64,000 bases of DNA from Chloroflexaceae bacterium (GTDB lineage Bacteria; Chloroflexota; Chloroflexia; Chloroflexales; Chloroflexaceae), in assembly GCA_025057155.1 (NCBI GenBank), contig JANWYD010000006.1:62001-126000 (forward strand), in the 5' to 3' direction. The notes under the pieces were generated by a model. The model saw only the letters and a program-made list of their open reading frames with translations, did no database searches and had not been told where the DNA came from. Positions 1 to 64,000 of this stretch are shown piece after piece; the stretch's first letter is position 1; every line of letters starts with the position of its first letter. The translations under genes and the position numbers were made by a program.

Positions 1-206
1 TACGTGCAACTCTCCAGGTTGCGTGCAGGGCGCATCGGGCTGCGCGTGGCAGAAGAAACCCGCTTGTCTCATATAATGAAGCGAGAGGCCCGCTCTGCCA
101 GCAGGGAACGAACGGTCCTGACTCGCCCCGGCAAGCGAGGCTATAGAGAACCCCGGTCGCGCCGGGTCCATCAGCGCCAGCGCATTGCCAGTCGGAGTTG
201 ATCTGC
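1..206. other. Left-edge intergenic stretch
   Basis: No convincing gene is visible. A GCAACT...GGTTGC inverted repeat near positions 6-23 resembles the GCAACC/GGTTGC hairpins found in several other gaps of this window. The one open frame here (4-201) is Arg-rich without domain character and is probably chance. Confidence 0.5.
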
Positions 207-238
207 AATCCAAAATCCAAAATCTAAAATCCAAAATC
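207..238. repeat. CCAAAAT heptamer tract
   Basis: About four and a half tandem copies of CCAAAAT (one CTAAAAT variant) end three bases before the start codon of the following oxidoreductase gene. The same tract occurs at 17565-17596, 17637-17677, 60589-60633 and 62136-62164. It is much richer in A+T than its surroundings. Its function is unknown. Confidence 0.85.
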
Positions 239-241
239 GCC

Positions 242-1264
242 ATGCGTTCCTACAACGCCCAGGCTGTCTGGATCACCGCCCCGCGTCAGGTCGCGATCCG
301 CAGCGAAACCGTGCCGCCTCCCGGCCCCGATCAAGTGCGGATCGCGGCTCTGTGCTCGGCGATCAGCCACGGCACCGAGATGCTGGTCTACCGCGGGCAG
401 GTTGATCCCGCCCTGCCCCTGGATCTGCCGACCCTGGCCGGCAGTTTCGCCTTTCCGATCAAGTACGGCTACGCCAGTGCGGGTCGCGTGCTGGACGTGG
501 GCGCGGCGGTGCGCCACCTGGCTCCCGGCGATCTTGTCTTCGCCCTGCATCCGCACCAGAGCCTCTACGTGGCTCCGGCCGCTCTGGTGACGCGCCTGCC
601 TGGGGATCTCGATCCGGCCCTGGGGGTGTTCTTCGCCAACACGGAGACCGCGCTCAACGTGGCCCACGACGCCGCACCGCGTCTGGGCGAGACGGCAGTG
701 GTCTTCGGGCAGGGCGTGGTGGGGTTGCTCGTCACCCAGACGCTGCGGCTGGCCGGGGCGTCACGAGTGATCGCCGTGGAGCCTGACCCGGCCCGCCGCG
801 ACCTGGCCCTGGCGGTGGGCGCCGACGCGGCCCTGGCCCCCGGCCCGGATCTGCTCGAGGCGCTGCGGGCCCACAACGACGGCCGGCTGGCCGATCTGGC
901 CGTCGAGGTTAGCGGCGCTCCCGCCGCCTTGCAGGCGGCCATTGACACCGTGCTGGACGAGGGCACGGTAGTGGTGGCCTCGTGGTACGGGCGCAAGCCC
1001 GTGACGCTCGACCTGGGCGGGCGGTTTCACCGCGGGCGCCTGCGGCTGCGCTCATCGCAGGTCGGGCGCCTGGCGCCGGAAACGGCCCCGCGCTGGGATC
1101 ATGCCCGCCGCGCGGCCACGGTGGCCGCGCTGCTGCCCCGGCTGCGCCTGGCCCCCCTGCAGGGGCCGCGCCTGCCCCTTGAACGCGCCGACGAGGCCTA
1201 CCGCCTGGTTGACACTGGCGGCGCGGTGCAGGTAACGATAACGTATACCGCCGATTCCCCATAA
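242..1264 (+). CDS. Medium-chain dehydrogenase/reductase, alcohol-dehydrogenase-like
   Basis: A 340-residue MDR-family oxidoreductase. The N-terminal half has the GroES-like fold signature, with a segment around SAISHGTEM where many relatives carry the catalytic zinc ligands. The C-terminal half has a nucleotide-binding Rossmann motif (VVFGQGVVGLL) followed by an acidic strand end (VEPD), as expected for NAD(P) binding. The structural-zinc Cys quartet is not visible, so this is not a classical ADH; substrate unknown. The start at 242 was chosen because the open frame upstream only encodes the CCAAAAT repeat tract. It stands alone; the next gene begins after a separate promoter. Confidence 0.8.
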   Translation: MRSYNAQAVWITAPRQVAIRSETVPPPGPDQVRIAALCSAISHGTEMLVYRGQVDPALPLDLPTLAGSFAFPIKYGYASAGRVLDVGAAVRHLAPGDLVFALHPHQSLYVAPAALVTRLPGDLDPALGVFFANTETALNVAHDAAPRLGETAVVFGQGVVGLLVTQTLRLAGASRVIAVEPDPARRDLALAVGADAALAPGPDLLEALRAHNDGRLADLAVEVSGAPAALQAAIDTVLDEGTVVVASWYGRKPVTLDLGGRFHRGRLRLRSSQVGRLAPETAPRWDHARRAATVAALLPRLRLAPLQGPRLPLERADEAYRLVDTGGAVQVTITYTADSP

Positions 1265-1282
1265 TCCCCGCCCCGTTCCTCG

Positions 1283-1291
1283 TGGTATACT
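1283..1291 (+). promoter_or_regulatory. Extended -10 promoter element for sfsA
   Basis: TGGTATACT is a TGn extended -10 box, 46 bp before the sfsA start. No good -35 box is seen, as is common with extended -10 promoters. Confidence 0.5.
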
Positions 1292-1336
1292 AGGCACCGG
1301 ATGTGATGCGAACCGACCCGCCGCTCAGGATCAGCT

Positions 1337-2074
1337 ATGCCTGTCCGTGTGCCCCTGACCTCCAGCGGACCGCTCGTTGAGGCGGAGTTTGTCTCCCGGC
1401 CCAATCAACTGGTAGTGGAAGCTCGCCTGGGGCGCCGGATGGTGCGCGCCCACCTGGCCGACCGGGGGCGCCTGCTCGACCTGCTGGTTCCCGGCGCGCG
1501 GCTATTGCTGGCCCCCCGCGAGGAGATCGGCCGGAAGACCGGCTATCAGGTGGTTGGCGTATACCACAACGGCGAGCTCGTTTCTCTTGACACGCACCTG
1601 GCCAACCGGCTGGTGGTCGCAGCCCTGGCGGCCGGCGCCTTGCCGCAGTTCGCCCGCTATACCAAGGTGCAGCGGGAGGTGATGATCGGCGAGCACCGCT
1701 TCGATTTTCGTCTGAGCGAGGGCATCCATACCTGTATTGTCGAGGTCAAATCGGTCAGCAAAGTGGAGAATGGCCTGGCTCGCTTCCCCGACGCGCCGAC
1801 CGAGCGGGGCCGCCGCCAGGTGCAGGCTCTGACCCACATGGCCCGCAACGGGCAGCGCTGCGCCATTGTCTTTATCATTCAGCGCCACGCCGCCCGCGCT
1901 CTCGTTCCCGATGATGTGGACCCCGAGTTCGGACGCGCCTTCCGCAATGCCATTACCGCCGGGGTCGAGGTCTACGCCTATCTCTGTCCGCTTACGCCCG
2001 AAGGTCTGACCCTCGGTGAACCGGTGCTGGTCTATGGCTCCGCAGAGGCGATACCCAAAGCGAGGCCCATGTAA
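1337..2074 (+). CDS. sfsA: SfsA family protein (sugar fermentation stimulation / DNA-binding nuclease family)
   Basis: A 245-residue protein covering the whole SfsA family. The N-terminal OB-like part ([23 protein letters not shown]) and the C-terminal nuclease-like core are both present. The latter includes the FDFRL...CIVEVKSV segment that matches the PD-(D/E)xK-like motif of the family, and the later [10 protein letters not shown]. In E. coli the protein was linked to maltose gene activation and binds DNA; the true role in most bacteria is unsettled. It is a single gene with its own extended -10 box, followed by a strong GC-rich palindrome. Confidence 0.9.
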
Positions 2075-2075
2075 A

Positions 2076-2153
2076 GCCGGCCCGGCGGGCCGGCGCTACA
2101 GCCCCTCGGCCCGGCGTTACGGCCCCCCGGCCCCCCGGCCCGGCGTTACGGCC
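2076..2153. repeat. GC palindrome and repeated GGCCCGGCGTTACGG units after sfsA
   Basis: A perfect 9+9 palindrome (2076-2094) directly follows the sfsA stop codon. It is followed by two copies of CGGCCCGGCGTTACGGCCC and a related third unit (CGGCGCTACAGCCC). The first hairpin could end sfsA transcription, but no T-run follows. Confidence 0.6.
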
Positions 2154-2191
2154 CTCACATCACCCGTTCGCTTCGATGAAAGGTTGACGCC

Positions 2192-3445
2192 ATGCGCGCA
2201 GGATATTTCCACCTGCTGGTGATCCTTACACTGCTGCTGCTCGCCGCCTGCGGCGGCCAGCCAGGCGTGCCCGCTGGCGAGCAGCCCTTCGAGCAACGTT
2301 ACCGATCCATGAGCTTCGAGCAGATCGTCGAGGCGGCCCGTGGGCAGACGGTGACCTGGTTCATGTGGGGCGGCTCGGACGCAATTAATGCCTATGTCAA
2401 CGGCTACGTAGCCGGCACGCTGAAGGAGCGTTATGGGATTACGCTCAAACAGGCGCCGGTCACCGATATTGTCGAGACGGTCAACAAGGTGCTGGCCGAA
2501 AAACAGGCCGGGAAGGATAGCGGCGGCTCGGCAGATTTGATCTGGATCAATGGCGAGAACTTCCGCACCCTGAAGGAGGCCGGGGCGGTGTTTCGCAACT
2601 GGGCCGACCTGCTGCCAAGCAGCCAGTTCGTGGATTGGGAGAACCCCTCCATCGCCTACGACTTCGGCTTTCCGGTTGAGTATGATGAGTCGCCCTGGGG
2701 GTCAGCCCAGTTCGTGATGGAGTACGACAGCGCGCGGCTCTCCGAGCCGCCCCGCAGCATCGAGGCGCTGCTGGAATGGGCCTGCGCCAATCCCGGCAAG
2801 TTCACCTACCCGGCGCCCCCTGATTTCACTGGCAGCGTCTTCGTGCGCCATGTCTTCTACGCCGCCGCCGGGGATTATACACAACTGCTTGGCCCCTTCA
2901 ATGAGACGCTCTACGCCCCTATCGCCGAAAAGACCTGGCAGATGCTCAACGCTGTGGAACCCTGCCTCTGGCGCGGCGGCGAAACCTATCCCCAGACCAA
3001 TACCGCCCTCTACGACCTGTTCTCCCGTGGCGAGGTCTGGATCTCGATGAATTACAGCCCGACCCACGCAGCGAACCAGATCGCCCGCGGGGTCTATCCC
3101 TCCACTGCCCGCACATGGGTCTTCGATAGCGGCACCATCGCCAACACCAACTATGTGACCATTCCCTACAACGCGGCCAATAAGGCCGGAGCCATGGTCG
3201 TAGCCAATTTCTTACTCTCGCCCGAGGCGCAGTACGAGGCCGCGAAGCCCGAGGTAGTAGGATGGAGCACGCCGCTCTCCTTCGCAAAGCTGCCCAGGGA
3301 GTGGGTCGAGAAGTTCTACGCCCTGCCCCGCCCTGAGGCGGTGCTGCCCGCCGACGAACTCGCCGCGCGCCAGCTCTCCGAGTTGCAGGCGCCGTGGCTG
3401 ACGCGCATCGAGGAGGACTGGATCGCCAATGTTCTGGAGCGCTGA
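2192..3445 (+). CDS. ABC transporter substrate-binding lipoprotein, YnjB type
   Basis: A 417-residue periplasmic-type binding protein. The N-terminus has a short hydrophobic stretch ending in the lipobox LLAACGG (Cys near residue 20), so it should be a membrane-anchored lipoprotein. The mature part begins with a conserved TVTWFMWGGSDAINAYVNGYV stretch, then DLIWINGENFRTL, typical of the YnjB family. The ligand of that family is not firmly known (thiamine-like, polyamine and metal proposals exist). The 3' end overlaps the permease gene by 17 bp, which indicates a transporter operon 2192-6209. Confidence 0.85.
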   Translation: MRAGYFHLLVILTLLLLAACGGQPGVPAGEQPFEQRYRSMSFEQIVEAARGQTVTWFMWGGSDAINAYVNGYVAGTLKERYGITLKQAPVTDIVETVNKVLAEKQAGKDSGGSADLIWINGENFRTLKEAGAVFRNWADLLPSSQFVDWENPSIAYDFGFPVEYDESPWGSAQFVMEYDSARLSEPPRSIEALLEWACANPGKFTYPAPPDFTGSVFVRHVFYAAAGDYTQLLGPFNETLYAPIAEKTWQMLNAVEPCLWRGGETYPQTNTALYDLFSRGEVWISMNYSPTHAANQIARGVYPSTARTWVFDSGTIANTNYVTIPYNAANKAGAMVVANFLLSPEAQYEAAKPEVVGWSTPLSFAKLPREWVEKFYALPRPEAVLPADELAARQLSELQAPWLTRIEEDWIANVLER

Positions 3446-4310
3446 CCCCGAACGGCCGCGGATCTGGCTGATGCTCGCCCCGATGCTGGCAGTAGTGTTC
3501 TTGCTCTTCGGCGGCGGCCTCTTTTTCGCCCTGATCCAGTCCTTCGGCTACCTGCCGCTGATCGGGCAGACGGAGTTCAGCCTCGCGGCCTATGTCACGG
3601 TCCTGCGGCAATCTTCGTTTCTGGCCTCCTTGCTCCTCACCCTGTATATCGCCACTACCTCGACAGTCATCGCCACGGCGCTGGCGGTGACGGCGGCCCT
3701 GGCCATCCGCGCTACCACGCGGGGGCGTCAGGCGCTGAGTTTCATCTTCCAGTTCAACCTGCCTATCCCGCACCTCGTCGGCGCGGTGGCCATGGCCGAC
3801 CTGCTCAGCCAGAGCGGGCTGCTCGCGCGCCTCGCCGCCGCCTTCGGGCTGATTGATGATCCTGGCCAGTTCCCTGTGCTGGTCTTCGACCGCGCCGGAG
3901 TGGGGATCATCGCCGAGTACGTCTGGAAGGAGACGGCCTTCATCGGGGTGACCGTGCTGGCCGTCCTTCACGCCATCGGGCCGGAGTACGAGGAACTGGC
4001 CCGCTCCCTGGGCGCGAACCGCTGGCAGCGGTTTCGCCTGGTGCTGTTGCCATTGATGCTGCCCGGGGTGCTGGCGGCCTCGGTGATCGCTTTCGCCTTC
4101 TCCTTCGGCGCCTTCGAGGCGCCCTATCTGCTCGGCGCCAGTTATCCGCAGGTGTTGCCAGTGCTGGCCTACAAGCGCTATACCGCGGTGGATCTGGCAG
4201 CGCGAGCCGAGGCCATGGCCCTGTGCGTGATCATTACCCTGGTCGCCGGGGCCGCGATTGTCGCCTATCTGCACGTGAGCCGGCGCTATCTGCGCCGCGA
4301 GGCCGACTGA
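3429..4310 (+). CDS. ABC transporter permease (first of two), YnjC N-half type
   Basis: A 293-residue inner-membrane protein with six predicted hydrophobic helices. The binding-protein-dependent permease EAA loop is visible as EYEELARSLGANRWQRFRLVLLP (near residues 185-207), the site that docks on the ATPase. E. coli YnjC is a fused double permease; here the two halves are separate genes. It overlaps the binding-protein gene and is followed after 2 bp by the second permease, so translation is probably coupled. Confidence 0.88.
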   Translation: MFWSADPERPRIWLMLAPMLAVVFLLFGGGLFFALIQSFGYLPLIGQTEFSLAAYVTVLRQSSFLASLLLTLYIATTSTVIATALAVTAALAIRATTRGRQALSFIFQFNLPIPHLVGAVAMADLLSQSGLLARLAAAFGLIDDPGQFPVLVFDRAGVGIIAEYVWKETAFIGVTVLAVLHAIGPEYEELARSLGANRWQRFRLVLLPLMLPGVLAASVIAFAFSFGAFEAPYLLGASYPQVLPVLAYKRYTAVDLAARAEAMALCVIITLVAGAAIVAYLHVSRRYLRREAD

Positions 4311-4312
4311 CG

Positions 4313-5152
4313 ATGCGTTCCGCGGAATCTTCTGCCGGGCTTTCTCCGCCGCGCCCGCCCCTGCTGCGCTGGTTCGTCCTGGCGGCGATGGTGATCGGTA
4401 TGCTCCTGCCGATCGTGCCGCTGGTTATCTGGTCGTTCGCCTTTCGCTGGAGCTTTCCCGATCTGCTGCCCGAACGCTGGAGCCTGCGGGCCTGGCGCTA
4501 CCTGGCCGCCCCGGAGTCGCAGGTGCTGCCCGCCCTTCGCGACAGCCTGTTGCTTGCCGGAGCCGTGACGCTGCTCGCCACGCTGATCGGCGCGCCCGCC
4601 GGGCGCGCCCTGGGCATGTACCGTTTCCGGGGCCGCGCTCTGATCGAGATGCTCATCCTGGCCCCGCTGATCGTCCCCGCCTTCGCCGTGTCCCTCGGCA
4701 TCCAGATTGTGTTCATCCGCTACGGCCTGGCCGACACGTTCCTCGGCGTCGTTCTGGTGCATCTCGTGCCCGCGACCCCGTACATGGCTCTGGTCATGGC
4801 CGGAGTGTTCGCCAACTTCGACCGGCAGTACGAGGACCTGGCGCGCACCCTGGGCGCGCGTCCGTTGCAGGTCTGGCGGTGGGTGACCCTGCCAGCCGTA
4901 CTTCCCGGTCTGGTGGTGGGCGCGCTGTTCGTGTTCCTGATCTCGTGGAGCCAGTACGCGCTGACGCTGATCATCGGCGGGGGGCGTCTGGTGACTCTGC
5001 CGATGCTGCTGTTCGCCTTTGCCCGCAGCGGCGATCATGCGGTGACCGCCGCCCTGAGTCTGGTGTTTATCGCCCCGGCGGTGGTGTTGCTGGCGCTGAT
5101 CGCCCGCTTTCTGGGCGCCGCGCCCGCCGCCGGCGGCATTCGGGGCCTGTAG
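4313..5152 (+). CDS. ABC transporter permease (second of two)
   Basis: A 279-residue membrane protein with about six helices and its own EAA loop (YEDLARTLGARPLQVWRWVTLP, about residues 163-184). The start at 4313 lies 2 bp after the stop of the previous permease. A longer frame from 4223 exists, but it overlaps the earlier gene by 88 bp and adds an Arg-rich stretch unlike a permease N-terminus. Together with the previous gene it would form the channel of the importer. Confidence 0.88.
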   Translation: MRSAESSAGLSPPRPPLLRWFVLAAMVIGMLLPIVPLVIWSFAFRWSFPDLLPERWSLRAWRYLAAPESQVLPALRDSLLLAGAVTLLATLIGAPAGRALGMYRFRGRALIEMLILAPLIVPAFAVSLGIQIVFIRYGLADTFLGVVLVHLVPATPYMALVMAGVFANFDRQYEDLARTLGARPLQVWRWVTLPAVLPGLVVGALFVFLISWSQYALTLIIGGGRLVTLPMLLFAFARSGDHAVTAALSLVFIAPAVVLLALIARFLGAAPAAGGIRGL

Positions 5153-5165
5153 CCATCCTTTCCAT

Positions 5166-6209
5166 ATGACCGCCCTGCAACTCTGCAATCTTACCAAAAC
5201 CTACCCCGGCGCGCCCGCGCCGGCACTCCGCGATCTATCTCTCGATGTGGCCCCGGGCGAACTGGTTGTGCTGCTGGGCGCCTCGGGCTGCGGCAAGAGC
5301 ACCACGCTGCGCCTGGTGGCCGGGCTGCTCACCCCCTGCCGCGGCGACGTGCGCTTCGATGGGCGCTCGGTGCTGGACACGCCGCCCGAGCGCCGGGGCG
5401 TGGCGATGGTGTTTCAGAAGCCATTGCTGCTGCCGCACATGAGCGTCGGCGAGAACGTGGGCTTCGGGCTGCGGGTGCGCGGCGAGCGCCCGGCGACCAT
5501 CCGGCGCCGGGTTCATGAACTGCTCGAACTGGTGCAGTTGCCGGGCAGCGCCGCCCGGCGCCCCGGCCAGCTCTCCGGTGGTCAGGAACAGCGGGTGGCC
5601 CTGGCGCGCGCCCTGATCGTCGAACCGCGAGTGCTGCTGCTCGACGAACCCTTCAGCCAGCTCGACGCCGGACTGCGAGCCGAGATGCGCGAACTGGTCG
5701 CCGGGTTGCAACGCCGGCTGGGCATTACCACCCTGATGGTGACCCACGACCAGGAAGAGGCGCTATTGCTGGCCGACCGTATCGCCCTGCTGGAGCAGGG
5801 TCGCCTGTTGCAGTACGACACCCCGCGAGGCCTCTACGAGCGCCCGGCCAGCGTCGCCGTCGCGCGCTTTCTCGGCGGCCGCAATTTCATTTCCGGACGG
5901 GTAGCAGGCCGGCGCTTCATCAGCGACCTGGGGGCCTTCGAGCTTGCCGCCGAACCGCCGTTGCAGGGCGCAGCCGTGCTGACCATCCGCCCTGAGGCCC
6001 TGGCGCTGGGCTGCAACGGCCCGGTTAACCGCCTGCGCGGCACGGTCACGGCGGCGCGCTACCTCGGCGCGCGGATGCGCTATCAGATCCAGGCTGGCCC
6101 GTTCCTTCTGGAGGCCCTGGCCGACGCCGCCGGCCCCTACCATCCAGGCGACGCCGTGAGCCTGACCCTTCCGCCGGAACGGCTGTGGGTGATGCGAGAG
6201 GATGGATAG
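5166..6209 (+). CDS. ABC transporter ATP-binding protein
   Basis: A 347-residue ATPase of the polyamine/iron/thiamine importer class. Visible motifs are Walker A GASGCGKST (about 38-46), Q-loop VFQKPLLLPH, signature LSGGQEQR, Walker B VLLLDEPFSQLD and switch His in VTHDQEEAL. The C-terminal 100 residues form a TOBE-like regulatory domain (FLGGRNFISGRV, TIRPEALALG). It lies 13 bp after the permease and completes the importer. Confidence 0.92.
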   Translation: MTALQLCNLTKTYPGAPAPALRDLSLDVAPGELVVLLGASGCGKSTTLRLVAGLLTPCRGDVRFDGRSVLDTPPERRGVAMVFQKPLLLPHMSVGENVGFGLRVRGERPATIRRRVHELLELVQLPGSAARRPGQLSGGQEQRVALARALIVEPRVLLLDEPFSQLDAGLRAEMRELVAGLQRRLGITTLMVTHDQEEALLLADRIALLEQGRLLQYDTPRGLYERPASVAVARFLGGRNFISGRVAGRRFISDLGAFELAAEPPLQGAAVLTIRPEALALGCNGPVNRLRGTVTAARYLGARMRYQIQAGPFLLEALADAAGPYHPGDAVSLTLPPERLWVMREDG

Positions 6210-6296
6210 TGACTCGATTTTGGATGTTGGATGGGCGGATATGACGCTCCACTGAGACCTGGCAATTCTGAAACGCGCCTGATCGGGCCTGCCACC

Positions 6297-7325
6297 ATGC
6301 TTGCAACCGAACTATTACCTGCTATCAAGATCTATCTGCGCCGGCCGGAGGTGGCCGGGCCTCCCGGTCTGGAACTGACCGGAGATTGGGACCTGCGCTT
6401 TCTGGCCCAGGGTGAATACAACATCAACTATCTGCTCGAGCGCGACAGCGGGCCGCCCCTGGTAGTGCGGGTCAACACCGGCTCGCAGATCGGCCGGCCC
6501 GGCGGCGCCCAGATCGCCTACGAGGGGGCGGCCCTGCGCCTGCTGGCGCCGGTGGGCGTGGCGCCGCGTCTGCACTATCTCGACGCGACGCTCGCACTCC
6601 TTCCCTATGGCCTGCTGGTGATGGACTACCTGCCAGGCGGGCCGCTGCGCTACGCCGACGCGGCGCACCTCGTCGCGGCGGCGCGAACCCTGGCGCGCCT
6701 GCACCAGACCCCCGCGGTCCACGGCAACTTCATCCGGCGCCGGGCGCTGGTTGACGACCTGGAAGAGGCCCGTGGCTGGCTGGCGCCCTATCTGGAAAGC
6801 CCTCACGCCCCGGCGCCGGCGCGCGCGCGCCTGGCCCGCCTGCTTGAACGAGCAGCCGAGGATGCCGCGCGCCACGCCGACCGTTTTCCTGCGCCCTTCG
6901 CCCTCGTCCACACCGACGTGCAGGCGCACAATTTTGTCGTTGAAGATCGCCCCGATGGCCCCCACTGCCGTCTGGTGGACTGGGAGCGTCCGCTCCTCGA
7001 CGATCCGACCTACGACCTGGCTCACTTTAGCATCCCCACCACCACCCGCTGGAAGACGGGACAGACCCTCAGCGCGGCGCAGATTGAGCGCTTCCTGGCC
7101 GCTTACTGCGCTGCCCGCCCCGAGCTTGACGCGCAGGAGTTGCGCGTCCGTCTGGAGATCCGCCGGCCGTTCATTCTGCTGCGGGCGGTGAGCTGGTGCG
7201 CGGGGGCCTGGGTGGAGTACACCGGCCATGGGCGAGCTATCGCTCACGCGGACACGCTGGCGCGGATTGAAGAGTATCTGCGGCCCGACGAGCTGGAGGC
7301 GCTGTTTCCAGATTGGTTGGGATGA
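6297..7325 (+). CDS. Aminoglycoside-phosphotransferase/choline-kinase-like protein
   Basis: A 342-residue kinase-fold protein of the APH family. The catalytic loop reads HTDVQAHNFVVE (H-x-D-x4-N) and the metal-binding Asp follows in LVDWERPLLDDPTYDLA. The N-terminal lobe has a GEYNINYLL nucleotide-loop-like segment. The start at 6297 (MLATELLP) is preferred over the longer frame from 6231, which has no protein character. It follows the importer by 87 bp, so it may phosphorylate the imported compound, but that is a guess from position; fructosamine, choline and thiamine kinases share the fold. Confidence 0.8.
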   Translation: MLATELLPAIKIYLRRPEVAGPPGLELTGDWDLRFLAQGEYNINYLLERDSGPPLVVRVNTGSQIGRPGGAQIAYEGAALRLLAPVGVAPRLHYLDATLALLPYGLLVMDYLPGGPLRYADAAHLVAAARTLARLHQTPAVHGNFIRRRALVDDLEEARGWLAPYLESPHAPAPARARLARLLERAAEDAARHADRFPAPFALVHTDVQAHNFVVEDRPDGPHCRLVDWERPLLDDPTYDLAHFSIPTTTRWKTGQTLSAAQIERFLAAYCAARPELDAQELRVRLEIRRPFILLRAVSWCAGAWVEYTGHGRAIAHADTLARIEEYLRPDELEALFPDWLG

Positions 7326-7479
7326 ACCTTGAAACTCGCGCCGGCGCGCCAACCCTTCTCCGCTGGCGGAGGCGGACCGGCAGGAGCGACCCGCCGGTTG
7401 CCCCTGCCGGTCCTGGCGGGCGGAAGCGCCACCCGCTCGAATCCCCTGCCCCCAGAGGCAGGCTGTGAGAAGCCCGGAC

Positions 7480-9987
7480 TCACCCTTCAGGCACCAGTTC
7501 GCTATCCGGCTGGGGGATGCTCAGGGTCTGGGCAGGGGCGCCGGCGGGCCGCAGCGCCGTCGTCAGCACTTCGTCGAGCGTTTCTACGGCCACAAAGGTA
7601 AGTTCCTTGAAGATCGCCTGCGGCAGGTCGTCAAGGTCAATCAAATTGCGCCTGGGCAGGATAATCGTCTTGATACCGGCGCGGTGCGCGCCAAGGGCCT
7701 TCTCCTTGATCCCGCCGATGGGCAATACCCGCCCGCGCAGCGAAATCTCGCCGGTCATGGCCACATCGTCGCGCACCAGGCGGCCGGTGGCTGCCGAGGC
7801 CAGAGCCGCGGCGATAGTGATGCCCGCCGAGGGGCCATCCTTCGGCACAGCGCCCGCCGGCACGTGCACGTGGAGGGCGTGGGTCTCGAAGAAACGGGGA
7901 TCGATGCCCAGGTCGCGCGCCCGCGCGCGGACGTAGGTGAGGGCCGCTTCGGCGCTCTCGCGCATCACCTCGCCGAGCTGGCCGGTGATCTTCAGTTCGG
8001 GCTTGCCCTCAACCGCCAGCGCCTCTACAAAAATGATGTCGCCGCCCACCGGCGTCCATACCAGGCCGGTGGCCACACCCGGCTGGTCAATGCGCTCCTG
8101 GGCCTCATTGTAGAACCGCGGACGGCCCAGGGCCTCGCGCACAAAGGCTACGTCAACCACCACCGGGGAGGCCAGCGGCAGTGGAGCGCCCGCTCCGTTG
8201 TTCCCCTCCTCCGGCGCGGCGGGTGCGGCCACCTGGCCCTCCGCGTCCTGGCCCTCCTCGGCGATCTTCCGCACCACCTTGCGCAGCACGGCGCCGATGT
8301 TGCGCTCCAGGTTGCGCACGCCCGCCTCACGGGTGTAGTCGTTGATGATCGCTCGGATGGCCGGCTCCTCGATGACCACCTCGGCGGGGCGCAGGCCATT
8401 GGCGCGCAGTTGCCGGTCAATCAGATGGCTCTGGGCGATGCGCACCTTTTCGTCCTCGATGTAGCCGGAGAGTTCGATCACCTCCATCCGGTCGCGCAGG
8501 GCCGGCGGCACAGCATCCCAGTTATTGGCCGTAGCGATGAACAGCACCTGGCTCAGGTCGAAAGGCAGGTTCAGGTAGTGGTCGGTAAAGGTATGGTTCT
8601 GCTCCGGGTCAAGCACTTCGAGCAGGGCTGCCGCGGGGTCGCCGCGGTAGTCGCTGCCGAGCTTGTCAATCTCATCGAGCAGCATCACCGGATCGGCGGC
8701 CCCGGCGCGGCGCAGCTCCTGGATGATCCGCCCCGGCTGCGAGCCGATGTAGGTGCGCCGGAAGCCGCGCAACTCGGCCTCATCGCGCACGCCGCCCAGG
8801 CTCATGCGCACAAAGCTGCGTCCGAGCGCCCGCGCGATGCTCTGGCCCAGACTGGTCTTACCCACGCCGGGCGGCCCGACGAAGGCCAGGATCGGCTCGC
8901 GGCTGGCGCGCCCGCCGTCCTCGCCCAGCGCCGCCCGGCGCTGCTTCACCGCCAGGTATTCGAGGATGCGCTCCTTGACCTTCTGCAACCCGTAGTGGTC
9001 CTCGTCGAGCACCTGACGCGCGCGAGCCACATCAATGGCGTGGCCGGTGCGCTTGCCCCAGGGCAGTTCGGCGACCCACTCCAGGTAGGTGCGCACCATC
9101 TGATACTCCGGCGAACTGGCATTGATGCGTTCGAGGCGCAGCAGTTCGCGCTCGGCCTCCTTGCGCGCCACCTCGGGCAAATTGGCGGCGGCAAGCTTCT
9201 CGCGCAGGTCCTCCAGTTCGACCGCCTCGGGGCTGTCTTCGCCCAGCTCCTTCTGGATGGCCCGCAACTGCTGGCGCAGGTAAAACTCGCGCTGCTGGCG
9301 CGCCGAACCCTCCTGCACCTCCTGGCGCAGCCGGGCCTGCACTTCGAGCAGGGCCAGTTGCTTGCGATAAAACTCGCGCACCTTGATCAGCCGCTCAACC
9401 ACGTCGAAGGTGCTCAACAGATCCAGTCGTTCGCTGTAGGTGTAATCCGGCGAATAGCCGGTATTATCGGCGAGATGGCCCGGATCGTTGATTGAGCGCA
9501 CGTAGTTGCGGATCTCCTGGGTCACGCCGGGCCGCAGGTCGAGCACGGCGTCAACCGCGGCGTGAACCTCAACCATCAACTGTTCGAGTTCGGGGGTGCG
9601 CTCGAACACGTCGGGGCGGCGGGTGAAGGTGAAGCGGGGGTACGGTTCGCGCTGGACCTCTTCGCCAAGCTCCACCCGCACCAGGCCGCGCACAACAATG
9701 CCGCTGGCTCCGCCGGGGAGCAAGCCGGATTGCTCGATGCGCGCCTCGACGCCCACGTGGAAGAGCTGCTCAGCCAGCGGAGCGCCGCTCTCGGCGTCCG
9801 GGCGCCGCGGAACGAGGAGCACCAGGCGGTTGCTCTTCAGCGCGGCCTCGGCGGCGGCTTCGTTATCGCTGTCGAGGGTCAGACTGATAACCGTATAGGG
9901 AAAGACGACCGCGCCCTCGAGCATAATCAATGGCAACGACTCGGGGGCTGGCGGAGTTTCATGGATTTCCTGGTTGGCCTCGCTCAT
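7480..9987 (-). CDS. lon: ATP-dependent protease Lon
   Basis: An 835-residue LonA protease in usual domain order: N-terminal substrate domain (LPLIMLEGAVVFP), coiled linker, AAA+ module with Walker A GPPGVGKTSL (Lys377) and Walker B MLLDEIDKL, then the C-terminal Ser-Lys protease domain (Ser720 in KDGPSAGIT, catalytic Lys763 43 residues on). An insertion of about 25 Pro/Ala/Glu/Gly-rich residues (near APAAPEEGNNGAGAP) separates the AAA+ and protease parts. It degrades damaged and regulatory proteins in the cytoplasm. It is transcribed leftwards from its own consensus promoter. Confidence 0.97.
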   Translation of the reverse strand: MSEANQEIHETPPAPESLPLIMLEGAVVFPYTVISLTLDSDNEAAAEAALKSNRLVLLVPRRPDAESGAPLAEQLFHVGVEARIEQSGLLPGGASGIVVRGLVRVELGEEVQREPYPRFTFTRRPDVFERTPELEQLMVEVHAAVDAVLDLRPGVTQEIRNYVRSINDPGHLADNTGYSPDYTYSERLDLLSTFDVVERLIKVREFYRKQLALLEVQARLRQEVQEGSARQQREFYLRQQLRAIQKELGEDSPEAVELEDLREKLAAANLPEVARKEAERELLRLERINASSPEYQMVRTYLEWVAELPWGKRTGHAIDVARARQVLDEDHYGLQKVKERILEYLAVKQRRAALGEDGGRASREPILAFVGPPGVGKTSLGQSIARALGRSFVRMSLGGVRDEAELRGFRRTYIGSQPGRIIQELRRAGAADPVMLLDEIDKLGSDYRGDPAAALLEVLDPEQNHTFTDHYLNLPFDLSQVLFIATANNWDAVPPALRDRMEVIELSGYIEDEKVRIAQSHLIDRQLRANGLRPAEVVIEEPAIRAIINDYTREAGVRNLERNIGAVLRKVVRKIAEEGQDAEGQVAAPAAPEEGNNGAGAPLPLASPVVVDVAFVREALGRPRFYNEAQERIDQPGVATGLVWTPVGGDIIFVEALAVEGKPELKITGQLGEVMRESAEAALTYVRARARDLGIDPRFFETHALHVHVPAGAVPKDGPSAGITIAAALASAATGRLVRDDVAMTGEISLRGRVLPIGGIKEKALGAHRAGIKTIILPRRNLIDLDDLPQAIFKELTFVAVETLDEVLTTALRPAGAPAQTLSIPQPDSELVPEG

Positions 9988-10032
9988 AATCTATGCTCCT
10001 GACAAAGCGGAAACACGTTCCGCACTGCAATT

Positions 10033-10061
10033 ATTATGGAATTGGCCGGCGGCAGTGTCAA
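10033..10061 (-). promoter_or_regulatory. Consensus-like sigma-70 promoter of lon
   Basis: On the minus strand, TTGACA (10061-10056) is followed by a 17-bp spacer and CATAAT (10038-10033), about 46 bp before the lon start codon. No CIRCE heat-shock operator is visible. Confidence 0.75.
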
Positions 10062-10122
10062 CGGCAGGAAGGCATTCGCACGCCGCTTCTAGCGCAATGT
10101 TAATAGATGGTCTGGCGGCCTG

Positions 10123-10131
10123 TGCTATAAT
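10123..10131 (+). promoter_or_regulatory. Extended -10 promoter for the glycosyltransferase gene
   Basis: TGCTATAAT is a perfect extended -10 box, 22 bp before the ATG at 10154. It supports that start over the longer frame beginning at 9974, inside the lon 5' end. Confidence 0.65.
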
Positions 10132-10153
10132 CGCGCCGCAACAAGGGCCGTCT

Positions 10154-12250
10154 ATGAAGGGAACCGCCACAAGGAGATACGCCCCCTCCCTGAGCCGCCC
10201 GGCCACCCGGCCGCTGGCCCTTGGCACGACGCTCTTCTTGCCCCTCCTCATCGGACTGGCGACGCTGCTGCCTCGGGTGATCGGCCTGCGCGATTTCTTT
10301 ACCACTGACGAGGCCCACCACTGGGTCCGGCTCACCGGACGCTTTGCCGAAGCGATCAGCACGGGGCAGTGGGCCGAGACGATCCTCACCGGTCACCCTG
10401 GCGTGACGCTGTGGTGGCTGGGCAGCGTAGGGCTGCACCTCGAGCGCCTTGCGACCGCTGCGGGCTGGGCCGCGCCCCCCGACGCCCTGGGCCACCTGGT
10501 CTGGTTACGGCTCGGGCCGGCGCTGGCGCATACCCCGTTGTTGATTGCGGCGTATCTCCTGTTGCGCCGGCTGGTACAGCCCGGCCTGGCCCTGGCGGCG
10601 GCGCTGTTGTGGGCCACCTCGCCCTTCATGGTTGCGCACGGCCGCCTGCTGCATCTCGACGCTCTGCTGACCGACCTGTGCCTGCTGGCAGTGCTGGCGA
10701 CGCTGGTGGCCGTCCAGGCCGCGCGCCCCCTCCCCTGGCTGCTGCTCAGCGGTCTGTTCTGCGGCCTGGCCCTGCTGACCAAGAGCCCGGCGCTCATTGT
10801 GCTGCCATTTGTGGGCCTGGCGCTGTTCGTTCTGGGCGGGGCGCGCACCGGGGCGCCAGAAGGCTGGCGCGGGCGGTTGCTCCACGGGATCGCCTGGTCG
10901 GCGCCGCGCTACCTGCTGGTGCTGGCGGTGGCCGCGGCAGTGACGCTGGCGCTCTGGCCCGCCCTCTGGGTGGCGCCTGGCCAGGCCCTGGAGCGCTACC
11001 TCGATGAGATTATCAGCAACGGCGGGCGCCCTAATGGCGATGGACAGTTCTTTCTCGGCAGCCCCGATCCTGATCCCGGCCCGCTGTTCTACCCCGTTGT
11101 GGTCCTCTTCCGCGTCACCCCGCTGGAACTGGCGGGTCTTATAGGGGTAGGGGCGGGTTTCATACTCATTGCGCGGCACGGGGGCTCGAGCAAAGATCCC
11201 CTGATCGCCCGTGAACGGACAACCTTGCTGGCCCTGGCGGCCTTCGCGCTCCTGTGGACGCTGGTGATGACCGCTGGACCGAAGAAGTTCGACCGCTACA
11301 TCCTGCCGGCGTGGCCGGCCCTGCTCACCCTGAGCGCCGCTGGCCTGCTGGCCATCTGGCACAGGTTGCGCGCCCGTTTCCCTCGGCGCTGGTTTGCCGG
11401 GCCCGCTGCCGGGATCGCCGGCCTCCTGTCCCTCCAGGGCGCGCTGCTGGCCTGGTGCCATCCCTACTACCTCAGCTACTACAACCCCCTGCTCGGCGGC
11501 GGGCCGGTAGCCCAGCGCACCTTTCTGATCGGCTGGGGCGAGGGGATGGACCAGGTGGGCGCATGGCTGCGCACTCGCTATGACATCGGCGAAGGGCAGA
11601 TCATCTCGGCGCTGCCGGCCACCCTCCAGCCCTTCGTGCCCGTGCCGGTCCAGGAGGTTCAAGCCATTGACCGCGCCTCGGCCAACTACGCGGTGGTCTA
11701 CCTTGAATCGCTCCAGCGGCGCGACGCCCCTGACATCTACGCGCGCATCACCGGAGCAAGCCTGCCCCTGCATGTGGTGACTATTCACGGCATCGAGTAC
11801 GCCTGGATCTACCAGTTGCCAAAGCCGTACCAGACAGCGGTGGAGGCGGAGTTCGGCCGGGCGGTGCGTCTGCGGGGCTACACCGCCACCCTGGAGGGCC
11901 GGCGCCTGACCCTTACCCCTTCGTGGGACGTCCGCGCGCCCCTGAACGCCGATCTGCTGGTCTTCGTGCATGTCTACGATGCCGCGGGCATGCGTGTGGC
12001 TGGAATTGACGTGCCTCCGGGCGGCGCGAGTGCGCCCCCGACGAGCGCCTGGCAGCCTGGCCAGCAGGTGGCCGTGCCCCTCCCGATCGATCTGCCGGCT
12101 GCTCTGCCCGCCGGGGTCTATCGTCTGACCATCGGCCTCTACGACCCGGAGACCTTCGCGCGGCTGCCCCTGACGGGCGGACCGGCCGCCGACGTGGCCA
12201 TGGCCGGTCCTGATGCCGCATTGCTCGGCAACTTCCTGGTACAACCCTGA
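10154..12250 (+). CDS. Family-39 glycosyltransferase (PMT/ArnT-like membrane protein)
   Basis: A 698-residue polytopic protein of the GT-C fold. The first long non-cytoplasmic loop starts with FFTTDEAHHW, which carries the paired acidic residues (Asp52, Glu53) used by PMT and ArnT enzymes with lipid-linked sugar donors. About ten or more hydrophobic helices follow. The C-terminal 170 residues look like a soluble extracytoplasmic domain (a VFVHVYDAAG / VYRLTIGLYDP pattern typical of a beta-sandwich). The acceptor is unknown. It is a single gene and is divergent from lon. Confidence 0.82.
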   Translation: MKGTATRRYAPSLSRPATRPLALGTTLFLPLLIGLATLLPRVIGLRDFFTTDEAHHWVRLTGRFAEAISTGQWAETILTGHPGVTLWWLGSVGLHLERLATAAGWAAPPDALGHLVWLRLGPALAHTPLLIAAYLLLRRLVQPGLALAAALLWATSPFMVAHGRLLHLDALLTDLCLLAVLATLVAVQAARPLPWLLLSGLFCGLALLTKSPALIVLPFVGLALFVLGGARTGAPEGWRGRLLHGIAWSAPRYLLVLAVAAAVTLALWPALWVAPGQALERYLDEIISNGGRPNGDGQFFLGSPDPDPGPLFYPVVVLFRVTPLELAGLIGVGAGFILIARHGGSSKDPLIARERTTLLALAAFALLWTLVMTAGPKKFDRYILPAWPALLTLSAAGLLAIWHRLRARFPRRWFAGPAAGIAGLLSLQGALLAWCHPYYLSYYNPLLGGGPVAQRTFLIGWGEGMDQVGAWLRTRYDIGEGQIISALPATLQPFVPVPVQEVQAIDRASANYAVVYLESLQRRDAPDIYARITGASLPLHVVTIHGIEYAWIYQLPKPYQTAVEAEFGRAVRLRGYTATLEGRRLTLTPSWDVRAPLNADLLVFVHVYDAAGMRVAGIDVPPGGASAPPTSAWQPGQQVAVPLPIDLPAALPAGVYRLTIGLYDPETFARLPLTGGPAADVAMAGPDAALLGNFLVQP

Positions 12251-12299
12251 GCGACGGGGGAAGCCCTACGGGGTCAGGAAGAGCGCCGTAATCCCCAAT

Positions 12300-12328
12300 C
12301 TGAAAACCACAACCTGAAATGGTATAAT
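12300..12328 (+). promoter_or_regulatory. Promoter of der
   Basis: A perfect TATAAT at 12323-12328 has CTGAAA 17 bp upstream (12300-12305). A strong GGAGGA ribosome site follows at 12337-12342, before the ATG at 12351. Confidence 0.65.
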
Positions 12329-12350
12329 TCCTCCCCGGAGGAACGTAGCG

Positions 12351-13697
12351 ATGCCAAAACCGATTGTCGCCATCGTTGGCCGGCCCAACGTTGGCAAGTC
12401 AACCTTTTTCAACCGGCTGATCGGCGAACGCCGGGCCATCGTCGAAGACGTGCCGGGCACCACCCGCGACCGGCTCTATGGCGAGAGTTTCTGGAACGGG
12501 CGCGAGTTTACGGTGGTGGACACGGCGGGGCTGCTCTTCGGCCCCGAAGATCCCGGCCTGCCCGAGAGCGAGTTGCACCGCCGCACCCGCGAACAGGCCC
12601 GCCACGCCATCGAAGAGGCCGATACGGTCATCTTTCTGGTGGACGGGCGTGAAGGGCTGACCGCCGCCGACGCCGAGGTGGCCGAGATCCTGCGTCCCAT
12701 GGCCAAACGGGTGGTGCTGGCGGTCAACAAGTGCGACAATCCCGAACGCGCCCTCGACGCGGTTGAGTTTTACGCCCTCAACCTGGGCGAGCCCATTCCG
12801 ATGAGCGCCTTCCATGGCCTGGGTACCGGCGATGTGCTCGACCGGGTGGTCGAGACGTTTCCCGCCGTTGAGGCCGAGAGCGAAGAAGCGCCACACCTGC
12901 GGGTGGCGATCGTCGGGCGGCCCAACGTGGGCAAGTCGAGCCTGCTCAACAAGCTGACCGGCGAGGAACGCAGCGTGGTCTCAGCGGTGCCGGGCACCAC
13001 CCGCGACACGATTGACACGACGATTATATTCGACGGCGAGCCGGTGACGCTGATTGACACCGCCGGCATCAGGCGCGCCGGGCGCATTCAGCCGGGGATT
13101 GAGAAGTACTCGGTGCTGCGCGCCCTGCGCGCCATCGAGCGCTGTGATGTGGCCCTGCTGCTGATTGACGCCACCGATGGCGTCACCGCGCAGGACACCC
13201 ACATCGCCGGGATGGTGCTCGAGGCCAAAAAGGGCATTGCCCTGGTGGTGAACAAGTGGGACCTGATTGAGAAGGACAGCCACACGTACACCGCCTTCGA
13301 GCGCGAGGTGCGCGAGGCTTTCAAGTTTGTGGACTACGCGCCGATCCTGTTTATCTCGGCGCTCACCGGGCAACGGGTGAACCGGGTGCTGGAGGTAGCC
13401 CGGCAGATCGGGCGCAACCGCAAGCAGCGCGTGCCAACCGCTGAATTGAACGAGTTTCTCCGCGAGGCCGTGCATGCCCAGCCACCAATGGCTACCAAGA
13501 AAGGCGCACATTTGCGCCTGTATTACGCCGTGCAGCCGCAGGTTGACCCGCCGGTGTTCCTCTTCTTCGCCAACGACGGCTCCCTGGTCCACTGGTCATA
13601 CGCCCGCTACCTGGAGAACCGGCTGCGCGAGCGCTACGGCTTCGAGGGCACGCCGATCGTGATCGTTTTCCGCTCGCGGGAGCGGAAGGAAGAGTAG
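12351..13697 (+). CDS. der: Ribosome-assembly GTPase Der (EngA)
   Basis: A 448-residue protein with the tandem GTPase layout unique to Der. G1 of domain one is GRPNVGKST (9-17) with NKCD as G4. G1 of domain two is GRPNVGKSS (about residue 188) with DTAGIRR as G3 and NKWD as G4. The C-terminal KH-like domain (about 355-445) ends with RYLENRLRERYGFEGTPI. It acts in 50S subunit maturation. Length and motifs are those of a normal, intact gene. Confidence 0.97.
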   Translation: MPKPIVAIVGRPNVGKSTFFNRLIGERRAIVEDVPGTTRDRLYGESFWNGREFTVVDTAGLLFGPEDPGLPESELHRRTREQARHAIEEADTVIFLVDGREGLTAADAEVAEILRPMAKRVVLAVNKCDNPERALDAVEFYALNLGEPIPMSAFHGLGTGDVLDRVVETFPAVEAESEEAPHLRVAIVGRPNVGKSSLLNKLTGEERSVVSAVPGTTRDTIDTTIIFDGEPVTLIDTAGIRRAGRIQPGIEKYSVLRALRAIERCDVALLLIDATDGVTAQDTHIAGMVLEAKKGIALVVNKWDLIEKDSHTYTAFEREVREAFKFVDYAPILFISALTGQRVNRVLEVARQIGRNRKQRVPTAELNEFLREAVHAQPPMATKKGAHLRLYYAVQPQVDPPVFLFFANDGSLVHWSYARYLENRLRERYGFEGTPIVIVFRSRERKEE

Positions 13698-13704
13698 GCG
13701 CTGA

Positions 13705-14652
13705 TTAATCCAATGGCTTCAAGCCCGCGAGGATCGCCTCGCGCCGTGGTTCCAGGAAGGGCGGCAGGACCACCTTTTCGCCGAGGGCGGCTTCGTCTTC
13801 ATCCACTGCGAAGCCCGGCCCATCGGTCGCCAGTTCAAACAGCACGCCATTCGGTTCGTGGAAATACAGACTGCGAAACCAGTAGCGGTCCACCTTGCCG
13901 CTGTTGGGGATGCGCAAGGCTCGTAGCCGCGCGGCCCAGGCATCGTAGTCCTCGTCAGGCACGCGGAAGGCCACGTGGTGCACCCCGCCCGCCCCCGGGC
14001 GCGCCGGCGGCAGATCGGGCTGCTCGGCCACGTGCAACTCGGCGCCCGGCCCCCCCGGTCCCATCGCATAGACATAGACCGTGCGCCGCGGATGCTCCGG
14101 GTGCGCGTAGCGGCGCTCCGGACGCATGTTCAACACCTGCTGCAGCAGCACGTCAGTGGGCTGCAGGTCAGGCACGCTTATGGTAATCGGCCCCAGGCCC
14201 CGGATCTGGTACGCCGCCGGGACCGGACTGCGTTCCCAGGGGTGCGCCTCGCCGCTGCCTCCGTCGTCAATCAAGGTCAGGCGCTGCCCCTCCGGGTCCT
14301 CAAAATCCAGCGCCAGGCGTCCGTCGCGCTCGACCAGCGGCCCCGTCGTGACACCCGCTTCGTCGAGATGCTCTTTCCACCACTCCAGGGCCGCGCGTCC
14401 AGCCACTCGCAGCGCCACACGCGTGATTGAGCGCGTGCCGCGTTGCTCCGGCGGAACCGGCCAGTCGAAGAAGGTCAGATCGGTGCCGGGCGTACCCTTC
14501 GCGTCGGCGTAGAACAGGTGGTAGGCGCTGACATCGTCCTGGTTCACGCTGCGTTTAACCAGACGGAGGCCGAGGGTCCGGGTGTAGAAGCGATAATTCT
14601 CGCGGATCCGCGCCGAGATGGCGGTCAGATGATGGATGCCTCGCAGGTTCAT
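13705..14652 (-). CDS. Ring-cleaving dioxygenase of the glyoxalase/VOC family (MhqO-like)
   Basis: A 315-residue protein with two tandem VOC domains. Putative metal ligands are the His in GIHHLTAIS near the N-terminus, the His in [13 protein letters not shown] (second module) and the Glu in [12 protein letters not shown]. This is the pattern of the MhqO/MhqE group linked to hydroquinone and quinone stress in Bacillus; the substrate here is not provable. Its start overlaps the 3' end of polX by 4 bp (14649-14652), so the two are co-transcribed leftwards. Confidence 0.85.
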
Positions 14653-16397
14653 CTCCCTCTCCTCTGTATCCGCTCCAGCAGGCGCTCGAGCGGCCAGGTG
14701 TTCACCACCCGCTCCGCGGGGGCCCAGCCCCGGCGGGCAGTGAGCACGCCCAGGCGGGTCCAGGCCAGTTCGTCGGGATGGTGCGCATCACTGTTGATGG
14801 CCAGATCAGCTCCCAGGTCAAGCGCCCGGCGCACATGGGCCGCGTCGAGGTCGAGCCGGTCAGGGCCGCTGTTGATCTCCAGGATCGCGCCGTGGGCGGC
14901 GGCGGCGCGGAACACCGCTTCCATGTCCAGGTCGGCGCCGGGCCGCCGGTTGAGGATGCGCCCGGTGGGATGGCCGACGATGTCCACGTGCGGGTTGGCG
15001 ATCGCCCGCAGCAGGCGGGCCGTGATCTGCTCGCGGGGTTGCCGCAGGCTCACGTGGAGCGAGGCCACCACCAGGTCGAGCGTGGCCAGCGCCTCGTCGG
15101 GCAGTGCCAGGGCGCCGTCATTTGTTATGTCAACTTCAACCCCGTGGAGCACGCGGAAGGACGCGCCGCGAGCGGCCCACTCGGCGTTGACCGCGGCCAC
15201 CTCGGCGGCCTGCTCGCGCAGCCGGGCCGCGTCGAGGCCGCCGGTGACCCCCAGGTAGGCGCTGTGATCGGTGATGGCAATGTAGCGCAGCCCGCGGGCG
15301 GCAGCGGCAGCGGCCATCTCGGCGATGCTGGCGCGTCCATCGCTCCAGCGCGTGTGCATGTGCAGATCGGCCAGCAGCGCCTCCGGGGGGATGAGGTCCG
15401 GCAGGCGCCCGGCGGCGGCGGCCTCGAACTCTCCGGCGTCCTCCCGCAGCTCCGGCGGGATCCACGGCAACCCCAGGGTGGCATAGACCTCCTCCTCGGT
15501 CGCGCAGGCGAGCAGCGAACCGTCGGGGCGGGCGAAGCCCTGTTCGGAGAAGCTGTAGCCACGCTCCTGCGCCAGCCGGCGCAGGTGGATGTTGTGCTCC
15601 TTGCTGCCAGTGAAATGCTGCAACGCGCTGCCCCAGCGTTCCGGGGCCACCACCAGCAGGTCGGCCCGCAACCCGCTGTGGAGCAGCACCGAGGCTTTGA
15701 CCTCGCCCTGGCCGAGCACGCGCGCCACCTGCGGCAGGGCGACGAAGGCCGCAGTGACGGCGGCGGCATCCTCGGCGGCGGCCAGCAGGTCAATGTCGCC
15801 CACCGTCGGGCGCCCGCGGCGCAGACTGCCGGTGTAGGCCAGACGCGGCACGGCGGGCAGCGCGGCGCGCAACTCGGCGAGCAGCAACTCGGCTGTAGCC
15901 AGGGCCGTGCCGAGCAGGGTGCGCTGCTCGCCTTCGGCCAGCGCGGCCAACCCCTGGCGGATGCGTTCCTCGCTCTTCGGGCCGAACCCCTTGAGCGAGC
16001 GCAGCCGGCCACTCTCTACCGCCTGCCGCAGATCGTCGAGGCTGGCGATCCCCAGTTCGCGGTAGAGCCGGCCCGCCCGCATCGGGCCAAGATCGGGCAC
16101 CCGCAGGAGATCGAGCACCCCGTCGGGAACCTCGGCCCGCAGGCGCTCGGCGAGGGGCAGGGCCCCGGTGTCGAGGATCACTCTGATCTTCTCGGCGATA
16201 GTCTTGCCGATGCCGGGGATCTCCTCCAGCGCGCCGCGGGCGCGATAGTCCGCCAGCGGCATGGGCAGATCGGCGATCGCCTCGCCCGCCCGGCGGTAGG
16301 CCAGCACCCGGAAGCGATCCTCGCCGAGGATCTCCATGCGGTCGGCAAGCTCCAGAAAGATGTCCGCGACATCGCGGTTCGAGAGGGTCTGGGTCAT
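14649..16397 (-). CDS. polX: DNA polymerase X family with PHP domain (PolX)
   Basis: A 582-residue bacterial PolX. The order is a helix-hairpin-helix 8-kDa-like region ([11 protein letters not shown], about 61-71), second HhH ([12 protein letters not shown]), polymerase-beta palm with GS190 and catalytic Asp201/Asp203 in TVGDIDLL and Asp246 in LRADLLVV, then a C-terminal PHP phosphoesterase starting [10 protein letters not shown] (His346, His348), with ITDHS following. It should fill short gaps in base-excision repair, with 3'-5' exonuclease activity from PHP. It overlaps the dioxygenase gene. Confidence 0.95.
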
Positions 16398-16476
16398 GGC
16401 AATGCGCCTCTCCCCGGGCAGGCAGGCGAACCTCTCTGTATGCTACCACGATCTGGCGCGCCGTGCTTCTCGCGGC

Positions 16477-17559
16477 TCACGCCCTCTTTCGGACGGCGAT
16501 GGCAGCCTCCAGCGCGCCGAGAAAGGCGGCGGCGCAGCCCTCCCAGGCGGGAAGGGCAGCGACCCGCGCCTGCGCTGCCAGAGCCATGCGTTCACGGAGG
16601 GCCGCGTCGTCCATCAGGCGCGCCAGAGCCGCGTCGAGAGCCGCATCATCGTGCGGGGGAACCAGGAGACCCGCGTCGGGGCCGACGAGCTCCGGCAGCG
16701 GCCCTACCGCGCAGGCAAGCACGGGCAATCCGGCAGCCAGGGCCTCGGCGAAGACCAGGCCGTAGCCTTCGTAGCGCGAGGGGAGGGCGAAGAAGGCGGC
16801 GCGCGCGTAGGCATCGCTCAGCGCGGCGTCGCTCAGCGGGCCGTGAGCCGCGACGCTGCCCGGCGGCGCCAGGGCCAGCGCCGCGCGCACCGCCGCCCCG
16901 TAGGCTGGATCGGCGTCCGGCTCGCCGGCCAGTTCCAGCCGCCAGCCCGGACGGGCGACGCGGCCCCAGGCGCGCGCCAGTTCCAGCACGCCCTTGCGGG
17001 GGATCCACTGCGCTACGCACAGCGCCGACCAGGGAGGGCCGGCGGGCGCCGCGGGGCGTCGTGGCAGCCGGTCATACCCGCCCGAGGCGACGATGATCCG
17101 CTCGCGGGCCACGCCCCGTTCGACCAGGAGGCGCGCGCCGTCCTCACTCACGGCGATCAGCCGGTCGGCGCGCAGCAGCGGGGCCTCCCAGGAGGGCGGG
17201 GGTGTGGAGGTGTGGAGGTGTGGAGGACTGGCACGATCATTGCCGTTCTCGCCCGCGGCCACGCTCGGCAGTTCGTGGACCATGGCCACGAGGGGCCGCC
17301 GGGCGCGCCACCGGTCCAGCCAGGGGGCGCAGACGGCGCAGGCCAGGGCGTCCACTACCACCACGTCAAAGGGGGCCGGGTCGAAGCGCGCGCCCAGGCC
17401 CGGCGCGGCAGCCAGTTGCGCCGCCAGGTCCGCGCCAGAGGCGACGAACTCGGTCACGGTTACGCCCCGGGCGCGCAGGCGGGCAAACACCTCACGGTGG
17501 TAGAGGTAGCCCCCCGTGAGCCGGGCCGGGTCGCCCACGGTGAGAAAGGCAATGCGCAT
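16477..17559 (-). CDS. Family-4 glycosyltransferase
   Basis: A 360-residue GT-B transferase. It begins MRIAFLTVGDPARLTGGYLYH, the usual nucleotide-sugar transferase start, and ends with the GT4 donor-site block SRYEGYGLVFAEALAAGLPVLA, where the E-x7-E motif and Gly-rich turn are visible. The start at 17559 excludes an upstream extension made of the CCAAAAT heptamer tract. The middle contains an odd in-frame insert, PPHLHTSTPPP, written by a GTGGAGGT minisatellite (about 17201-17226). Donor and acceptor are unknown. Confidence 0.85.
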   Translation of the reverse strand: MRIAFLTVGDPARLTGGYLYHREVFARLRARGVTVTEFVASGADLAAQLAAAPGLGARFDPAPFDVVVVDALACAVCAPWLDRWRARRPLVAMVHELPSVAAGENGNDRASPPHLHTSTPPPSWEAPLLRADRLIAVSEDGARLLVERGVARERIIVASGGYDRLPRRPAAPAGPPWSALCVAQWIPRKGVLELARAWGRVARPGWRLELAGEPDADPAYGAAVRAALALAPPGSVAAHGPLSDAALSDAYARAAFFALPSRYEGYGLVFAEALAAGLPVLACAVGPLPELVGPDAGLLVPPHDDAALDAALARLMDDAALRERMALAAQARVAALPAWEGCAAAFLGALEAAIAVRKRA

Positions 17560-17564
17560 GGTGC

Positions 17565-17596
17565 GATTTTGGATTTTGGATTTTGGATTTTGGATT
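17565..17596. repeat. CCAAAAT heptamer tract 5' of the glycosyltransferase
   Basis: About four and a half copies of CCAAAAT (read on the minus strand) end 5 bp before the glycosyltransferase start codon. A second tract of five to six copies lies at 17637-17677, next to the stop codon of the following leftward gene. The two tracts are in opposite orientations. Confidence 0.85.
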
Positions 17597-17636
17597 GAGA
17601 GGTGCGCGTATGGAGGAAACGGTGGCCCTGTTCCGC

Positions 17637-17677
17637 AATCCAAAATCTAAAATCCAAAATCTAAAATCCAAAATCCA
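17637..17677. repeat. CCAAAAT heptamer tract 3' of the PTPS-like gene
   Basis: Alternating CCAAAAT and CTAAAAT units, over five copies, stop 8 bp before the end of the PTPS-like gene at 17686. Confidence 0.85.
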
Positions 17678-17685
17678 TCCGGCGC

Positions 17686-18060
17686 TCACAAGTCAGCCAC
17701 GTAGGCCGCGTAGGCGCCGGGGTTCTCCCAGACGCGCACGCTGAGGCGCGCCAGTTCGAGGCCGCGCAGCGCCCCCGCCAGCCATTCCCAGCAGAAGCGG
17801 GCCACGTTCTCGGCGGTGGTGTTAACCCCGGCCAGCCCTGGCACCTCCCCCAGATCGCGGTAGTGCAACTCGGCGACCAGGGCCTGCACCGCGTCCTGAA
17901 GCGTCGTGATATTGAAGAGCGTCCCATCGGGACGCAGGGCCGGCCCGGACACCGCGACCTCCAGCCGGTAGGTGTGGCCGTGCATCCGGGTGGCCGGGCC
18001 GAAGTCGCCCGCCAGGCGGTGGGCAGCCTCGAAGTGGGTGGCTATGCCGACTTCGTACAT
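17686..18060 (-). CDS. 6-pyruvoyl-tetrahydropterin synthase / QueD-like protein
   Basis: A 124-residue T-fold protein of the PTPS/QueD family. Zinc ligands are present as His14 (FEAAHRL) and His27/His29 (MHGHTY). The C-terminal LSVRVWENPGAYAAY carries the pterin-anchoring Glu. However, the catalytic Cys of QueD, expected four residues before the HGH motif (CxxxHGH), is Ala23 here. It may therefore not be a standard queuosine enzyme; PTPS-like proteins with altered chemistry are known. The start at 18060 (MYEVGIATHF) fits the family N-terminus better than 18084. Confidence 0.8.
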   Translation of the reverse strand: MYEVGIATHFEAAHRLAGDFGPATRMHGHTYRLEVAVSGPALRPDGTLFNITTLQDAVQALVAELHYRDLGEVPGLAGVNTTAENVARFCWEWLAGALRGLELARLSVRVWENPGAYAAYVADL

Positions 18061-18078
18061 GCTGAGGAAACCCCTGTA

Positions 18079-18100
18079 GGGCAACCTTGTAAGGTTGCCC
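18079..18100. terminator. Perfect GCAACCTT/AAGGTTGC hairpin between TetR and PTPS genes
   Basis: A perfect 10+10 inverted repeat with a 2-base loop lies between the TetR stop (18106) and the PTPS start (18060). Related GCAACC/GGTTGC hairpins sit in other gaps, so it may be a dispersed element that also acts as a terminator. No T-run is obvious on the minus strand. Confidence 0.5.
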
Positions 18101-18105
18101 TTACA

Positions 18106-18735
18106 TTAATCCGATGTGTTTTGCGCCGCAACAGGGCTGGCCGGTCGCGGCAACCCCCGGCGAAAGAGATCCACCACCGTATCGGCCAGGCGTTCGGCGT
18201 CGGGTTCGTCAACGATGCTCAGCCGCCCGACGCTGGGAGTGAGACTGAGGGCGTAGTACACGCGCACCAGGCTGGGAACATCCGCGCCGGGGTCAATTTC
18301 GCCGGCCTGGATCGCCTCGTGGAAGGTGGCGACGATCGTTTCGTCAATGCGCTTCAAGCACGCGCGGGAGTGAGGATGGCGCTCCAGCAGGTCAACGATC
18401 TCCGGCAGCCACAGTTGCATAGTGCTGGTGCGGTGCTCAACCTGAAGCCGCACGCTGGTGTGCAGGAAGCGCAGGAGCCGTTCCAGCGGCGAAGCGGAGC
18501 GCTCACCGGCGACCAGGGCCAGCATGCGCTCGATTAACTGGGTCGCCATTGCCGCGATCAGATCCTCTTTGGTGGGAAACTGGTTGTAGAGCGTCGGCTT
18601 GGAGACCCCCACGCGGGCGGCCAGTTCGTCCATTGACATGGCCGCGTAGCCACGCTCGGTCAACAACTGGTGGGTGGCCTCCAGGATCTCCTCGCGGAGC
18701 ATCTGGCGACGGCGTTCGCGGAGTGAGTGGGTCAT
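18106..18735 (-). CDS. TetR/AcrR family transcriptional regulator
   Basis: A 209-residue repressor-type protein. The N-terminal helix-turn-helix reads YAAMSMDELAARVGVSKPTLY, followed by NQFPTKEDLIAAM, the standard TetR DNA-binding domain. The C-terminal 150 residues form the ligand domain with no recognisable specificity. It lies downstream of and on the same strand as an RND efflux permease and adaptor, so it plausibly represses that pump, as AcrR-type proteins commonly do. A repeat-rich gap of 460 bp separates it from the adaptor gene. Confidence 0.9.
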   Translation of the reverse strand: MTHSLRERRRQMLREEILEATHQLLTERGYAAMSMDELAARVGVSKPTLYNQFPTKEDLIAAMATQLIERMLALVAGERSASPLERLLRFLHTSVRLQVEHRTSTMQLWLPEIVDLLERHPHSRACLKRIDETIVATFHEAIQAGEIDPGADVPSLVRVYYALSLTPSVGRLSIVDEPDAERLADTVVDLFRRGLPRPASPVAAQNTSD

Positions 18736-18769
18736 AGCATCTTCTTCGATTCGCTCTGTTTTTCAACAC

Positions 18770-19190
18770 GGGGCAGCCGCGTTGCCCGGCACCCCGCCCA
18801 CCGGGGTGTCAGGCGCCCCGCCACCGGCCAGACGTTGGGGCAACCGGGTTTCTCCGGGCCTCGGCCCACCGGGTTGCCCCGCGCCCCGGCCCGCTGCGGT
18901 GGCAGGCGCCCCGGCCTACCTGGTTGCGCCCGCCCCGGCCCACCGGCTGGCCCCGCGCCCCGGCCCGCTGCGGTGGCAGGCGCCCCGGCACTGGCTAGAG
19001 GCTGGGGAAACCGGGTTTCCCCAGGCCCCGGCCTACCTGGTTGCGCCCGCCCCCGGCTGGCCCCGCGCCCCGGCCCGCTGCGGTGGCAGACGCCCCTGCA
19101 CCGGCTAGAGGTTGGGGAAACCGGGTTTCCCCAGGCCCCGGCCTCCCGGATCGCGCCCGCGCCCCGGACCCGGAGGACGCCTGACGGGGC
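18770..19190. repeat. GC-rich degenerate tandem repeats
   Basis: This gap holds imperfect units built from GGGGAAACCGGGTTTCCCC-like palindromes, CCCCGCGCCCCGGCCCGCTG blocks (three copies) and GGTTGCGCCCGCCCC. Two near-identical copies of a unit of about 110 bp start at 19002 and 19112, and a diverged one at about 18835. Frames read through here are low-complexity Pro/Arg/Gly and are not taken as genes. Confidence 0.8.
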
Positions 19191-19195
19191 TTCAA

Positions 19196-20749
19196 TCACC
19201 CCTCGGTTTTGATGCTCACCCTGGCGCTCATCCCCGCCCGAAGCGCTGGGTCCAGGGTATCGAGGGTGATGCGCACGGTGTAGGTGCGCACATTGCCAAT
19301 CACCGTAGCAGTCGGCGCGACATAGGTCACCGTTCCAGCGAAGGTCTTGCCGGGAATGGCGTCCAGGCTCACGTCAGCAGGCATGCCCTCACGCACACGG
19401 GCCACGTCGGTGTCGCTGACATTGACCTCCACCCGCAGTTCGCTTATGTCAACGATCTGGATGGCCGGGAGAGCGGCGGTACCCACCGGGTCGCCGGGAT
19501 CGATGTTGACCTGCGCGACGATGCCGTCGAAGGGCGCGCGGAGCACCGACTTGTCGAGATTGAGCCGGGCGGATTCCAGGGCGACTTCGGCGGCGGTTAC
19601 CTGGGCCAGCGCAGCGGCCAGGGTCGCCGCGCTGGGATCGGCGGTGATGCGCGCCAGGTTGGCTCGCGCGGCTGCCAGGCTGGCCTCGGCGGCCTCCAGA
19701 CCGCCAGCGCGCTGGTCGCCGCGGAGCTTTTCGAGGTTGGCCCGGGCCTGGGCCACCTGGGCAGCCACGGCGGCGCGTTGCTCGGCGGTGGCGCCATCGA
19801 GCAGCCGCTGGAGGCTGGCCTGGGCCTGGCGGAGCTGCGCCTCGGCGGCCTGCAGGCCCTCGATTTCAGCCTGCTGCGCCTGCTCAAACGCTACGCGGGC
19901 CTGCTCAAGCTGGGCCTCGGCGGTCTGCACGGCGCGCAGGGCCGACGCTTCGCGGTCGCGGGCCTCGCGGGGCAACTCGACGGGCAACTTCTCCAGTTCA
20001 CGGTTGCGCCAGTAGATCGTGCTGTAGGCGTCCTGGGCGTCGCGGAGCTGGTTGGCGGCCTGCTCCATCCGCAACTGGGCGCTGGTCTTGGCGGCCGAGA
20101 GATTGGCCCGCTGGAGTTCGAGATTGGCCGCGGCCTGTTGCACCGCTGCCTCGGCCTGCTGGAGATCGGTGGCTCTGGGCCCGGCCTCAATCTCCGCCTG
20201 GCGCGCCAGGGCCGACTGGAGGGCCTGCTCGGCGGCGGCGATGTCGGCGTCGGTGACGCTGCCCCGCGCCTGGCGCAGCGCCGCCTGGGCCTGAGCCACC
20301 TGGGCGCGGGCCGCGGCGATCTCCTCGGCGCTGGCGCCCTCGACCAGCCGGTCGTAGTTGGCCCGCGCCTGGGCCAGGGCGGCCTCAGCCTGGCGCACCT
20401 GCAACTCCAGCTCGGCCCGGTCCAGCCGGGCTAACTCCTGGCCAGCCTGCACCCGCGCGCCCTCTTCAACCAGCACCTCGGCGACGACGCCCGGCACACG
20501 GAAGCTCAGCTCGGCGGAACTGCGGGCGGCGATCTCGCCCGAGGCGGTGACGCCAGGGTTCAGAACGGGCGCGGGCGTCGGCGCGACCTGCCTGGCGGGC
20601 GCGGAGGCGTCGCCGGCGCCTGCGGGCGCTGTGGTCGGCAACACCATCGTTGGACGGATCTCTACCGTAGGCTGCGGCGCGGTGGTGGGTGCGGCGCAGG
20701 CGCCCAGGGCCGCAGCCAGGAGCACAATAGCGAGAATCTTCTGGTACAC
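19196..20749 (-). CDS. RND efflux periplasmic adaptor lipoprotein (HlyD/MFP family)
   Basis: A 517-residue membrane fusion protein. The GTG start at 20749 is chosen because it gives a lipoprotein signal (YQKILAIVLLAAALGAC, lipobox Cys near 18) and has GGAG about 10 bp upstream; the longer frame to 20902 would bury this signal. The order is lipoyl half-domain (RVPGVVAEVLVEEGARVQAG), a very long Ala/Glu/Gln-rich coiled-coil hairpin (about residues 100-380), second lipoyl half (LRAPFDGIVAQVNIDPG), then a beta-barrel with a C-terminal GMSARVSIKTEG. It links the RND pump to an outer partner and belongs with 20987-24292. Confidence 0.9.
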   Translation of the reverse strand: MYQKILAIVLLAAALGACAAPTTAPQPTVEIRPTMVLPTTAPAGAGDASAPARQVAPTPAPVLNPGVTASGEIAARSSAELSFRVPGVVAEVLVEEGARVQAGQELARLDRAELELQVRQAEAALAQARANYDRLVEGASAEEIAAARAQVAQAQAALRQARGSVTDADIAAAEQALQSALARQAEIEAGPRATDLQQAEAAVQQAAANLELQRANLSAAKTSAQLRMEQAANQLRDAQDAYSTIYWRNRELEKLPVELPREARDREASALRAVQTAEAQLEQARVAFEQAQQAEIEGLQAAEAQLRQAQASLQRLLDGATAEQRAAVAAQVAQARANLEKLRGDQRAGGLEAAEASLAAARANLARITADPSAATLAAALAQVTAAEVALESARLNLDKSVLRAPFDGIVAQVNIDPGDPVGTAALPAIQIVDISELRVEVNVSDTDVARVREGMPADVSLDAIPGKTFAGTVTYVAPTATVIGNVRTYTVRITLDTLDPALRAGMSARVSIKTEG

Positions 20750-20986
20750 GGAATAGACTCCATATGACGTAAGGGGAACGATCCTCAACCTCCCCGGGCC
20801 TCCTCCCCCTCCACCGCAGGTGGAGAGGGAGGGCGCGCCGAGTGCAGCGAGGCGGGGGAGGGTGAGGAGCGGCGCCCCGATGCCGATTGCAGGAATATGC
20901 ACAAACCAGGTTTCTCTACTCCCCTGCCCCTGGGAGGGTCTGGGAGGGCTTCGCCCTCCCAGGGAAATCCGCTCGTCAAACCTCGC
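20750..20986. other. Gap between RND permease and adaptor
   Basis: Contains a hairpin (CCACCGCAGGTGG, about 20812-20824, within CT-rich flanks) and one copy of the dispersed AAACCAGGTTTC palindrome near 20903. No gene is seen. The adaptor ribosome site sits at its left edge. Confidence 0.6.
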
Positions 20987-23900
20987 CTAATCCGCCGACG
21001 GCTCGGACGTTGGCGCCGCCGGGCCGGGCAACGATGGGATGGGCGGATCGCCAGCGGGCGCGGCGGGCGCGACATGGAGCGCGGGCGCTTCTGGCTGCGC
21101 CGCCGCCGGAATGCGGCGCCGCACCCAGGCCGAGAACCGGCTGACTGCCGAGTCCATCAGGCTGTAGACCGTCGGCACCACCAGCAGGGTCAGCAACGTC
21201 GAGGTGGTCATGCCGCCGATGATTACCCAGGCCAGCCCCTTGCGGAACTCGCTGCCCTCACCGGTGGCGATGACGTGAAGGCCCAGCGCCGTGGGCAAGG
21301 CCCCGGCGATCAGCGAGAGAGCCGTCATCAGGATCGGGCGCAGGCGGATGGCCCCCGCCAGGCGCAGCGCATCGTGCTTGCTCAGCCCCAGCTCGCGCAG
21401 GCGGTTGGTGAAGTCCACCAGCAGGATCGAGTTCTTCACCACCAGACCAAGCAGCATGATCAGGCCGATCATGCCCGTGATGTCGAGGTCAATGCCGATG
21501 ATGCGCAGCACCAGGAAGGCGCCGATGAAGCTGAAGGGCATGGCCATCATGATCACGAGCGGCTGGGAGAAGGAGCCAAACTGCGAGGCCAGCACCATGT
21601 AGACGAACAGCACCGAGAGGCCCATTGCCAGCAACAGCGACTCGAAGCCCTCGCTGGTCTGCTGCAGGGTGCCGACGTAGCTCACGATCACATCGCTCGG
21701 AATGCCCAGGGCAGCGATGCGCGGGGCGATTTCGGCCTGCACCTCGCCCAGATTGCGCCCCCCTTCGAGGTTCGCGCCGATAAGCACCTGGTTGAGGCGG
21801 TCAAAGCGGCGGATGGTCACCGGGCTGGAGGCCAGTTCCACCGTGCCCAGGGCGCTGAGAGGCACGTTGCCGGTGCGCGTGGGAATGCTGATCGCCCCCA
21901 GCGCCTCCACTCCGCTGCGATCCTCCGGCTCCAGACGCACCACGACGTCGGTGTCGGTCCCGTCCTGGCGCAGCACGGTGGCCCGGTCGCCGTTGATCAG
22001 CGCGCGCACCGAGGTGGCGATGTCGTCGTTGGTCACTCCCACCTCGCCGATGCGGCCGGGATCGGCGCGGAAGCGCAACTCGGGCTTGCCGAACTGGAAG
22101 TTCGTGTCAACGTCCACCAGGCCGGGGGTGCGCTGCAGCTCGGCCATCACCGCCTGCACCACCGGTTCGAGTTCGGCTACGGGCCGCGTGGTTTGCAGGC
22201 TAACCTGCAATTCGCGCCCGGCCACCCCGGTGCTGGTGGGCTGGAAGCTCGGCTGGGCGAAGGAGAGCCGCGGCAGGAAGCCCAACTGGTCGCGTAAACG
22301 CTCCTGCACCGGCACCGTCGGCGTGCGCCCTTTGAGTTTGACGAAGAACTCGGCGCGTTCAGGGTTGCCGGCGAACCCGACATTGGCGATCACCGTCTCC
22401 ACCGCCGGATCGGCCAGCAGCACCTGCTCGGCCTGCCGGGCCAGGCTGTTGGTCTGCTCAAGCGCCGTACCGGGAGGGGCCTCAAAGCCCATCAAAAACT
22501 GGTGCGGGTCCTGCTCGGGGAAGAAGCTGAACTTGAGACCGCTGGCAACCACCATGCTGAGCGCCAGCACGCCAATCGCAATGCCAACGACGATCAGCCG
22601 GTTGCGGGTAGAGCGCAGCGTCCAGGCCAGCAGCGAGCCATAGGCCCGCCCCATGCGCCCGGGATCCTCCTGGGCCTCGTGGATCAGCCCGGCGTCGCGC
22701 TCGATATGCTCGCCCTCCAGATGATCGAGCTTGAGACCGGGAACCGCGTCGTGGTGCGGCCCGGTATGCTGGTGCGGCTTGACCGTGGCGCCGGGGAAGA
22801 CGTTGGCCGACATCATCGGGGCCAGGGTGAACGCTTCGGCCAGCGAGAGGAGAATGGCAATGGAGACCACCAGGCCGAAAGACTTGAAGACGATGCCGGC
22901 GGTGCCTTCAGCGAAGGTCACGGGCACGAACACGGCGACGATGGTCAGGGTCATCGCCACTACCGAGAGACCAACCTCCCAGGTGCCTTTCGACGCGGCC
23001 ACGCGCGCCGATTCGCCCCGCTCCATATGGCGGAAAATGTTCTCGCGGACCACGATCGCGTCGTCAATCACCAGACCGACGCAGAGGGACAGCGCCAGCA
23101 GGGTGATCAGGTTGATGGTCAGCCCGAAGAACGGCATAAAGATAAACGTGCCGATCAGAATAATGGGCAGACCGGCCATGGTAATGATCGTGCTGCGGAG
23201 GTTGCGGAAGAACAGCCAGACCACAGCGAAGGCCGCGATGGAGGCGAAGACCAGTTCTTCAAGCGAACTGGCGACCGACGAGCGCACGGCCTCGGAGTCG
23301 TCGCGAGGAATGGTGTAGGTCAGGTCAGGGCGACTGGCAAACACCTCGGCGAGCGTCTTCCGCACATTGTCGGCCACGGCGACGGTGTTGGCCCCGCTCT
23401 GCTTGCGGACCTGGAGGATAATCGCGTCGCTGCCATTGAGGCGCGAGATGCGGGTCACATCGGCCACGCCGTCCTCGACGCGGGCCACATCGCCGACGCG
23501 GTATGGCGTGCCAGTGATCTGGACGCGGGCGATATCCTCAGGGGTCTGGAGCAACGACGGGACGCGCAGGCTGATCTCCTGGTCGCCCTGGGTAATCGTG
23601 CCGAGGCCCAGGTTAGTGTTGGCCTGGCGCAGGGAATTGCTGATCTGGGAGGGCAAAATGCCATAGGCCTGGAGCTTTTCCAGGTCCATCAGCACGTTGA
23701 TCTGGCGAGTTTCGCCACCGCTGACGCTGATCGAGCCAACGCCCTGGGCGCGCTGCAACAGGGGCACAATCTCATCATCAAGGATGCGACGCAGTTCCAG
23801 GGGCGACTGCCCGGCGGTACCGGCCACGGCGATGGCCATGATCGGTTCCTGGTTAGGGTCGAAGCGTTCATAGACCGGCTGGCGCACATCGCGGGGCAGG

Positions 23901-24292
23901 GTGGGGAGCACCGCGTTGACCTTCTCGCGCACCTGTTGTTCCGCCTCGCGAATGTCCGTGCCGGCTTTGAACTCCAGGAGGATGAGAGCAAAGCCCTCAC
24001 TGGCCTGCGAGGTGATATCCTCGAGGCCCGCCAGCGTATTGACCGCATCTTCAATCGGCTTGACCACCTGATCGGCGACGCTCTCCGGACCAGCGCCGGG
24101 GTAGGTGATCGACACCGCCATCACCGGGATGTCAATATCGGGCAGCAGGTTGACGGGCGTGGTGCGAAAGGCGAGGATGCCAAAGGTGAGCACCGCCAGC
24201 ATGATCATGGTGATGAACACCGGCTGGCGGATGGACATATCGGAGATCCAGAGGCCGTTGAGCTTCTCTTTCTGGCTGGGGCCGGTTGCCAT
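20987..24292 (-). CDS. RND family multidrug efflux permease (HAE1/AcrB-like)
   Basis: A 1101-residue inner-membrane pump, slightly longer than AcrB (about 1050). It starts with the usual WISDMSIRQPVFITMIML first helix. The conserved acidic pair of the proton relay in TM4 is seen in VGLVIDDAIVVREN. The two large periplasmic loops and the second half (LVIMMAMPFSFIGAFLVLR, GLVVKNSILLVDFTNRL) are complete. A Pro/Ala-rich tail of about 40 residues ends the protein. The ribosome site AGGAGAAGG lies just before the ATG. It forms an efflux unit with the adaptor downstream; an outer-membrane factor gene is not in the window. Confidence 0.95.
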   Translation of the reverse strand: MATGPSQKEKLNGLWISDMSIRQPVFITMIMLAVLTFGILAFRTTPVNLLPDIDIPVMAVSITYPGAGPESVADQVVKPIEDAVNTLAGLEDITSQASEGFALILLEFKAGTDIREAEQQVREKVNAVLPTLPRDVRQPVYERFDPNQEPIMAIAVAGTAGQSPLELRRILDDEIVPLLQRAQGVGSISVSGGETRQINVLMDLEKLQAYGILPSQISNSLRQANTNLGLGTITQGDQEISLRVPSLLQTPEDIARVQITGTPYRVGDVARVEDGVADVTRISRLNGSDAIILQVRKQSGANTVAVADNVRKTLAEVFASRPDLTYTIPRDDSEAVRSSVASSLEELVFASIAAFAVVWLFFRNLRSTIITMAGLPIILIGTFIFMPFFGLTINLITLLALSLCVGLVIDDAIVVRENIFRHMERGESARVAASKGTWEVGLSVVAMTLTIVAVFVPVTFAEGTAGIVFKSFGLVVSIAILLSLAEAFTLAPMMSANVFPGATVKPHQHTGPHHDAVPGLKLDHLEGEHIERDAGLIHEAQEDPGRMGRAYGSLLAWTLRSTRNRLIVVGIAIGVLALSMVVASGLKFSFFPEQDPHQFLMGFEAPPGTALEQTNSLARQAEQVLLADPAVETVIANVGFAGNPERAEFFVKLKGRTPTVPVQERLRDQLGFLPRLSFAQPSFQPTSTGVAGRELQVSLQTTRPVAELEPVVQAVMAELQRTPGLVDVDTNFQFGKPELRFRADPGRIGEVGVTNDDIATSVRALINGDRATVLRQDGTDTDVVVRLEPEDRSGVEALGAISIPTRTGNVPLSALGTVELASSPVTIRRFDRLNQVLIGANLEGGRNLGEVQAEIAPRIAALGIPSDVIVSYVGTLQQTSEGFESLLLAMGLSVLFVYMVLASQFGSFSQPLVIMMAMPFSFIGAFLVLRIIGIDLDITGMIGLIMLLGLVVKNSILLVDFTNRLRELGLSKHDALRLAGAIRLRPILMTALSLIAGALPTALGLHVIATGEGSEFRKGLAWVIIGGMTTSTLLTLLVVPTVYSLMDSAVSRFSAWVRRRIPAAAQPEAPALHVAPAAPAGDPPIPSLPGPAAPTSEPSAD

Positions 24293-24712
24293 TACCTTCT
24301 CCTGGATAGGATATGCACATCCTTTGCAAAGACGTTATCTTTACTCTACCGTAAAGTCTTCTGACGCGCAAGTAGATCCGTCCTGGCGGGACGGCTCTAC
24401 CTCTGGGTTCCCTCAGGTAGAGCCGTCCTGGCAGGACAGCTCTCCAAGGCCCCACATAACGCCCGCCGGGGCGTATGTGCCATATGGCACCATACCACTA
24501 CCTCTCTACGCAATAGGAGCGCGGGAGCTTGCACCGTCAGCGCCGAACCTGGTATCGTACTGCCGTTTACGTGCTCTGGCACACCGGCGGAGTCTGGCGC
24601 CCTGTGCGCGTCCCACATCACGGCGGAGCGAAGCCGCCGTAGCTCATAGCGCCTGCGCACCCCGGCGTGTCGCGGCACAACCGGACATCCTGCTGAGGCA
24701 GTGGGGCACCCG
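24293..24712. promoter_or_regulatory. Divergent control region between RND pump and response regulator
   Basis: About 420 bp without a gene. Next to the pump lie two palindromes: CTTTGCAAAG (24321-24330) and TTTAC-N6-GTAAA (24339-24354), candidate operators for the TetR protein. Further out are two copies of a hairpin element, GTAGAnCCGTCCTGG...ACGGCTCTAC (24372-24400) and a sister at 24416-24443. Confidence 0.55.
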
Positions 24713-25501
24713 ATGAACAAGCCACGCATTCTACTCGTAGAGGAGGACCAGAACCTTCGCGCCGCCCTCGACAGCCAGCTTCGCGCCAGGGGACACGCGA
24801 TTGTCGCCACGGGCAGCGCGGAGCAGGCTATGGAGCTTCTCCGCAGTGAATCCTTCACCTTGCTGATGACCGAAGTCGCGCTCGACACAGGCGACGGGAT
24901 CGCCCTGATGGCCGCCGCGCGCCGCCTGCACCCCGACCTGGAACTGATCGTCCTGACCGGCGCGGCGACGCTCGAGTCGGCGATTGCAGCCCTGAACCTC
25001 GGCGCGCGCGCCTACCTGCGGAAACCCTTCACCTTCGACCTTGTGGAGCGATATGTGGAGCGGGCGCTGGAACACTGGCGCTCTCGCAGCGCCCATCACG
25101 CCGCCCTCCGGCACCTGGGCGCCACCCTGTTGCGCATTGCCGAGCTTCACGACAACCCCTACGAGGTCAGCGAACCCCGCGAGGCCCCTCTGCGCATCGG
25201 CGCGCTACAGATTGACCCGCGCCGCCGCCGGGCGACGCTGGGCAACCGGGTCCTGCCGCTCACCAGTGGCGAATTCGATCTGCTGCTCTACCTGGCGCAT
25301 CGCAACGGTGAAGTGCTTTCCCCTGAACGCCTGGCCCGCGACGTACTGGGCTACCACTGCGCGCCCGACGAGGCCCGCGAACTGATCAAGGCCCGCGTGC
25401 ACCGGCTGCGCGCCAAGCTGGAACCCAACCCTCGCGCCCCGACGTTTCTGGTGAGCGTGCGCGGCGCAGGCTATATGCTGACGTCAGGCGAAGAACACTA
25501 A
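24713..25501 (+). CDS. Orphan response regulator, OmpR type, with Glu at the phospho-acceptor position
   Basis: A 262-residue protein: receiver domain (1-120) and C-terminal winged helix (about 165-260, GALQIDPRRRRATLG ... VRGAGYML). In the receiver, the acidic pocket is Glu10/Glu11/Asp12 (LLVEEDQ), the Thr of VLTG and the Lys of LRKPF are present, but the residue aligned with the phospho-acceptor Asp is Glu54 (LLMTEVALDTGDG). Such Glu can mimic phosphorylation, so the protein may be constitutively active. No histidine kinase is adjacent. The ATG at 24713 is preferred to GTG 24701. Confidence 0.85.
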   Translation: MNKPRILLVEEDQNLRAALDSQLRARGHAIVATGSAEQAMELLRSESFTLLMTEVALDTGDGIALMAAARRLHPDLELIVLTGAATLESAIAALNLGARAYLRKPFTFDLVERYVERALEHWRSRSAHHAALRHLGATLLRIAELHDNPYEVSEPREAPLRIGALQIDPRRRRATLGNRVLPLTSGEFDLLLYLAHRNGEVLSPERLARDVLGYHCAPDEARELIKARVHRLRAKLEPNPRAPTFLVSVRGAGYMLTSGEEH

Positions 25502-25833
25502 GGAAACAACGTTTTTCGCTAGACCCCCGCTCCCTCCCCAACCCTTCCCCGGCGGGGTAGGGCGCCCGCAGGTGTAAGGGTTTTTCGAGGGAGAAGGGGT
25601 TTTCAGCATTCCAGCGCACTTACGACCCTCACCCTCTCGCTCCCCTCTCCCGCGAGCAGGAGAGGGGGGAGTTGGGCGTCCCAATGGCCCGAATAGCGAA
25701 TGCGACGCGAGGATGCGCCGGGAAACCCGGCACCTGAGAAGATGCTGAGAGGGAGTGAACGTGCAAGGAACCTGACTGTGCCGCAACCCTCCGGGTTGCG
25801 TTGCGGCAACCCTCCGGGTTGCGACACAGGGGT
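25502..25833. repeat. Intergenic repeat cluster (CT-rich hairpins and GCAACC/GGTTGC)
   Basis: No gene is supported. It holds CCCCTCTCCCGCGAGCAGGAGAGGGG (a hairpin around 25652-25677, reading through a GC core), the CCCTCCCCAACCCTTCCCC block, and two tandem GCAACCCTCCGGGTTGC hairpins near 25783-25821. These look like dispersed intergenic repeats. Confidence 0.65.
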
Positions 25834-26409
25834 CTAGGGTTCTACCGATCTCTGGACGGTGAGCGATTCGGGATAGTCACGCCAGTGGTAGACCACCACC
25901 GTTCCGGTGAGCCGATCATGCCACCCTCGGCGCCGATCGTCCGCCAGAACGTTGAGAAAGCCGAGGTAGAGCGGCAGGGATGAGAGGCTATAGGCCAGGG
26001 TGCGCAGGGCGGCCCTGCCGATGCGCAGCGACGTTCCATCGGCGTGGAGCACGCGCAGGCCCAGCAGGTACTTGCCAATGGTCGCCCCGCCCAGACCCAG
26101 GAACGCAGTGAAGTAAAGAAAGGAGAAGAACTGGAGGCTGGCGAAGCCAAGCAGCAGGTCACGCAGGGGCATTCGTTCCATGGCAAGCCAGCCGGACGCT
26201 CCGAACAGCCAGCGGAACACCTGGTCGATGCCTGAGGTGCGCCAGAGAAAGTCGAGGATAATGGCGCCAACGACCCAGACGCCAAAGATTATCAGCACAT
26301 CAATTACCATCGCCATAGCGCGGGTGACGAAGCCGGCGTAGCCGACAAAGCGCTCGCCGGCCCCGGAAGAGCGCGCTCGGCGCCTGCGCGCGGAGAAACT
26401 GGCAATCAT
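25834..26409 (-). CDS. RDD family membrane protein
   Basis: A 191-residue integral membrane protein. The family signature is visible: GYAGFVTRAMAMVIDVLI near the N-terminus (Arg...Asp of RDD), and ATIGKYLLGLRVLHADG in the later part. There are three to four hydrophobic segments. The start at 26409 has an AGGAGAGGCC ribosome site and drops an unlikely 25-residue extension. RDD proteins are poorly understood; some are implicated in ion transport. It is transcribed with the repeat protein upstream (26502-27854), 92 bp away. Confidence 0.82.
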   Translation of the reverse strand: MIASFSARRRRARSSGAGERFVGYAGFVTRAMAMVIDVLIIFGVWVVGAIILDFLWRTSGIDQVFRWLFGASGWLAMERMPLRDLLLGFASLQFFSFLYFTAFLGLGGATIGKYLLGLRVLHADGTSLRIGRAALRTLAYSLSSLPLYLGFLNVLADDRRRGWHDRLTGTVVVYHWRDYPESLTVQRSVEP

Positions 26410-26501
26410 CGGCCTCTCCTTCTGGTTCAATCGAATTGGCATCAGACGCGCATGTGCTACGCGCCCGCCCCGCAACGAAACCACTGGCGGCGATTCATCG
26501 G

Positions 26502-27854
26502 CTATCGGCTGTCGGCCTCAGACTCACCGGTCCTTTCGCCAATCATGAGACCGCGCGCCTCGAGCGGCAGAGAGGCGCGCGGAGGCCGGCGGAGCAGGCG
26601 CCGGGCCAGGTTCTCCAGACCCTGATCGCCCTGGATCGCTCCACTACGCACATCGTTCAAAATGTCGCGGGCCAGTGAACCGCTCTGCGAGCGCACCAGA
26701 TCGGCCAGGGCCGGGTTCTGGGAAAGCGTTGCGATAGCCTGGTCCATGGCCGGGGTTTCCGCCAGATAGGTGATCGCGTCTTCCATCGCCGGGGTGCGCA
26801 CAATTTTGCTGACCGCCCCATCCAGAGCCGGACTGGCGGCGACGCGCTCAATCACCGTATCCAGCTCCGGGCTGCCCGCCACTCGCGCCACCACCGTATC
26901 CAGCTTCGGACTGGCGGCGACGCGCTCGATGGCCTGTTCGACGACGGGCCCGGCGACGATGTGCTCGACGGCGTCGTCCATAGCCGGGGAGCGGACGATC
27001 ACGCCGAGGGCCTGGGCGACGGCAGGACGCTCGGCGGCATAGATGATGGCGCGATGAAGCAGATCCTCCAGCGCCGCCCGGGCGAAGCGCCGGCTCGGCG
27101 CCTCCTCGGCCAGGCCCCGGCTGACCCAGCGCCGCGTATCCTCGTCGGTAGGATCGGCGCCGGCCCGGCGACCCCGGCGCGCGCCGAAGCGCGGGAGGGG
27201 CAGCATCTCGATCACGACCGAGAAGACCGTCCCGAAGAGATAGGCCACCACGGCGCGCAGCCAGGCAATGGGATTGCCGCGAGGCCGCAGGTGGGCCTCG
27301 GCCTCGAAGAGCCAGCCGATCAGCGCGTGGCGGAAGCGCCCCGCGCCGCTCTGCTCGGTGTCGCCCGGCGCAATTTCGGCGGGCCGGCTGATCCCGGCGG
27401 CCGCCTCCCAGGCCCCCGCGCGGGCGGTTAGCCCATCGAGACCGAGGAGCGCCGCTCCGACAACGAGGCGCAGCAGCGCCTCGGTCGGCGGAGGGGGCGG
27501 AACGGCAACCGGTTCCGCGGGCGCGCGTGGCTCCGGCGGCGCGGCGGCGCCGCGCTCGACGGGCGCGTCTGCATCGCGCAACCAGAGCGCCGGCGTGTCG
27601 GCGGGGGGCGGGGTTGGAGCGCCAGCAGGGCGCCGGGCGCCTCGATGCGCGGCGAACCGCCGCCGGCTGCGCGGGCGGGGACCAGGCGGCGCGGGCAGGG
27701 CAGCCCCGCCGGGGGGCGCTGGAGGCGCCTCAGGCGACGTCGCGGCCTCCGACGGGGTCGGCGGAAGCCTCTCCGCCTCGGTTGCGGCCGTCTCCAGGCG
27801 CTGGAGCGCCTGATCGAGCTGGCGTAGAGCCTCGTTAAAGGAAGGTTTTGACAT
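26502..27854 (-). CDS. Uncharacterised protein with nine exact 13-residue repeats
   Basis: A 450-residue protein that I do not recognise. Residues 1-20 are helical (FNEALRQLDQALQRLE). About 25-130 is Pro/Ala/Arg-rich and low-complexity. About 135-225 contains hydrophobic segments (LRLVVGAALLGLDGL; AWLRAVVAYLFGTVFSVVIEMLPL) that may touch the membrane. Residues encoded at 26679-27029 are nine consecutive 13-residue units, consensus SPAMDxAVxRVAx, likely a helical repeat solenoid. The start MSKPSFNEAL was chosen over 27902. It probably forms an operon with the RDD protein. Confidence 0.7.
   Translation of the reverse strand: MSKPSFNEALRQLDQALQRLETAATEAERLPPTPSEAATSPEAPPAPPGGAALPAPPGPRPRSRRRFAAHRGARRPAGAPTPPPADTPALWLRDADAPVERGAAAPPEPRAPAEPVAVPPPPPTEALLRLVVGAALLGLDGLTARAGAWEAAAGISRPAEIAPGDTEQSGAGRFRHALIGWLFEAEAHLRPRGNPIAWLRAVVAYLFGTVFSVVIEMLPLPRFGARRGRRAGADPTDEDTRRWVSRGLAEEAPSRRFARAALEDLLHRAIIYAAERPAVAQALGVIVRSPAMDDAVEHIVAGPVVEQAIERVAASPKLDTVVARVAGSPELDTVIERVAASPALDGAVSKIVRTPAMEDAITYLAETPAMDQAIATLSQNPALADLVRSQSGSLARDILNDVRSGAIQGDQGLENLARRLLRRPPRASLPLEARGLMIGERTGESEADSR
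26679..27029 (-). repeat. Nine 39-bp coding repeats (13 residues each)
   Basis: Exactly 9 x 39 bp. Each unit begins Pro-preceded (SPAMDDAVEHIVA, GPVVEQAIERVAA, SPKLDTVVARVAG, SPELDTVIERVAA, SPALDGAVSKIVR, TPAMEDAITYLAE and so on), diverged in sequence but with no length change. Confidence 0.9.
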
Positions 27855-28160
27855 AGAAGACCTGTACTGCCCTGTGGCGCGCAACCCTGAGAGTTGCGCC
27901 ATACATTCACCAGACGGGGAAGTAGAGGCGTGGGCGCGATGGCTCCCCTATCGCCTCATTGTAGGCGAAAGCCTTTCCGCTTTGCCCTAGCCGGAAGGAC
28001 GGAAGATGCGCCGCGCGCTTTGCCAGCGGCTTCACCAGGCTACGGCAACGCCATTGCAGGCGCCCCGGATCGCTCCGGCGAGACTTTACAACCAGGCGCA
28101 CGAGGCGTATGCTTGGTGGCGAGGAACGAGCCGCTGGCCCCACGTACCACGAGGCAACCG
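27855..28160. other. Gap between repeat protein and MNT/HEPN pair
   Basis: Contains a GCGCAACCCTGAGAGTTGCGC hairpin near 27879-27899, at the divergent start region. No gene is recognised in the remaining 250 bp. Confidence 0.55.
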
Positions 28161-28483
28161 ATGGACGAAGCGGATCTGGCGCCGATTATCGAGGAGCTGG
28201 TGCGGCGGATCGTCGCAGCCGTGCAACCGAAGCGCATCATTTCGGCTCGGCGGCGCGCGGCCAGATGCACAAGGATAGCGATCTGGACGTCCTCGTGATC
28301 ATGCCCGACAGCGCTCATCGTCGCGAGACGGCACGGCAGATCTACCCGGCGCTACGCCGCCTGGGGACGCCGAAAGATGTGGTGGTTGTGACCGAGAGCG
28401 ATGTGGCCCGGTTCGCGCACGAGCCGTCACTGGTGATCTACCCTGCCCTGACCGAGGGAAAGGAGATCTACCGTGCCATCTGA
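28161..28483 (+). pseudogene. MNT-type nucleotidyltransferase antitoxin, frameshifted
   Basis: Two frames together give a complete small nucleotidyltransferase: from ATG 28161 the product starts MDEADLAPIIEELVRRIVAA and reaches RII. About 28236-28241 the frame shifts, and the second frame continues FGSAARGQMHKDSDLDVLVIM with the full GS-x10-DxD catalytic motif, ending at 28483. Compared with the family RIxLFGS strand, about four bases seem missing. Intact relatives (MntA) AMPylate and silence the HEPN toxin. The break could be a real mutation, a sequencing error or programmed slippage. It overlaps the HEPN gene. Confidence 0.75.
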
Positions 28484-28847
28484 GCGCTCCGTTCCCGGTT
28501 CAGCAGGCCAATGGCTGGTCTATGCCCGGCGCGACCTGGCGATGGCGCAGGCGCCGCTGCCCGAAGGGGCCGTCTACGAACAACTCTGTTTTCACGCGCA
28601 ACAGGCTGCCGAGAAAGCCATCAAGGCGGTGTGTCGGGCGCGCAGCCAGACCTTCCGCTACACGCACGATCTTGACGATCTACTGTACGGCCTTGAGCGC
28701 AACGGAATGGTTATTCCTGAATCGATCTGGGACGCCGCCGACCTGACGCGATTCGCCTGGGAGTCACGCTATCCGGGCTTCGGGGAGCCGGTCACCGAAG
28801 CGGAGTATCAACAGGCCCTGACCCTGGCGCGCCGGGTGGCGGCCTGA
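28473..28847 (+). CDS. HEPN domain protein (HepT-like toxin or nucleotidyltransferase partner)
   Basis: A 124-residue all-helical HEPN protein from a GTG start that overlaps the end of the nucleotidyltransferase frame by 11 bp. The family features are an ARRDLAMAQ first helix, FHAQQAAEKAIKAV, and an Arg-rich stretch ending RYTHDL with His65, matching the HEPN Arg...His RNase site. The RX4HXY form with the AMPylated Tyr is not present. It is normally held in check by the adjacent nucleotidyltransferase, which appears broken here. Confidence 0.85.
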   Translation: MPSERSVPGSAGQWLVYARRDLAMAQAPLPEGAVYEQLCFHAQQAAEKAIKAVCRARSQTFRYTHDLDDLLYGLERNGMVIPESIWDAADLTRFAWESRYPGFGEPVTEAEYQQALTLARRVAA

Positions 28848-29427
28848 GCGGAAGCGTTGATCGAAGCGGAGGCGGCGGGGTAGGAAGAAACGGCAACCAG
28901 GGTCGTACCGTCGCAGCGCCCCTCACGATGAGGGGCGCTGTTGTTGTGGTTCTCCCCCGATCTATTCGCTGCAGAGGGCGCAGCGGCTCGTACAAGGCCA
29001 ATCCCCCGCGATCCTCCGCGTACTCTGCGGTAAACCTCAACCAGAGCCGGGAAAACCGGCTTTCCCCTCATCCAGGCACATATGGCGACGGCCCTCATGG
29101 GCGCATTTGCGAACCGTGCCTGTGGCATCATAGGGGAAGCAGGGGAACTCCGCTTGTTCCTGCCCGATGACCAGGAATACCCTCTCCGCGTCGCGCAGCG
29201 CGGGCGCATGAAAGGTGACGGTAACGGCGACCGGGTATGCTGTGTGCCGGAACCGGCTACGCACAACGAATGCAGGTACGGAGGTGGAGATGGGGAAAAG
29301 TGCGGGGAAACCAGGTTTCTGCTTACCCCCGAACCGGCTACGTTTACGACGGGATCCCGCGCGGCTGCGTTATGTAATGACAGAATGCATAAGCGTTTTC
29401 TCAACCTCCCACATCAGGTAATAACCA
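28848..29427. other. 580-bp gap before the CRISPR-Cas locus
   Basis: Holds dispersed AAACCAGGTTTC and AAAACCGGCTTTCC palindromes (about 29046-29066, 29306-29325), an interspersed CCTCCGCGTACTCTGCGG block and two copies of GAACCGGCTACG 81 bp apart. A frame at 29082-29468 has some protein-like character in its first 50 codons, but it matches no family I know and runs into cas3. It is not called as a gene. Confidence 0.5.
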
Positions 29428-31572
29428 ATGCACCTTCACACCCTCCCCGTCTACTCCCGCCTGGCTGACCCGGCGGCCGTGGCTGCCGAAGCAAAGCTGG
29501 CAGCGCGCCTGCCCGAAGGCTGGCGTCTCTCCCAGCACCAACTGGCCACCTATCAGGCTCTCCGCGACGACAACATTGACGTGGTGTTCAATACCGCCAT
29601 GACTGGCGATGGCAAGAGTCTGGCCGGGCTGTTGCCGCTGCTCACCGACTCGCGCCACAATGGAACGCTGGCGCTCTTCCCCACCAATGAACTGATCCAG
29701 GATCAGTTTCGCAGCGCCAGGCTGACCCTGCCTACCTGGGGACGCGCCGAGGCATGGGCGGGCACGCTCTACGGCGCGCGGATCGACGCGCTGACGGCGG
29801 AGGTCGAGGCGCTCCAGCGGCCCGATGCCCTTGTCAAAGTCTTGAAGGATCATCGCCTTACTCTCTCCAATCCCGATATCTTCCACGCCATCATGCAGTT
29901 TCACTACCAGCGGCCCGGACGGAGTCCCGACCACGTGACCGGTCAGTTGCCGCTGCTGTTCGAGCAGTTGACCTTCGACGAGTTTCACATCTTCGAGACG
30001 CCCCAGGTGATTGCCGCGCTCACCGGGCTGCTGTTCCTGCGCACGCAGCAGCCGAGGCTCAAAACCCTGTTTCTCTCGGCAACGCCCAGCAACGAGGCTA
30101 TCCAGCTTCTCGAGCGGGCAGGCCTCCACGACCGGATCAGGCTGATCGACCCCCAGTGCGAAGGCTGGTACCACCAAGGGGCCGACCCCGGCGCGGGATG
30201 GCGCCCGATTCTGCAGGCCAGTACGCTTCACTTCGCGGCCCAGAATGCCGAAACGTGGATCGCCGCCGATGGCGAGCGGATCATCCTCGACTGGTTCCGC
30301 CAGCAGCGTCCGGCGGCGAAGGGGGCGCTGATCGTCAACTCGGTAGCGACGGCCCTGCGCCTGACCGAACGCCTGCGCCCGCTCTTCGCGCGCGCGGGCC
30401 TGAGCGTGGAGTGCAACACGGGCATCACCGGCTACCGGATGCGCCAGGCTTCCTACCAGGCCGATCTGCTGATCGGCACCTCGACGGTGGATGTGGGGGT
30501 GGATTTCCGCATCAATTTCCTGGTCTTCGAGGCGCTTAACGCCGGGGCATTCTTGCAGCGTCTCGGTCGCCTGGGACGCCATACCAGCTTCATTGATCGC
30601 GATGGCGCCGAACGGCAGTTTGAGGCCTTCGCTGCCTATGCGCTCGTGCCGCCGTTTGTCTACGAGCGGCTGAGCATCCCTGAAGCGGGGGCTGGCGCTC
30701 CACTGCGCGATGGCGACACCTACACCCGCACGGATCTGGCGCGCGCCATTCAGGCGGCGTTCCCTCCGCCGGCTAGTTTTTCGGCCTACGCCCGCCGCTG
30801 GGGGCGCTTCGTTCCCGCCCGCGTGATCCAGATCCTCTCCAGCAAGCCGCTCAAAATCACCTACGCCTCGGTTACCCCAGACCTGCTGCGGCAGTATGGC
30901 AGGCTGACGCAGAGCCGCATCGGGGACGCCTTGCGCGAAGCGCAGGCGCGCCGCGATCAAGGCGAGGGGCCGCTTATCGAGGAGGCCCGGGCCTTCCGCG
31001 GCGGCAGCCCCTTTGATTGCGGCGTGATCAAGGAGGATGAGGGCGACGTGGTGACCTACGACCTGTTCTGGCTGCTGGCCAATGGCCATCTGGAACTCCT
31101 GAGCCAGGACGAGTTCTGCGCGGCCGTGCGGCGCCTGGAGAAACCCGACGCGCCCTACCGGCGGGGCTGGCAACACTTCTTCTTCCGCTGGCGCGCCCTG
31201 CGCGCCCAGCCGGAACGGGTGCAGGTCCTGCTTCCACCCGAGGTGGCCGGCTGGGGACCGGAGCGCCAGCAGGTGGCGGTGGTGCTGCCGAAGGGCACAC
31301 GGGTGGACTGTAACGGGCATGACTTTCTCAACCAGCTCAACTGCGAGATCAGCCGGCGCCAGTATGTGGCGTTGATCGTGCCGGGCAAGGACCCGCTCCA
31401 GGTGCGGCGCGAGGCGTATCTGCCGCCGGGTATGCGCCTGTGGCCCTACCGTGTGGATAGCGAGGGCGGTGAGTTGCGCGGCGCGGTCGCCTTCGGACGC
31501 GAGGCCCTGCTGCTGGATAGCCGCCTGCACAACCGCCCGCTGGAGGGCGGGGAGGCCCCGTTCATTTGCTAA
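29428..31572 (+). CDS. cas3: Type I-D CRISPR helicase Cas3' (no HD domain)
   Basis: A 714-residue superfamily-2 helicase. Visible motifs are Walker A TGDGKS (Lys63), DEFH box (Asp184-His187), SATPS (motif III), STVDVGVDF, and motif VI QRLGRLGR (from Gln377). There is no HD nuclease domain, as expected for type I-D, where the nuclease sits on Cas10d. It unwinds target DNA after Cascade recognition. It is the first gene of the cas run, and a 226-bp gap separates it from cas10d. Confidence 0.92.
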   Translation: MHLHTLPVYSRLADPAAVAAEAKLAARLPEGWRLSQHQLATYQALRDDNIDVVFNTAMTGDGKSLAGLLPLLTDSRHNGTLALFPTNELIQDQFRSARLTLPTWGRAEAWAGTLYGARIDALTAEVEALQRPDALVKVLKDHRLTLSNPDIFHAIMQFHYQRPGRSPDHVTGQLPLLFEQLTFDEFHIFETPQVIAALTGLLFLRTQQPRLKTLFLSATPSNEAIQLLERAGLHDRIRLIDPQCEGWYHQGADPGAGWRPILQASTLHFAAQNAETWIAADGERIILDWFRQQRPAAKGALIVNSVATALRLTERLRPLFARAGLSVECNTGITGYRMRQASYQADLLIGTSTVDVGVDFRINFLVFEALNAGAFLQRLGRLGRHTSFIDRDGAERQFEAFAAYALVPPFVYERLSIPEAGAGAPLRDGDTYTRTDLARAIQAAFPPPASFSAYARRWGRFVPARVIQILSSKPLKITYASVTPDLLRQYGRLTQSRIGDALREAQARRDQGEGPLIEEARAFRGGSPFDCGVIKEDEGDVVTYDLFWLLANGHLELLSQDEFCAAVRRLEKPDAPYRRGWQHFFFRWRALRAQPERVQVLLPPEVAGWGPERQQVAVVLPKGTRVDCNGHDFLNQLNCEISRRQYVALIVPGKDPLQVRREAYLPPGMRLWPYRVDSEGGELRGAVAFGREALLLDSRLHNRPLEGGEAPFIC

Positions 31573-31590
31573 GACAAGGTTTTGGAAGGG

Positions 31591-31773
31591 GTAACGCCAC
31601 TTTGTTACTTTGCCCCTGGCGGGGGTTGCGGGGGTCTGTGGCCCCCGAAGATCTTTCCTTCCCGCCGGGAAGGGGAAAACCCGGAGGGATGTAGCCCCTC
31701 CAAACCTCCTTGTAGCGGAAACTGCGGCAAATGACAAAAAAGTAAGAGGTAACGACTTCTGTTACGAGAAGTC
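31591..31773. promoter_or_regulatory. cas10d leader with paired GTAACG...GTTAC sites
   Basis: The gap carries GTAACG-CCACTTT-GTTAC at 31591-31608 and GTAACG-ACTTCT-GTTAC near 31750-31765. It also has an overlapping GACTTCT-N6-AGAAGTC inverted repeat (31754-31773), just before the strong GGGAGGTGAT ribosome site of cas10d. These look like operator sites for a dimeric regulator, not identified here. Confidence 0.5.
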
Positions 31774-31798
31774 TCATCGCAGAACCGGGAGGTGATTG

Positions 31799-34700
31799 AT
31801 GAACCTGTCGCTGTCTGACTCTGAACCGACCGACGATTTCGAAGAAAACCTGGAAGAGGTCGCCGAGTTGAGCGAGCAGCTTACCGCGACCGAAGCGCGA
31901 GCGGCGCCGGAGGCGGAGCAGCCGGCGCTGGCCCCGGAGCCGATCTTCGCGCGGTTGCTGCGTGGGGCGATCGACCCAGACGACGCAGTGCTGGCCGATT
32001 ACGCCACCCACGTGGCCCCGCGTCTCTCGGCCCGGCTCGCCCACGTGGCGGCCAAGGGCGGCGATTTTGCTCTGCGGAAGCGCGCAGCGGGCGCCCCTGC
32101 GGAGGAGGTGGCACGCTACGGCGACGACCAGAGCATGCGCGCCCACATCGTCAACGGCCTGCTGCCGGTGGCGCGGGTGGCGCGCACCCTCAAACGCTGG
32201 GGCGTACAACGCTTCGTGGACGAGTTTGACGACGAGACGTACCGGCTCTTCTGCGCGGGCTACACCCTCCACGACTGGCTCAAGCTGCCAGGCGTCAATA
32301 AAGAGCTACACGCCCTGGGACTGGAATACAACACGGTCAACGTAGCGGTCCATCTGCCCGAGGTGGAGCGGATCATCAGCCGCTGGTGCATTGACCTGGG
32401 CCTTGACCGCTTTCTGGAACCCATCGGCGGGCTTGCCGTGCATCTGCACGCTCTGATCTACATCGCCTCGAACACCCAGCTTCAATGGGGAGTGATGCGC
32501 AACCTGGCGGCCCTGCCGGGGCTGCGCGCGCGCGGGCGCACCCTGAGTCTCGCCACCGATCTGGCAACCTTCGCCGACTACCTGGCCTATCTGGGCCGCA
32601 CGCCAATCGAGGCGGCGAGCCATCGGGCCATCCGGGACATGGTGGCCAGCTTTGACGATGCGCATGTCGGCATCGCGCTGACCTACCATCACCTCGCCGA
32701 TGTGCGCGGGGTGATCACCAGCATCATCAACAACGCCGCCATCGCCGCCTACGCGGTTCCAGACCAGCGCGCACCGCTGCTCTTCGCGCCCACCGGCGCG
32801 GTCTATCTGGAGCGCCGGGGCGCGCCCCCTGCGCCAGCGGTGGCCGACGTGGCCGAGACCACGGTCGCGCATATCCGCGAGTTGTGCCAGCGCCAACTGG
32901 CCGAGAACCTGACCGGTTTTCGTCGCGACGGGAAAGGGATCAAGCTCGCCGACTACTACACCATGTTTCTCGCGCCGCGCGACCTGGCCCGCCTGGTCGC
33001 CGACTTCGCCGAACAGCGCATCACCGGCAGGGCCTCGGCGGGCGAGCGTTACGCCCGCATCGCTGCCAAGGGCCTGGCGCCCGCCGGAACCGACCTGAAC
33101 CTGCCAGACACGCTCGAAGTTGATCGTATCGCCGAAACCTGCGCCCTCCTGGTGAAGATCGCTGCCGACGCCGATCCCGCCCTCGATGCCGAACAGGTGC
33201 TGCTGGATCACATGGGTCTCTCCCATCTTCGTGACCTGGTCAGGCAGATCAACAGCGGCAAGACCGGCGGCGTTCCGTATGGCTGGTACTACGCGGCGGG
33301 GATGTACCGCAGAATGACGCCCGGTCTCGATGAGCAGCAGTGGGTCGAACGCCTGCGCGCGCTGGCCGAGTCGGTCGCCGCGCGGCTGCCCGATACGCCG
33401 CCAACCGCCGCGCCGCAGTGGGAAGAGATTCGGCGTTATGTGGCCGATCACCTGCGCTTTAGGCCGACGCCCCACGCTGATCTGTCCGCCCGCTTCCAGA
33501 CGGAACTGGCGCGCTACGGCAAGGCCCGGGCCGGCGGGCGCGGCGCGACGACAGTGTGCGGCCTGTGTTCCTCGCCCTACCGCGTCAGTGAGCAACAGGA
33601 AGCCGCCAGCCTGTTCGCGCCGATGGTCTACACCAACAAGCAACCGCTGCACGGCAGCAAGGCCATGCGCCACATCTGCGCGATCTGCGGCGCGGAGATG
33701 ATGCTGCGCCAGTTGCTGATGAAGCGCGGCCAGGAGAGCGGCGGCAACTTTGAGAAGCGCAAGCTGCGCTATCTCTACTTCTACCCCACCTATTTCTTCA
33801 CCCCCGAGAGCCTGAAGATGCTCCGCGCCGCACACGATCAGCTCAAGCGGGTCAGTTTCACCGAGTTGCGCAAGGCGTTGGGCAACAATGGCGAGATCCT
33901 TGATCTGGACGCGGAGACATTCCAGCGCATAGAACCCCTGCTGCTGGACTCCACGCCGCCTGAGCCGGCCAGCGACCGGCTCTTCCGGCTCCGCTTCCCG
34001 AGCAACGAACCGATCACCTTCAGCTTCATCGGCATCCCCCCCGCCGCGCGCGAACCGAAGGACGCCGAGGCCTGGATCAACCCCGCCTTCCTGGCCCTGC
34101 TGCTGCCGTTCATTCTGGACGTGAAGGTAGTCGCCAGCGAGAGCCTGCTGCCTATCATCCAGGAGGCCACGGAACTGCCCGAAACGGTCGCCTTCGACGG
34201 GGCGCACGCCTACGTGGGTCGTACTGTCGAACAGGCGCGCCTCAATCTGGATCAACTCCTCCCCGCGCTCCAGCGGCTGGTGGCGAGCTACCTGGTGCAT
34301 CTCGACGGCAACGCCAGAGCCGGCGCGGGCGGCTTCGATTACCGCTGGAACGAGATCCCGGCGGTGGCCCGCAACCTGGAAACCTCACCCCTCTACGCTT
34401 TTCACTACCTGAAGAAGGGGCTGCGCCGCGAGAGCGGCGACGGCATCCCGGCGAAACAGGCCGCGCGCTACGTCCACCTCGTCGAACAGTATCTCGATCC
34501 GGAGAACACAGCCATGTCCCACGCTCGCCAGCTGGTCACCCTCTACCGTCAGTTCTACCGCCACAAACCCGGGCGGCTCAACAGCAACAGCATTCTGAAG
34601 CCGCTGAGCGAAGCCGCCGCAGTCATTCTGGAGGCCGATCCCCGCCTGTTCGATGACGACGAAGCCCTGATCGAAGCGGTTCAGGGACGGCTCAGCAAGT

Positions 34701-34975
34701 TTCTTGACAACGTGGACCGCGGAAGCGCCGATGGCGCCATCCCCAGGTGGATTGACCGCGAGACGCGCGACGCGAGTCTGGAGGCGTTCAGCCGCTACAT
34801 GGTCGAGGAGGTGTACCGCAAGGCCTTTGGCGGTGACCGCGCCGCGCTGGCCGGCCGCCAACTCAACCTGCTCAAAAACGCCTGCGAAGCGATCTACATA
34901 GCCGAGCAGCGCCGCGAATGGCGCGAGCGCGGCGAGCAACCCGACGAAACCGAGAATGGCGCCGCCGAAGCCTGA
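31799..34975 (+). CDS. cas10d: Type I-D large subunit Cas10d (Csc3) with HD nuclease
   Basis: A 1058-residue type I-D effector large subunit. An N-terminal HD domain is visible with His116 (MRAHIVNG) and His158-Asp159 (YTLHDWLKL). A zinc finger is formed by Cys587/Cys590 (CGLC) and Cys627/Cys630 (CAIC). No GGDD cyclase motif was seen, in line with I-D Cas10d not making cyclic oligoadenylate. ATG 31799 follows a strong ribosome site; the codon before it is TTG, which gives an alternative start. It provides the DNA cleavage activity of the complex. Confidence 0.92.
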   Translation: MNLSLSDSEPTDDFEENLEEVAELSEQLTATEARAAPEAEQPALAPEPIFARLLRGAIDPDDAVLADYATHVAPRLSARLAHVAAKGGDFALRKRAAGAPAEEVARYGDDQSMRAHIVNGLLPVARVARTLKRWGVQRFVDEFDDETYRLFCAGYTLHDWLKLPGVNKELHALGLEYNTVNVAVHLPEVERIISRWCIDLGLDRFLEPIGGLAVHLHALIYIASNTQLQWGVMRNLAALPGLRARGRTLSLATDLATFADYLAYLGRTPIEAASHRAIRDMVASFDDAHVGIALTYHHLADVRGVITSIINNAAIAAYAVPDQRAPLLFAPTGAVYLERRGAPPAPAVADVAETTVAHIRELCQRQLAENLTGFRRDGKGIKLADYYTMFLAPRDLARLVADFAEQRITGRASAGERYARIAAKGLAPAGTDLNLPDTLEVDRIAETCALLVKIAADADPALDAEQVLLDHMGLSHLRDLVRQINSGKTGGVPYGWYYAAGMYRRMTPGLDEQQWVERLRALAESVAARLPDTPPTAAPQWEEIRRYVADHLRFRPTPHADLSARFQTELARYGKARAGGRGATTVCGLCSSPYRVSEQQEAASLFAPMVYTNKQPLHGSKAMRHICAICGAEMMLRQLLMKRGQESGGNFEKRKLRYLYFYPTYFFTPESLKMLRAAHDQLKRVSFTELRKALGNNGEILDLDAETFQRIEPLLLDSTPPEPASDRLFRLRFPSNEPITFSFIGIPPAAREPKDAEAWINPAFLALLLPFILDVKVVASESLLPIIQEATELPETVAFDGAHAYVGRTVEQARLNLDQLLPALQRLVASYLVHLDGNARAGAGGFDYRWNEIPAVARNLETSPLYAFHYLKKGLRRESGDGIPAKQAARYVHLVEQYLDPENTAMSHARQLVTLYRQFYRHKPGRLNSNSILKPLSEAAAVILEADPRLFDDDEALIEAVQGRLSKFLDNVDRGSADGAIPRWIDRETRDASLEAFSRYMVEEVYRKAFGGDRAALAGRQLNLLKNACEAIYIAEQRREWRERGEQPDETENGAAEA

Positions 34976-35043
34976 GGCTGGTTGTCAGAGCACTGTCCAA
35001 CCGTTACGCTAACTGCAGCTTTTTGGAAGGAGAAAACCGAATC

Positions 35044-36087
35044 ATGCTCGCCACAACGTTCTTCCCCGATAGCGTTCCGCCGCGCCCCAACGGGCGCTAC
35101 GCCCACATCGTGCTGCTGCGCGAGACCGACTCCTACGCCCTGTTCCAGACCGACGGCGAACTCAACACCGCCCGGATGCATGCCGGCGTCGTTGAGACCG
35201 ATCTCATGACCCGCATCACCATGTTCAAACGCAAGCAGACCACCCCGGAGCGGCTGGCGGGCCGGGAGTTGCTGCGCCGCTACGGCTTGATCAGCGCGGA
35301 GCAGGCCGCCGAGGGCAAGGATCGCAAGACGGACGAGCGTGGCGTCGCCGTGGACAGTCAGGGCCTGCCGATCTGCGACTACAACGTGGACTTCTGCAAG
35401 CAGTGCCCCGACTGCATCAGCTACGGCTTCGCCATCGGCGACGCTGGCTCCGAGAAGTCGAAGGTCTACAGCGACACGGCCTACAGCCTCAGCGCCTTCG
35501 ACGCCAGCCACGAGGCGTTTACTCTGAACGCGCCCTATGAAGGCGGGACGATGAGCCGCAAGGGCGAGGTGACCAGCCGCATCAACGAGCAGGATCACGT
35601 GCGCCCGCAGACCCTCTTCCCGTCCGTGATTACCACGCGCGACCTGACCGCGCCTCTGTTTTTGTACGTCCTCAACAACGTGCTGCGCACCCGGCGTTAC
35701 GGCGCGCAGACCACCCGCACTGGCACGATGACCAATCACGTCCTGGGCATTGTGCTGGCCGATGGCGAGATCTTCTCGAACTTGCACTTTACTCAGCATC
35801 TTTACGACCTGTTGCACCGGCAGGGCGCCATCGATCCTGCTCGCCCCATCCCCGTGCCCGACGCCCTGGCCGCCTCGCGCGAGGTGATCCGCTCCCTGCT
35901 GGAGGAGGATCGGGTGGTCATCGCCCAGCATCTGCACGGCGATAATCTGGCGTCGTTTCTGGCCGACTTTGGACAGCGGACTAGCAGCGACGAAGGGATG
36001 CGCGAACTGCTGCGGGCCGCGGCCCGCGACAGCGCGGCCTACTTTGCCGCCTACATCCAGAAGAAGGATAAGAGCAAGAAAGGCTAG
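35044..36087 (+). CDS. csc2: Type I-D Cascade backbone protein Csc2 (Cas7d)
   Basis: A 347-residue Cas7-family protein that coats the crRNA. The start at 35044 follows GGAAGGAGAAAACC and gives MLATTFFPDS. A Cys cluster, FCKQCPDCISYGFAIG, lies in the middle (about residues 117-132), and HVRPQTLFPSVITTRD is a well-preserved Csc2 segment. It lies 68 bp after cas10d, with a GTTACGCTAAC palindrome in the gap near 35003. A short Lys-rich tail (KKDKSKKG) ends the protein. Confidence 0.92.
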   Translation: MLATTFFPDSVPPRPNGRYAHIVLLRETDSYALFQTDGELNTARMHAGVVETDLMTRITMFKRKQTTPERLAGRELLRRYGLISAEQAAEGKDRKTDERGVAVDSQGLPICDYNVDFCKQCPDCISYGFAIGDAGSEKSKVYSDTAYSLSAFDASHEAFTLNAPYEGGTMSRKGEVTSRINEQDHVRPQTLFPSVITTRDLTAPLFLYVLNNVLRTRRYGAQTTRTGTMTNHVLGIVLADGEIFSNLHFTQHLYDLLHRQGAIDPARPIPVPDALAASREVIRSLLEEDRVVIAQHLHGDNLASFLADFGQRTSSDEGMRELLRAAARDSAAYFAAYIQKKDKSKKG

Positions 36088-36174
36088 GACCCCGTCCGAC
36101 GCCGGGGCCGAAGCACTGGCTGCGCCGCTGCTTCGGCCCGGCTCGAAGGCGGCGCCAGGAAGAGGAGCGCGCAC

Positions 36175-36819
36175 ATGCACCTGTACGTCTGTCGTCTAAC
36201 GCTCCACGAACCGCTCTTCTTCGCCACCCGCGAACTGGGGCGGCTCTACGAGACGGGGCGGTACCTGCACAACTATGCCCTGAGTTACGCCCTGGGACTG
36301 GCACAGGCCCCCTGGTTCAACCGCGAGCAGGTTCCGCGTTACAAGGAGGACCTTGGCAGCCTCACCGGCGTATACGTAACCGCGGCCCAACCGGAACGGA
36401 CCAGTTTTCAGCTTGCTACCTTCAAGTATGGCGAGGAGATCTTGCACGTCGAGATGCAACAGGCGACGCGCAATACGCCCTCCTTTGGCCGCGCCAAGGA
36501 ACTGGCCCCCGACTCGCGCTTCGTGTGTTACGTTATCAGCCAGGCGCCGTTGCGCCTGCCGCGCTGGGTGCGCCTGGGCAAATGGCACAGCAAGGCGCTA
36601 GTGGAGGTTGAAGAGGCTCCGGTGGAGGAGCGGGAGGGCGCCTACGTGGCCGCCTGCCCGCTCAACCCCCTCGACGTGCCGGCGAACGTGTTGCAAGCCT
36701 TCGACATCATTTCGATGCCCCCGGCGAGCCTCGTCGCCAATGCTCGCTGCCACGGGCTGCACTACGTCCTGCCCGGTGACCAGGGGTTGCCGGTGGGGAT
36801 GCGGTACATGTTTCCGTAG
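36175..36819 (+). CDS. csc1: Type I-D Cascade protein Csc1 (Cas5d)
   Basis: A 214-residue Cas5-family protein of type I-D that binds the 5' handle of the crRNA. It begins LYVCRLTLHEPLFFATRELG and continues TGRYLHNYALSYALG, the start expected for Csc1. The ribosome site is GAGGAG. It lies 87 bp after csc2, and a minisatellite-containing gap separates it from cas6. Confidence 0.9.
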   Translation: MHLYVCRLTLHEPLFFATRELGRLYETGRYLHNYALSYALGLAQAPWFNREQVPRYKEDLGSLTGVYVTAAQPERTSFQLATFKYGEEILHVEMQQATRNTPSFGRAKELAPDSRFVCYVISQAPLRLPRWVRLGKWHSKALVEVEEAPVEEREGAYVAACPLNPLDVPANVLQAFDIISMPPASLVANARCHGLHYVLPGDQGLPVGMRYMFP

Positions 36820-36849
36820 GCTATGTTGCACATCAGCCTGACAGTCTGC

Positions 36850-36923
36850 TCCACACCTCCACATCACCGGTCTGTGGAGGTGTGGAGGTGTAGAGGTGTG
36901 GAAGTGTAAAGGTAGGGAAGTGA
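36850..36923. repeat. GTGGAGGT minisatellite with inverted arms
   Basis: CTCCACACCTCCACA is followed, after a short spacer, by TGTGGAGGTGTGGAG, so the tract can fold into a hairpin with 15-bp arms, and more GTGGAGGT units follow. It lies between csc1 and cas6. Sister tracts occur at 17201-17226 and 63738-63910. Confidence 0.8.
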
Positions 36924-36993
36924 AACTATGGCCCAAGGGAACGAGCAGGCTTGAATTATTTGCGGTAGGCAATCACCTGCCACGGAGGCGCAT

Positions 36994-37824
36994 ATGAGCG
37001 ATTTTCCCGATCTGTACGCTTTTGTTCTCCGGTTGCACCCGCTGGAGGGCGGGCCACCGCCACGCCCCCAGGGCCACGGGCTGCAGGCGCTCTTTCTGGA
37101 TCTGGTGCGCCAGGTGGCACCCGAGGTGGCCGAGGAGCTGCATGCCGACGGCCCGGGCAAGCCCTACACCGTCGCGGCCCTGCCCCAACGTAACCGCGAC
37201 GTGGTGGACCTACGCGTCTCCCTGCTGCGCGCCGATCTATTCCAGCCCTTCGTGCACGCCCTGCTCCGCCAGATGCCCGGCGCGGCCCCGCTGCGCCTCG
37301 GCCAGAGCGCGCTGCACCTCGGCGATGTGATCGGCACCCCGCCGCCGCAGGGCCACCCCTGGGCCGGTTATGACAGCTTCGTCGCCCTGGCGGCCCGCGC
37401 CGAAGCGGCACATACCGTCGTGCTCGAGTTCGCCAGCGCCACCGCCATCGGTCAGGCGGCGCGCCCCGACGGCAAGCTGCGCCTGGCGATCCTGCCTGAG
37501 CCGGAGCTGATCTTTTTCAGCCTGGGCAGACGCTGGAACGAACTGGCCCCGGCGCAGGCGCGCCTGGATCTCGATCTGGTCCGGGCAGCCGCCGCCGACA
37601 CCCTGGTCTCGCGCTATCGCGCCGAGTCGCGCGAGATCAACCTGGGCAAAGGCCCGCAAAAAGGCTTTGTCGGCACGGTGGCCTACGAACTACCGGTGAA
37701 CCCGGAGCAGGCGCGATTGCTGGCCCTGCTCGCCGACGCGGCCCTCTTCCTCGGCGTGGGGATCAAGACTGCACGGGGCATGGGTCTGTGCCGGCGCCTG
37801 CCCGATAAGGAGACAGGTCCATGA
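36994..37824 (+). CDS. cas6: CRISPR crRNA-processing endoribonuclease Cas6
   Basis: A 276-residue Cas6 with tandem ferredoxin-like folds. The Gly-rich C-terminal RNA-binding loop is clear: GVGIKTARGMGLCRR. It would cut pre-crRNA at the base of the repeat hairpin (AATCCGC-AAG-GCGGATT in the first array). GGAGG precedes the ATG. Its last codons overlap the cas4 start (ATGA-type overlap at 37821-37824). Confidence 0.9.
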   Translation: MSDFPDLYAFVLRLHPLEGGPPPRPQGHGLQALFLDLVRQVAPEVAEELHADGPGKPYTVAALPQRNRDVVDLRVSLLRADLFQPFVHALLRQMPGAAPLRLGQSALHLGDVIGTPPPQGHPWAGYDSFVALAARAEAAHTVVLEFASATAIGQAARPDGKLRLAILPEPELIFFSLGRRWNELAPAQARLDLDLVRAAAADTLVSRYRAESREINLGKGPQKGFVGTVAYELPVNPEQARLLALLADAALFLGVGIKTARGMGLCRRLPDKETGP

Positions 37825-38426
37825 GCATTGACATAGGTCCGCCTGAATTCATTCCGCTCTCAATGTTGAATGCCCTGGCCTACTGCCCGCGGCGCTTCGC
37901 CTACGAGTTCATTCAGGCCGAAATGCTGTTGAACGAACACGTGGTTGAGGGCCACCTGCGGCACGAGGGCGTCGATCTGGGCGGCACGACATGGCTGGAA
38001 GACACGGTGCAACACCGGCGGGTGTACGTCTGGAGCAACCACCTGCGGATCGCCGGCTTCTGCGACGTTGTCGAAGCGCGCGGCGGAGAACGCTATCCGG
38101 TGGAGTTCAAGAAAGGCCGGCCGGGACGCTGGCAGAACGATCACGCACAGATCTGCGCCCAGGCCCTTTGCCTGGAGGAGCGCACCGGCGCACGGATCGA
38201 ACGGGGCTTCATCTTCTACTTCGCGGCGCGGCGGCGGGAGGAAGTGCGCTTCACGCAGGAACTACGCGCCGAGGTCGAGCATCTGGCGCGCGAGGCCCAC
38301 CGCCTGGCGGCAGCCGGGACCCTGCCGCCGCCGATTGACCAGCGCGCCCGCTGCCGGGCCTGCTCGCTCGAGCCTCTATGCCTGCCCGACGAAATCCGTC
38401 AACTAACTGGCGCGGTTGCAGGCTGA
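37821..38426 (+). CDS. cas4: CRISPR adaptation nuclease Cas4
   Basis: A 201-residue Cas4. Iron-sulfur ligands are Cys22 (LAYCPRRF) and the C-terminal group Cys178, Cys181, Cys187 (CRACSLEPLC). The PD-(D/E)xK nuclease site shows as Asp82 (FCDVV) and Glu95-x-Lys97 (YPVEFKKG). It trims new spacers and helps choose the PAM together with Cas1-Cas2. It is translationally coupled to cas6. Confidence 0.93.
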   Translation: MSIDIGPPEFIPLSMLNALAYCPRRFAYEFIQAEMLLNEHVVEGHLRHEGVDLGGTTWLEDTVQHRRVYVWSNHLRIAGFCDVVEARGGERYPVEFKKGRPGRWQNDHAQICAQALCLEERTGARIERGFIFYFAARRREEVRFTQELRAEVEHLAREAHRLAAAGTLPPPIDQRARCRACSLEPLCLPDEIRQLTGAVAG

Positions 38427-38652
38427 TGGTTGATAGTGTACCAGACAGTACTCCGACCCTCACCGGCGGGGCCTGTAGCGTCTCTCGAAACGATCGACTC
38501 GCAACGATGGCAGTGCGAGCGCAGCAAGCCATAAGGCTCAGTGGCTTGCGTGGATCAAGCATTCCGGTCAGTGCTCTCAGTTCGCCTCATTCGCCCATGC
38601 TCGGAGACAACCATCTATGATTGACATCCCTGGACCTGGCGTGGAGGTTTGT
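38427..38652. other. cas4-cas1 gap with dispersed ~95-bp element
   Basis: Most of this 226-bp gap is a copy of a dispersed element (38479-38577) that recurs at 45652-45750. GGAGG at 38644-38648 is the cas1 ribosome site. Confidence 0.8.
38479..38577. repeat. Dispersed ~95-bp element, copy 1
   Basis: Shares CTCGAAACGAT, CGCAACGATGGCAG, GGATCAAGCAT and GTCAG/ATCAG-GCTCT blocks, in the same order and spacing, with copy 2 at 45652-45750. It lies immediately before cas1. No coding content is seen. It could be a MITE or a small structured RNA element. Confidence 0.8.
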
Positions 38653-39690
38653 ATGGCAACCCTGTATCTCACCGAACAATACAGCGTCGTCAAACTCGAA
38701 GGTGAGACCCTGCGGGTGCAGGCCGCGGGCGGACGCAACGGCGACGCGATCCGGGTTCCGCTCAACAAGATCGAACAGATCATGGTGCTGGGCGAGATCA
38801 CCCTGACCACTCCGGCGCTGCACGAACTCCTCAAGCGCCGGATACCGGTCCACTACCTGACCGCCTGGGGCCGTTCCTACGGCTCGCTGGTGGCCGATTG
38901 GGGCAAAAACAGCGGGGTGCGCCTGGCGCAGTACGCCCTGGCAAGGGACGTGGCGCGCAGTTTCGCCGTGGCCCGCGCTTGCATTGGAGGCAAACTGCAG
39001 AACATGCGCACGCTGCTGCTGCGCTACGCCCGCGGGCGCGACAATGACGCCGCGCTGCAGGAAGCGGCCCAGAGCATCCGGCGCTACCTGCGTGACCTCG
39101 AGCGTCTGGAACCGCCCGCCGACACGAGCGACCGCATGCACGGTCTGGGGCCACTGTTGGGGCTGGAGGGCAGCGGGAGCGCTGCCTACTACAGCGTGCT
39201 GGGCATGCTGCTCAAGGGCGAATGGAACTTCACCGGACGGGTCAAACGCCCGCCCACCGATCCGGTGAATGCGGTGCTCTCCTTCGGCTACACCCTGCTC
39301 ACCAACCAGACGGTATCCCTGGTCCACGCCGTCGGGCTCGATCCGGGCCTGGGCGTGCTGCACCAGCCGGGCTTCGGCAAACCGGCGCTGGCCCTGGACA
39401 TTGTCGAAATGTTTCGCCCGATCATCGTGGACTCCGTCGTAATGACCATGATCAACACCGGCCAGTTGACGCCCAGAGACTTTGAAGAAGAACTGGGCGC
39501 GTACCGGTTACGGGATGGCGCACGGCGAACCTTTCTGGAGAAATTCGAAGCCCGGCTCAACGAACAGGTGCAACATCCCCTGTTTGGATACCGGGTCAGC
39601 TACCGGCGCTGCATCGAACTTCAGGTCCGGCTGTTCGCCAAATACGCCCAGGGGGAAATTGAACGTTACGTTCCGTTTACCGTGCGCTAG
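38653..39690 (+). CDS. cas1: CRISPR integrase Cas1
   Basis: A 345-residue Cas1. The N-terminal beta domain starts MATLYLTEQYSVVKLEGETL. The metal site in the helical domain is Glu172 (GLEGSGSAAYY), His237 (GVLHQPGFGK) and Asp249 (LALDIVEMFRP). ATG 38653 has GGAGG 5 bp upstream, so the frame from 38617 is not used. It inserts new spacers with Cas2. The 3' end of the gene is duplicated downstream (39740 onward). Confidence 0.95.
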   Translation: MATLYLTEQYSVVKLEGETLRVQAAGGRNGDAIRVPLNKIEQIMVLGEITLTTPALHELLKRRIPVHYLTAWGRSYGSLVADWGKNSGVRLAQYALARDVARSFAVARACIGGKLQNMRTLLLRYARGRDNDAALQEAAQSIRRYLRDLERLEPPADTSDRMHGLGPLLGLEGSGSAAYYSVLGMLLKGEWNFTGRVKRPPTDPVNAVLSFGYTLLTNQTVSLVHAVGLDPGLGVLHQPGFGKPALALDIVEMFRPIIVDSVVMTMINTGQLTPRDFEEELGAYRLRDGARRTFLEKFEARLNEQVQHPLFGYRVSYRRCIELQVRLFAKYAQGEIERYVPFTVR

Positions 39691-40096
39691 GCGCTTCCAA
39701 GCTTAAGTTTTATTGCAGACAGATCAGCTTCATTGGCATGTTACGTTCCGTTTACCGTGCGCCAGGCACTTCCACATCACGGAGGGTCGCGCAGAGCAGT
39801 CACCGGGAGCGCGGATCGTGATGACATCTGGGCGTGCGCCTACTACACCTACCGGTGCAGTCGCGAAGAGCGGTCACCGGGAGCGCGGATCGCGATCCGC
39901 GCAACAAGTGCGCTAGGCGCTTCCACACCACGGAGGGTCGCGAAGAGGGCCTGCTCGCCGAAAAACCTGCTCGCCGGCCTATGAGGTTGTGCGCGCTCCC
40001 CGGCCAGGTACGTGGCGGAAACCTCATTAGAGGATCTCTGGCGGCGCCACTCGCCTCAGGGCTCAGATCCGATATACAAGAAACGACATACATATC
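39691..40096. repeat. cas1-cas2 gap with ~75-bp periodic duplications of the cas1 3' end
   Basis: GTTACGTTCCGTTTACCGTG and the next 15 bases, the end of cas1, recur at 39740; part recurs at 39908. A second block, GTCACCGGGAGCGCGGATCG, is present at 39799 and 39873. Distances between copies are 74-75 bp or about twice that. No gene is seen. Confidence 0.8.
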
Positions 40097-40390
40097 ATGG
40101 GAGCCTCAGCAACCACAACGCTCTACATCATCGCCTATGACATTCCCGACGATCGGCGACGGACAAAGGTGCACCGGCTGCTCTGCGGATACGGCGCCTG
40201 GACGCAGTACTCCCTCTTTGAATGCTGGCTCACGCGGCGCCAACTCGTAGAGCTGCGGGCCAAACTGGCACGGCACCTGCTGGAGGAGCGTGACAGCGTG
40301 CGGTTCTACCCGCTCTGTGGCGCGTGCCGCGAGCAGGTATTGACCGTAGGGGGGCCGAAACCGCGCGATCCGGTAACGGTCATTCTCTGA
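40097..40390 (+). CDS. cas2: CRISPR adaptation protein Cas2
   Basis: A 97-residue Cas2 with the ferredoxin-like start TTLYIIAYDIPDDRRRTKV (Asp15 is the conserved acidic residue) and the usual C-terminal CREQVLTVGG. It bridges two Cas1 dimers in the integrase. The ribosome site is weak. It is the last cas gene, 420 bp before the first repeat. Confidence 0.93.
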   Translation: MGASATTTLYIIAYDIPDDRRRTKVHRLLCGYGAWTQYSLFECWLTRRQLVELRAKLARHLLEERDSVRFYPLCGACREQVLTVGGPKPRDPVTVIL

Positions 40391-40810
40391 AGGACGCCAC
40401 GGCCCCGATCAGGGGACCATCAAATCTTTGCCGACAGGGTTGACCGCTACCGAACAGGTTCGCACCCGCTACGACCCGGACCTCGTACGTGGAGCGAGAG
40501 GCCCTCGACCCCGACCCGGCGGCCGAACAGGTTCGCACTACATCCTCTGCGTCCCCTGCGCGCTCTGCAGTAAGTTTAAACATGGTACGTCTCCGCCATA
40601 TCGCCACGCGCCAGGCGCGATTCGAGTAGCGAAGCATGGGGTCTCAGAGCGGGAGGTGCTCGCATGACACGATTGGGCATTCCAGCGCGGCGGAAGTCAT
40701 GGTACAATGGGAATCCGGTCGCCGATTCACGGCACAGTGTGCCTGCATGCGCGCGCTACTCGCAACAGCGCGCTTCCCTGGCGTCCTGAAGCGGTAACGA
40801 GCGTGTAGGG
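40391..40810 (+). promoter_or_regulatory. CRISPR leader region of array 1
   Basis: 420 bp with no gene, upstream of the first repeat. A TGGTACAAT extended -10 box (40700-40708) about 100 bp before the array could drive pre-crRNA transcription. CCGAACAGGTTCGCAC occurs twice, at 40450 and 40523, exactly 73 bp apart. Confidence 0.65.
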
Positions 40811-43633
40811 GTCGAAAAGGCCACTAATCCGCAAGGCGGATTGAAACTTTTGAGCAACCGCGGCGGGTTCGGGTTCGGATTGTGTCGAAAAGGCCACTAA
40901 TCCGCAAGGCGGATTGAAACGGAGGCGGCAGCAGAGGCGGAAGCTCCCCGCCGAGGGTCGAAAAGGCCACTAATCCGCAAGGCGGATTGAAACGACAACA
41001 CAACGCGGTCCACGCCGTACGAGGGCAAGTCGAAAAGGCCACTAATCCGCAAGGCGGATTGAAACCACCGGTACGAGTGCGGTGACGGCGCGTGTCTGCA
41101 CAGGTCGAAAAGGCCACTAATCCGCAAGGCGGATTGAAACTCTGGTACCGGCGGTTGGGAGCCAACAGGCTGATGATGTCGAAAAGGCCACTAATCCGCA
41201 AGGCGGATTGAAACCGCCATAATAGTGTTGCGAGTTACAGGCGAGTTACGGTCGAAAAGGCCACTAATCCGCAAGGCGGATTGAAACCCACGCTCCCGGT
41301 AGTTGAACGTGGCAAATCCGGGTCGAAAAGGCCACTAATCCGCAAGGCGGATTGAAACCAATGTCTCGCGTCCGTATATTGCCAAATTGTGCGGTCGAAA
41401 AGGCCACTAATCCGCAAGGCGGATTGAAACTCATCGGATGGGCGGTCGGGCGGTGTGGTCATAGGGGTCGAAAAGGCCACTAATCCGCAAGGCGGATTGA
41501 AACTGAGGTTGAGGATACGATGCCGGAAATGTGAGCACGGGTCGAAAAGGCCACTAATCCGCAAGGCGGATTGAAACGTTCGTTTCATCTGCCGATAGCA
41601 CATCACCAGATAACGGTCGAAAAGGCCACTAATCCGCAAGGCGGATTGAAACTCAGTGTCTGGACAGCAAAGTGATGACGTGTTCTGGCGTCGAAAAGGC
41701 CACTAATCCGCAAGGCGGATTGAAACCGATGAAAACATCATGGGCCGGCCCGAGGGGGGCGGGTGTCGAAAAGGCCACTAATCCGCAAGGCGGATTGAAA
41801 CACAACGATAGTTCCCGACGCAGACCATGCCATCCTTGTCGAAAAGGCCACTAATCCGCAAGGCGGATTGAAACTATCACCTGCAGCGCCCAATCGTGCA
41901 GATCTCCCTGGTCGAAAAGGCCACTAATCCGCAAGGCGGATTGAAACGCGGTTTTAAAGCGTCCTGATAACGTCCCCTGGAAGGGTCGAAAAGGCCACTA
42001 ATCCGCAAGGCGGATTGAAACTTATTGAGCAGGCTCGAATGGCCGCGGTACTGGACGGTCGAAAAGGCCACTAATCCGCAAGGCGGATTGAAACTCGGCG
42101 ATGAGGGGGAAGAAGACATTGAAAACCATCCGGTCGAAAAGGCCACTAATCCGCAAGGCGGATTGAAACCCCCGGTCCCGCCTCGTGCTCAAAATCGGCC
42201 ATCGCGGTCGAAAAGGCCACTAATCCGCAAGGCGGATTGAAACTACAACAAGTCCGTTCAAGCGCAAGCGCACCCGCCGGGGTCGAAAAGGCCACTAATC
42301 CGCAAGGCGGATTGAAACGTTCGACTCCGACCTGGCCCGCGCCGTGACACTCGGTCGAAAAGGCCACTAATCCGCAAGGCGGATTGAAACATAGGTCCGA
42401 AAGGCGTCCGCGATCGCCTGAGAGCGTCGAAAAGGCCACTAATCCGCAAGGCGGATTGAAACAGGATATCCGCCGCGTGGCGTGTCACGGTGCGGCCGTC
42501 GAAAAGGCCACTAATCCGCAAGGCGGATTGAAACGCGTATCAAAAAGCTCAACGCAGCAACGACGCAGGAGGTCGAAAAGGCCACTAATCCGCAAGGCGG
42601 ATTGAAACGTATCATGGGCACACGGCGGGCAGGCCGCGCGTTTGGGTCGAAAAGGCCACTAATCCGCAAGGCGGATTGAAACGTCGCAGAATAAGTTACC
42701 CAGCAGCCCCCGCAGGATGGTCGAAAAGGCCACTAATCCGCAAGGCGGATTGAAACGGTCGTTTCCTTGCGCACGCTGGCTTTCAGCGCCGTCGAAAAGG
42801 CCACTAATCCGCAAGGCGGATTGAAACCTGTCTTGCAGCTTCGTGCGAGCCAGGCGCACGAAGGTCGAAAAGGCCACTAATCCGCAAGGCGGATTGAAAC
42901 CCAGGCCCAGAACTGCATCAGGAACGCCCGGCCCAGGTCGAAAAGGCCACTAATCCGCAAGGCGGATTGAAACTGCGTGCGTATGCGCCATATGACCTTT
43001 GATTGGTCAAGTCGAAAAGGCCACTAATCCGCAAGGCGGATTGAAACCATAAATACGATATTAATTCAGCGTATCCCTACGCGGTCGAAAAGGCCACTAA
43101 TCCGCAAGGCGGATTGAAACCTCATCTACATCATTAGGAAACGATAACCATGGAAGGTCGAAAAGGCCACTAATCCGCAAGGCGGATTGAAACTCCGGCC
43201 TGGTCAAGGACGGCGTTTTGACCCCCGCCGGTCGAAAAGGCCACTAATCCGCAAGGCGGATTGAAACACGCCCAGGTGCTGGCTCACCGCGGCAATTCCG
43301 ACGGTCGAAAAGGCCACTAATCCGCAAGGCGGATTGAAACGAGAGGCGTGTGCACGTACAACGTGCACGCGCCTTTCGTCGAAAAGGCCACTAATCCGCA
43401 AGGCGGATTGAAACTGATACCAGCAGGCGGGGAGAGGCGGCTCAGAATGGGTCGAAAAGGCCACTAATCCGCAAGGCGGATTGAAACATCACTCGCTCCC
43501 GGATTGCGCCGGCATGCCCGGCGTCGAAAAGGCCACTAATCCGCAAGGCGGATTGAAACATGTACTCGGAGTTTTTGGCGGCATTACACAACCACGGTCG
43601 AAAAGGCCACTAATCCGCAAGGCGGATTGAAAC
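40811..43633 (+). CRISPR. Type I-D CRISPR array 1: 39 repeats, 38 spacers
   Basis: The repeat is 37 bp, GTCGAAAAGG...GGATTGAAAC, and all 39 copies read are identical, so the array looks active. Spacers are about 34-39 bp. The repeat contains the hairpin AATCCGC-AAG-GCGGATT (7-bp stem) followed by GAAAC, the usual Cas6 substrate. Repeat orientation, cas genes and the leader all point to transcription on the plus strand. Repeat starts run from 40811, 40884, 40957 ... to 43523 and 43597. Confidence 0.98.
43341..43377 (+). other. Spacer 35 of array 1 containing a 14-bp hairpin
   Basis: Inside the 37-nt spacer, AGGCGTGTGCACGT and ACGTGCACGCGCCT are inverted repeats (one G-T) around an ACA loop, followed by TTTC. 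The protospacer therefore looks like a terminator or another palindromic site of a phage or plasmid. Confidence 0.8.
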
Positions 43634-43655
43634 TTCAATTGTTAATGTGCTATAG

Positions 43656-44484
43656 GGGGACTAAAACCTACACCCTTATCGGGCCAGGTCGCATTCCTCA
43701 CGACCCATCCGAACAACCTCAATCTCCCACGGCGGTCCAGGACGCTGCGCTCGTGTGCTTGAGCGTGCTGAGCGCCGTGTCCGAACAACCTCAATCTCCC
43801 AGGGCGGTCCAGGACGACCACAATCGCCGCGATCGTCGTATTCCGCACGACCCGTCCGAACAACCTCAATCCCCGCAAGGGGATTAAAACTATATGATCC
43901 TGACTTCATTCCACGGCGATTACATCGTCCGAACAACCTCAATCCCCGCAAGGGGATTAAAACCCGCTTGGACGATCCCAACGGACGGGAGCATCACGCT
44001 GGGTCCGAACAACCTCAATCCCCGCAAGGGGATTAAAACATCAGCGTCGAGATCGACGCGAGCAGGTCATCTGCCGTCGTGTCCGAACAACCTCAATCCC
44101 CGCAAGGGGATTAAAACCTCGGTCTCCCCGTCCGCACCATCCGGCTCGTTGACGGCGGTCCGAACAACCTCAATCCCCGCAAGGGGATTAGAACTCCAGC
44201 GTGTTATACGCAAACGCGAGTTGTTCTTCCTCCGAACCACCTCAATCCCCGCAAGGATCTCCGAGGCGCTGAGCGGCATGGTCGGATTCCAGGTTGTTCT
44301 TCCTCCGAACCACCTCAATCCCCGCAAGGGGATTAGAACTCATTCGCTTTGCCCAGGGCCGCGGAAAAAATGTCCTCCGAACAACCTCAATCCCCGCAAG
44401 GGGATTAGAACCTAGACTCGATGACGAGTCCCATTCCGTTGGGCGTCCTCCGAACAACCTCAATCCCCGCAAGGGGATTAGAAC
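43656..44484 (+). CRISPR. CRISPR array 2: decayed array with a different repeat
   Basis: The consensus repeat is 37 bp, GTCCGAACAACC...GGGGATTAAAAC. A truncated half-repeat (43656-43667) is followed by 11 units at 43707, 43779, 43854, 43927, 44003, 44081, 44158, 44230, 44303, 44375 and 44448. The first two have an abnormal 3' half, the unit at 44230 is truncated, and the last several end ATTAGAAC and start with C instead of G. The intact stem is AATCCCC-GCAA-GGGGATT. It has no leader and no cas genes of its own. Confidence 0.93.
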
Positions 44485-44599
44485 CCGCTCACCCGGCGGA
44501 GCGTCCCGGCTGGTCATCCTCGGCACGTCGTGACACTAAAGGCGTTCTCAAAAATGGCATACTGCGTCCTGATGCGCTAGCATTTGGAGGCGGCAACGG

Positions 44600-45163
44600 A
44601 TGGGACGAACGAAACCATGGGCGGTGATCGATCCCTTGCTGGTGCGACCGCCGCGACGGACGGATGGCAAAGGGCGTCCGCAGCGGGATGACCGGCCTGT
44701 GCTCAACGGTAGCCTGTGGATCGTGCGAACGAACGGCTGCGCCGCGGCCCGCTCTCCCGGATCGCCACCCTCCCTTCCAGACGCGCCATCCACGGTTCCA
44801 GGCGTGGTTCGAGCACGGAACGTTCGAGCGCCTATACTAAGCGCGACGAACCATCCACCGCCCAGGGAGTTCCAGGCGTGGTTCGAGCACGGAACGTTCG
44901 AGCGCATCCTGACCGCTCTGGCCGAAGACCTGCGGGAACGCGGCGTGATTGACCCTTCGGCATGCTTCATCGACGGCGCCTTTGGGGCGGCGAACATAGG
45001 GGCGGCTGCGCGGCAACGACCAGGCGGGGCAACGCTTCGAAGCTCGTGGCAAGCGCCAACCGCGCTGGTCCTCCTCGCGCTGTCCGCGTTGAGGCTGCTC
45101 AGCCGCAGGCAGTCGCCCATGGCGCTGACACCCTGGCTTCGCGGTTGGTCGAGGCCGCGTTGA
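44600..45163 (+). pseudogene. IS5-like transposase remnant
   Basis: The start resembles IS5-group transposases (WAVIDPLLVRPPRR, RDDRPVLNGSLWIVRT), then comes a scrambled stretch and FQAWFEHGTFERILTALAEDL, then FIDGAFGAA where the transposase carries its catalytic Asp region. A 36-bp block is present twice (44796-44831 and 44870-44905), and the rest loses family similarity, so the enzyme cannot be active. It lies just past array 2. A possible left end, GGCGTTCTCAAAAATGG, is near 44540; no matching right end was found. Confidence 0.7.
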
Positions 45164-45346
45164 TCGAAACCTACTCCAGCCTTGGACGACTGGTACATTC
45201 GGTATCGCAGCCCCTCGCTGGCAACTCGTTTCTCGAACGCGAACTGGATAAATGGCGAGCCAGGCGATCACATCGTGATCTCCAAGCGACTCGAGGAAGG
45301 CGATCTGGTCTTCGCGATTGTGATCGGCCTCGGTAACAATCCCTGA
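45164..45346 (+). other. Unidentified open frame, possible gene fragment
   Basis: A 60-codon frame following a stop codon reads ...LDDWYIRYRSPSLATRF, then GEPGDHIVISKRL and FAIVIGLGNNP to a stop at 45344. Its composition looks protein-like, unlike the transposase frames, but no strong start codon or family is recognised. It may be the 3' end of a gene destroyed by the insertion. Confidence 0.35.
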
Positions 45347-45823
45347 GCGCCTCTCCCTCTTGTCTCCCTCATCGGCTCCGCCTCCCATGCCTGTGGCGCT
45401 CCCGGATGCGGCGGGAAGGACTGAGGAGCGGGAACGAAGACGAGGGGAGCATAGGCGGACGCAGACCTGCCTATGCAGGGGCATGCCGGGAGGAGCTGCT
45501 GGCGACGCCCGCGACGGCAGGAGCGCGCGGCGCTCCGGATCAGGGCTGATTCTATTCCCCCACCCCCGGACACGACGCCGTCTCTCTCCCCCTTCCATGC
45601 TCTCCGCGCCCTCCGCGGTGCATTCCGTTACACGCCCCGCTCTTTCTACAGCCTTTCTCGAAACGATTGACCCGCAACGATGGCAGCACGATCGCAGCGA
45701 GCCTCACGGCTCAGGGTTCTCAGAGGATCAAGCATGCCGATCAGCGCTCTAAGACGTTTCCAATCCAGCCGCGCTATGCTACAGGCAGGTGCATAGCTCG
45801 TCACGCTTGCGAAAGGATCCGTC
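45347..45823. other. Gap with dispersed ~95-bp element, copy 2
   Basis: No gene is seen in 477 bp. Positions 45652-45750 match the element before cas1. An interspersed CTCCGCGCCCTCCGCGGTGC block lies at about 45601. Confidence 0.6.
45652..45750. repeat. Dispersed ~95-bp element, copy 2
   Basis: Shares ordered blocks CTCGAAACGAT, CGCAACGATGGCAG, GGCTCAG, GGATCAAGCAT and CAGCGCTCT with copy 1 (38479-38577), in the same orientation. It lies 74 bp before the haem-binding protein gene. Confidence 0.8.
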
Positions 45824-46324
45824 ATGGCCGGCAAAACAATTCCGGAAACAAACGCCCGCCGCTGGTCCCCGCGTCGCGTCGGCGCCTGGACTCTGGGAGC
45901 GCTGCTTGTTGCCTTCGTCGCCATCCAGTTCCTGCCCTACGGCCGCGACCGCGCCAATCCCCCCGTCACCGCCGAACCGGCCTGGGATAGTCCCCAGACG
46001 CGCGCCACCTTTCTGCGCGCCTGCGGCAACTGCCATAGCAACCAGACCGCCTGGCCCTGGTATAGCGCCGTCGCCCCGGCTTCCTGGCTGATCACGCGCG
46101 ATGTGCGCGAGGGCCGCGCCGCCTTCAACGTCTCTGAGTGGGGGCGTCCTGATAATGAGGGTGATGAGGCGGCGAAGCTGGTGCAAAATGGGGAGATGCC
46201 GCCGTGGTTCTATCTGCCGCTGCATCCCGAGGCCCGCCTTGCGCCCGCCGAGCAGCAGCAGTTCATCGCCGGCCTGATCGCCACCTTCGGCGGGGAGGCC
46301 GGTGACGAGCGGGGGGAAGAATAG
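45824..46324 (+). CDS. Haem-binding domain protein (membrane-anchored c-type cytochrome)
   Basis: A 166-residue protein with one N-terminal membrane helix (about 20-37, [15 protein letters not shown]) and a periplasmic haem domain. The covalent haem site is Cys67-Gly-Asn-Cys70-His71 (ACGNCHS). The WPWY and GEMPPWFY segments (possible axial Met125) are typical of the Haem_bd family. It is likely an electron-transfer or sensing cytochrome on the outer face of the cytoplasmic membrane. It appears to be a single gene. Confidence 0.88.
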
Positions 46325-46629
46325 GAGAGGGGTCGGGGAAACCAGGTTGCCCTGAGATCCGCTGCGCCCGATATAGGGACGCTCACGAGGCTCCGATCAG
46401 GTAGGGATGGGTGTTCTGTCCGCCTTTAAACCCCGGAGGGGGTGGAGGTTCAGCTAAAAACTTCGTTCACAGACTTAATAAGCCATAGGCTAACGTCCTG
46501 CATAGGACGAGCGTGAGTTTTATCGCTCCTCGATAAGACCCCGTATTGACATCACGCCTGCTACCCTCTACACTGATAGCTATCACTGCATACCAACAAG
46601 CGCAGGCACAGGTACGGTCGGTCGTTTCG
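46325..46629 (+). promoter_or_regulatory. Promoter region of the CHAT-protein gene
   Basis: Contains the palindrome CGTCCT-GCAT-AGGACG (46494-46509), then TTGACA (46546-46551), a 17-bp spacer and TACACT (46569-46574), a near-consensus sigma-70 promoter. The promoter sits inside the longest open frame, so translation should begin further down, at GTG 46630. The palindrome 36 bp before the -35 box may be an operator. Confidence 0.7.
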
Positions 46630-49392
46630 GTGGACATCCTTTCAATTATCTTTTTACCAGAATGTGTTGACGTTCCAGTTGATGCTTTCGAAGCTGACCT
46701 GCCGCTGTTGATCCGCTGGGAACAAACGACCCCGGACGGGCGACGGATCACCCTCACGGCAGAGAGCAGCGGATGCTGCCGTTTGCCTACGCCCCGCGCC
46801 GTCAGGTTGCTGGCGGATCTTTTCGATGACACCCAGGCCGGACGCACCTACTGGATGCTGGCCCAGAAGACGGAGCACTGGCAGGCGCTCCATACGCTTG
46901 GACTGACCGATGGGGTGATATGCAGCGATTTCTCGCGACCTACCGGGGCGTTGCGCGAACCGGCGCGCTTCGTAGGTGTTAATCTGTTCCGGCGTCTGGC
47001 TGCGATACGTTCTCCCGAAGGGCGATTGTCCGCGCAACGGCTCATCCAGGCCTTTCTTGACGATCATCCTCCCGCTCCGCTCCCCGCAGAGACCAGGCCT
47101 GGATGTCTGATGATCAATCTCTCCCTGCTCGGGGCTCGCAACGACTGGTACAATCCCCTGCTCCTGCTGCCCTGGGAAGCGCTGACCGAACCGGAGCGCC
47201 CCGCACCGCTGCAGATCGAGCGCCCCATCGTTATCGTTCGCACTATCGCGGCGGACCCGTACCAGCCACCGGAGGAGTTGAACCTGGAGCAGCCGGCGCC
47301 GATGCTGGCCCTGCTGCCGCACAAGGCGATAACGCCTGAAATCCGCGCCGCCGAGCGCCGCGCGCGCCCCTATGCGCCCCGGCGGCATCGCCAGGAACTG
47401 GTCTGGTGCGACTGCCCCAAACCGCGCCCCGGCGTCAGAAGGGCCCATCTGCGCACGATATTCGAGCGGCACGCGCCGGCAGCGCTGCACTACTTCGGCC
47501 ACGGCGCCTTCTGGCCCCTCGATCCCGGGCGCCTCATCAACGCGCTCCAGATTGATGACGCCTTGCTGGGCGCGCTCGAGCTGGCCACGCAGACTCACGA
47601 TTGCCCGATCTGGCTCTTCTGTTGCTTTGCCTGCCACTCGGGGACGCCGGGCGATCAGAGCGAGCAGCCGCTCACCAGCGAACGCTGGAGCATCATCAAC
47701 ACTTTCAGCGGCAGCGTGCCGGCCATGCTGATGATGACCATCGCGATCAGCGCTGCCGCAGCAGGCGTTGCCGGCGAAGCCTGGTACGCGGCCCTGGCCC
47801 GCGGCGCGACCCTGTTGCAGGCGGCGCACCAGATGCGCCGGGCGCTCTGGCAACATGCCCTCCATCAACAGGGTCACTGGTCCGCCGACAGGCACGCCTG
47901 GTGGATCCCCGCCCTGTACCTGCGCCATCCCTGCTGGGATCGCGCCCTGGTGAACCATACGGCCTGGCAGCGACGCCTGCAACCGCCGGGGCAGTACTAC
48001 CCGCCAAACAGGGAACAGCAGGAACACATCAAGACCATCTTCGAGCGGCTTGAACATAGTCGCTACCGGGTGGTCAACGTGCACGGACCGACGCCGCAAA
48101 CCTCGCGCACCACCCTGCTGCACCAGATTGCCGCAAGGCTGCGCGCGGAGCGGAAGGGCCACCTGCTCCTCTCGGCTCCCGGTGATGGACAGCCAGGCGG
48201 CGTTGATCGCCTGGCTCTGCTGAAAAACGTGATCATCACCCGCCTCCGTCAGGCCCGCGGCCTGCATGCCCATTGGGACGGGCAAAGCCTCAAACGGGCA
48301 ATGTCCGACCATCCAGACTCCGAGGATCTGCACAGGCGCTATGTCGCGGCGCTGAAGGCCCATCGCCGAAAGCCGTTCTGGGTGCTGATTGACGATATTG
48401 ACTGGCCTGGCGAGCCGCAAAGCCAGGACGGTCGCAAACCCTTCCCCGGTCTCAGCCTGCTGCCGCTGAACGAGTGCGGGGAGACGCAGGTGCGCTTTAT
48501 CGTTACCACGCGGAACCCGGAGTTTGGCCGGCAACTGTACATGAATGTCCTCAAGCTCGAGGCGGATGAGACCATCAGTATTCCGCGCCTCTTTACTCAA
48601 CCGCGGCCCTACCTCCATAGCGCGGATGCCTTTACTGAATGGTTCATTCAGCGCAAGGGGCAACTGGCATACCGCCTGCTGGCCGTGCTGCTCATCGCAG
48701 ACCAGGCGCTGCACGAGACGACACTGCGGGCCTACTGCGAGATGCAAACCCTGGGTGAAGACACCGATGTCGCGAAGGCGCTACAACATCTGAAGGAAGA
48801 AGAACTGGCGGCTTACGATGGCCAGCGCTACCAGGCGCGCCTCGATAGCACGCTGGTCAGGCACTGGGCCGGCGATGAAGGGACCGCCCCCATCCGCGCC
48901 GAGATTCGCGCCTGGTTCAAGAGATGGTACGAGCGGGTGGCGCGGGAAACGTTGCGCAAACAGCACAACGTTCTTCCCGAGGACCTGCTCCGCTTGATCC
49001 TCAAACGCTCGCTCTTTGAGACGCCTTCGCGCTACGAAATTGCCGATTACAACTTTGACGAGACCGCCGACCGGGACAACGCGCTCTATCGCTGGTGGCT
49101 GATCCTGCTGGAAAGCGCGGCACGGTACGGTCTTGAGGCATCACTGGCCGACTACGTCGCCGACCTTGCCCGCAGCGACACGCCATACACGGCGTGCGAT
49201 CGGAAGCTCCTCAACTATCTCGAATGCTGGTTGCGGGGAACGGCATCGCGCGGCGCTTTCGGGCCGCTGATGGAAGAGAGCCTGGACGCCGTGCATCGCC
49301 GCGATCCGAAGAACCATACCCAGATCGGCGCGTTTTTCAACGCATTGCGATCACTGCGGACCGTTTTCGAGCGATCCTCCGAGCATCAATAG
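46630..49392 (+). CDS. CHAT-protease protein with degenerate P-loop NTPase domain
   Basis: About 920 residues from GTG 46630; the longer frame from TTG 46546 reads through a sigma-70 promoter and is rejected. The middle holds a CHAT (caspase-like) peptidase: His291 in LHYFGHGAF and Cys335 in CCFACHSG form the expected dyad. The C-terminal part resembles a STAND/AAA NTPase: Walker B is intact (VLIDDIDW, Asp588) but the P-loop is GPTPQTSRTT (about 486-495), lacking the Lys and Gly of GxxGxGK[ST]. The role is probably a protease effector or signal transducer controlled by neighbouring NTPases. Confidence 0.75.
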   Translation: MDILSIIFLPECVDVPVDAFEADLPLLIRWEQTTPDGRRITLTAESSGCCRLPTPRAVRLLADLFDDTQAGRTYWMLAQKTEHWQALHTLGLTDGVICSDFSRPTGALREPARFVGVNLFRRLAAIRSPEGRLSAQRLIQAFLDDHPPAPLPAETRPGCLMINLSLLGARNDWYNPLLLLPWEALTEPERPAPLQIERPIVIVRTIAADPYQPPEELNLEQPAPMLALLPHKAITPEIRAAERRARPYAPRRHRQELVWCDCPKPRPGVRRAHLRTIFERHAPAALHYFGHGAFWPLDPGRLINALQIDDALLGALELATQTHDCPIWLFCCFACHSGTPGDQSEQPLTSERWSIINTFSGSVPAMLMMTIAISAAAAGVAGEAWYAALARGATLLQAAHQMRRALWQHALHQQGHWSADRHAWWIPALYLRHPCWDRALVNHTAWQRRLQPPGQYYPPNREQQEHIKTIFERLEHSRYRVVNVHGPTPQTSRTTLLHQIAARLRAERKGHLLLSAPGDGQPGGVDRLALLKNVIITRLRQARGLHAHWDGQSLKRAMSDHPDSEDLHRRYVAALKAHRRKPFWVLIDDIDWPGEPQSQDGRKPFPGLSLLPLNECGETQVRFIVTTRNPEFGRQLYMNVLKLEADETISIPRLFTQPRPYLHSADAFTEWFIQRKGQLAYRLLAVLLIADQALHETTLRAYCEMQTLGEDTDVAKALQHLKEEELAAYDGQRYQARLDSTLVRHWAGDEGTAPIRAEIRAWFKRWYERVARETLRKQHNVLPEDLLRLILKRSLFETPSRYEIADYNFDETADRDNALYRWWLILLESAARYGLEASLADYVADLARSDTPYTACDRKLLNYLECWLRGTASRGAFGPLMEESLDAVHRRDPKNHTQIGAFFNALRSLRTVFERSSEHQ

Positions 49393-49494
49393 AGCAAGGA
49401 CCCCTGAGGCCCGCCGATACTGGCCTCCTCCTGGCTCAACCATTACCGCCACGCCGATGCTTGCGTGGAGAGGACACGCACGGGGAGACGGCAT

Positions 49495-50958
49495 ATGCCT
49501 GTGCAGATCCGACGCTGGCTGGAAGTTCAGGGGTTTGAACGCAATCCGTTCGAGTATTACGAGGCCGATCGCGAAGAACTGCTTGCCAGTTACTTCGTCG
49601 AGCCGGAGTGGTTCGAGGCCCTGCGGGGCGATCCGCGCCAGCCGGCCAGCGCGGTGCTGTTTGCGCCCCGCGGGTACGGCAAGACCAGCCAGCGCTTGCA
49701 GATTGCGCGCCTCTGCGGCCTGGAGGCGCAGCCGCCGGCTCTGGTTGTGCAGATCACCGACTATAAATGGTTGCCGGCCGATCTGACCACCCTGACCGCC
49801 CGCGATTACCTCCGTTATGTCGCCGACCAGGCCTGCCGGCAGCTCTGGGAACACTGCCAGCGCAACCCGGAGTTCCATCGGCGCTTCCACGAGCAACCCC
49901 ACGCCCTGCTGCGCCTGCACGCTCTCCGGTACTGGGCCGCTCCGCCCTCGTACCGCCTGCGTCTGCCCGAGCCAGCCCTGGGCCCGGAAACCGTGGCCGA
50001 GCTGGCCCGCACGTTTCGCCTGCCTGCCGCAGGCGGCGACGCCCATGCCCTGGTTGAGCAGTTCGCCCGGCACTATGAGGGCCTCAGCGATAGCGACCTG
50101 CAGAGCGAACTCCTCGAACTCGCGCGCATAGGCGGCTTCGTCAGCCTGTACATTCTCCTGGACCGTACCGATGAGGATCAATGGACGGTGCACAATCCGG
50201 CGATGGTGCTGGCCCGCCTGCAGCCGCTGATCAGCGATCTGCCCGTGCTTGAGCACCCAGGCTACGCCTTCAAGTTCTTCCTTCCCGACGCGCTCCAGTC
50301 CCTGTTCGCTGAGCGCCGCGTCGGGCGGGTCGGCGAACGCCCGCCCAGTTATCTGTTGCGCTGGCGTGACCACGACCTGCTGGCCATGCTGGCCCGGCGC
50401 CTGCAAGCCTACAGCCAGCCCGCGGGCCGGGTCACCCGCGCGGCGCGCGTCAATCGCTTTCAGGATCTCTGTGAATCCGGCAGCAATGCCGACGAGCGGC
50501 TGGTGCAAGCCGCCGCGGGTTCCCCCCGTCGTATGATCCAGCTCGCCCGCGAACTGGTCGAGCAACATTGCACACAGATTGACAACCCGGAAGCCAGGAT
50601 CCCTCGCACCCTGCTCAACAGGGTCATTCCCCTCCCTGTCCCCCTGCTCTCCCTCGACGCCGAGGGCTTTGTCTGCTTCGATGGACAACGCGCCGAGACG
50701 GTGCAGTTGACCGAGATGGAGCGGAAGGTGCTCACCGAACTCTGGCGCCAGCGCGGCAAACTGATTTCCAAACGTGATCTGACGAATGCGATTTATGGCA
50801 AGAGCGAGCCAAACGACATAGAGGCGCTGGAAAAAACCATCAAACGGCTGCGCCCCAAACTTGCTCCACCCCGGAACTTGACAGAAGAGCAGTGCAAATA
50901 TATTGATTATGTACGACAGAGCGGATATCGCCTCGTGAATTACGATCCCGACCAGTAA
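49495..50958 (+). CDS. P-loop ATPase with C-terminal OmpR-type winged helix
   Basis: A 487-residue protein. The N-terminus (RRWLEVQGFERNPFEYY) leads to Walker A APRGYGKTSQ (Lys63) and Walker B LYILLDRTDED (Asp223). The C-terminal 85 residues (about 400-483) form an OmpR/PhoB-like winged helix: LTEMERKVLTELWRQRGKLI, then EALEKTIKRLRPKL and YVRQSGYRLVNY. This is a signal-responsive transcription factor layout, with the ATPase replacing a receiver. It lies between the CHAT gene and the NTPase operon. Four 11-bp-spaced sites follow its stop codon, the spacing OmpR-type proteins use. Confidence 0.8.
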   Translation: MPVQIRRWLEVQGFERNPFEYYEADREELLASYFVEPEWFEALRGDPRQPASAVLFAPRGYGKTSQRLQIARLCGLEAQPPALVVQITDYKWLPADLTTLTARDYLRYVADQACRQLWEHCQRNPEFHRRFHEQPHALLRLHALRYWAAPPSYRLRLPEPALGPETVAELARTFRLPAAGGDAHALVEQFARHYEGLSDSDLQSELLELARIGGFVSLYILLDRTDEDQWTVHNPAMVLARLQPLISDLPVLEHPGYAFKFFLPDALQSLFAERRVGRVGERPPSYLLRWRDHDLLAMLARRLQAYSQPAGRVTRAARVNRFQDLCESGSNADERLVQAAAGSPRRMIQLARELVEQHCTQIDNPEARIPRTLLNRVIPLPVPLLSLDAEGFVCFDGQRAETVQLTEMERKVLTELWRQRGKLISKRDLTNAIYGKSEPNDIEALEKTIKRLRPKLAPPRNLTEEQCKYIDYVRQSGYRLVNYDPDQ

Positions 50959-51030
50959 CCGCCGCACGCGCTGCTTTCGCGGCGCAATCAGACCCCGGGC
51001 CAGCCAGGTCGTCGCCATATAAGACGTACA

Positions 51031-51074
51031 CCTGTCCGAGAATTGTCGGCTTCCTGTCAGGTTTCCGTCAGGAC
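51031..51074. promoter_or_regulatory. Four tandem operator-like sites at 11-bp spacing
   Basis: CTGTCCGA (51032), TTGTCGGC (51043), CTGTCAGG (51054) and CCGTCAGG (51065) are spaced exactly 11 bp, consensus YYGTCnGG. OmpR/PhoB/SARP winged helices bind tandem direct repeats of this period. A TGTACCAT extended -10-like box follows at 51104-51111. Confidence 0.7.
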
Positions 51075-51161
51075 GCTCTCCTCTTCCCATCCGCCGAAAG
51101 GGGTGTACCATTCGGAAGACTGGGTGAAGACCGGGTCATGCCGTTTTGCGCTTAGCATGGT

Positions 51162-53012
51162 ATGGTGGCTTACAATCCGGAATCCATTGGAGTTGTATCC
51201 TTGGAAGCAATAGAAACAAACGTTTCAAAAGCCTTTTTTGGACGAAGACCCCTGCTCTATGAGTACTTTCGCTCCATTCGCAGTTTCTTACAAAATCGTA
51301 ATAAAGATTACTTTTTTCACATCTATGCGCTTACCGGCATGGGGAAAACCTGGCTGATCTGGATGCTGTTCCTTGCGCTGCGCGAGGGGCGGCTCAGCGC
51401 CACGTGCTGGATCAGCTTCGCTCCGGCGGACGAACAGCCTCCCCTCACCACTCCGCCCGACTGGCTGTCGTGGACGCTGGTCTACCAGCCGGGACCGCCG
51501 CTGGCGCCGTTGATGACCCGCTCGATGGCCCTGAACGAACTCTGTGACAACCTGTTGCGACGCTTTGGCCTTAATGGCGCGCATAGCGAACAACTCGGGG
51601 CGATCGCCGGCAATCTTCAGGTTGCAGCGATCCTGCCCGACGATGAAGCCGCGCCACAGTACCGCGACCGGCTGGTGGTGTTCCTCGACGGTCTCGACCA
51701 GTTGGAGCAACGTATCGGCGTTGACGCTCAGGCCCTCTGGGAGGCCCTGCAAACCCACCTCTTGCGCCCTCTGTACCTCACCGGCAGGGTGCTGTGCTTC
51801 ACTACCGGACAGGGCCAGCTCGTCTGGCGTTATTTTGAACTGGCTCGGGTGGTGCACGAACAGCCCTTGCCCGGGCTGAACCCGCGTGAGATACGTGAGA
51901 TGGCCCGGCACTATGAACTTGACCCCCTCGCGGGCGAGGTGTATATGCTTACCCAGGGACACCCCTACCTCGCGGAGCATCGTTTCCGCCAGACCCGACA
52001 GGAACTTGCGGCCTCAGGCGCGGCAACTGACATCCGCCCGGCCATCACCGACGTTTCACCACCACCGGTTACCGATCCGGGCGACCTGGTGGAGCGGCTC
52101 GCCCCGGCATCGCGACAATTGCTCCCCGTGGCCGGGCTGCTGCGCAGCCTGGATCTGGGGGCTCTGGCCACCGCTATACAGCAGGTGCCCGGCCTGGCCA
52201 TTCCGCCCTTCCGTCTGGCCGATCTGCACGCCGCGCTGGGCGATTACCTGGCCGCCGATCTGGTGGCGGAGCACGGCAGCGCGCCGCTGCGCTATCTCTG
52301 GCGCGCTGAACTGGTCCCGGCGCTGACCGATCTGGCCGAGCGTGAACTGGATGCCCGGGTGCGGACCGAGCTCCATGACCGGTTCGCCGACTGGTACGCG
52401 CAACAACTTGAGACAAACCCCCAGCGGTATGGTTTCTTAATCAACGAGTGGATGTTCCACAGTCTCAGCGCCCTGCCCCCCGGTCCTTCCGCCTGCGCGC
52501 GGTGGGCCGAACAGTTTCGCTGGCTCTGGTGGCGCGTGGGGTCCTCGCGAAGGGCGCAACTGCTCTACGAGGACGCTTCCCTGCAGGCGCTGCTCGCCGC
52601 TCGCGATTGCCAGCAGCGGGCCGCCGCGATTATTCGCTTCGTGCCCGATCAGCGCGAGCGCCGGGCCGAACTCTATCCGCAGATCCTTGACCACCTGCGC
52701 CGGCAACGGATCAGGGGCGGTGAGACGCCGCTTGGTGATGAGGATATTGCCCTCCTGCGCGACCTGGCGGCTTTGCCGTCCTTTGGCGTCGCCGAGGTTC
52801 GTGAGGCTATCGGCAAGCAACGCGATAACCGCTCCTCCAGAGTCGTTACGCTATCCGAAGCCATGGAACGCCTGGAGCGCCTGACGACCAGCTATGTCGT
52901 CATCCACGATGAGCCGGCCAGGGCCTTTGTGGTGGAACCCTGGCTCAAGCAGGTGCTAACAACCTGGAGGGATAAGGAGACCGAAGGTGGCGATACCGAT
53001 CCCGATTGCTGA
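51162..53012 (+). CDS. STAND-like NTPase, first of the operon
   Basis: A 616-residue P-loop protein. Walker A is LTGMGKTWL (Gly59-Thr63) and Walker B is LVVFLDGLDQLE (Asp176). The following region (GQGQLVWRYF ... PGLNPREIREMARHY) has the look of a STAND/AAA helical arm and sensor region. About 290-616 is helical with no recognised domain. The first 50 codons are strikingly A+T-rich compared with the rest. Its 3' end overlaps the next gene by 26 bp, so the two proteins are likely made together and may interact. Confidence 0.72.
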   Translation: MVAYNPESIGVVSLEAIETNVSKAFFGRRPLLYEYFRSIRSFLQNRNKDYFFHIYALTGMGKTWLIWMLFLALREGRLSATCWISFAPADEQPPLTTPPDWLSWTLVYQPGPPLAPLMTRSMALNELCDNLLRRFGLNGAHSEQLGAIAGNLQVAAILPDDEAAPQYRDRLVVFLDGLDQLEQRIGVDAQALWEALQTHLLRPLYLTGRVLCFTTGQGQLVWRYFELARVVHEQPLPGLNPREIREMARHYELDPLAGEVYMLTQGHPYLAEHRFRQTRQELAASGAATDIRPAITDVSPPPVTDPGDLVERLAPASRQLLPVAGLLRSLDLGALATAIQQVPGLAIPPFRLADLHAALGDYLAADLVAEHGSAPLRYLWRAELVPALTDLAERELDARVRTELHDRFADWYAQQLETNPQRYGFLINEWMFHSLSALPPGPSACARWAEQFRWLWWRVGSSRRAQLLYEDASLQALLAARDCQQRAAAIIRFVPDQRERRAELYPQILDHLRRQRIRGGETPLGDEDIALLRDLAALPSFGVAEVREAIGKQRDNRSSRVVTLSEAMERLERLTTSYVVIHDEPARAFVVEPWLKQVLTTWRDKETEGGDTDPDC

Positions 53013-56000
53013 ACGCTATATTGGTCAGCAACCGACGATTGAGGCCCTGCACGCCGCTCTCGAACGGGCCGGCACGGACACGGACCATTGCCACATGCTC
53101 TACGTCGAGGGCGGGGGCGGTCAGGGCAAGACGTTCTTTCTGCGCCAGATACCGTCGCTGGTTGAACCGCAACCGGCCTTCATCGCCCGGATCGTTGACC
53201 TGGCGGATACGCAGAACCGCAACGGCCCGTTTCTGGAGCAGACGATCATCGAGGGCCTGTCGGACAATCAGGAACAACCGCATCGCCTGGCGCCTGATGC
53301 GCTGCAAGCGGCATTCGTCACTTACTACGCGCTGCGCAAGCAACTGGAACGCGATCGCGATCGGCTGGCCGGGGCGGCCTATGAGTCCCGCTGGGCCGAG
53401 GTGCGCGCGGCTTTCGCCGAGGCGCTCAACCAGATCGCCCTGCAACGCCCGGTGATTTTGCGCTTCGATACGGCCGAGTCGCTCACCGGCGAGCCGCCCG
53501 AACCCGAACTGCAAGAACTGCTCGCCAGCACCCGGCGCGCCGCTGGCATCGAGCTGCGCTTGCCCTCGGCCCTCGATCTCTTCTTCGACTGGTTCAGCGC
53601 TGTCATTCCCCGGCTGCGGCGCGTGCTGGTGCTGATCTGCGGGCGTCCGACGCCTGCCGCCCGGCCTGATGCCACCCTCCTGGGACGCTGCGCCGACCTG
53701 CCGCGGGTGACGATGCACCAGTCGGCCCTGCACCCTCTCAATCGCGAGGAGATTGCCGAGTACCTCCGGGACGCGTCAAGCGACTTCACGCCCGACCAGG
53801 TTGACCAGGCGTACCGCATCAGTGGCGGCGCGCCGCTGCTGGTCGCCAGCTATGTCTGGCTGCGCATGACCGACCGGCAGCCTTCGTTCACCGCCGGCAG
53901 TCGGAGCGACTTCGAACGCCACCTGATCACGCAGGTGCTCAACCCCGTTATGCCCTGGGCCAGCTTTCCCATCAAGGTCCTGGCCTACTGCCTCTACGTC
54001 CTGGCCTATGCCCGCCGCGGCCTGACCCGCGAGCAACTCAACGCCTTTCTTGCCGAGCAGGATCTGCCAGCCCCACACGAGAGCTTTACCAGCGAGGAAC
54101 GCCGCCAGTACGCCGATCTGATCGCCCATCTGGGCGAGGTGGCCCTGGTGAAGGAACGCCCCCAGAGCGGGTTGTTGTACCTCCACGACGAAGTCCATCG
54201 CATGATTGACGAGTGGCAGATTGCCGACCGGATGGACCTGCGCGGCGAGACGCTCCGCTACCTCCGTGACCTGGCGGTCGCCGAACATGAAAACCGCCTG
54301 CGCGTTCGCGCCGTCGAACCGGCGGAACGCGCTGCATTGCTGGTGGCTATCAGCAATCGGCTTTTCTATGAACTCGAACTCGACGTTTCCACCGGCTATG
54401 CGGAGTACCTGCTCGCCCAGCTCCGCCTCTTCAACAACCGCGAGTACGAACTGCCCCTCCTGCTCCGCGATGAGTTCTGGCGCTGGATCAACCTGCAGGC
54501 CACCGATTCTGAAAACGAAGGGCGCAGCTATCAGCCGCGGCGCGACCAACTGACCGACGCGCCAGCCTCCCACTTGAACCTGAAGCATCTGGTCGCCGAC
54601 GATCTCCTCTGGCTGTTGCGCTACAACCTGGCCCGCAACGAGAACCGCCAGGCCGTCGCGCTGGGCCGCCAGGCGCTCGTGGATTTCCTGCCCCAGTACA
54701 GCGACGACGCCTACTTTCACTACGATCTCAAACAAACCCTTGCTCACGCCCTGACGCTCTATCACAATCAGGAGGTGCTCTACACCGGGGCCGAGGACCA
54801 CTTCCGCGAGGCCCTGGCGATCGCGCAACGGGTGCCGGAGGAACCCGCCCTGTTGCCGCGCCAGCGTTTCTTTCGCGCGTATATCAACTATCTCCTGGGA
54901 CGCACCCGGACGCTGCTTGGCTACATGTATCGCACCGTGCAGGAATATGAACGGGCCTACGCCGAGTATCAGGAGGCCTATCAACACTTTCAGGATATCC
55001 AGCATGAGAGCGCAACCTCCCGGCTCGCGCTCTACCTGCCCGTTGGCGATGAGATGGCGCAGATCCGCATTAATCAGGTGTTTGTCCTGGCGCACCTGGG
55101 CGACTTTGACGAGGCCGAGCGACTGCTCATCGAGCTGAGGACGGCCATCCGCCACGGCCAGATTTCGCCGGTGCGCCAGGCGCTCATTTTCAACGTCAGT
55201 TCAATCCTCGAAATCCAGCGCAACCGGCCTGAAGCCGCCGAGGCTTTCGCCAAACGCGCTCGCACGCTGGCCGCCAGCACCGGGAATGAGCGGGTGCTGG
55301 CACAGGTGAATTACCAGCTAGGCATCGCCTCGCACGAACTGTTGAAACATCCGCCCTACCCGGTCGATCTGTCGGCTGAGGAGTACTTCCGCGCCGCGGC
55401 CGAGTTCTTCCATAGCGCCAACGAACGAACGAGCCTGTGTGATGTGCTCCTCGACTACGCGCGCTATTTGCGTACCCTGGCCCACAATGAGAGCCGCAAA
55501 GCCAATCCTGACCGTGTGCGAATGAACGAGTTGTTTGATCGCGCCCAACACACGCTTGACCTGGCTAACGAGGCAGTGAGCGAAACACCGCTTACCGGGC
55601 ACATCACCCTGCCCGCCGTGGAGATCACTGTTGAACGCGCCTTTCTCCTGCGCCTGAAGCACGAGCGCGCCGAAGCGCTACGCGTCCTCGATGAAGCGGA
55701 AGACCTTATCCGGCGCCATCGCCTCCCTCGCCGCGCGCTCCTTATGAGTGCGACGATCGCCTTCGAGCGCGCCTGGCACCGGGCCGAGGAAAACCAATCT
55801 CGGGTCTTCCTGCACCACCTCCTGATCGCCCTGGTCCATTGCCGCATCTACGCGCGCAATGATCGCACCTATCTGCGGTTCTGGGAGATCATCCGGGGCG
55901 ACCTGAACGCCTATCCGCGCGATTTCCTGTTCGCCGCGCAACACGTCCTCGACCATGCCGACCGGGACCTCCCGGCCACGCCGCCAGCGCTGATGGCCGG

Positions 56001-56115
56001 GCCGCTCGATCCGGATACGCTCCATCAGTACACACAACAGTGGCCGGGGTTCTGGAACGAAGAATGCCGGTTTTTGCAAAACGAGGTCGAGATCCAACTG
56101 TCCAGGTTGGGATAG
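52987..56115 (+). CDS. STAND NTPase with TPR-like helical repeats
   Basis: A 1042-residue protein from a GTG start with a good GGAG ribosome site inside the upstream gene. Walker A is GGGGQGKTFF (42-51, Lys48) and a Walker-B-like strand is VILRFDTAES (Asp161). The C-terminal half has TPR-like helical pairs (YERAYAEYQEAYQHF, FDEAERLLIELRTAI, RPEAAEAFAKRARTL, ERAEALRVLDEAEDL). Such proteins sense a ligand through the repeats and oligomerise. The radical SAM gene follows after 18 bp. No effector domain was found in it, so an effector may be supplied by the CHAT protein. Confidence 0.78.
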   Translation: MAIPIPIAERYIGQQPTIEALHAALERAGTDTDHCHMLYVEGGGGQGKTFFLRQIPSLVEPQPAFIARIVDLADTQNRNGPFLEQTIIEGLSDNQEQPHRLAPDALQAAFVTYYALRKQLERDRDRLAGAAYESRWAEVRAAFAEALNQIALQRPVILRFDTAESLTGEPPEPELQELLASTRRAAGIELRLPSALDLFFDWFSAVIPRLRRVLVLICGRPTPAARPDATLLGRCADLPRVTMHQSALHPLNREEIAEYLRDASSDFTPDQVDQAYRISGGAPLLVASYVWLRMTDRQPSFTAGSRSDFERHLITQVLNPVMPWASFPIKVLAYCLYVLAYARRGLTREQLNAFLAEQDLPAPHESFTSEERRQYADLIAHLGEVALVKERPQSGLLYLHDEVHRMIDEWQIADRMDLRGETLRYLRDLAVAEHENRLRVRAVEPAERAALLVAISNRLFYELELDVSTGYAEYLLAQLRLFNNREYELPLLLRDEFWRWINLQATDSENEGRSYQPRRDQLTDAPASHLNLKHLVADDLLWLLRYNLARNENRQAVALGRQALVDFLPQYSDDAYFHYDLKQTLAHALTLYHNQEVLYTGAEDHFREALAIAQRVPEEPALLPRQRFFRAYINYLLGRTRTLLGYMYRTVQEYERAYAEYQEAYQHFQDIQHESATSRLALYLPVGDEMAQIRINQVFVLAHLGDFDEAERLLIELRTAIRHGQISPVRQALIFNVSSILEIQRNRPEAAEAFAKRARTLAASTGNERVLAQVNYQLGIASHELLKHPPYPVDLSAEEYFRAAAEFFHSANERTSLCDVLLDYARYLRTLAHNESRKANPDRVRMNELFDRAQHTLDLANEAVSETPLTGHITLPAVEITVERAFLLRLKHERAEALRVLDEAEDLIRRHRLPRRALLMSATIAFERAWHRAEENQSRVFLHHLLIALVHCRIYARNDRTYLRFWEIIRGDLNAYPRDFLFAAQHVLDHADRDLPATPPALMAGPLDPDTLHQYTQQWPGFWNEECRFLQNEVEIQLSRLG

Positions 56116-56133
56116 TAACGGTGCGCTTCCGGC

Positions 56134-57576
56134 ATGCCATCTGCAAGCGAGTTCAGTCTCCTCTTCGATCACGGCGACGACCCGGACAAGAGCGAAGCCG
56201 TCACCGACTGCGACTGCGCCTGTCCTGTCGCGCTGCCGCCGCCTGCCACTCCGCCCCCGCCCGCCGCGCCGCTCTACCCGCACCCCGACCTGCGACGCCT
56301 GCCCCTCTCGGACCGGGCCTGGGTAGCCTTTGTGCCGTCCTTCAGCCGGGTGGCGGTGCTCGATCAGGCCACCTGGGACCTGCTCTATACGCCACCGCCC
56401 GCCCGCCCGCCCGACGCCAGGGCGGGGAACATTCTGGCAACCGCCCATCACCTCGGTCTGCTGATCGCTCCTGGCGAACCGCCCCGCGCGCCGCTTCGGC
56501 CTGACCGGCTGCTGGCCTGGCTGCATGTGACCAATGCCTGTAATCTGCGTTGCACGTACTGTTACCTGCACAAGAGCGGCGAGCGCATGTCATCGGCGAC
56601 CGGCCGCGCGGCCATTGACGCGACGTTTCGTTCCGCCCTCGCCGCGGGCTACCAGCGGGTCGAGTTCAAGTACGCAGGGGGCGAGGCGCCCCTGCACCTG
56701 GAGCGGGTCGCCGAACTCCATCGCTACGCCGCCTCGCGGGGCGCAGAACACGGCCTGGAGGTTCGCGGTCGTATCCTGAGCAACGGGACAACACTCACCC
56801 CTCAACGTCTGGCGCTGATCGCCGAACTGGGGATCGGCCTGATGGTGTCCCTTGATGGGCTTGGCGCCGAGCACGACGCGCAGCGCCCCACCACGCGCGG
56901 TGGCGCCTCGGCCCTCGCCGCGCTGAACGGCCTGCGCCGCGCCCTGGCCTGCGATCTCCAGCCAACGGTTTCGATTACTGTCACCCCCCAGAGCGTCACC
57001 GGCCTGCCCGCGCTTCTCGGTGAATTGCTCGACATGGGCGTGTACTTCACCCTGAACTTCGCCCGGCCCGTCACCGCTGCCGCCCCGGCGATTACCGCGG
57101 CTGAGGAGCGCATCATCGAGGGACTTCGGGCGGCATACGCCGTTATTGCCGGGCGACCGCTGCGCTACAGTCTGCTCGGCGCGCTGCTCGACCGCGCCCA
57201 CCTCGGAGCCGGTCATCGCCATGCCTGCAGCGTCGGAGAGCACTACCTGGTCTTTGACCACCGCGGCAACGTCGCCAAATGCCAGATGGTCATCAACGAA
57301 CCGATCACCACCGTAGCCGCGGATGATCCCCTCGCGCTCATCCGGGCTGATCGCACCGGGGTCCAGAACCTGGCGGTTGAAGCGAAGGAGGGTTGCCGCA
57401 ACTGCGAGTGGCGCTACTGGTGCGCTGGCGGCTGCGCCGTGACGACCTATCGCGTGACCGGGCGCTATGACGCGCGTTCACCCAACTGTCGCCTCTACCG
57501 GGCCCTCTACCCGGACGTGCTGCGTCTGGAGGGGTTGCGCCTGCTGGCGTTGTATGTGCCGGAGTCGTCCGCCTGA
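56134..57576 (+). CDS. Radical SAM/SPASM maturase
   Basis: A 480-residue enzyme. The N-terminal tail has Cys26/28/30 (TDCDCACPV), then a Pro-rich linker and a PqqD-like region (about 47-110, SDRAWVAFVPSFSRVAVLDQ). The radical-SAM cluster is Cys136, Cys140, Cys143 (ACNLRCTYCY). The SPASM Cys are 365, 383, 421, 424, 430, 434 and 452, matching the C-x17-C ... CX2CX5CX3C ... C pattern for two auxiliary clusters. Such enzymes modify ribosomal peptides. No clear precursor is nearby. It is co-transcribed with the two NTPases. Confidence 0.85.
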   Translation: MPSASEFSLLFDHGDDPDKSEAVTDCDCACPVALPPPATPPPPAAPLYPHPDLRRLPLSDRAWVAFVPSFSRVAVLDQATWDLLYTPPPARPPDARAGNILATAHHLGLLIAPGEPPRAPLRPDRLLAWLHVTNACNLRCTYCYLHKSGERMSSATGRAAIDATFRSALAAGYQRVEFKYAGGEAPLHLERVAELHRYAASRGAEHGLEVRGRILSNGTTLTPQRLALIAELGIGLMVSLDGLGAEHDAQRPTTRGGASALAALNGLRRALACDLQPTVSITVTPQSVTGLPALLGELLDMGVYFTLNFARPVTAAAPAITAAEERIIEGLRAAYAVIAGRPLRYSLLGALLDRAHLGAGHRHACSVGEHYLVFDHRGNVAKCQMVINEPITTVAADDPLALIRADRTGVQNLAVEAKEGCRNCEWRYWCAGGCAVTTYRVTGRYDARSPNCRLYRALYPDVLRLEGLRLLALYVPESSA

Positions 57577-57770
57577 TCCGCGTTGTCGGCGTTCGTCGGC
57601 ATGGCGGGGGTTATTGTCGGATGCACACCAGGGAAATATCGCTTTGCAGGCGCTGCCGTGGCGGATCTCTGGAGGGAGAAGAACGGCAGACTGGGTCTGG
57701 TTATGTCGGGTAGGGGCTTCTATACTACGGCTGCACGGCCAGTGGAGCGAAGCGCACCGGAGGAGCCCAG

Positions 57771-57986
57771 ATGTATAGCCCTACCGACTTGCTATTTGTA
57801 ATCGTAGGAACCGCGCTCATCACTGCGCTCATCGTCGCCGTCTTGATACGGAATGTGACGTCCTATCCGCGCGAGGTGATCTACGTTTCGCCAACCCAAC
57901 CGTCGGACGATGCCGGCTCGGGATGTCTGGCCATCCTTATTCTGCTCGGTCTGATGGTTTTCATCGTGTTCACTTTTAGCAGCTAA
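57771..57986 (+). CDS. Small two-helix membrane protein
   Basis: 71 residues, with a GGAGGAGCCCAG ribosome site before the ATG. Residues about 7-26 (LLFVIVGTALITALIVAVLI) and about 53-70 (CLAILILLGLMVFIVFTF) are hydrophobic, with a polar loop between. I do not recognise it. It lies 194 bp after the radical SAM gene and could be a separate unit, since TATACT (57720) lies upstream. The C-terminal FTFSS is not the FxSxx motif of known radical-SAM substrates. A hairpin and T-run follow it. Confidence 0.65.
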   Translation: MYSPTDLLFVIVGTALITALIVAVLIRNVTSYPREVIYVSPTQPSDDAGSGCLAILILLGLMVFIVFTFSS

Positions 57987-58061
57987 CCAGCTTAAGCGCG
58001 GGGGAGGACGTCGGAGAACAGCGCCTCCCTCATCCTTTCCGTCGTGCGGGCTTTGCCCGGA

Positions 58062-58086
58062 GCGCAACCCTGTGGGTTGCGCTTTT
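58062..58086 (+). terminator. Hairpin terminator after the small membrane protein
   Basis: GCGCAACCC-TGT-GGGTTGCGC (9-bp stem) is followed by TTTT, a good intrinsic terminator on the plus strand. It lies 3 bp beyond the minus-strand PHP gene and resembles the dispersed GCAACC/GGTTGC hairpins. Confidence 0.7.
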
Positions 58087-58088
58087 CA

Positions 58089-59135
58089 TCAGTCTTCAAT
58101 ATAGATCGGATTCGTAAACAACCACGATTTCCCGCCCACGTACCCCTCCAGCCGATACACCGCGGCGGCGTCCACACTCTGGCGGATGCGCCGCACCCCG
58201 CTGGTCAGCACCTCGCCGTCGGCGATAAGGCGGATGAAGGCGTTACGCCCTACGTCGGCCTCGATCAGCAGGGGGCCACCGGCGATTGAAGCCGTGTCGC
58301 CAATGGTGTAGACCTCGTGACCCCGGCGCGCCGTGAAGACAATTGACGGCGCGGCCCCATCGAGCCGGTTCACAAAGTAGCTTCGCCCCGCGCCCAGGGC
58401 CGCGTACACCTGCTGCGTCGCCACCTCCGGGTCGTCGTGCAGGGGCCGCTCCAGCAGCAGGTAGTTAGTGAGCGTGCCAAACAGCCAGCGGTAGGGAAAG
58501 ACCTCGATCACGCCCCAGGGCGCGCGGTGCTTGAAGGCATGCGCGTCCACGCCCCCGATGCCGAAGGTGCGCCGCCCGACCATGTTCAGCCGGTCCCACC
58601 AGGCCAGGGTGGCAGGCGTCGGCCCGCTGAGACCCAGCGCCGGCACGAAGAAGTGCGGGTAGCGATTGCGCCGGGTCAGGTTCTCGCCCCAATCGCTCAT
58701 CAGGTTCCACAGTTCCAGACCCACAGGCCGGCCCGCGCGGTCGGTCGGGCCATCTATGGTCCAGTCGTCCCAGCGGTAACAATCCTTGAAATCATTGCGT
58801 ATTCGTTCGTCGGGATGGGCGATAATGCCAAACCCGCCCCGGGCGTACACCGCGTCAATGAACGCCTGCGGCGGCAGGGCATTGCTGATCACCTCACGCA
58901 CGTTGAGCGCCAGAAAGTGATTGCGCGGCGGAGTGATTTCGTGCCCGACGATGACCAGCAGACCGTCGTGCCAGCCGGCATAGGGCAGCCCTTCCAGCGT
59001 ATCGTGGTCGGTGACGATGATCCAGCGCAGACCGGCGTCACGGGCGGCGGCGATGACCTGCGGAAACGTGCCGGTTCCGTCAGAGTACGTCGTGTGGATG
59101 TGGATCGCGCCAGGGTAAATAAACGCGGGAGGCAT
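58089..59135 (-). CDS. PHP-domain metallohydrolase (CehA/McbA-like)
   Basis: A 348-residue PHP phosphoesterase-fold protein. The metal-binding motifs are IHIHTTYSDGTG near the N-terminus, VTDHDTL, then IAHPDE, and the C-terminal GIGGVDAHAFKH. The last 100 residues form an Ig-like appendage (PLLIEADVGRNAFIRLIADGE). CehA/McbA relatives include carbaryl hydrolase, but the substrate here is unknown. The start at 59135 (MPPAFIYPGA) fits the family N-terminus; the extension to 59237 is low-complexity. Confidence 0.82.
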   Translation of the reverse strand: MPPAFIYPGAIHIHTTYSDGTGTFPQVIAAARDAGLRWIIVTDHDTLEGLPYAGWHDGLLVIVGHEITPPRNHFLALNVREVISNALPPQAFIDAVYARGGFGIIAHPDERIRNDFKDCYRWDDWTIDGPTDRAGRPVGLELWNLMSDWGENLTRRNRYPHFFVPALGLSGPTPATLAWWDRLNMVGRRTFGIGGVDAHAFKHRAPWGVIEVFPYRWLFGTLTNYLLLERPLHDDPEVATQQVYAALGAGRSYFVNRLDGAAPSIVFTARRGHEVYTIGDTASIAGGPLLIEADVGRNAFIRLIADGEVLTSGVRRIRQSVDAAAVYRLEGYVGGKSWLFTNPIYIED

Positions 59136-59428
59136 AGACGTCTGAAGATGAAGGAGGTTTTCCTGTGAGGATTGCTCGCTCCTGATCCCCTTGCGGGAAG
59201 GGGCATAAGGCAACCTGGTTTCCCTGCCCTCCTCCAACCGGACCGGGGGGCGTCGGACGCTAGCCCGGCGGGCAGGGGTGTGGGGAATCCGGGTTTATCC
59301 ACGTTCACCCCAGTGTACCACGCAACCTGAAGGAGAGCCATCTGGTTGCATTAGGCATCTATAATGGACACGGAGAACGTTTCGATGCCGTCCCTTTGCA
59401 GCTCATCTACTCGCAAAAGGAACATCGT
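59136..59428. other. Divergent gap before the first STAS gene
   Basis: Contains two dispersed palindromes (CAACCTGGTTTCCCTG near 59213, GGAATCCGGGTTTATCC near 59284) and a TATAAT at 59360-59365 that may be the -10 of the STAS gene. No gene is seen. Confidence 0.5.
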
Positions 59429-60562
59429 ATGCAGCGTCTGGGGTCCTGGATCATTCGTGTGAACACATCGAACGAGGATCGACAGCGGCGCGGCCAGACC
59501 CTTATCATACTCGGCATCGGTCTTATTGCCCTGGCCCTGGCAGCTATTCCGCTCAGCATGATCGCCGGTCAACCCTCCGCACTGTTCATTAGTGCGAGTG
59601 CCCTGGTCCTCCTGGTCGGAGTGATTATCCTGGCCCGCATGGGACGAGTCAACCTGGGCGCCTATCTGTTGCTCTTCGTCTTGCTGGCTGGAATTATCGG
59701 TTCGTTTGTCGCCAGGCCCGTCACGCCGAACGGGCTGTTTTTTATGATCCTGCCCATCCTCTGCGCGAGCATTCTGTTGCCGCCAATCCACATCTGGAGC
59801 ACGCTGGTCCTGGCTATGGCGGGAGTCCTTCTGAGCTTCGGTCTCCTTCCGGCGAATCTCCGCGACGACCGCTACTGGCGCGTGGCGGCGCTGTCGGCGC
59901 CGTTATTGATGGCGATGAGCGCCCTTGTCAGTTTCCTGGGAGCGCGGATGGTGAAGCGTTCCCTCACCATGGCACACGCCGCGCGTGCCGAGGCTGATGC
60001 CGCCAACCAGGCCCTCGCCGCCAGCAACGTCTCCCTGGAAGCGCGCGTCGCCGAACGCACTGCCGCTCTCCAGCAACTTGCCGATGAGCAGACCGCCCTT
60101 GCCGCCCAACTGCAGGCCAGCCTCGAAACCCAGAAAGATCTGAACCGCGTTATCGCCGCCCTCTCGATGCCGGTCATTCCTATCAGCGACAGGGTCCTGG
60201 TGGCGCCGATTATCGGCAACCTCGACACCGAACGCACGCAGCTCCTGCTGGCTACGGTTCTCGATGAAGTGGAGGCTGCGCGAGCGCGCGTGGTGGTGCT
60301 CGACATTACCGGCGTTGCGGTGGTAGACACCCAGGTAGCCGCGGCGCTGCTGCGCGTCGCCGGCGCCGTGCGCCTGATGGGCGCCGAAACCCTCCTGGTG
60401 GGCATCCGCCCCGAAGTGGCTCAGGCCCTGGCGAGCCTGGGGGTCAACCTCGGCGAACTACGCACCGCAGCAACCCTCCAGGACGGCCTGCGGGCGATTG
60501 GCTTTAGCGATAGCGCCAGGATTGCAGAGAAGGATCGCTCGAATGGGCGCCGCCCCTCTTAG
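59429..60562 (+). CDS. Membrane RsbR-like STAS protein A
   Basis: A 377-residue protein: about six hydrophobic helices (residues 20-180), a coiled coil (AARAEADAANQALAASNVSL, then EARVAERTAAL) and a C-terminal STAS domain (about 255-370, IPISDRVLVAPIIGNLDTER). In the domain, VLDITGVAVVDTQVA holds Thr301, aligned with the RsbT-phosphorylated Thr171 of B. subtilis RsbR, while the second site (GIRPEVAQA) is Ala333. It likely relays a membrane signal to a stressosome-like partner; no RsbS or RsbT is in the window. It is a paralogue of 62201-63295. Confidence 0.82.
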   Translation: MQRLGSWIIRVNTSNEDRQRRGQTLIILGIGLIALALAAIPLSMIAGQPSALFISASALVLLVGVIILARMGRVNLGAYLLLFVLLAGIIGSFVARPVTPNGLFFMILPILCASILLPPIHIWSTLVLAMAGVLLSFGLLPANLRDDRYWRVAALSAPLLMAMSALVSFLGARMVKRSLTMAHAARAEADAANQALAASNVSLEARVAERTAALQQLADEQTALAAQLQASLETQKDLNRVIAALSMPVIPISDRVLVAPIIGNLDTERTQLLLATVLDEVEAARARVVVLDITGVAVVDTQVAAALLRVAGAVRLMGAETLLVGIRPEVAQALASLGVNLGELRTAATLQDGLRAIGFSDSARIAEKDRSNGRRPS

Positions 60563-60588
60563 CCCCTCCCATCGAACGACGACTCATC

Positions 60589-60633
60589 ATCCAAAATCCA
60601 AAATCCAAAATCCAAAATCTAAAATCCAAAATC
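60589..60633. repeat. CCAAAAT heptamer tract overlapping the DUF58 stop codon
   Basis: About six CCAAAAT/CTAAAAT units. On the minus strand the tract reads GATTTTGGATTTTAG, supplying the last codons (Asp-Phe-Gly-Phe) and stop of the DUF58 gene. The repeat seems to have invaded or replaced the gene end. Confidence 0.8.
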
Positions 60634-61908
60634 AACTGTCTCCCGCAGCGCCTCGGCCAGCGGCTGGCCCTGGCGAAGGCGATACGTAGGCACACGCAAC
60701 TCGGCCAGCCGCCGCAGGACCGGCTCGGGGTCCTGCCAGCCGCCGTAGCTTCGGGGGTCCACAAACAGCGCCACTGCGCGCACCCCGCGGTAGAGGTGCT
60801 GTTGCAGGGCGCTGACCCAGCGCTCATCCACCGACGAGGTGATCACCACCAGCGTACAGTTGCGCCCGAAGCGCTGGCTCTCCGCCACCAGCACCTCGGC
60901 CAGCGCGTGGGCGCCGTAGGCGCGGAGCACGGCCAGGGCCTCGAGGATTTTAAAAAGCTGCCGCACCTCACGCTCGGCGGGAATGAGTTCACGGTGCTGG
61001 CCCCAGGCCACCAGACCCACCAGCCGGTTCTGCGCCAGCAGCGCGCGGGCCAGCGAGGCCGCGGCCAGCACCGCATGTTCCTCAGTGCTCTCCAGCAAAA
61101 CCGTTTGTGGCGCGACCGGCTGGCGCACCCACCAGGGACCCGCGTCGCGGTCGTCGCTGCGCGGTGATTGAGGCGGACGGGAGTCGCGTACCACGGCTCG
61201 TTCCTGCATATCCAGCACCAGGTACACATCGGCGCTCGGATCCAGCTCGAACTCCTTGACCATCAACCGGCCCGTGCGCGCCGTCGAACGCCAGTGGATG
61301 CGGTTCATGCTGTCGCCCGGCGCGTATTCGCGCACCGTGGCCACACTGGGCGTGAGATGAAAGCTGCGGGCGCGGGTAGTCCGCCCGCCGGGCAACTCGG
61401 CGCCGGGCAGGCGGAAGTCTGGCAGATCCACCGTTTGCGGGTAGACCAGGATCTCGCCGGTTGCCGGGACGGAGCGGCGCAGGCGCACAATGCCAAAGGG
61501 GTCGCCACTGATCAGCATCGCCGGCCCCAGGCGAAAACGCCCCCGGCGCGTGCAGAGGGTGCGCGCCGTCCAGCGCCCGGTCTCTCCCCCGGCCAGCGTA
61601 GCGACGAACCCGGGGCCGCGCTCCGGCAACTCCGACTGGTCGTACAACTCGATCCAGAGCTTGGGGAGCAACCAGCGGTTCCGCAGCGTGATGCGCTCGC
61701 GGGCATACTCGCCCACTGTAGCCCGTGGCGTCAGGATTTCGCGCTCGACGACTAGGCCACGCAGATTGAGCCAGGCCCAGAGCGCCGCGAGGATGAGCAG
61801 TCCCACGAGCAGGTAGCTCAGATGAAAAAAGAGCCGCAGGCCGGTACCCTGGGCGGCCAGGAAGCTCAACGCGGCCAGGATCAGCAGCGTCAGCGGACGA
61901 ACCAGCAT
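60619..61908 (-). CDS. DUF58 domain protein
   Basis: A 429-residue protein with two N-terminal membrane helices (about 1-55), a beta-rich central region (RITLRNRWLLPKLWIELYD) and a C-terminal DUF58/vWA-like domain starting RIHWRSTARTGRLMVKEFELD. Such proteins often pair with a MoxR AAA ATPase, absent here. ATG 61908 with GGAA upstream is chosen over TTG 61920. It lies between the two STAS paralogues on the opposite strand. Its C-terminus is encoded by a CCAAAAT repeat tract. Confidence 0.85.
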   Translation of the reverse strand: MLVRPLTLLILAALSFLAAQGTGLRLFFHLSYLLVGLLILAALWAWLNLRGLVVEREILTPRATVGEYARERITLRNRWLLPKLWIELYDQSELPERGPGFVATLAGGETGRWTARTLCTRRGRFRLGPAMLISGDPFGIVRLRRSVPATGEILVYPQTVDLPDFRLPGAELPGGRTTRARSFHLTPSVATVREYAPGDSMNRIHWRSTARTGRLMVKEFELDPSADVYLVLDMQERAVVRDSRPPQSPRSDDRDAGPWWVRQPVAPQTVLLESTEEHAVLAAASLARALLAQNRLVGLVAWGQHRELIPAEREVRQLFKILEALAVLRAYGAHALAEVLVAESQRFGRNCTLVVITSSVDERWVSALQQHLYRGVRAVALFVDPRSYGGWQDPEPVLRRLAELRVPTYRLRQGQPLAEALRETVDFGF

Positions 61909-62200
61909 AGTAGATTCCAAAAGCGTTTTCAGCTATCCGTTTGCCGTAGCTAGCTGGTTACAGCAAACAGGTATAATGCAGGGCGTCACCGCGAGCCAGC
62001 GGCGCTTGCTCCGTCGGATTGTCAGGCGTCCGCACTTAAGGCGCGCGGGCGGCAAAACACGTCCTGATCCCGGTTCCTGTTGAAGAGAGCGCCCGCACGG
62101 TTATCACTAGATCTCATGGCAGCATGATAGACGGCAATCCAAAATCCAAAATCCAAAATCCAAACCTGTCAGTTCCACTTCAGCGCGACAAGGAACGACC
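61909..62200. other. Gap before the second STAS gene
   Basis: A TATAAT at 61972-61977 may be the promoter of the second STAS gene. A CCAAAAT tract lies at 62136-62164, 36 bp before its start codon. No gene is seen. Confidence 0.5.
62136..62164. repeat. CCAAAAT heptamer tract 5' of STAS protein B
   Basis: About four tandem copies of CCAAAAT, in the same orientation as the tract at 207-238. Both lie directly upstream of a plus-strand start codon. Confidence 0.85.
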
Positions 62201-63295
62201 ATGGGTAGACTCGATGCGCTGTTCGCGAGCCTGCGCATTCCCGATGAAGATGTGCAGCGCCGGGGGCGGATTCTGAATATTCTAGCACTCGGCCTGATCA
62301 TTCTGAGCTTAGTCTATGTACCGATCAGCCTGATCACCGGTTATGCCTTGTTGCGGATCGGGCAACTGCTGACGATGGCGATTGTCGCGGGCATAGCATT
62401 CTGGCTCGGCCGATCCGGGCGGGTGACCGTGGGCGCCTATCTCCTCATCGGGGTCATGATCTACGCGGTAGCCTCATCCATTCCCGGACGGTTTTTCTCA
62501 GCCAACATCCTCTTCTTCACCATTCTCCCCGTGCTCTTTGCGGGCGTCCTGCTGACGCCTATTCACATCTGGAACGTGCTGATTATCACGGTGGCCATCA
62601 TCACATTTCGGGTGAGTCAGCTTCCTCCCGGCATACGCTACAGCATGTCGTGGAACACCACCTTTTACAATGCGCCGCTGCTGCTGTTCGCGGTCGCGTT
62701 GGTGAGCTTTCTCAACGCCCGCGCAACTGTGCAGACCCTGCGGCAGCTTGCGGCGGCCCGCGCAGAAGCCGAGACGGCTAACCAGGCCCTCACGGCCAGC
62801 AATGCAACTCTGGAGACACGGGTCGAAGAACGCACCGTCGCCCTGCGTCAGGCCCTCGAAGAGCAGCGGGCCATCGCCACGCAACTTCAGGCCAGCCTGG
62901 CGACCCAGCAAGAACTCAACCGGGTCATCGCCTCTCTTTCGATACCGGTGATCCCTATCAGCGCCGGCACGCTAGTGGCGCCGATTATCGGCAACCTCGA
63001 CACTGAACGCGCCAGGCTGCTGCTCACCACCCTGCTGGCGCAGGTTGAGGCGACCAGGGCCCGCACCGTCGTGCTGGATATCACCGGCGTCGCCGTGGTG
63101 GACGACCAGGTAGCCGCGGCGCTGCTGCAGGCGGCCAGCGCCGCGCGGCTGATGGGCGCCGAAACGGTAATCGTCGGCATTCGCCCCGAAGTGGCGCATA
63201 CCCTGGTCCACCTGGGCGCGGATCTGTCCCATCTTCACACCGCCGCCACCCTGCAGGACGCTCTGCAGGCGCTCGATGGCCGGGCGCGCCGGTGA
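62201..63295 (+). CDS. Membrane RsbR-like STAS protein B
   Basis: A 364-residue paralogue of the 59429 protein with the same layout: about six helices, coiled coil (RAEAETANQALTASNATLET) and a STAS domain. It differs at both regulatory positions. VLDITGVAVVDDQVA has Asp302 in place of the first Thr, while GIRPEVAHT keeps Thr334 at the second. The ribosome site is AAGGAACGACC. It probably acts in the same signalling complex as protein A. Confidence 0.82.
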   Translation: MGRLDALFASLRIPDEDVQRRGRILNILALGLIILSLVYVPISLITGYALLRIGQLLTMAIVAGIAFWLGRSGRVTVGAYLLIGVMIYAVASSIPGRFFSANILFFTILPVLFAGVLLTPIHIWNVLIITVAIITFRVSQLPPGIRYSMSWNTTFYNAPLLLFAVALVSFLNARATVQTLRQLAAARAEAETANQALTASNATLETRVEERTVALRQALEEQRAIATQLQASLATQQELNRVIASLSIPVIPISAGTLVAPIIGNLDTERARLLLTTLLAQVEATRARTVVLDITGVAVVDDQVAAALLQAASAARLMGAETVIVGIRPEVAHTLVHLGADLSHLHTAATLQDALQALDGRARR

Positions 63296-63403
63296 GGCTG
63301 GCCGTTCACCATGTTCCGCACCTGTGCTCACCGCCGAGAACGCGGAGAGATCAGAGGGTTTCGCTCAACCGCCGTCTCTGTGGTTAATCTGAACAGGTAT
63401 CGC

Positions 63404-63748
63404 ATGATCTATCACATTACCAGCAATGCCACCTGGATGGCGGCCCGGGCCGCGGGAAGCTACACGGCGGACTCGCTGGCAACCGAGGGCTTTATCCATT
63501 TCTCAACTCGCGACCAGGTGCTCCGCGTCGCCAACGCGCTGTTTGGGGGGCGAAGAGATCTCGTGCTGCTGGCCGTAGACCCGGCGCGTCTCAGCGCGGA
63601 GGTGCGTTACGAGGAGACACATCCCGGCGAATACTTCCCGCACCTCTACGGCCCGCTCAACCTCGACGCGGTCGTGGCCGTGTATCCCTTTCCACCCCGG
63701 CCTGACGGGAGCTTTGACTGGCCGCCGGGGTGTCCTGTAGAGGTGTAG
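63404..63748 (+). CDS. DUF952 family protein
   Basis: A 114-residue protein covering the DUF952 family: starts MIYHITSNATWMAA, then EGFIHFSTRDQVLRVAN, VLLAVDPARLSAEVRYEE and FPHLYGPLNLDAVVAVYPF. The family resembles glutathione-S-transferase-linked or ADP-ribosyltransferase-like folds in some proposals, but the function is unknown. The start 63404 drops a 31-residue, non-conserved extension. Confidence 0.85.
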   Translation: MIYHITSNATWMAARAAGSYTADSLATEGFIHFSTRDQVLRVANALFGGRRDLVLLAVDPARLSAEVRYEETHPGEYFPHLYGPLNLDAVVAVYPFPPRPDGSFDWPPGCPVEV

Positions 63749-63910
63749 AGCTGTGGAGGTGTGGAGATGTAGAGTTGTAGCGTGTCAACCACATTGGCTC
63801 ACGGTAGAGCACTGAAGTAGAGCTGTGGAGGCGTGGAGATGTAGAGTTGTAGCCGTGTCGGTTCATCTCCACACCTCCACACCTCCACACCTCTACACCT
63901 CCACATCTCT
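63738..63910. repeat. GTGGAGGT minisatellite with inverted arms
   Basis: Left units (GTGGAGGTGTGGAGATGTAG and relatives) and right ACCTCCACACCTCCAC units are inverted around about 63868, so the tract can fold into a long hairpin. It fills the gap between the DUF952 gene and the next, leftward gene, and may end transcription from both sides. Confidence 0.8.
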
Positions 63911-64000
63911 ACCCCCCCAGGGCCGCCAGCACCTCGCCCCGTGGCACGCTGCGCTGCACGCCAGCGCGCAGGTCCTTGACCACCACCTCGTTGCGCGCCA
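63909..64000 (-). CDS. hisS: C-terminus of histidyl-tRNA synthetase (partial)
   Basis: The last 29 residues, ARNEVVVKDLRAGVQRSVPR...LAALGG, match the HisS C-terminus (compare the VVKDLRSGEQ end of E. coli HisS). The stop codon is at 63911-63909; the rest lies beyond the right edge. The length seen is too short to exclude another synthetase family. Confidence 0.6.
   Translation of the reverse strand, partial: ARNEVVVKDLRAGVQRSVPRGEVLAALGG

Follow-up and report, generated by a model that had tools for sequence, protein, structure and literature searches.

In the MalT/LAL group of STAND regulators, an N-terminal NTPase is followed by a C-terminal LuxR-type helix-turn-helix (HTH), and the response regulator PhoB contains a phospho-receiver domain. 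The Pho box of E. coli, recognized by PhoB, is built from a 7-bp word, CTGTCAT, and 4 further bp, recurring every 11 bp (PMC2648988). In PimR, a SARP-LAL protein of Streptomyces, the SARP part is N-terminal (PMC3367932) and the DNA-binding part is joined to a large ATPase part. Its main operator, located before the -35 in the promoter of the one gene that it targets, consists of three heptamers separated by 4-nt spacers, and class I activation from the helix face shared with RNA polymerase has been proposed (PMC5930380). AfsR, a SARP with NOD-TPR, likewise couples an NTPase to OmpR-type DNA binding and docks side by side on 11-bp direct repeats; its box overlaps the -35, and the SARP 3' repeat lies 8 bp from the -10 (PMC10936776). 

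Here we describe an 11-bp direct-repeat array in a 64,000-nt stretch of Chloroflexaceae DNA (hereafter the window), located between the stop codon (50958) of a gene that we call REG and the first gene of an NTPase/radical SAM operon. The features are as follows.

46546..49392, + strand: 948-aa protein with an AAA_16-like stretch (AAA_16 E 7e-6, below cut-off), upstream of REG
49495..50958, + strand: REG, P-loop ATPase with a C-terminal OmpR/PhoB-type winged helix, proposed DNA-binding regulator (PF00486; PF24389 weak; NF047389 and NF053860 below cut-off)
50695..50934, + strand: winged-helix domain of REG, residues 401-480 of 487 (PF00486 and profile comparisons)
51032..51075, + strand: four-unit 11-bp direct-repeat array (7-bp word and 4-bp linker), proposed REG operator
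51106..51111, + strand: predicted -10, TACCAT, in the context GTGTACCAT (GTGTAACAT in the related genome G004), best -10 score downstream of the array
51162..53012, + strand: NTP1, NACHT-like NTPase encoded by the first gene downstream of the array (NACHT match below cut-off, E 0.0049)
52987..56115, + strand: NTP2, AAA_16-like NTPase with a TPR-like stretch, proposed second gene of the target operon (matches below cut-off)
56134..57576, + strand: radical SAM protein, proposed third gene of the target operon (PF04055 E 1.2e-12)

The likeness to PimR lies in the joining of a DNA-binding part to a large ATPase part, and in the layout of heptamers with 4-nt spacing upstream of a -35 at one target. 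The differences lie in the C-terminal position of the REG winged helix, the Sll1717/ORC-CDC6-like ATPase, the NTPase/radical SAM operon as the target, and the bacterial transcriptional activation (BTA) domain, for which Pfam gave no match in REG at E<=0.1. With its winged helix at the C-terminus and no match to a BTA domain, REG is not a SARP; by sequence, its proposed operator has the 11-bp-spaced direct repeats of that class, and REG may, by analogy, work like PimR in a differently built protein. Relative to AfsR the domain order is reversed, and the last array unit starts 41 bp before the -10, compared with the 8 bp of the SARP 3' repeat. With PhoB, REG shares the winged-helix class, but it has an ATPase instead of the receiver: no receiver domain was found in Pfam, and NCBIfam response-regulator models match the winged-helix stretch only. 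Moreover, PhoB acts globally, whereas the three-unit pattern has one occurrence in the genome studied here. Like MalT/LAL proteins, REG combines an N-terminal NTPase with a C-terminal DNA-binding domain, but this domain is an OmpR-type winged helix rather than a LuxR-type HTH. Among the literature matches listed, no description of a REG-type regulator-operator arrangement was found; related conflict/defence systems are described in PMC7159879, PMC8195603 and PMC12839542, and in the excerpts of these papers the REG arrangement is not among them.

The proposed regulator

The protein encoded just upstream of the array had been predicted to end in an OmpR/PhoB-type winged helix, and Pfam Trans_reg_C (PF00486) agrees, matching above its curated cut-off (E 2.9e-11, model positions 2-77 of 77). 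The same domain is matched by 15 of the 16 proteins of the REG alignment A2, the window protein included, and in the PDB a profile built from the 16 finds chains of RpaA, YycF/WalR and PhoB. The N-terminal part resembles P-loop ATPases of the Sll1717/ORC-CDC6-like kind, with matches below the curated cut-offs for the window protein. ORC-CDC6-like (PF24389) scores 18.9 bits against a cut-off of 27 in the window REG and matches 11 of the 16 alignment members at E<=0.01; NF047389 also falls below its cut-off. The anti-phage model DS41_1 (NF053860) matches the ATPase part of REG and of its 15 aligned relatives, but its best stretch in the window protein (199-367) excludes the winged helix and scores 183.9 bits against a cut-off of 370.

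A structure prediction of REG from three sequences (window, L031 and L032; L and G labels denote loci and genomes) was poor, with a mean pLDDT of 46, and was unused for conclusions. In L043 (G013), REG is broken into two overlapping frames, one for the ATPase (996-2222) and one for the winged helix (2087-2494), yet an array follows the second.

The array and its close orthologues

The array is composed of CTGTCCGAGAA (51032-51042), TTGTCGGCTTC (51043-51053), CTGTCAGGTTT (51054-51064) and CCGTCAGGACG (51065-51075), whose words are CTGTCCG, TTGTCGG, CTGTCAG and CCGTCAG in order. The original prediction of four direct repeats starting at 51032, 51043, 51054 and 51065, one helix turn apart, is exact in both positions and spacing. 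Its consensus YYGTCnGG requires shortening, since the last letter holds in two of the four units (51054 and 51065), whereas YYGTCNG fits all four. Single YYGTCNGG words occur in the window at chance frequency (52 found, 51.2 expected). By four-unit self-similarity at 11 bp, position 51032 ranks first among 63,961 window positions, with a score of 31 against 30 for the next separate site (5468), and the three-unit score in the 150 bp after the REG stop was reached by 0 of 300 dinucleotide shuffles.

In the 5.1-Mb draft genome, three YYGTCNG words at 11 bp occur at a single place, the array itself (two overlapping matches), with none in the reversed control. Four GTC at 11 bp are also found once, and this count alone proves little because the reversed control has 3 matches. 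No Rfam family was found at the gathering threshold in the 40-60 kb part of the window.

Absence of the repeats before orthologous operons had been named as refuting the original prediction, which withstood this check: an array is present at the corresponding place in G003, G004 and G051. REG occurs in three of the five genomes of the genus, namely those of the window, G003 (91%) and G004 (84%), and all three also have the radical SAM gene. G003 keeps four units with four GTC in register, at p 0.17 (not significant) by the three-unit score alone. G004 has three units, i.e. one 11-bp unit fewer, and keeps the 41 bp from the last-unit start to the -10. In G051, from another family (REG 48%), three TGTCG units at 11 bp directly follow the REG stop and precede a TATACT -10.

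Two further observations were made in these genomes. At the 5' end of NTP1 in L039 (G003), several tens of bases are directly duplicated, which is either real or an assembly effect, and another array of 11-bp period is located elsewhere in G004 (L103, G004:C149:354-389), with GTCACGG three times and a fourth GTC.

The 11-bp period across the family

The comparison drew on REG homologues from Chloroflexota. Relatives of NTP1, NTP2 or the radical SAM protein are near many of them, and NTP2 is found close to REG in many of these loci. In the combined test, three-unit self-similarity was scored in the 150 bp after each REG stop for 24 of 26 loci, leaving out G003 and G004 as near-copies of the window. 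Lag 11 has a combined z of 8.5 and lag 22 one of 5.4, with all other lags from 7 to 30 at or below 2.6, and mononucleotide shuffles gave 8.6 at lag 11. Control regions gave z 2.3 upstream of REG (23 loci) and 2.4 at 150-300 bp past the stop, and random pieces at most 1.75 in 20 draws. Four loci of one subgroup outside the 24 yielded z 5.8 at lag 11; the whole set of 11 loci tested with them, three of which were already among the 24, yielded 9.1.

The per-locus test covered 300 bp after the REG stop in 33 loci, leaving out the duplicates L059, L143, L144 and L099 and the 258-aa winged-helix protein of L151. At p<=0.05, 18 of the 33 loci are positive at lag 11 (17 of 31 without G003 and G004) and 8 at lag 22, compared with 0-4 at lags 8-10 and 12-14. 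Among the 15 loci that miss this threshold at lag 11, arrays are visible by eye in six (L039, L044, L045, L049, L091 and L096). L053 (p 0.007) and L055 (0 of 300 shuffles) have the array on the other side, upstream of REG and in front of a divergent gene; in L055 (G035) this gene belongs to the NTPase operon, and the array is on the operon's side. By eye, no convincing downstream array was seen in L051, L052, L057, L058, L092, L093 or L152. When the region upstream of REG was tested in 11 loci, L051 gave p 0.037 with an unlike word and L092 p 0.050, and the seven besides these and L053 and L055 gave at least 0.3.

After ATPase paralogues that lack the winged helix, an 11-bp array was found in 0 of 15 cases (z -0.6), of which five (L042, L043 twice, L044 and L046) run into REG coding DNA, so that at most 10 controls are comparable.

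A second arrangement is seen in L134-L137, L094 and L096, where a winged-helix REG is followed by the array and then by an ATPase paralogue of about 400-440 aa without the winged helix; a radical SAM gene is nearby on the opposite strand. In the first 250 bp past the REG stop of L044 (G017), short near-tandem words (GAACGCTC-like; lag 8, z 5.7) lie between REG and a TATCC array.

Candidate operator words

The word varies between lineages and the 11-bp period stays. TGTC or yyGTCnG arrays are found in the window, G051, G032, G030 and G011, TTCC arrays in G021 and G016, and a mixed TGTCC/GTTCC array in G028. GATCC arrays are present in G014 and G032, TATCC arrays in G017 and G013, and several units with nTCC in G026 and G025. 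GTGAG arrays occur in G060, G048, G056, G027, G042, G054 and G034.

Manual selection and registration of arrays, on copied fragments whose lengths differ, gave 44 units in 14 TC-type arrays for comparison. Nearly every unit has TC at positions 4-5, in part because the register was set on TC. Agreement within arrays is 0.49-0.96 at word positions 1-7, values inflated by the selection on self-similarity, against 0.27-0.29, near chance, at linker positions 8-11. This disfavors slippage of whole units, which would have kept the linkers alike too. At position 3, agreement is 0.76 within arrays and 0.41 between them. By eye, the recognition helices of REGs with GTGAG and GATCC arrays have distinctive sequences. 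A pairing of operator word and recognition helix is suggestive rather than firm, because shared ancestry could also produce it.

Promoter geometry and the target operon

The predicted -10 of the window is offset by 74 from unit 1, compared with 63 in G004. In G003 the site matching the window -10 ranks second, and the best-scoring -10 is elsewhere. Phase modulo 11 between each array and its best-scoring downstream -10 was examined on hand-copied fragments that differ in length, leaving out L091 (a near-copy of L054) and loci without an array. TC-type arrays are phased with the -10 (n=14, R 0.57, null 0.0066), with G014 out of phase and weak -10 scores in G030b and G013. The seven GTGAG-type arrays are also phased (R 0.96, 0 of 5000 shuffles), and these loci are relatives and not independent. 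If transcription starts near 51118, the window words would reach from about -86 to about -46; judged by eye, the -35 of the window is poor.

NTP1 probably starts at the TTG at 51201 rather than at the ATG at 51162, judging from a GGAG that ends 8 bases before the TTG and from G004, where a manual count along the sequence puts the corresponding ATG out of frame. The radical SAM protein is SPASM-type by model names and by eye, and NCBIfam peptide-maturase models match it below cut-off. PADLOC matched this protein alone, to viperin models (best E 5.5e-13); we read the match as the shared radical SAM domain. The 948-aa protein upstream of REG is CHAT-like by eye only, and no model matched it as such.

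Cas-like genes (by eye) and two kinds of CRISPR-like repeat arrays, which show as recurring peptides such as FNPPCGLVAFST, occupy 36175-44500 of the window. In the order, the REG profile is found in 22 of 82 genomes and the radical SAM protein in 33 of 82. The NTPase/radical SAM operon may plausibly have a conflict role, given the distant anti-phage ATPase model, this patchy distribution, and the CRISPR-like arrays a few kb away.

Discussion

From the comparative evidence we consider it highly probable that the array is the operator of REG, and that REG would activate the NTPase/radical SAM operon much as PimR does at its own target. The tie between regulator and operon that the original prediction had drawn is supported, as an inference, by the appropriate winged-helix class, the orthologous arrays, the 11-bp arrays at diverged REG loci, and their absence after paralogues without the winged helix (five of these 15 controls running into REG coding DNA). 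Several REG molecules may dock next to one another on one DNA face, each contacting one 11-bp unit with its C-terminal winged helix. Docked just upstream of the poor -35, they would recruit RNA polymerase to the NTP1-NTP2-radical SAM promoter, and the ATPase part of REG may gate docking by signal-dependent assembly.

REG might instead bind the array and repress the operon, since the array position alone does not fix the sign of regulation. Repressor sites usually overlap the promoter, and the arrays are situated before the predicted -10, with the helix face fixed, and next to a poor -35 in the window; we therefore regard repression as unlikely. Another reading takes REG to be uninvolved and the array to be the box of a global PhoB/RegX3-type response regulator, which would place the operon, for example, in a phosphate regulon. 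The unit CTGTCAG plus 4 bp does closely resemble the CTGTCAT plus 4 bp of the Pho box excerpted in PMC2648988. A global box should recur, however, and three YYGTCNG units occur once in 5.1 Mb; arrays are also located downstream of REGs with a winged helix in different lineages, with changing words, and none was detected after the paralogues lacking that domain. The involvement of a global regulator thus seems distinctly improbable.

The weak ORC-CDC6-like match of the REG N-terminus, seen in 11 of the 16 alignment members, would suit an initiator with iterons, in which case the array would be an origin for replication or maintenance. Winged helices are also present in ORC/Cdc6 proteins. The same has been described for BrxC-type ORC/Cdc6 ATPases in an excerpt of PMC12839542. 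However, the winged helix of REG is of the OmpR/PhoB type, the arrays are followed by a phased -10, and the locus is on a 280-kb contig among chromosomal-looking genes (by eye), leaving very little probability for an origin. Short repeats arise easily, and single words occur at chance frequency, so that chance or replication slippage might have produced a short 11-bp tandem repeat. This origin of the array is disfavored by the combined z and the per-locus tests, which reveal the period across loci far above the control lags, and by linkers that are unrelated between units while the words are kept; we find it scarcely credible.

With activation by REG as the preferred reading, we tentatively suggest, as a possibility with clearly less than even chances, a family of ATP-gated switches. 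In such a family a sensor ATPase of the ORC/Cdc6-like kind, ending in an OmpR-type winged helix, would assemble on a private 11-bp array at an invader signal and turn on a conflict-type operon of NTPases and a radical SAM peptide-modifying enzyme. Lineages would re-code the word together with the recognition helix, which may insulate parallel copies.

The analysis turns a motif from one sequence into a testable regulator-operator pair with comparative support and natural variants. With at least four operator words, each matched to winged helices whose sequences are known, these variants would provide material for a recognition code, and the proposed pair may serve as a handle for switching on the uncharacterized NTPase/radical SAM operon.
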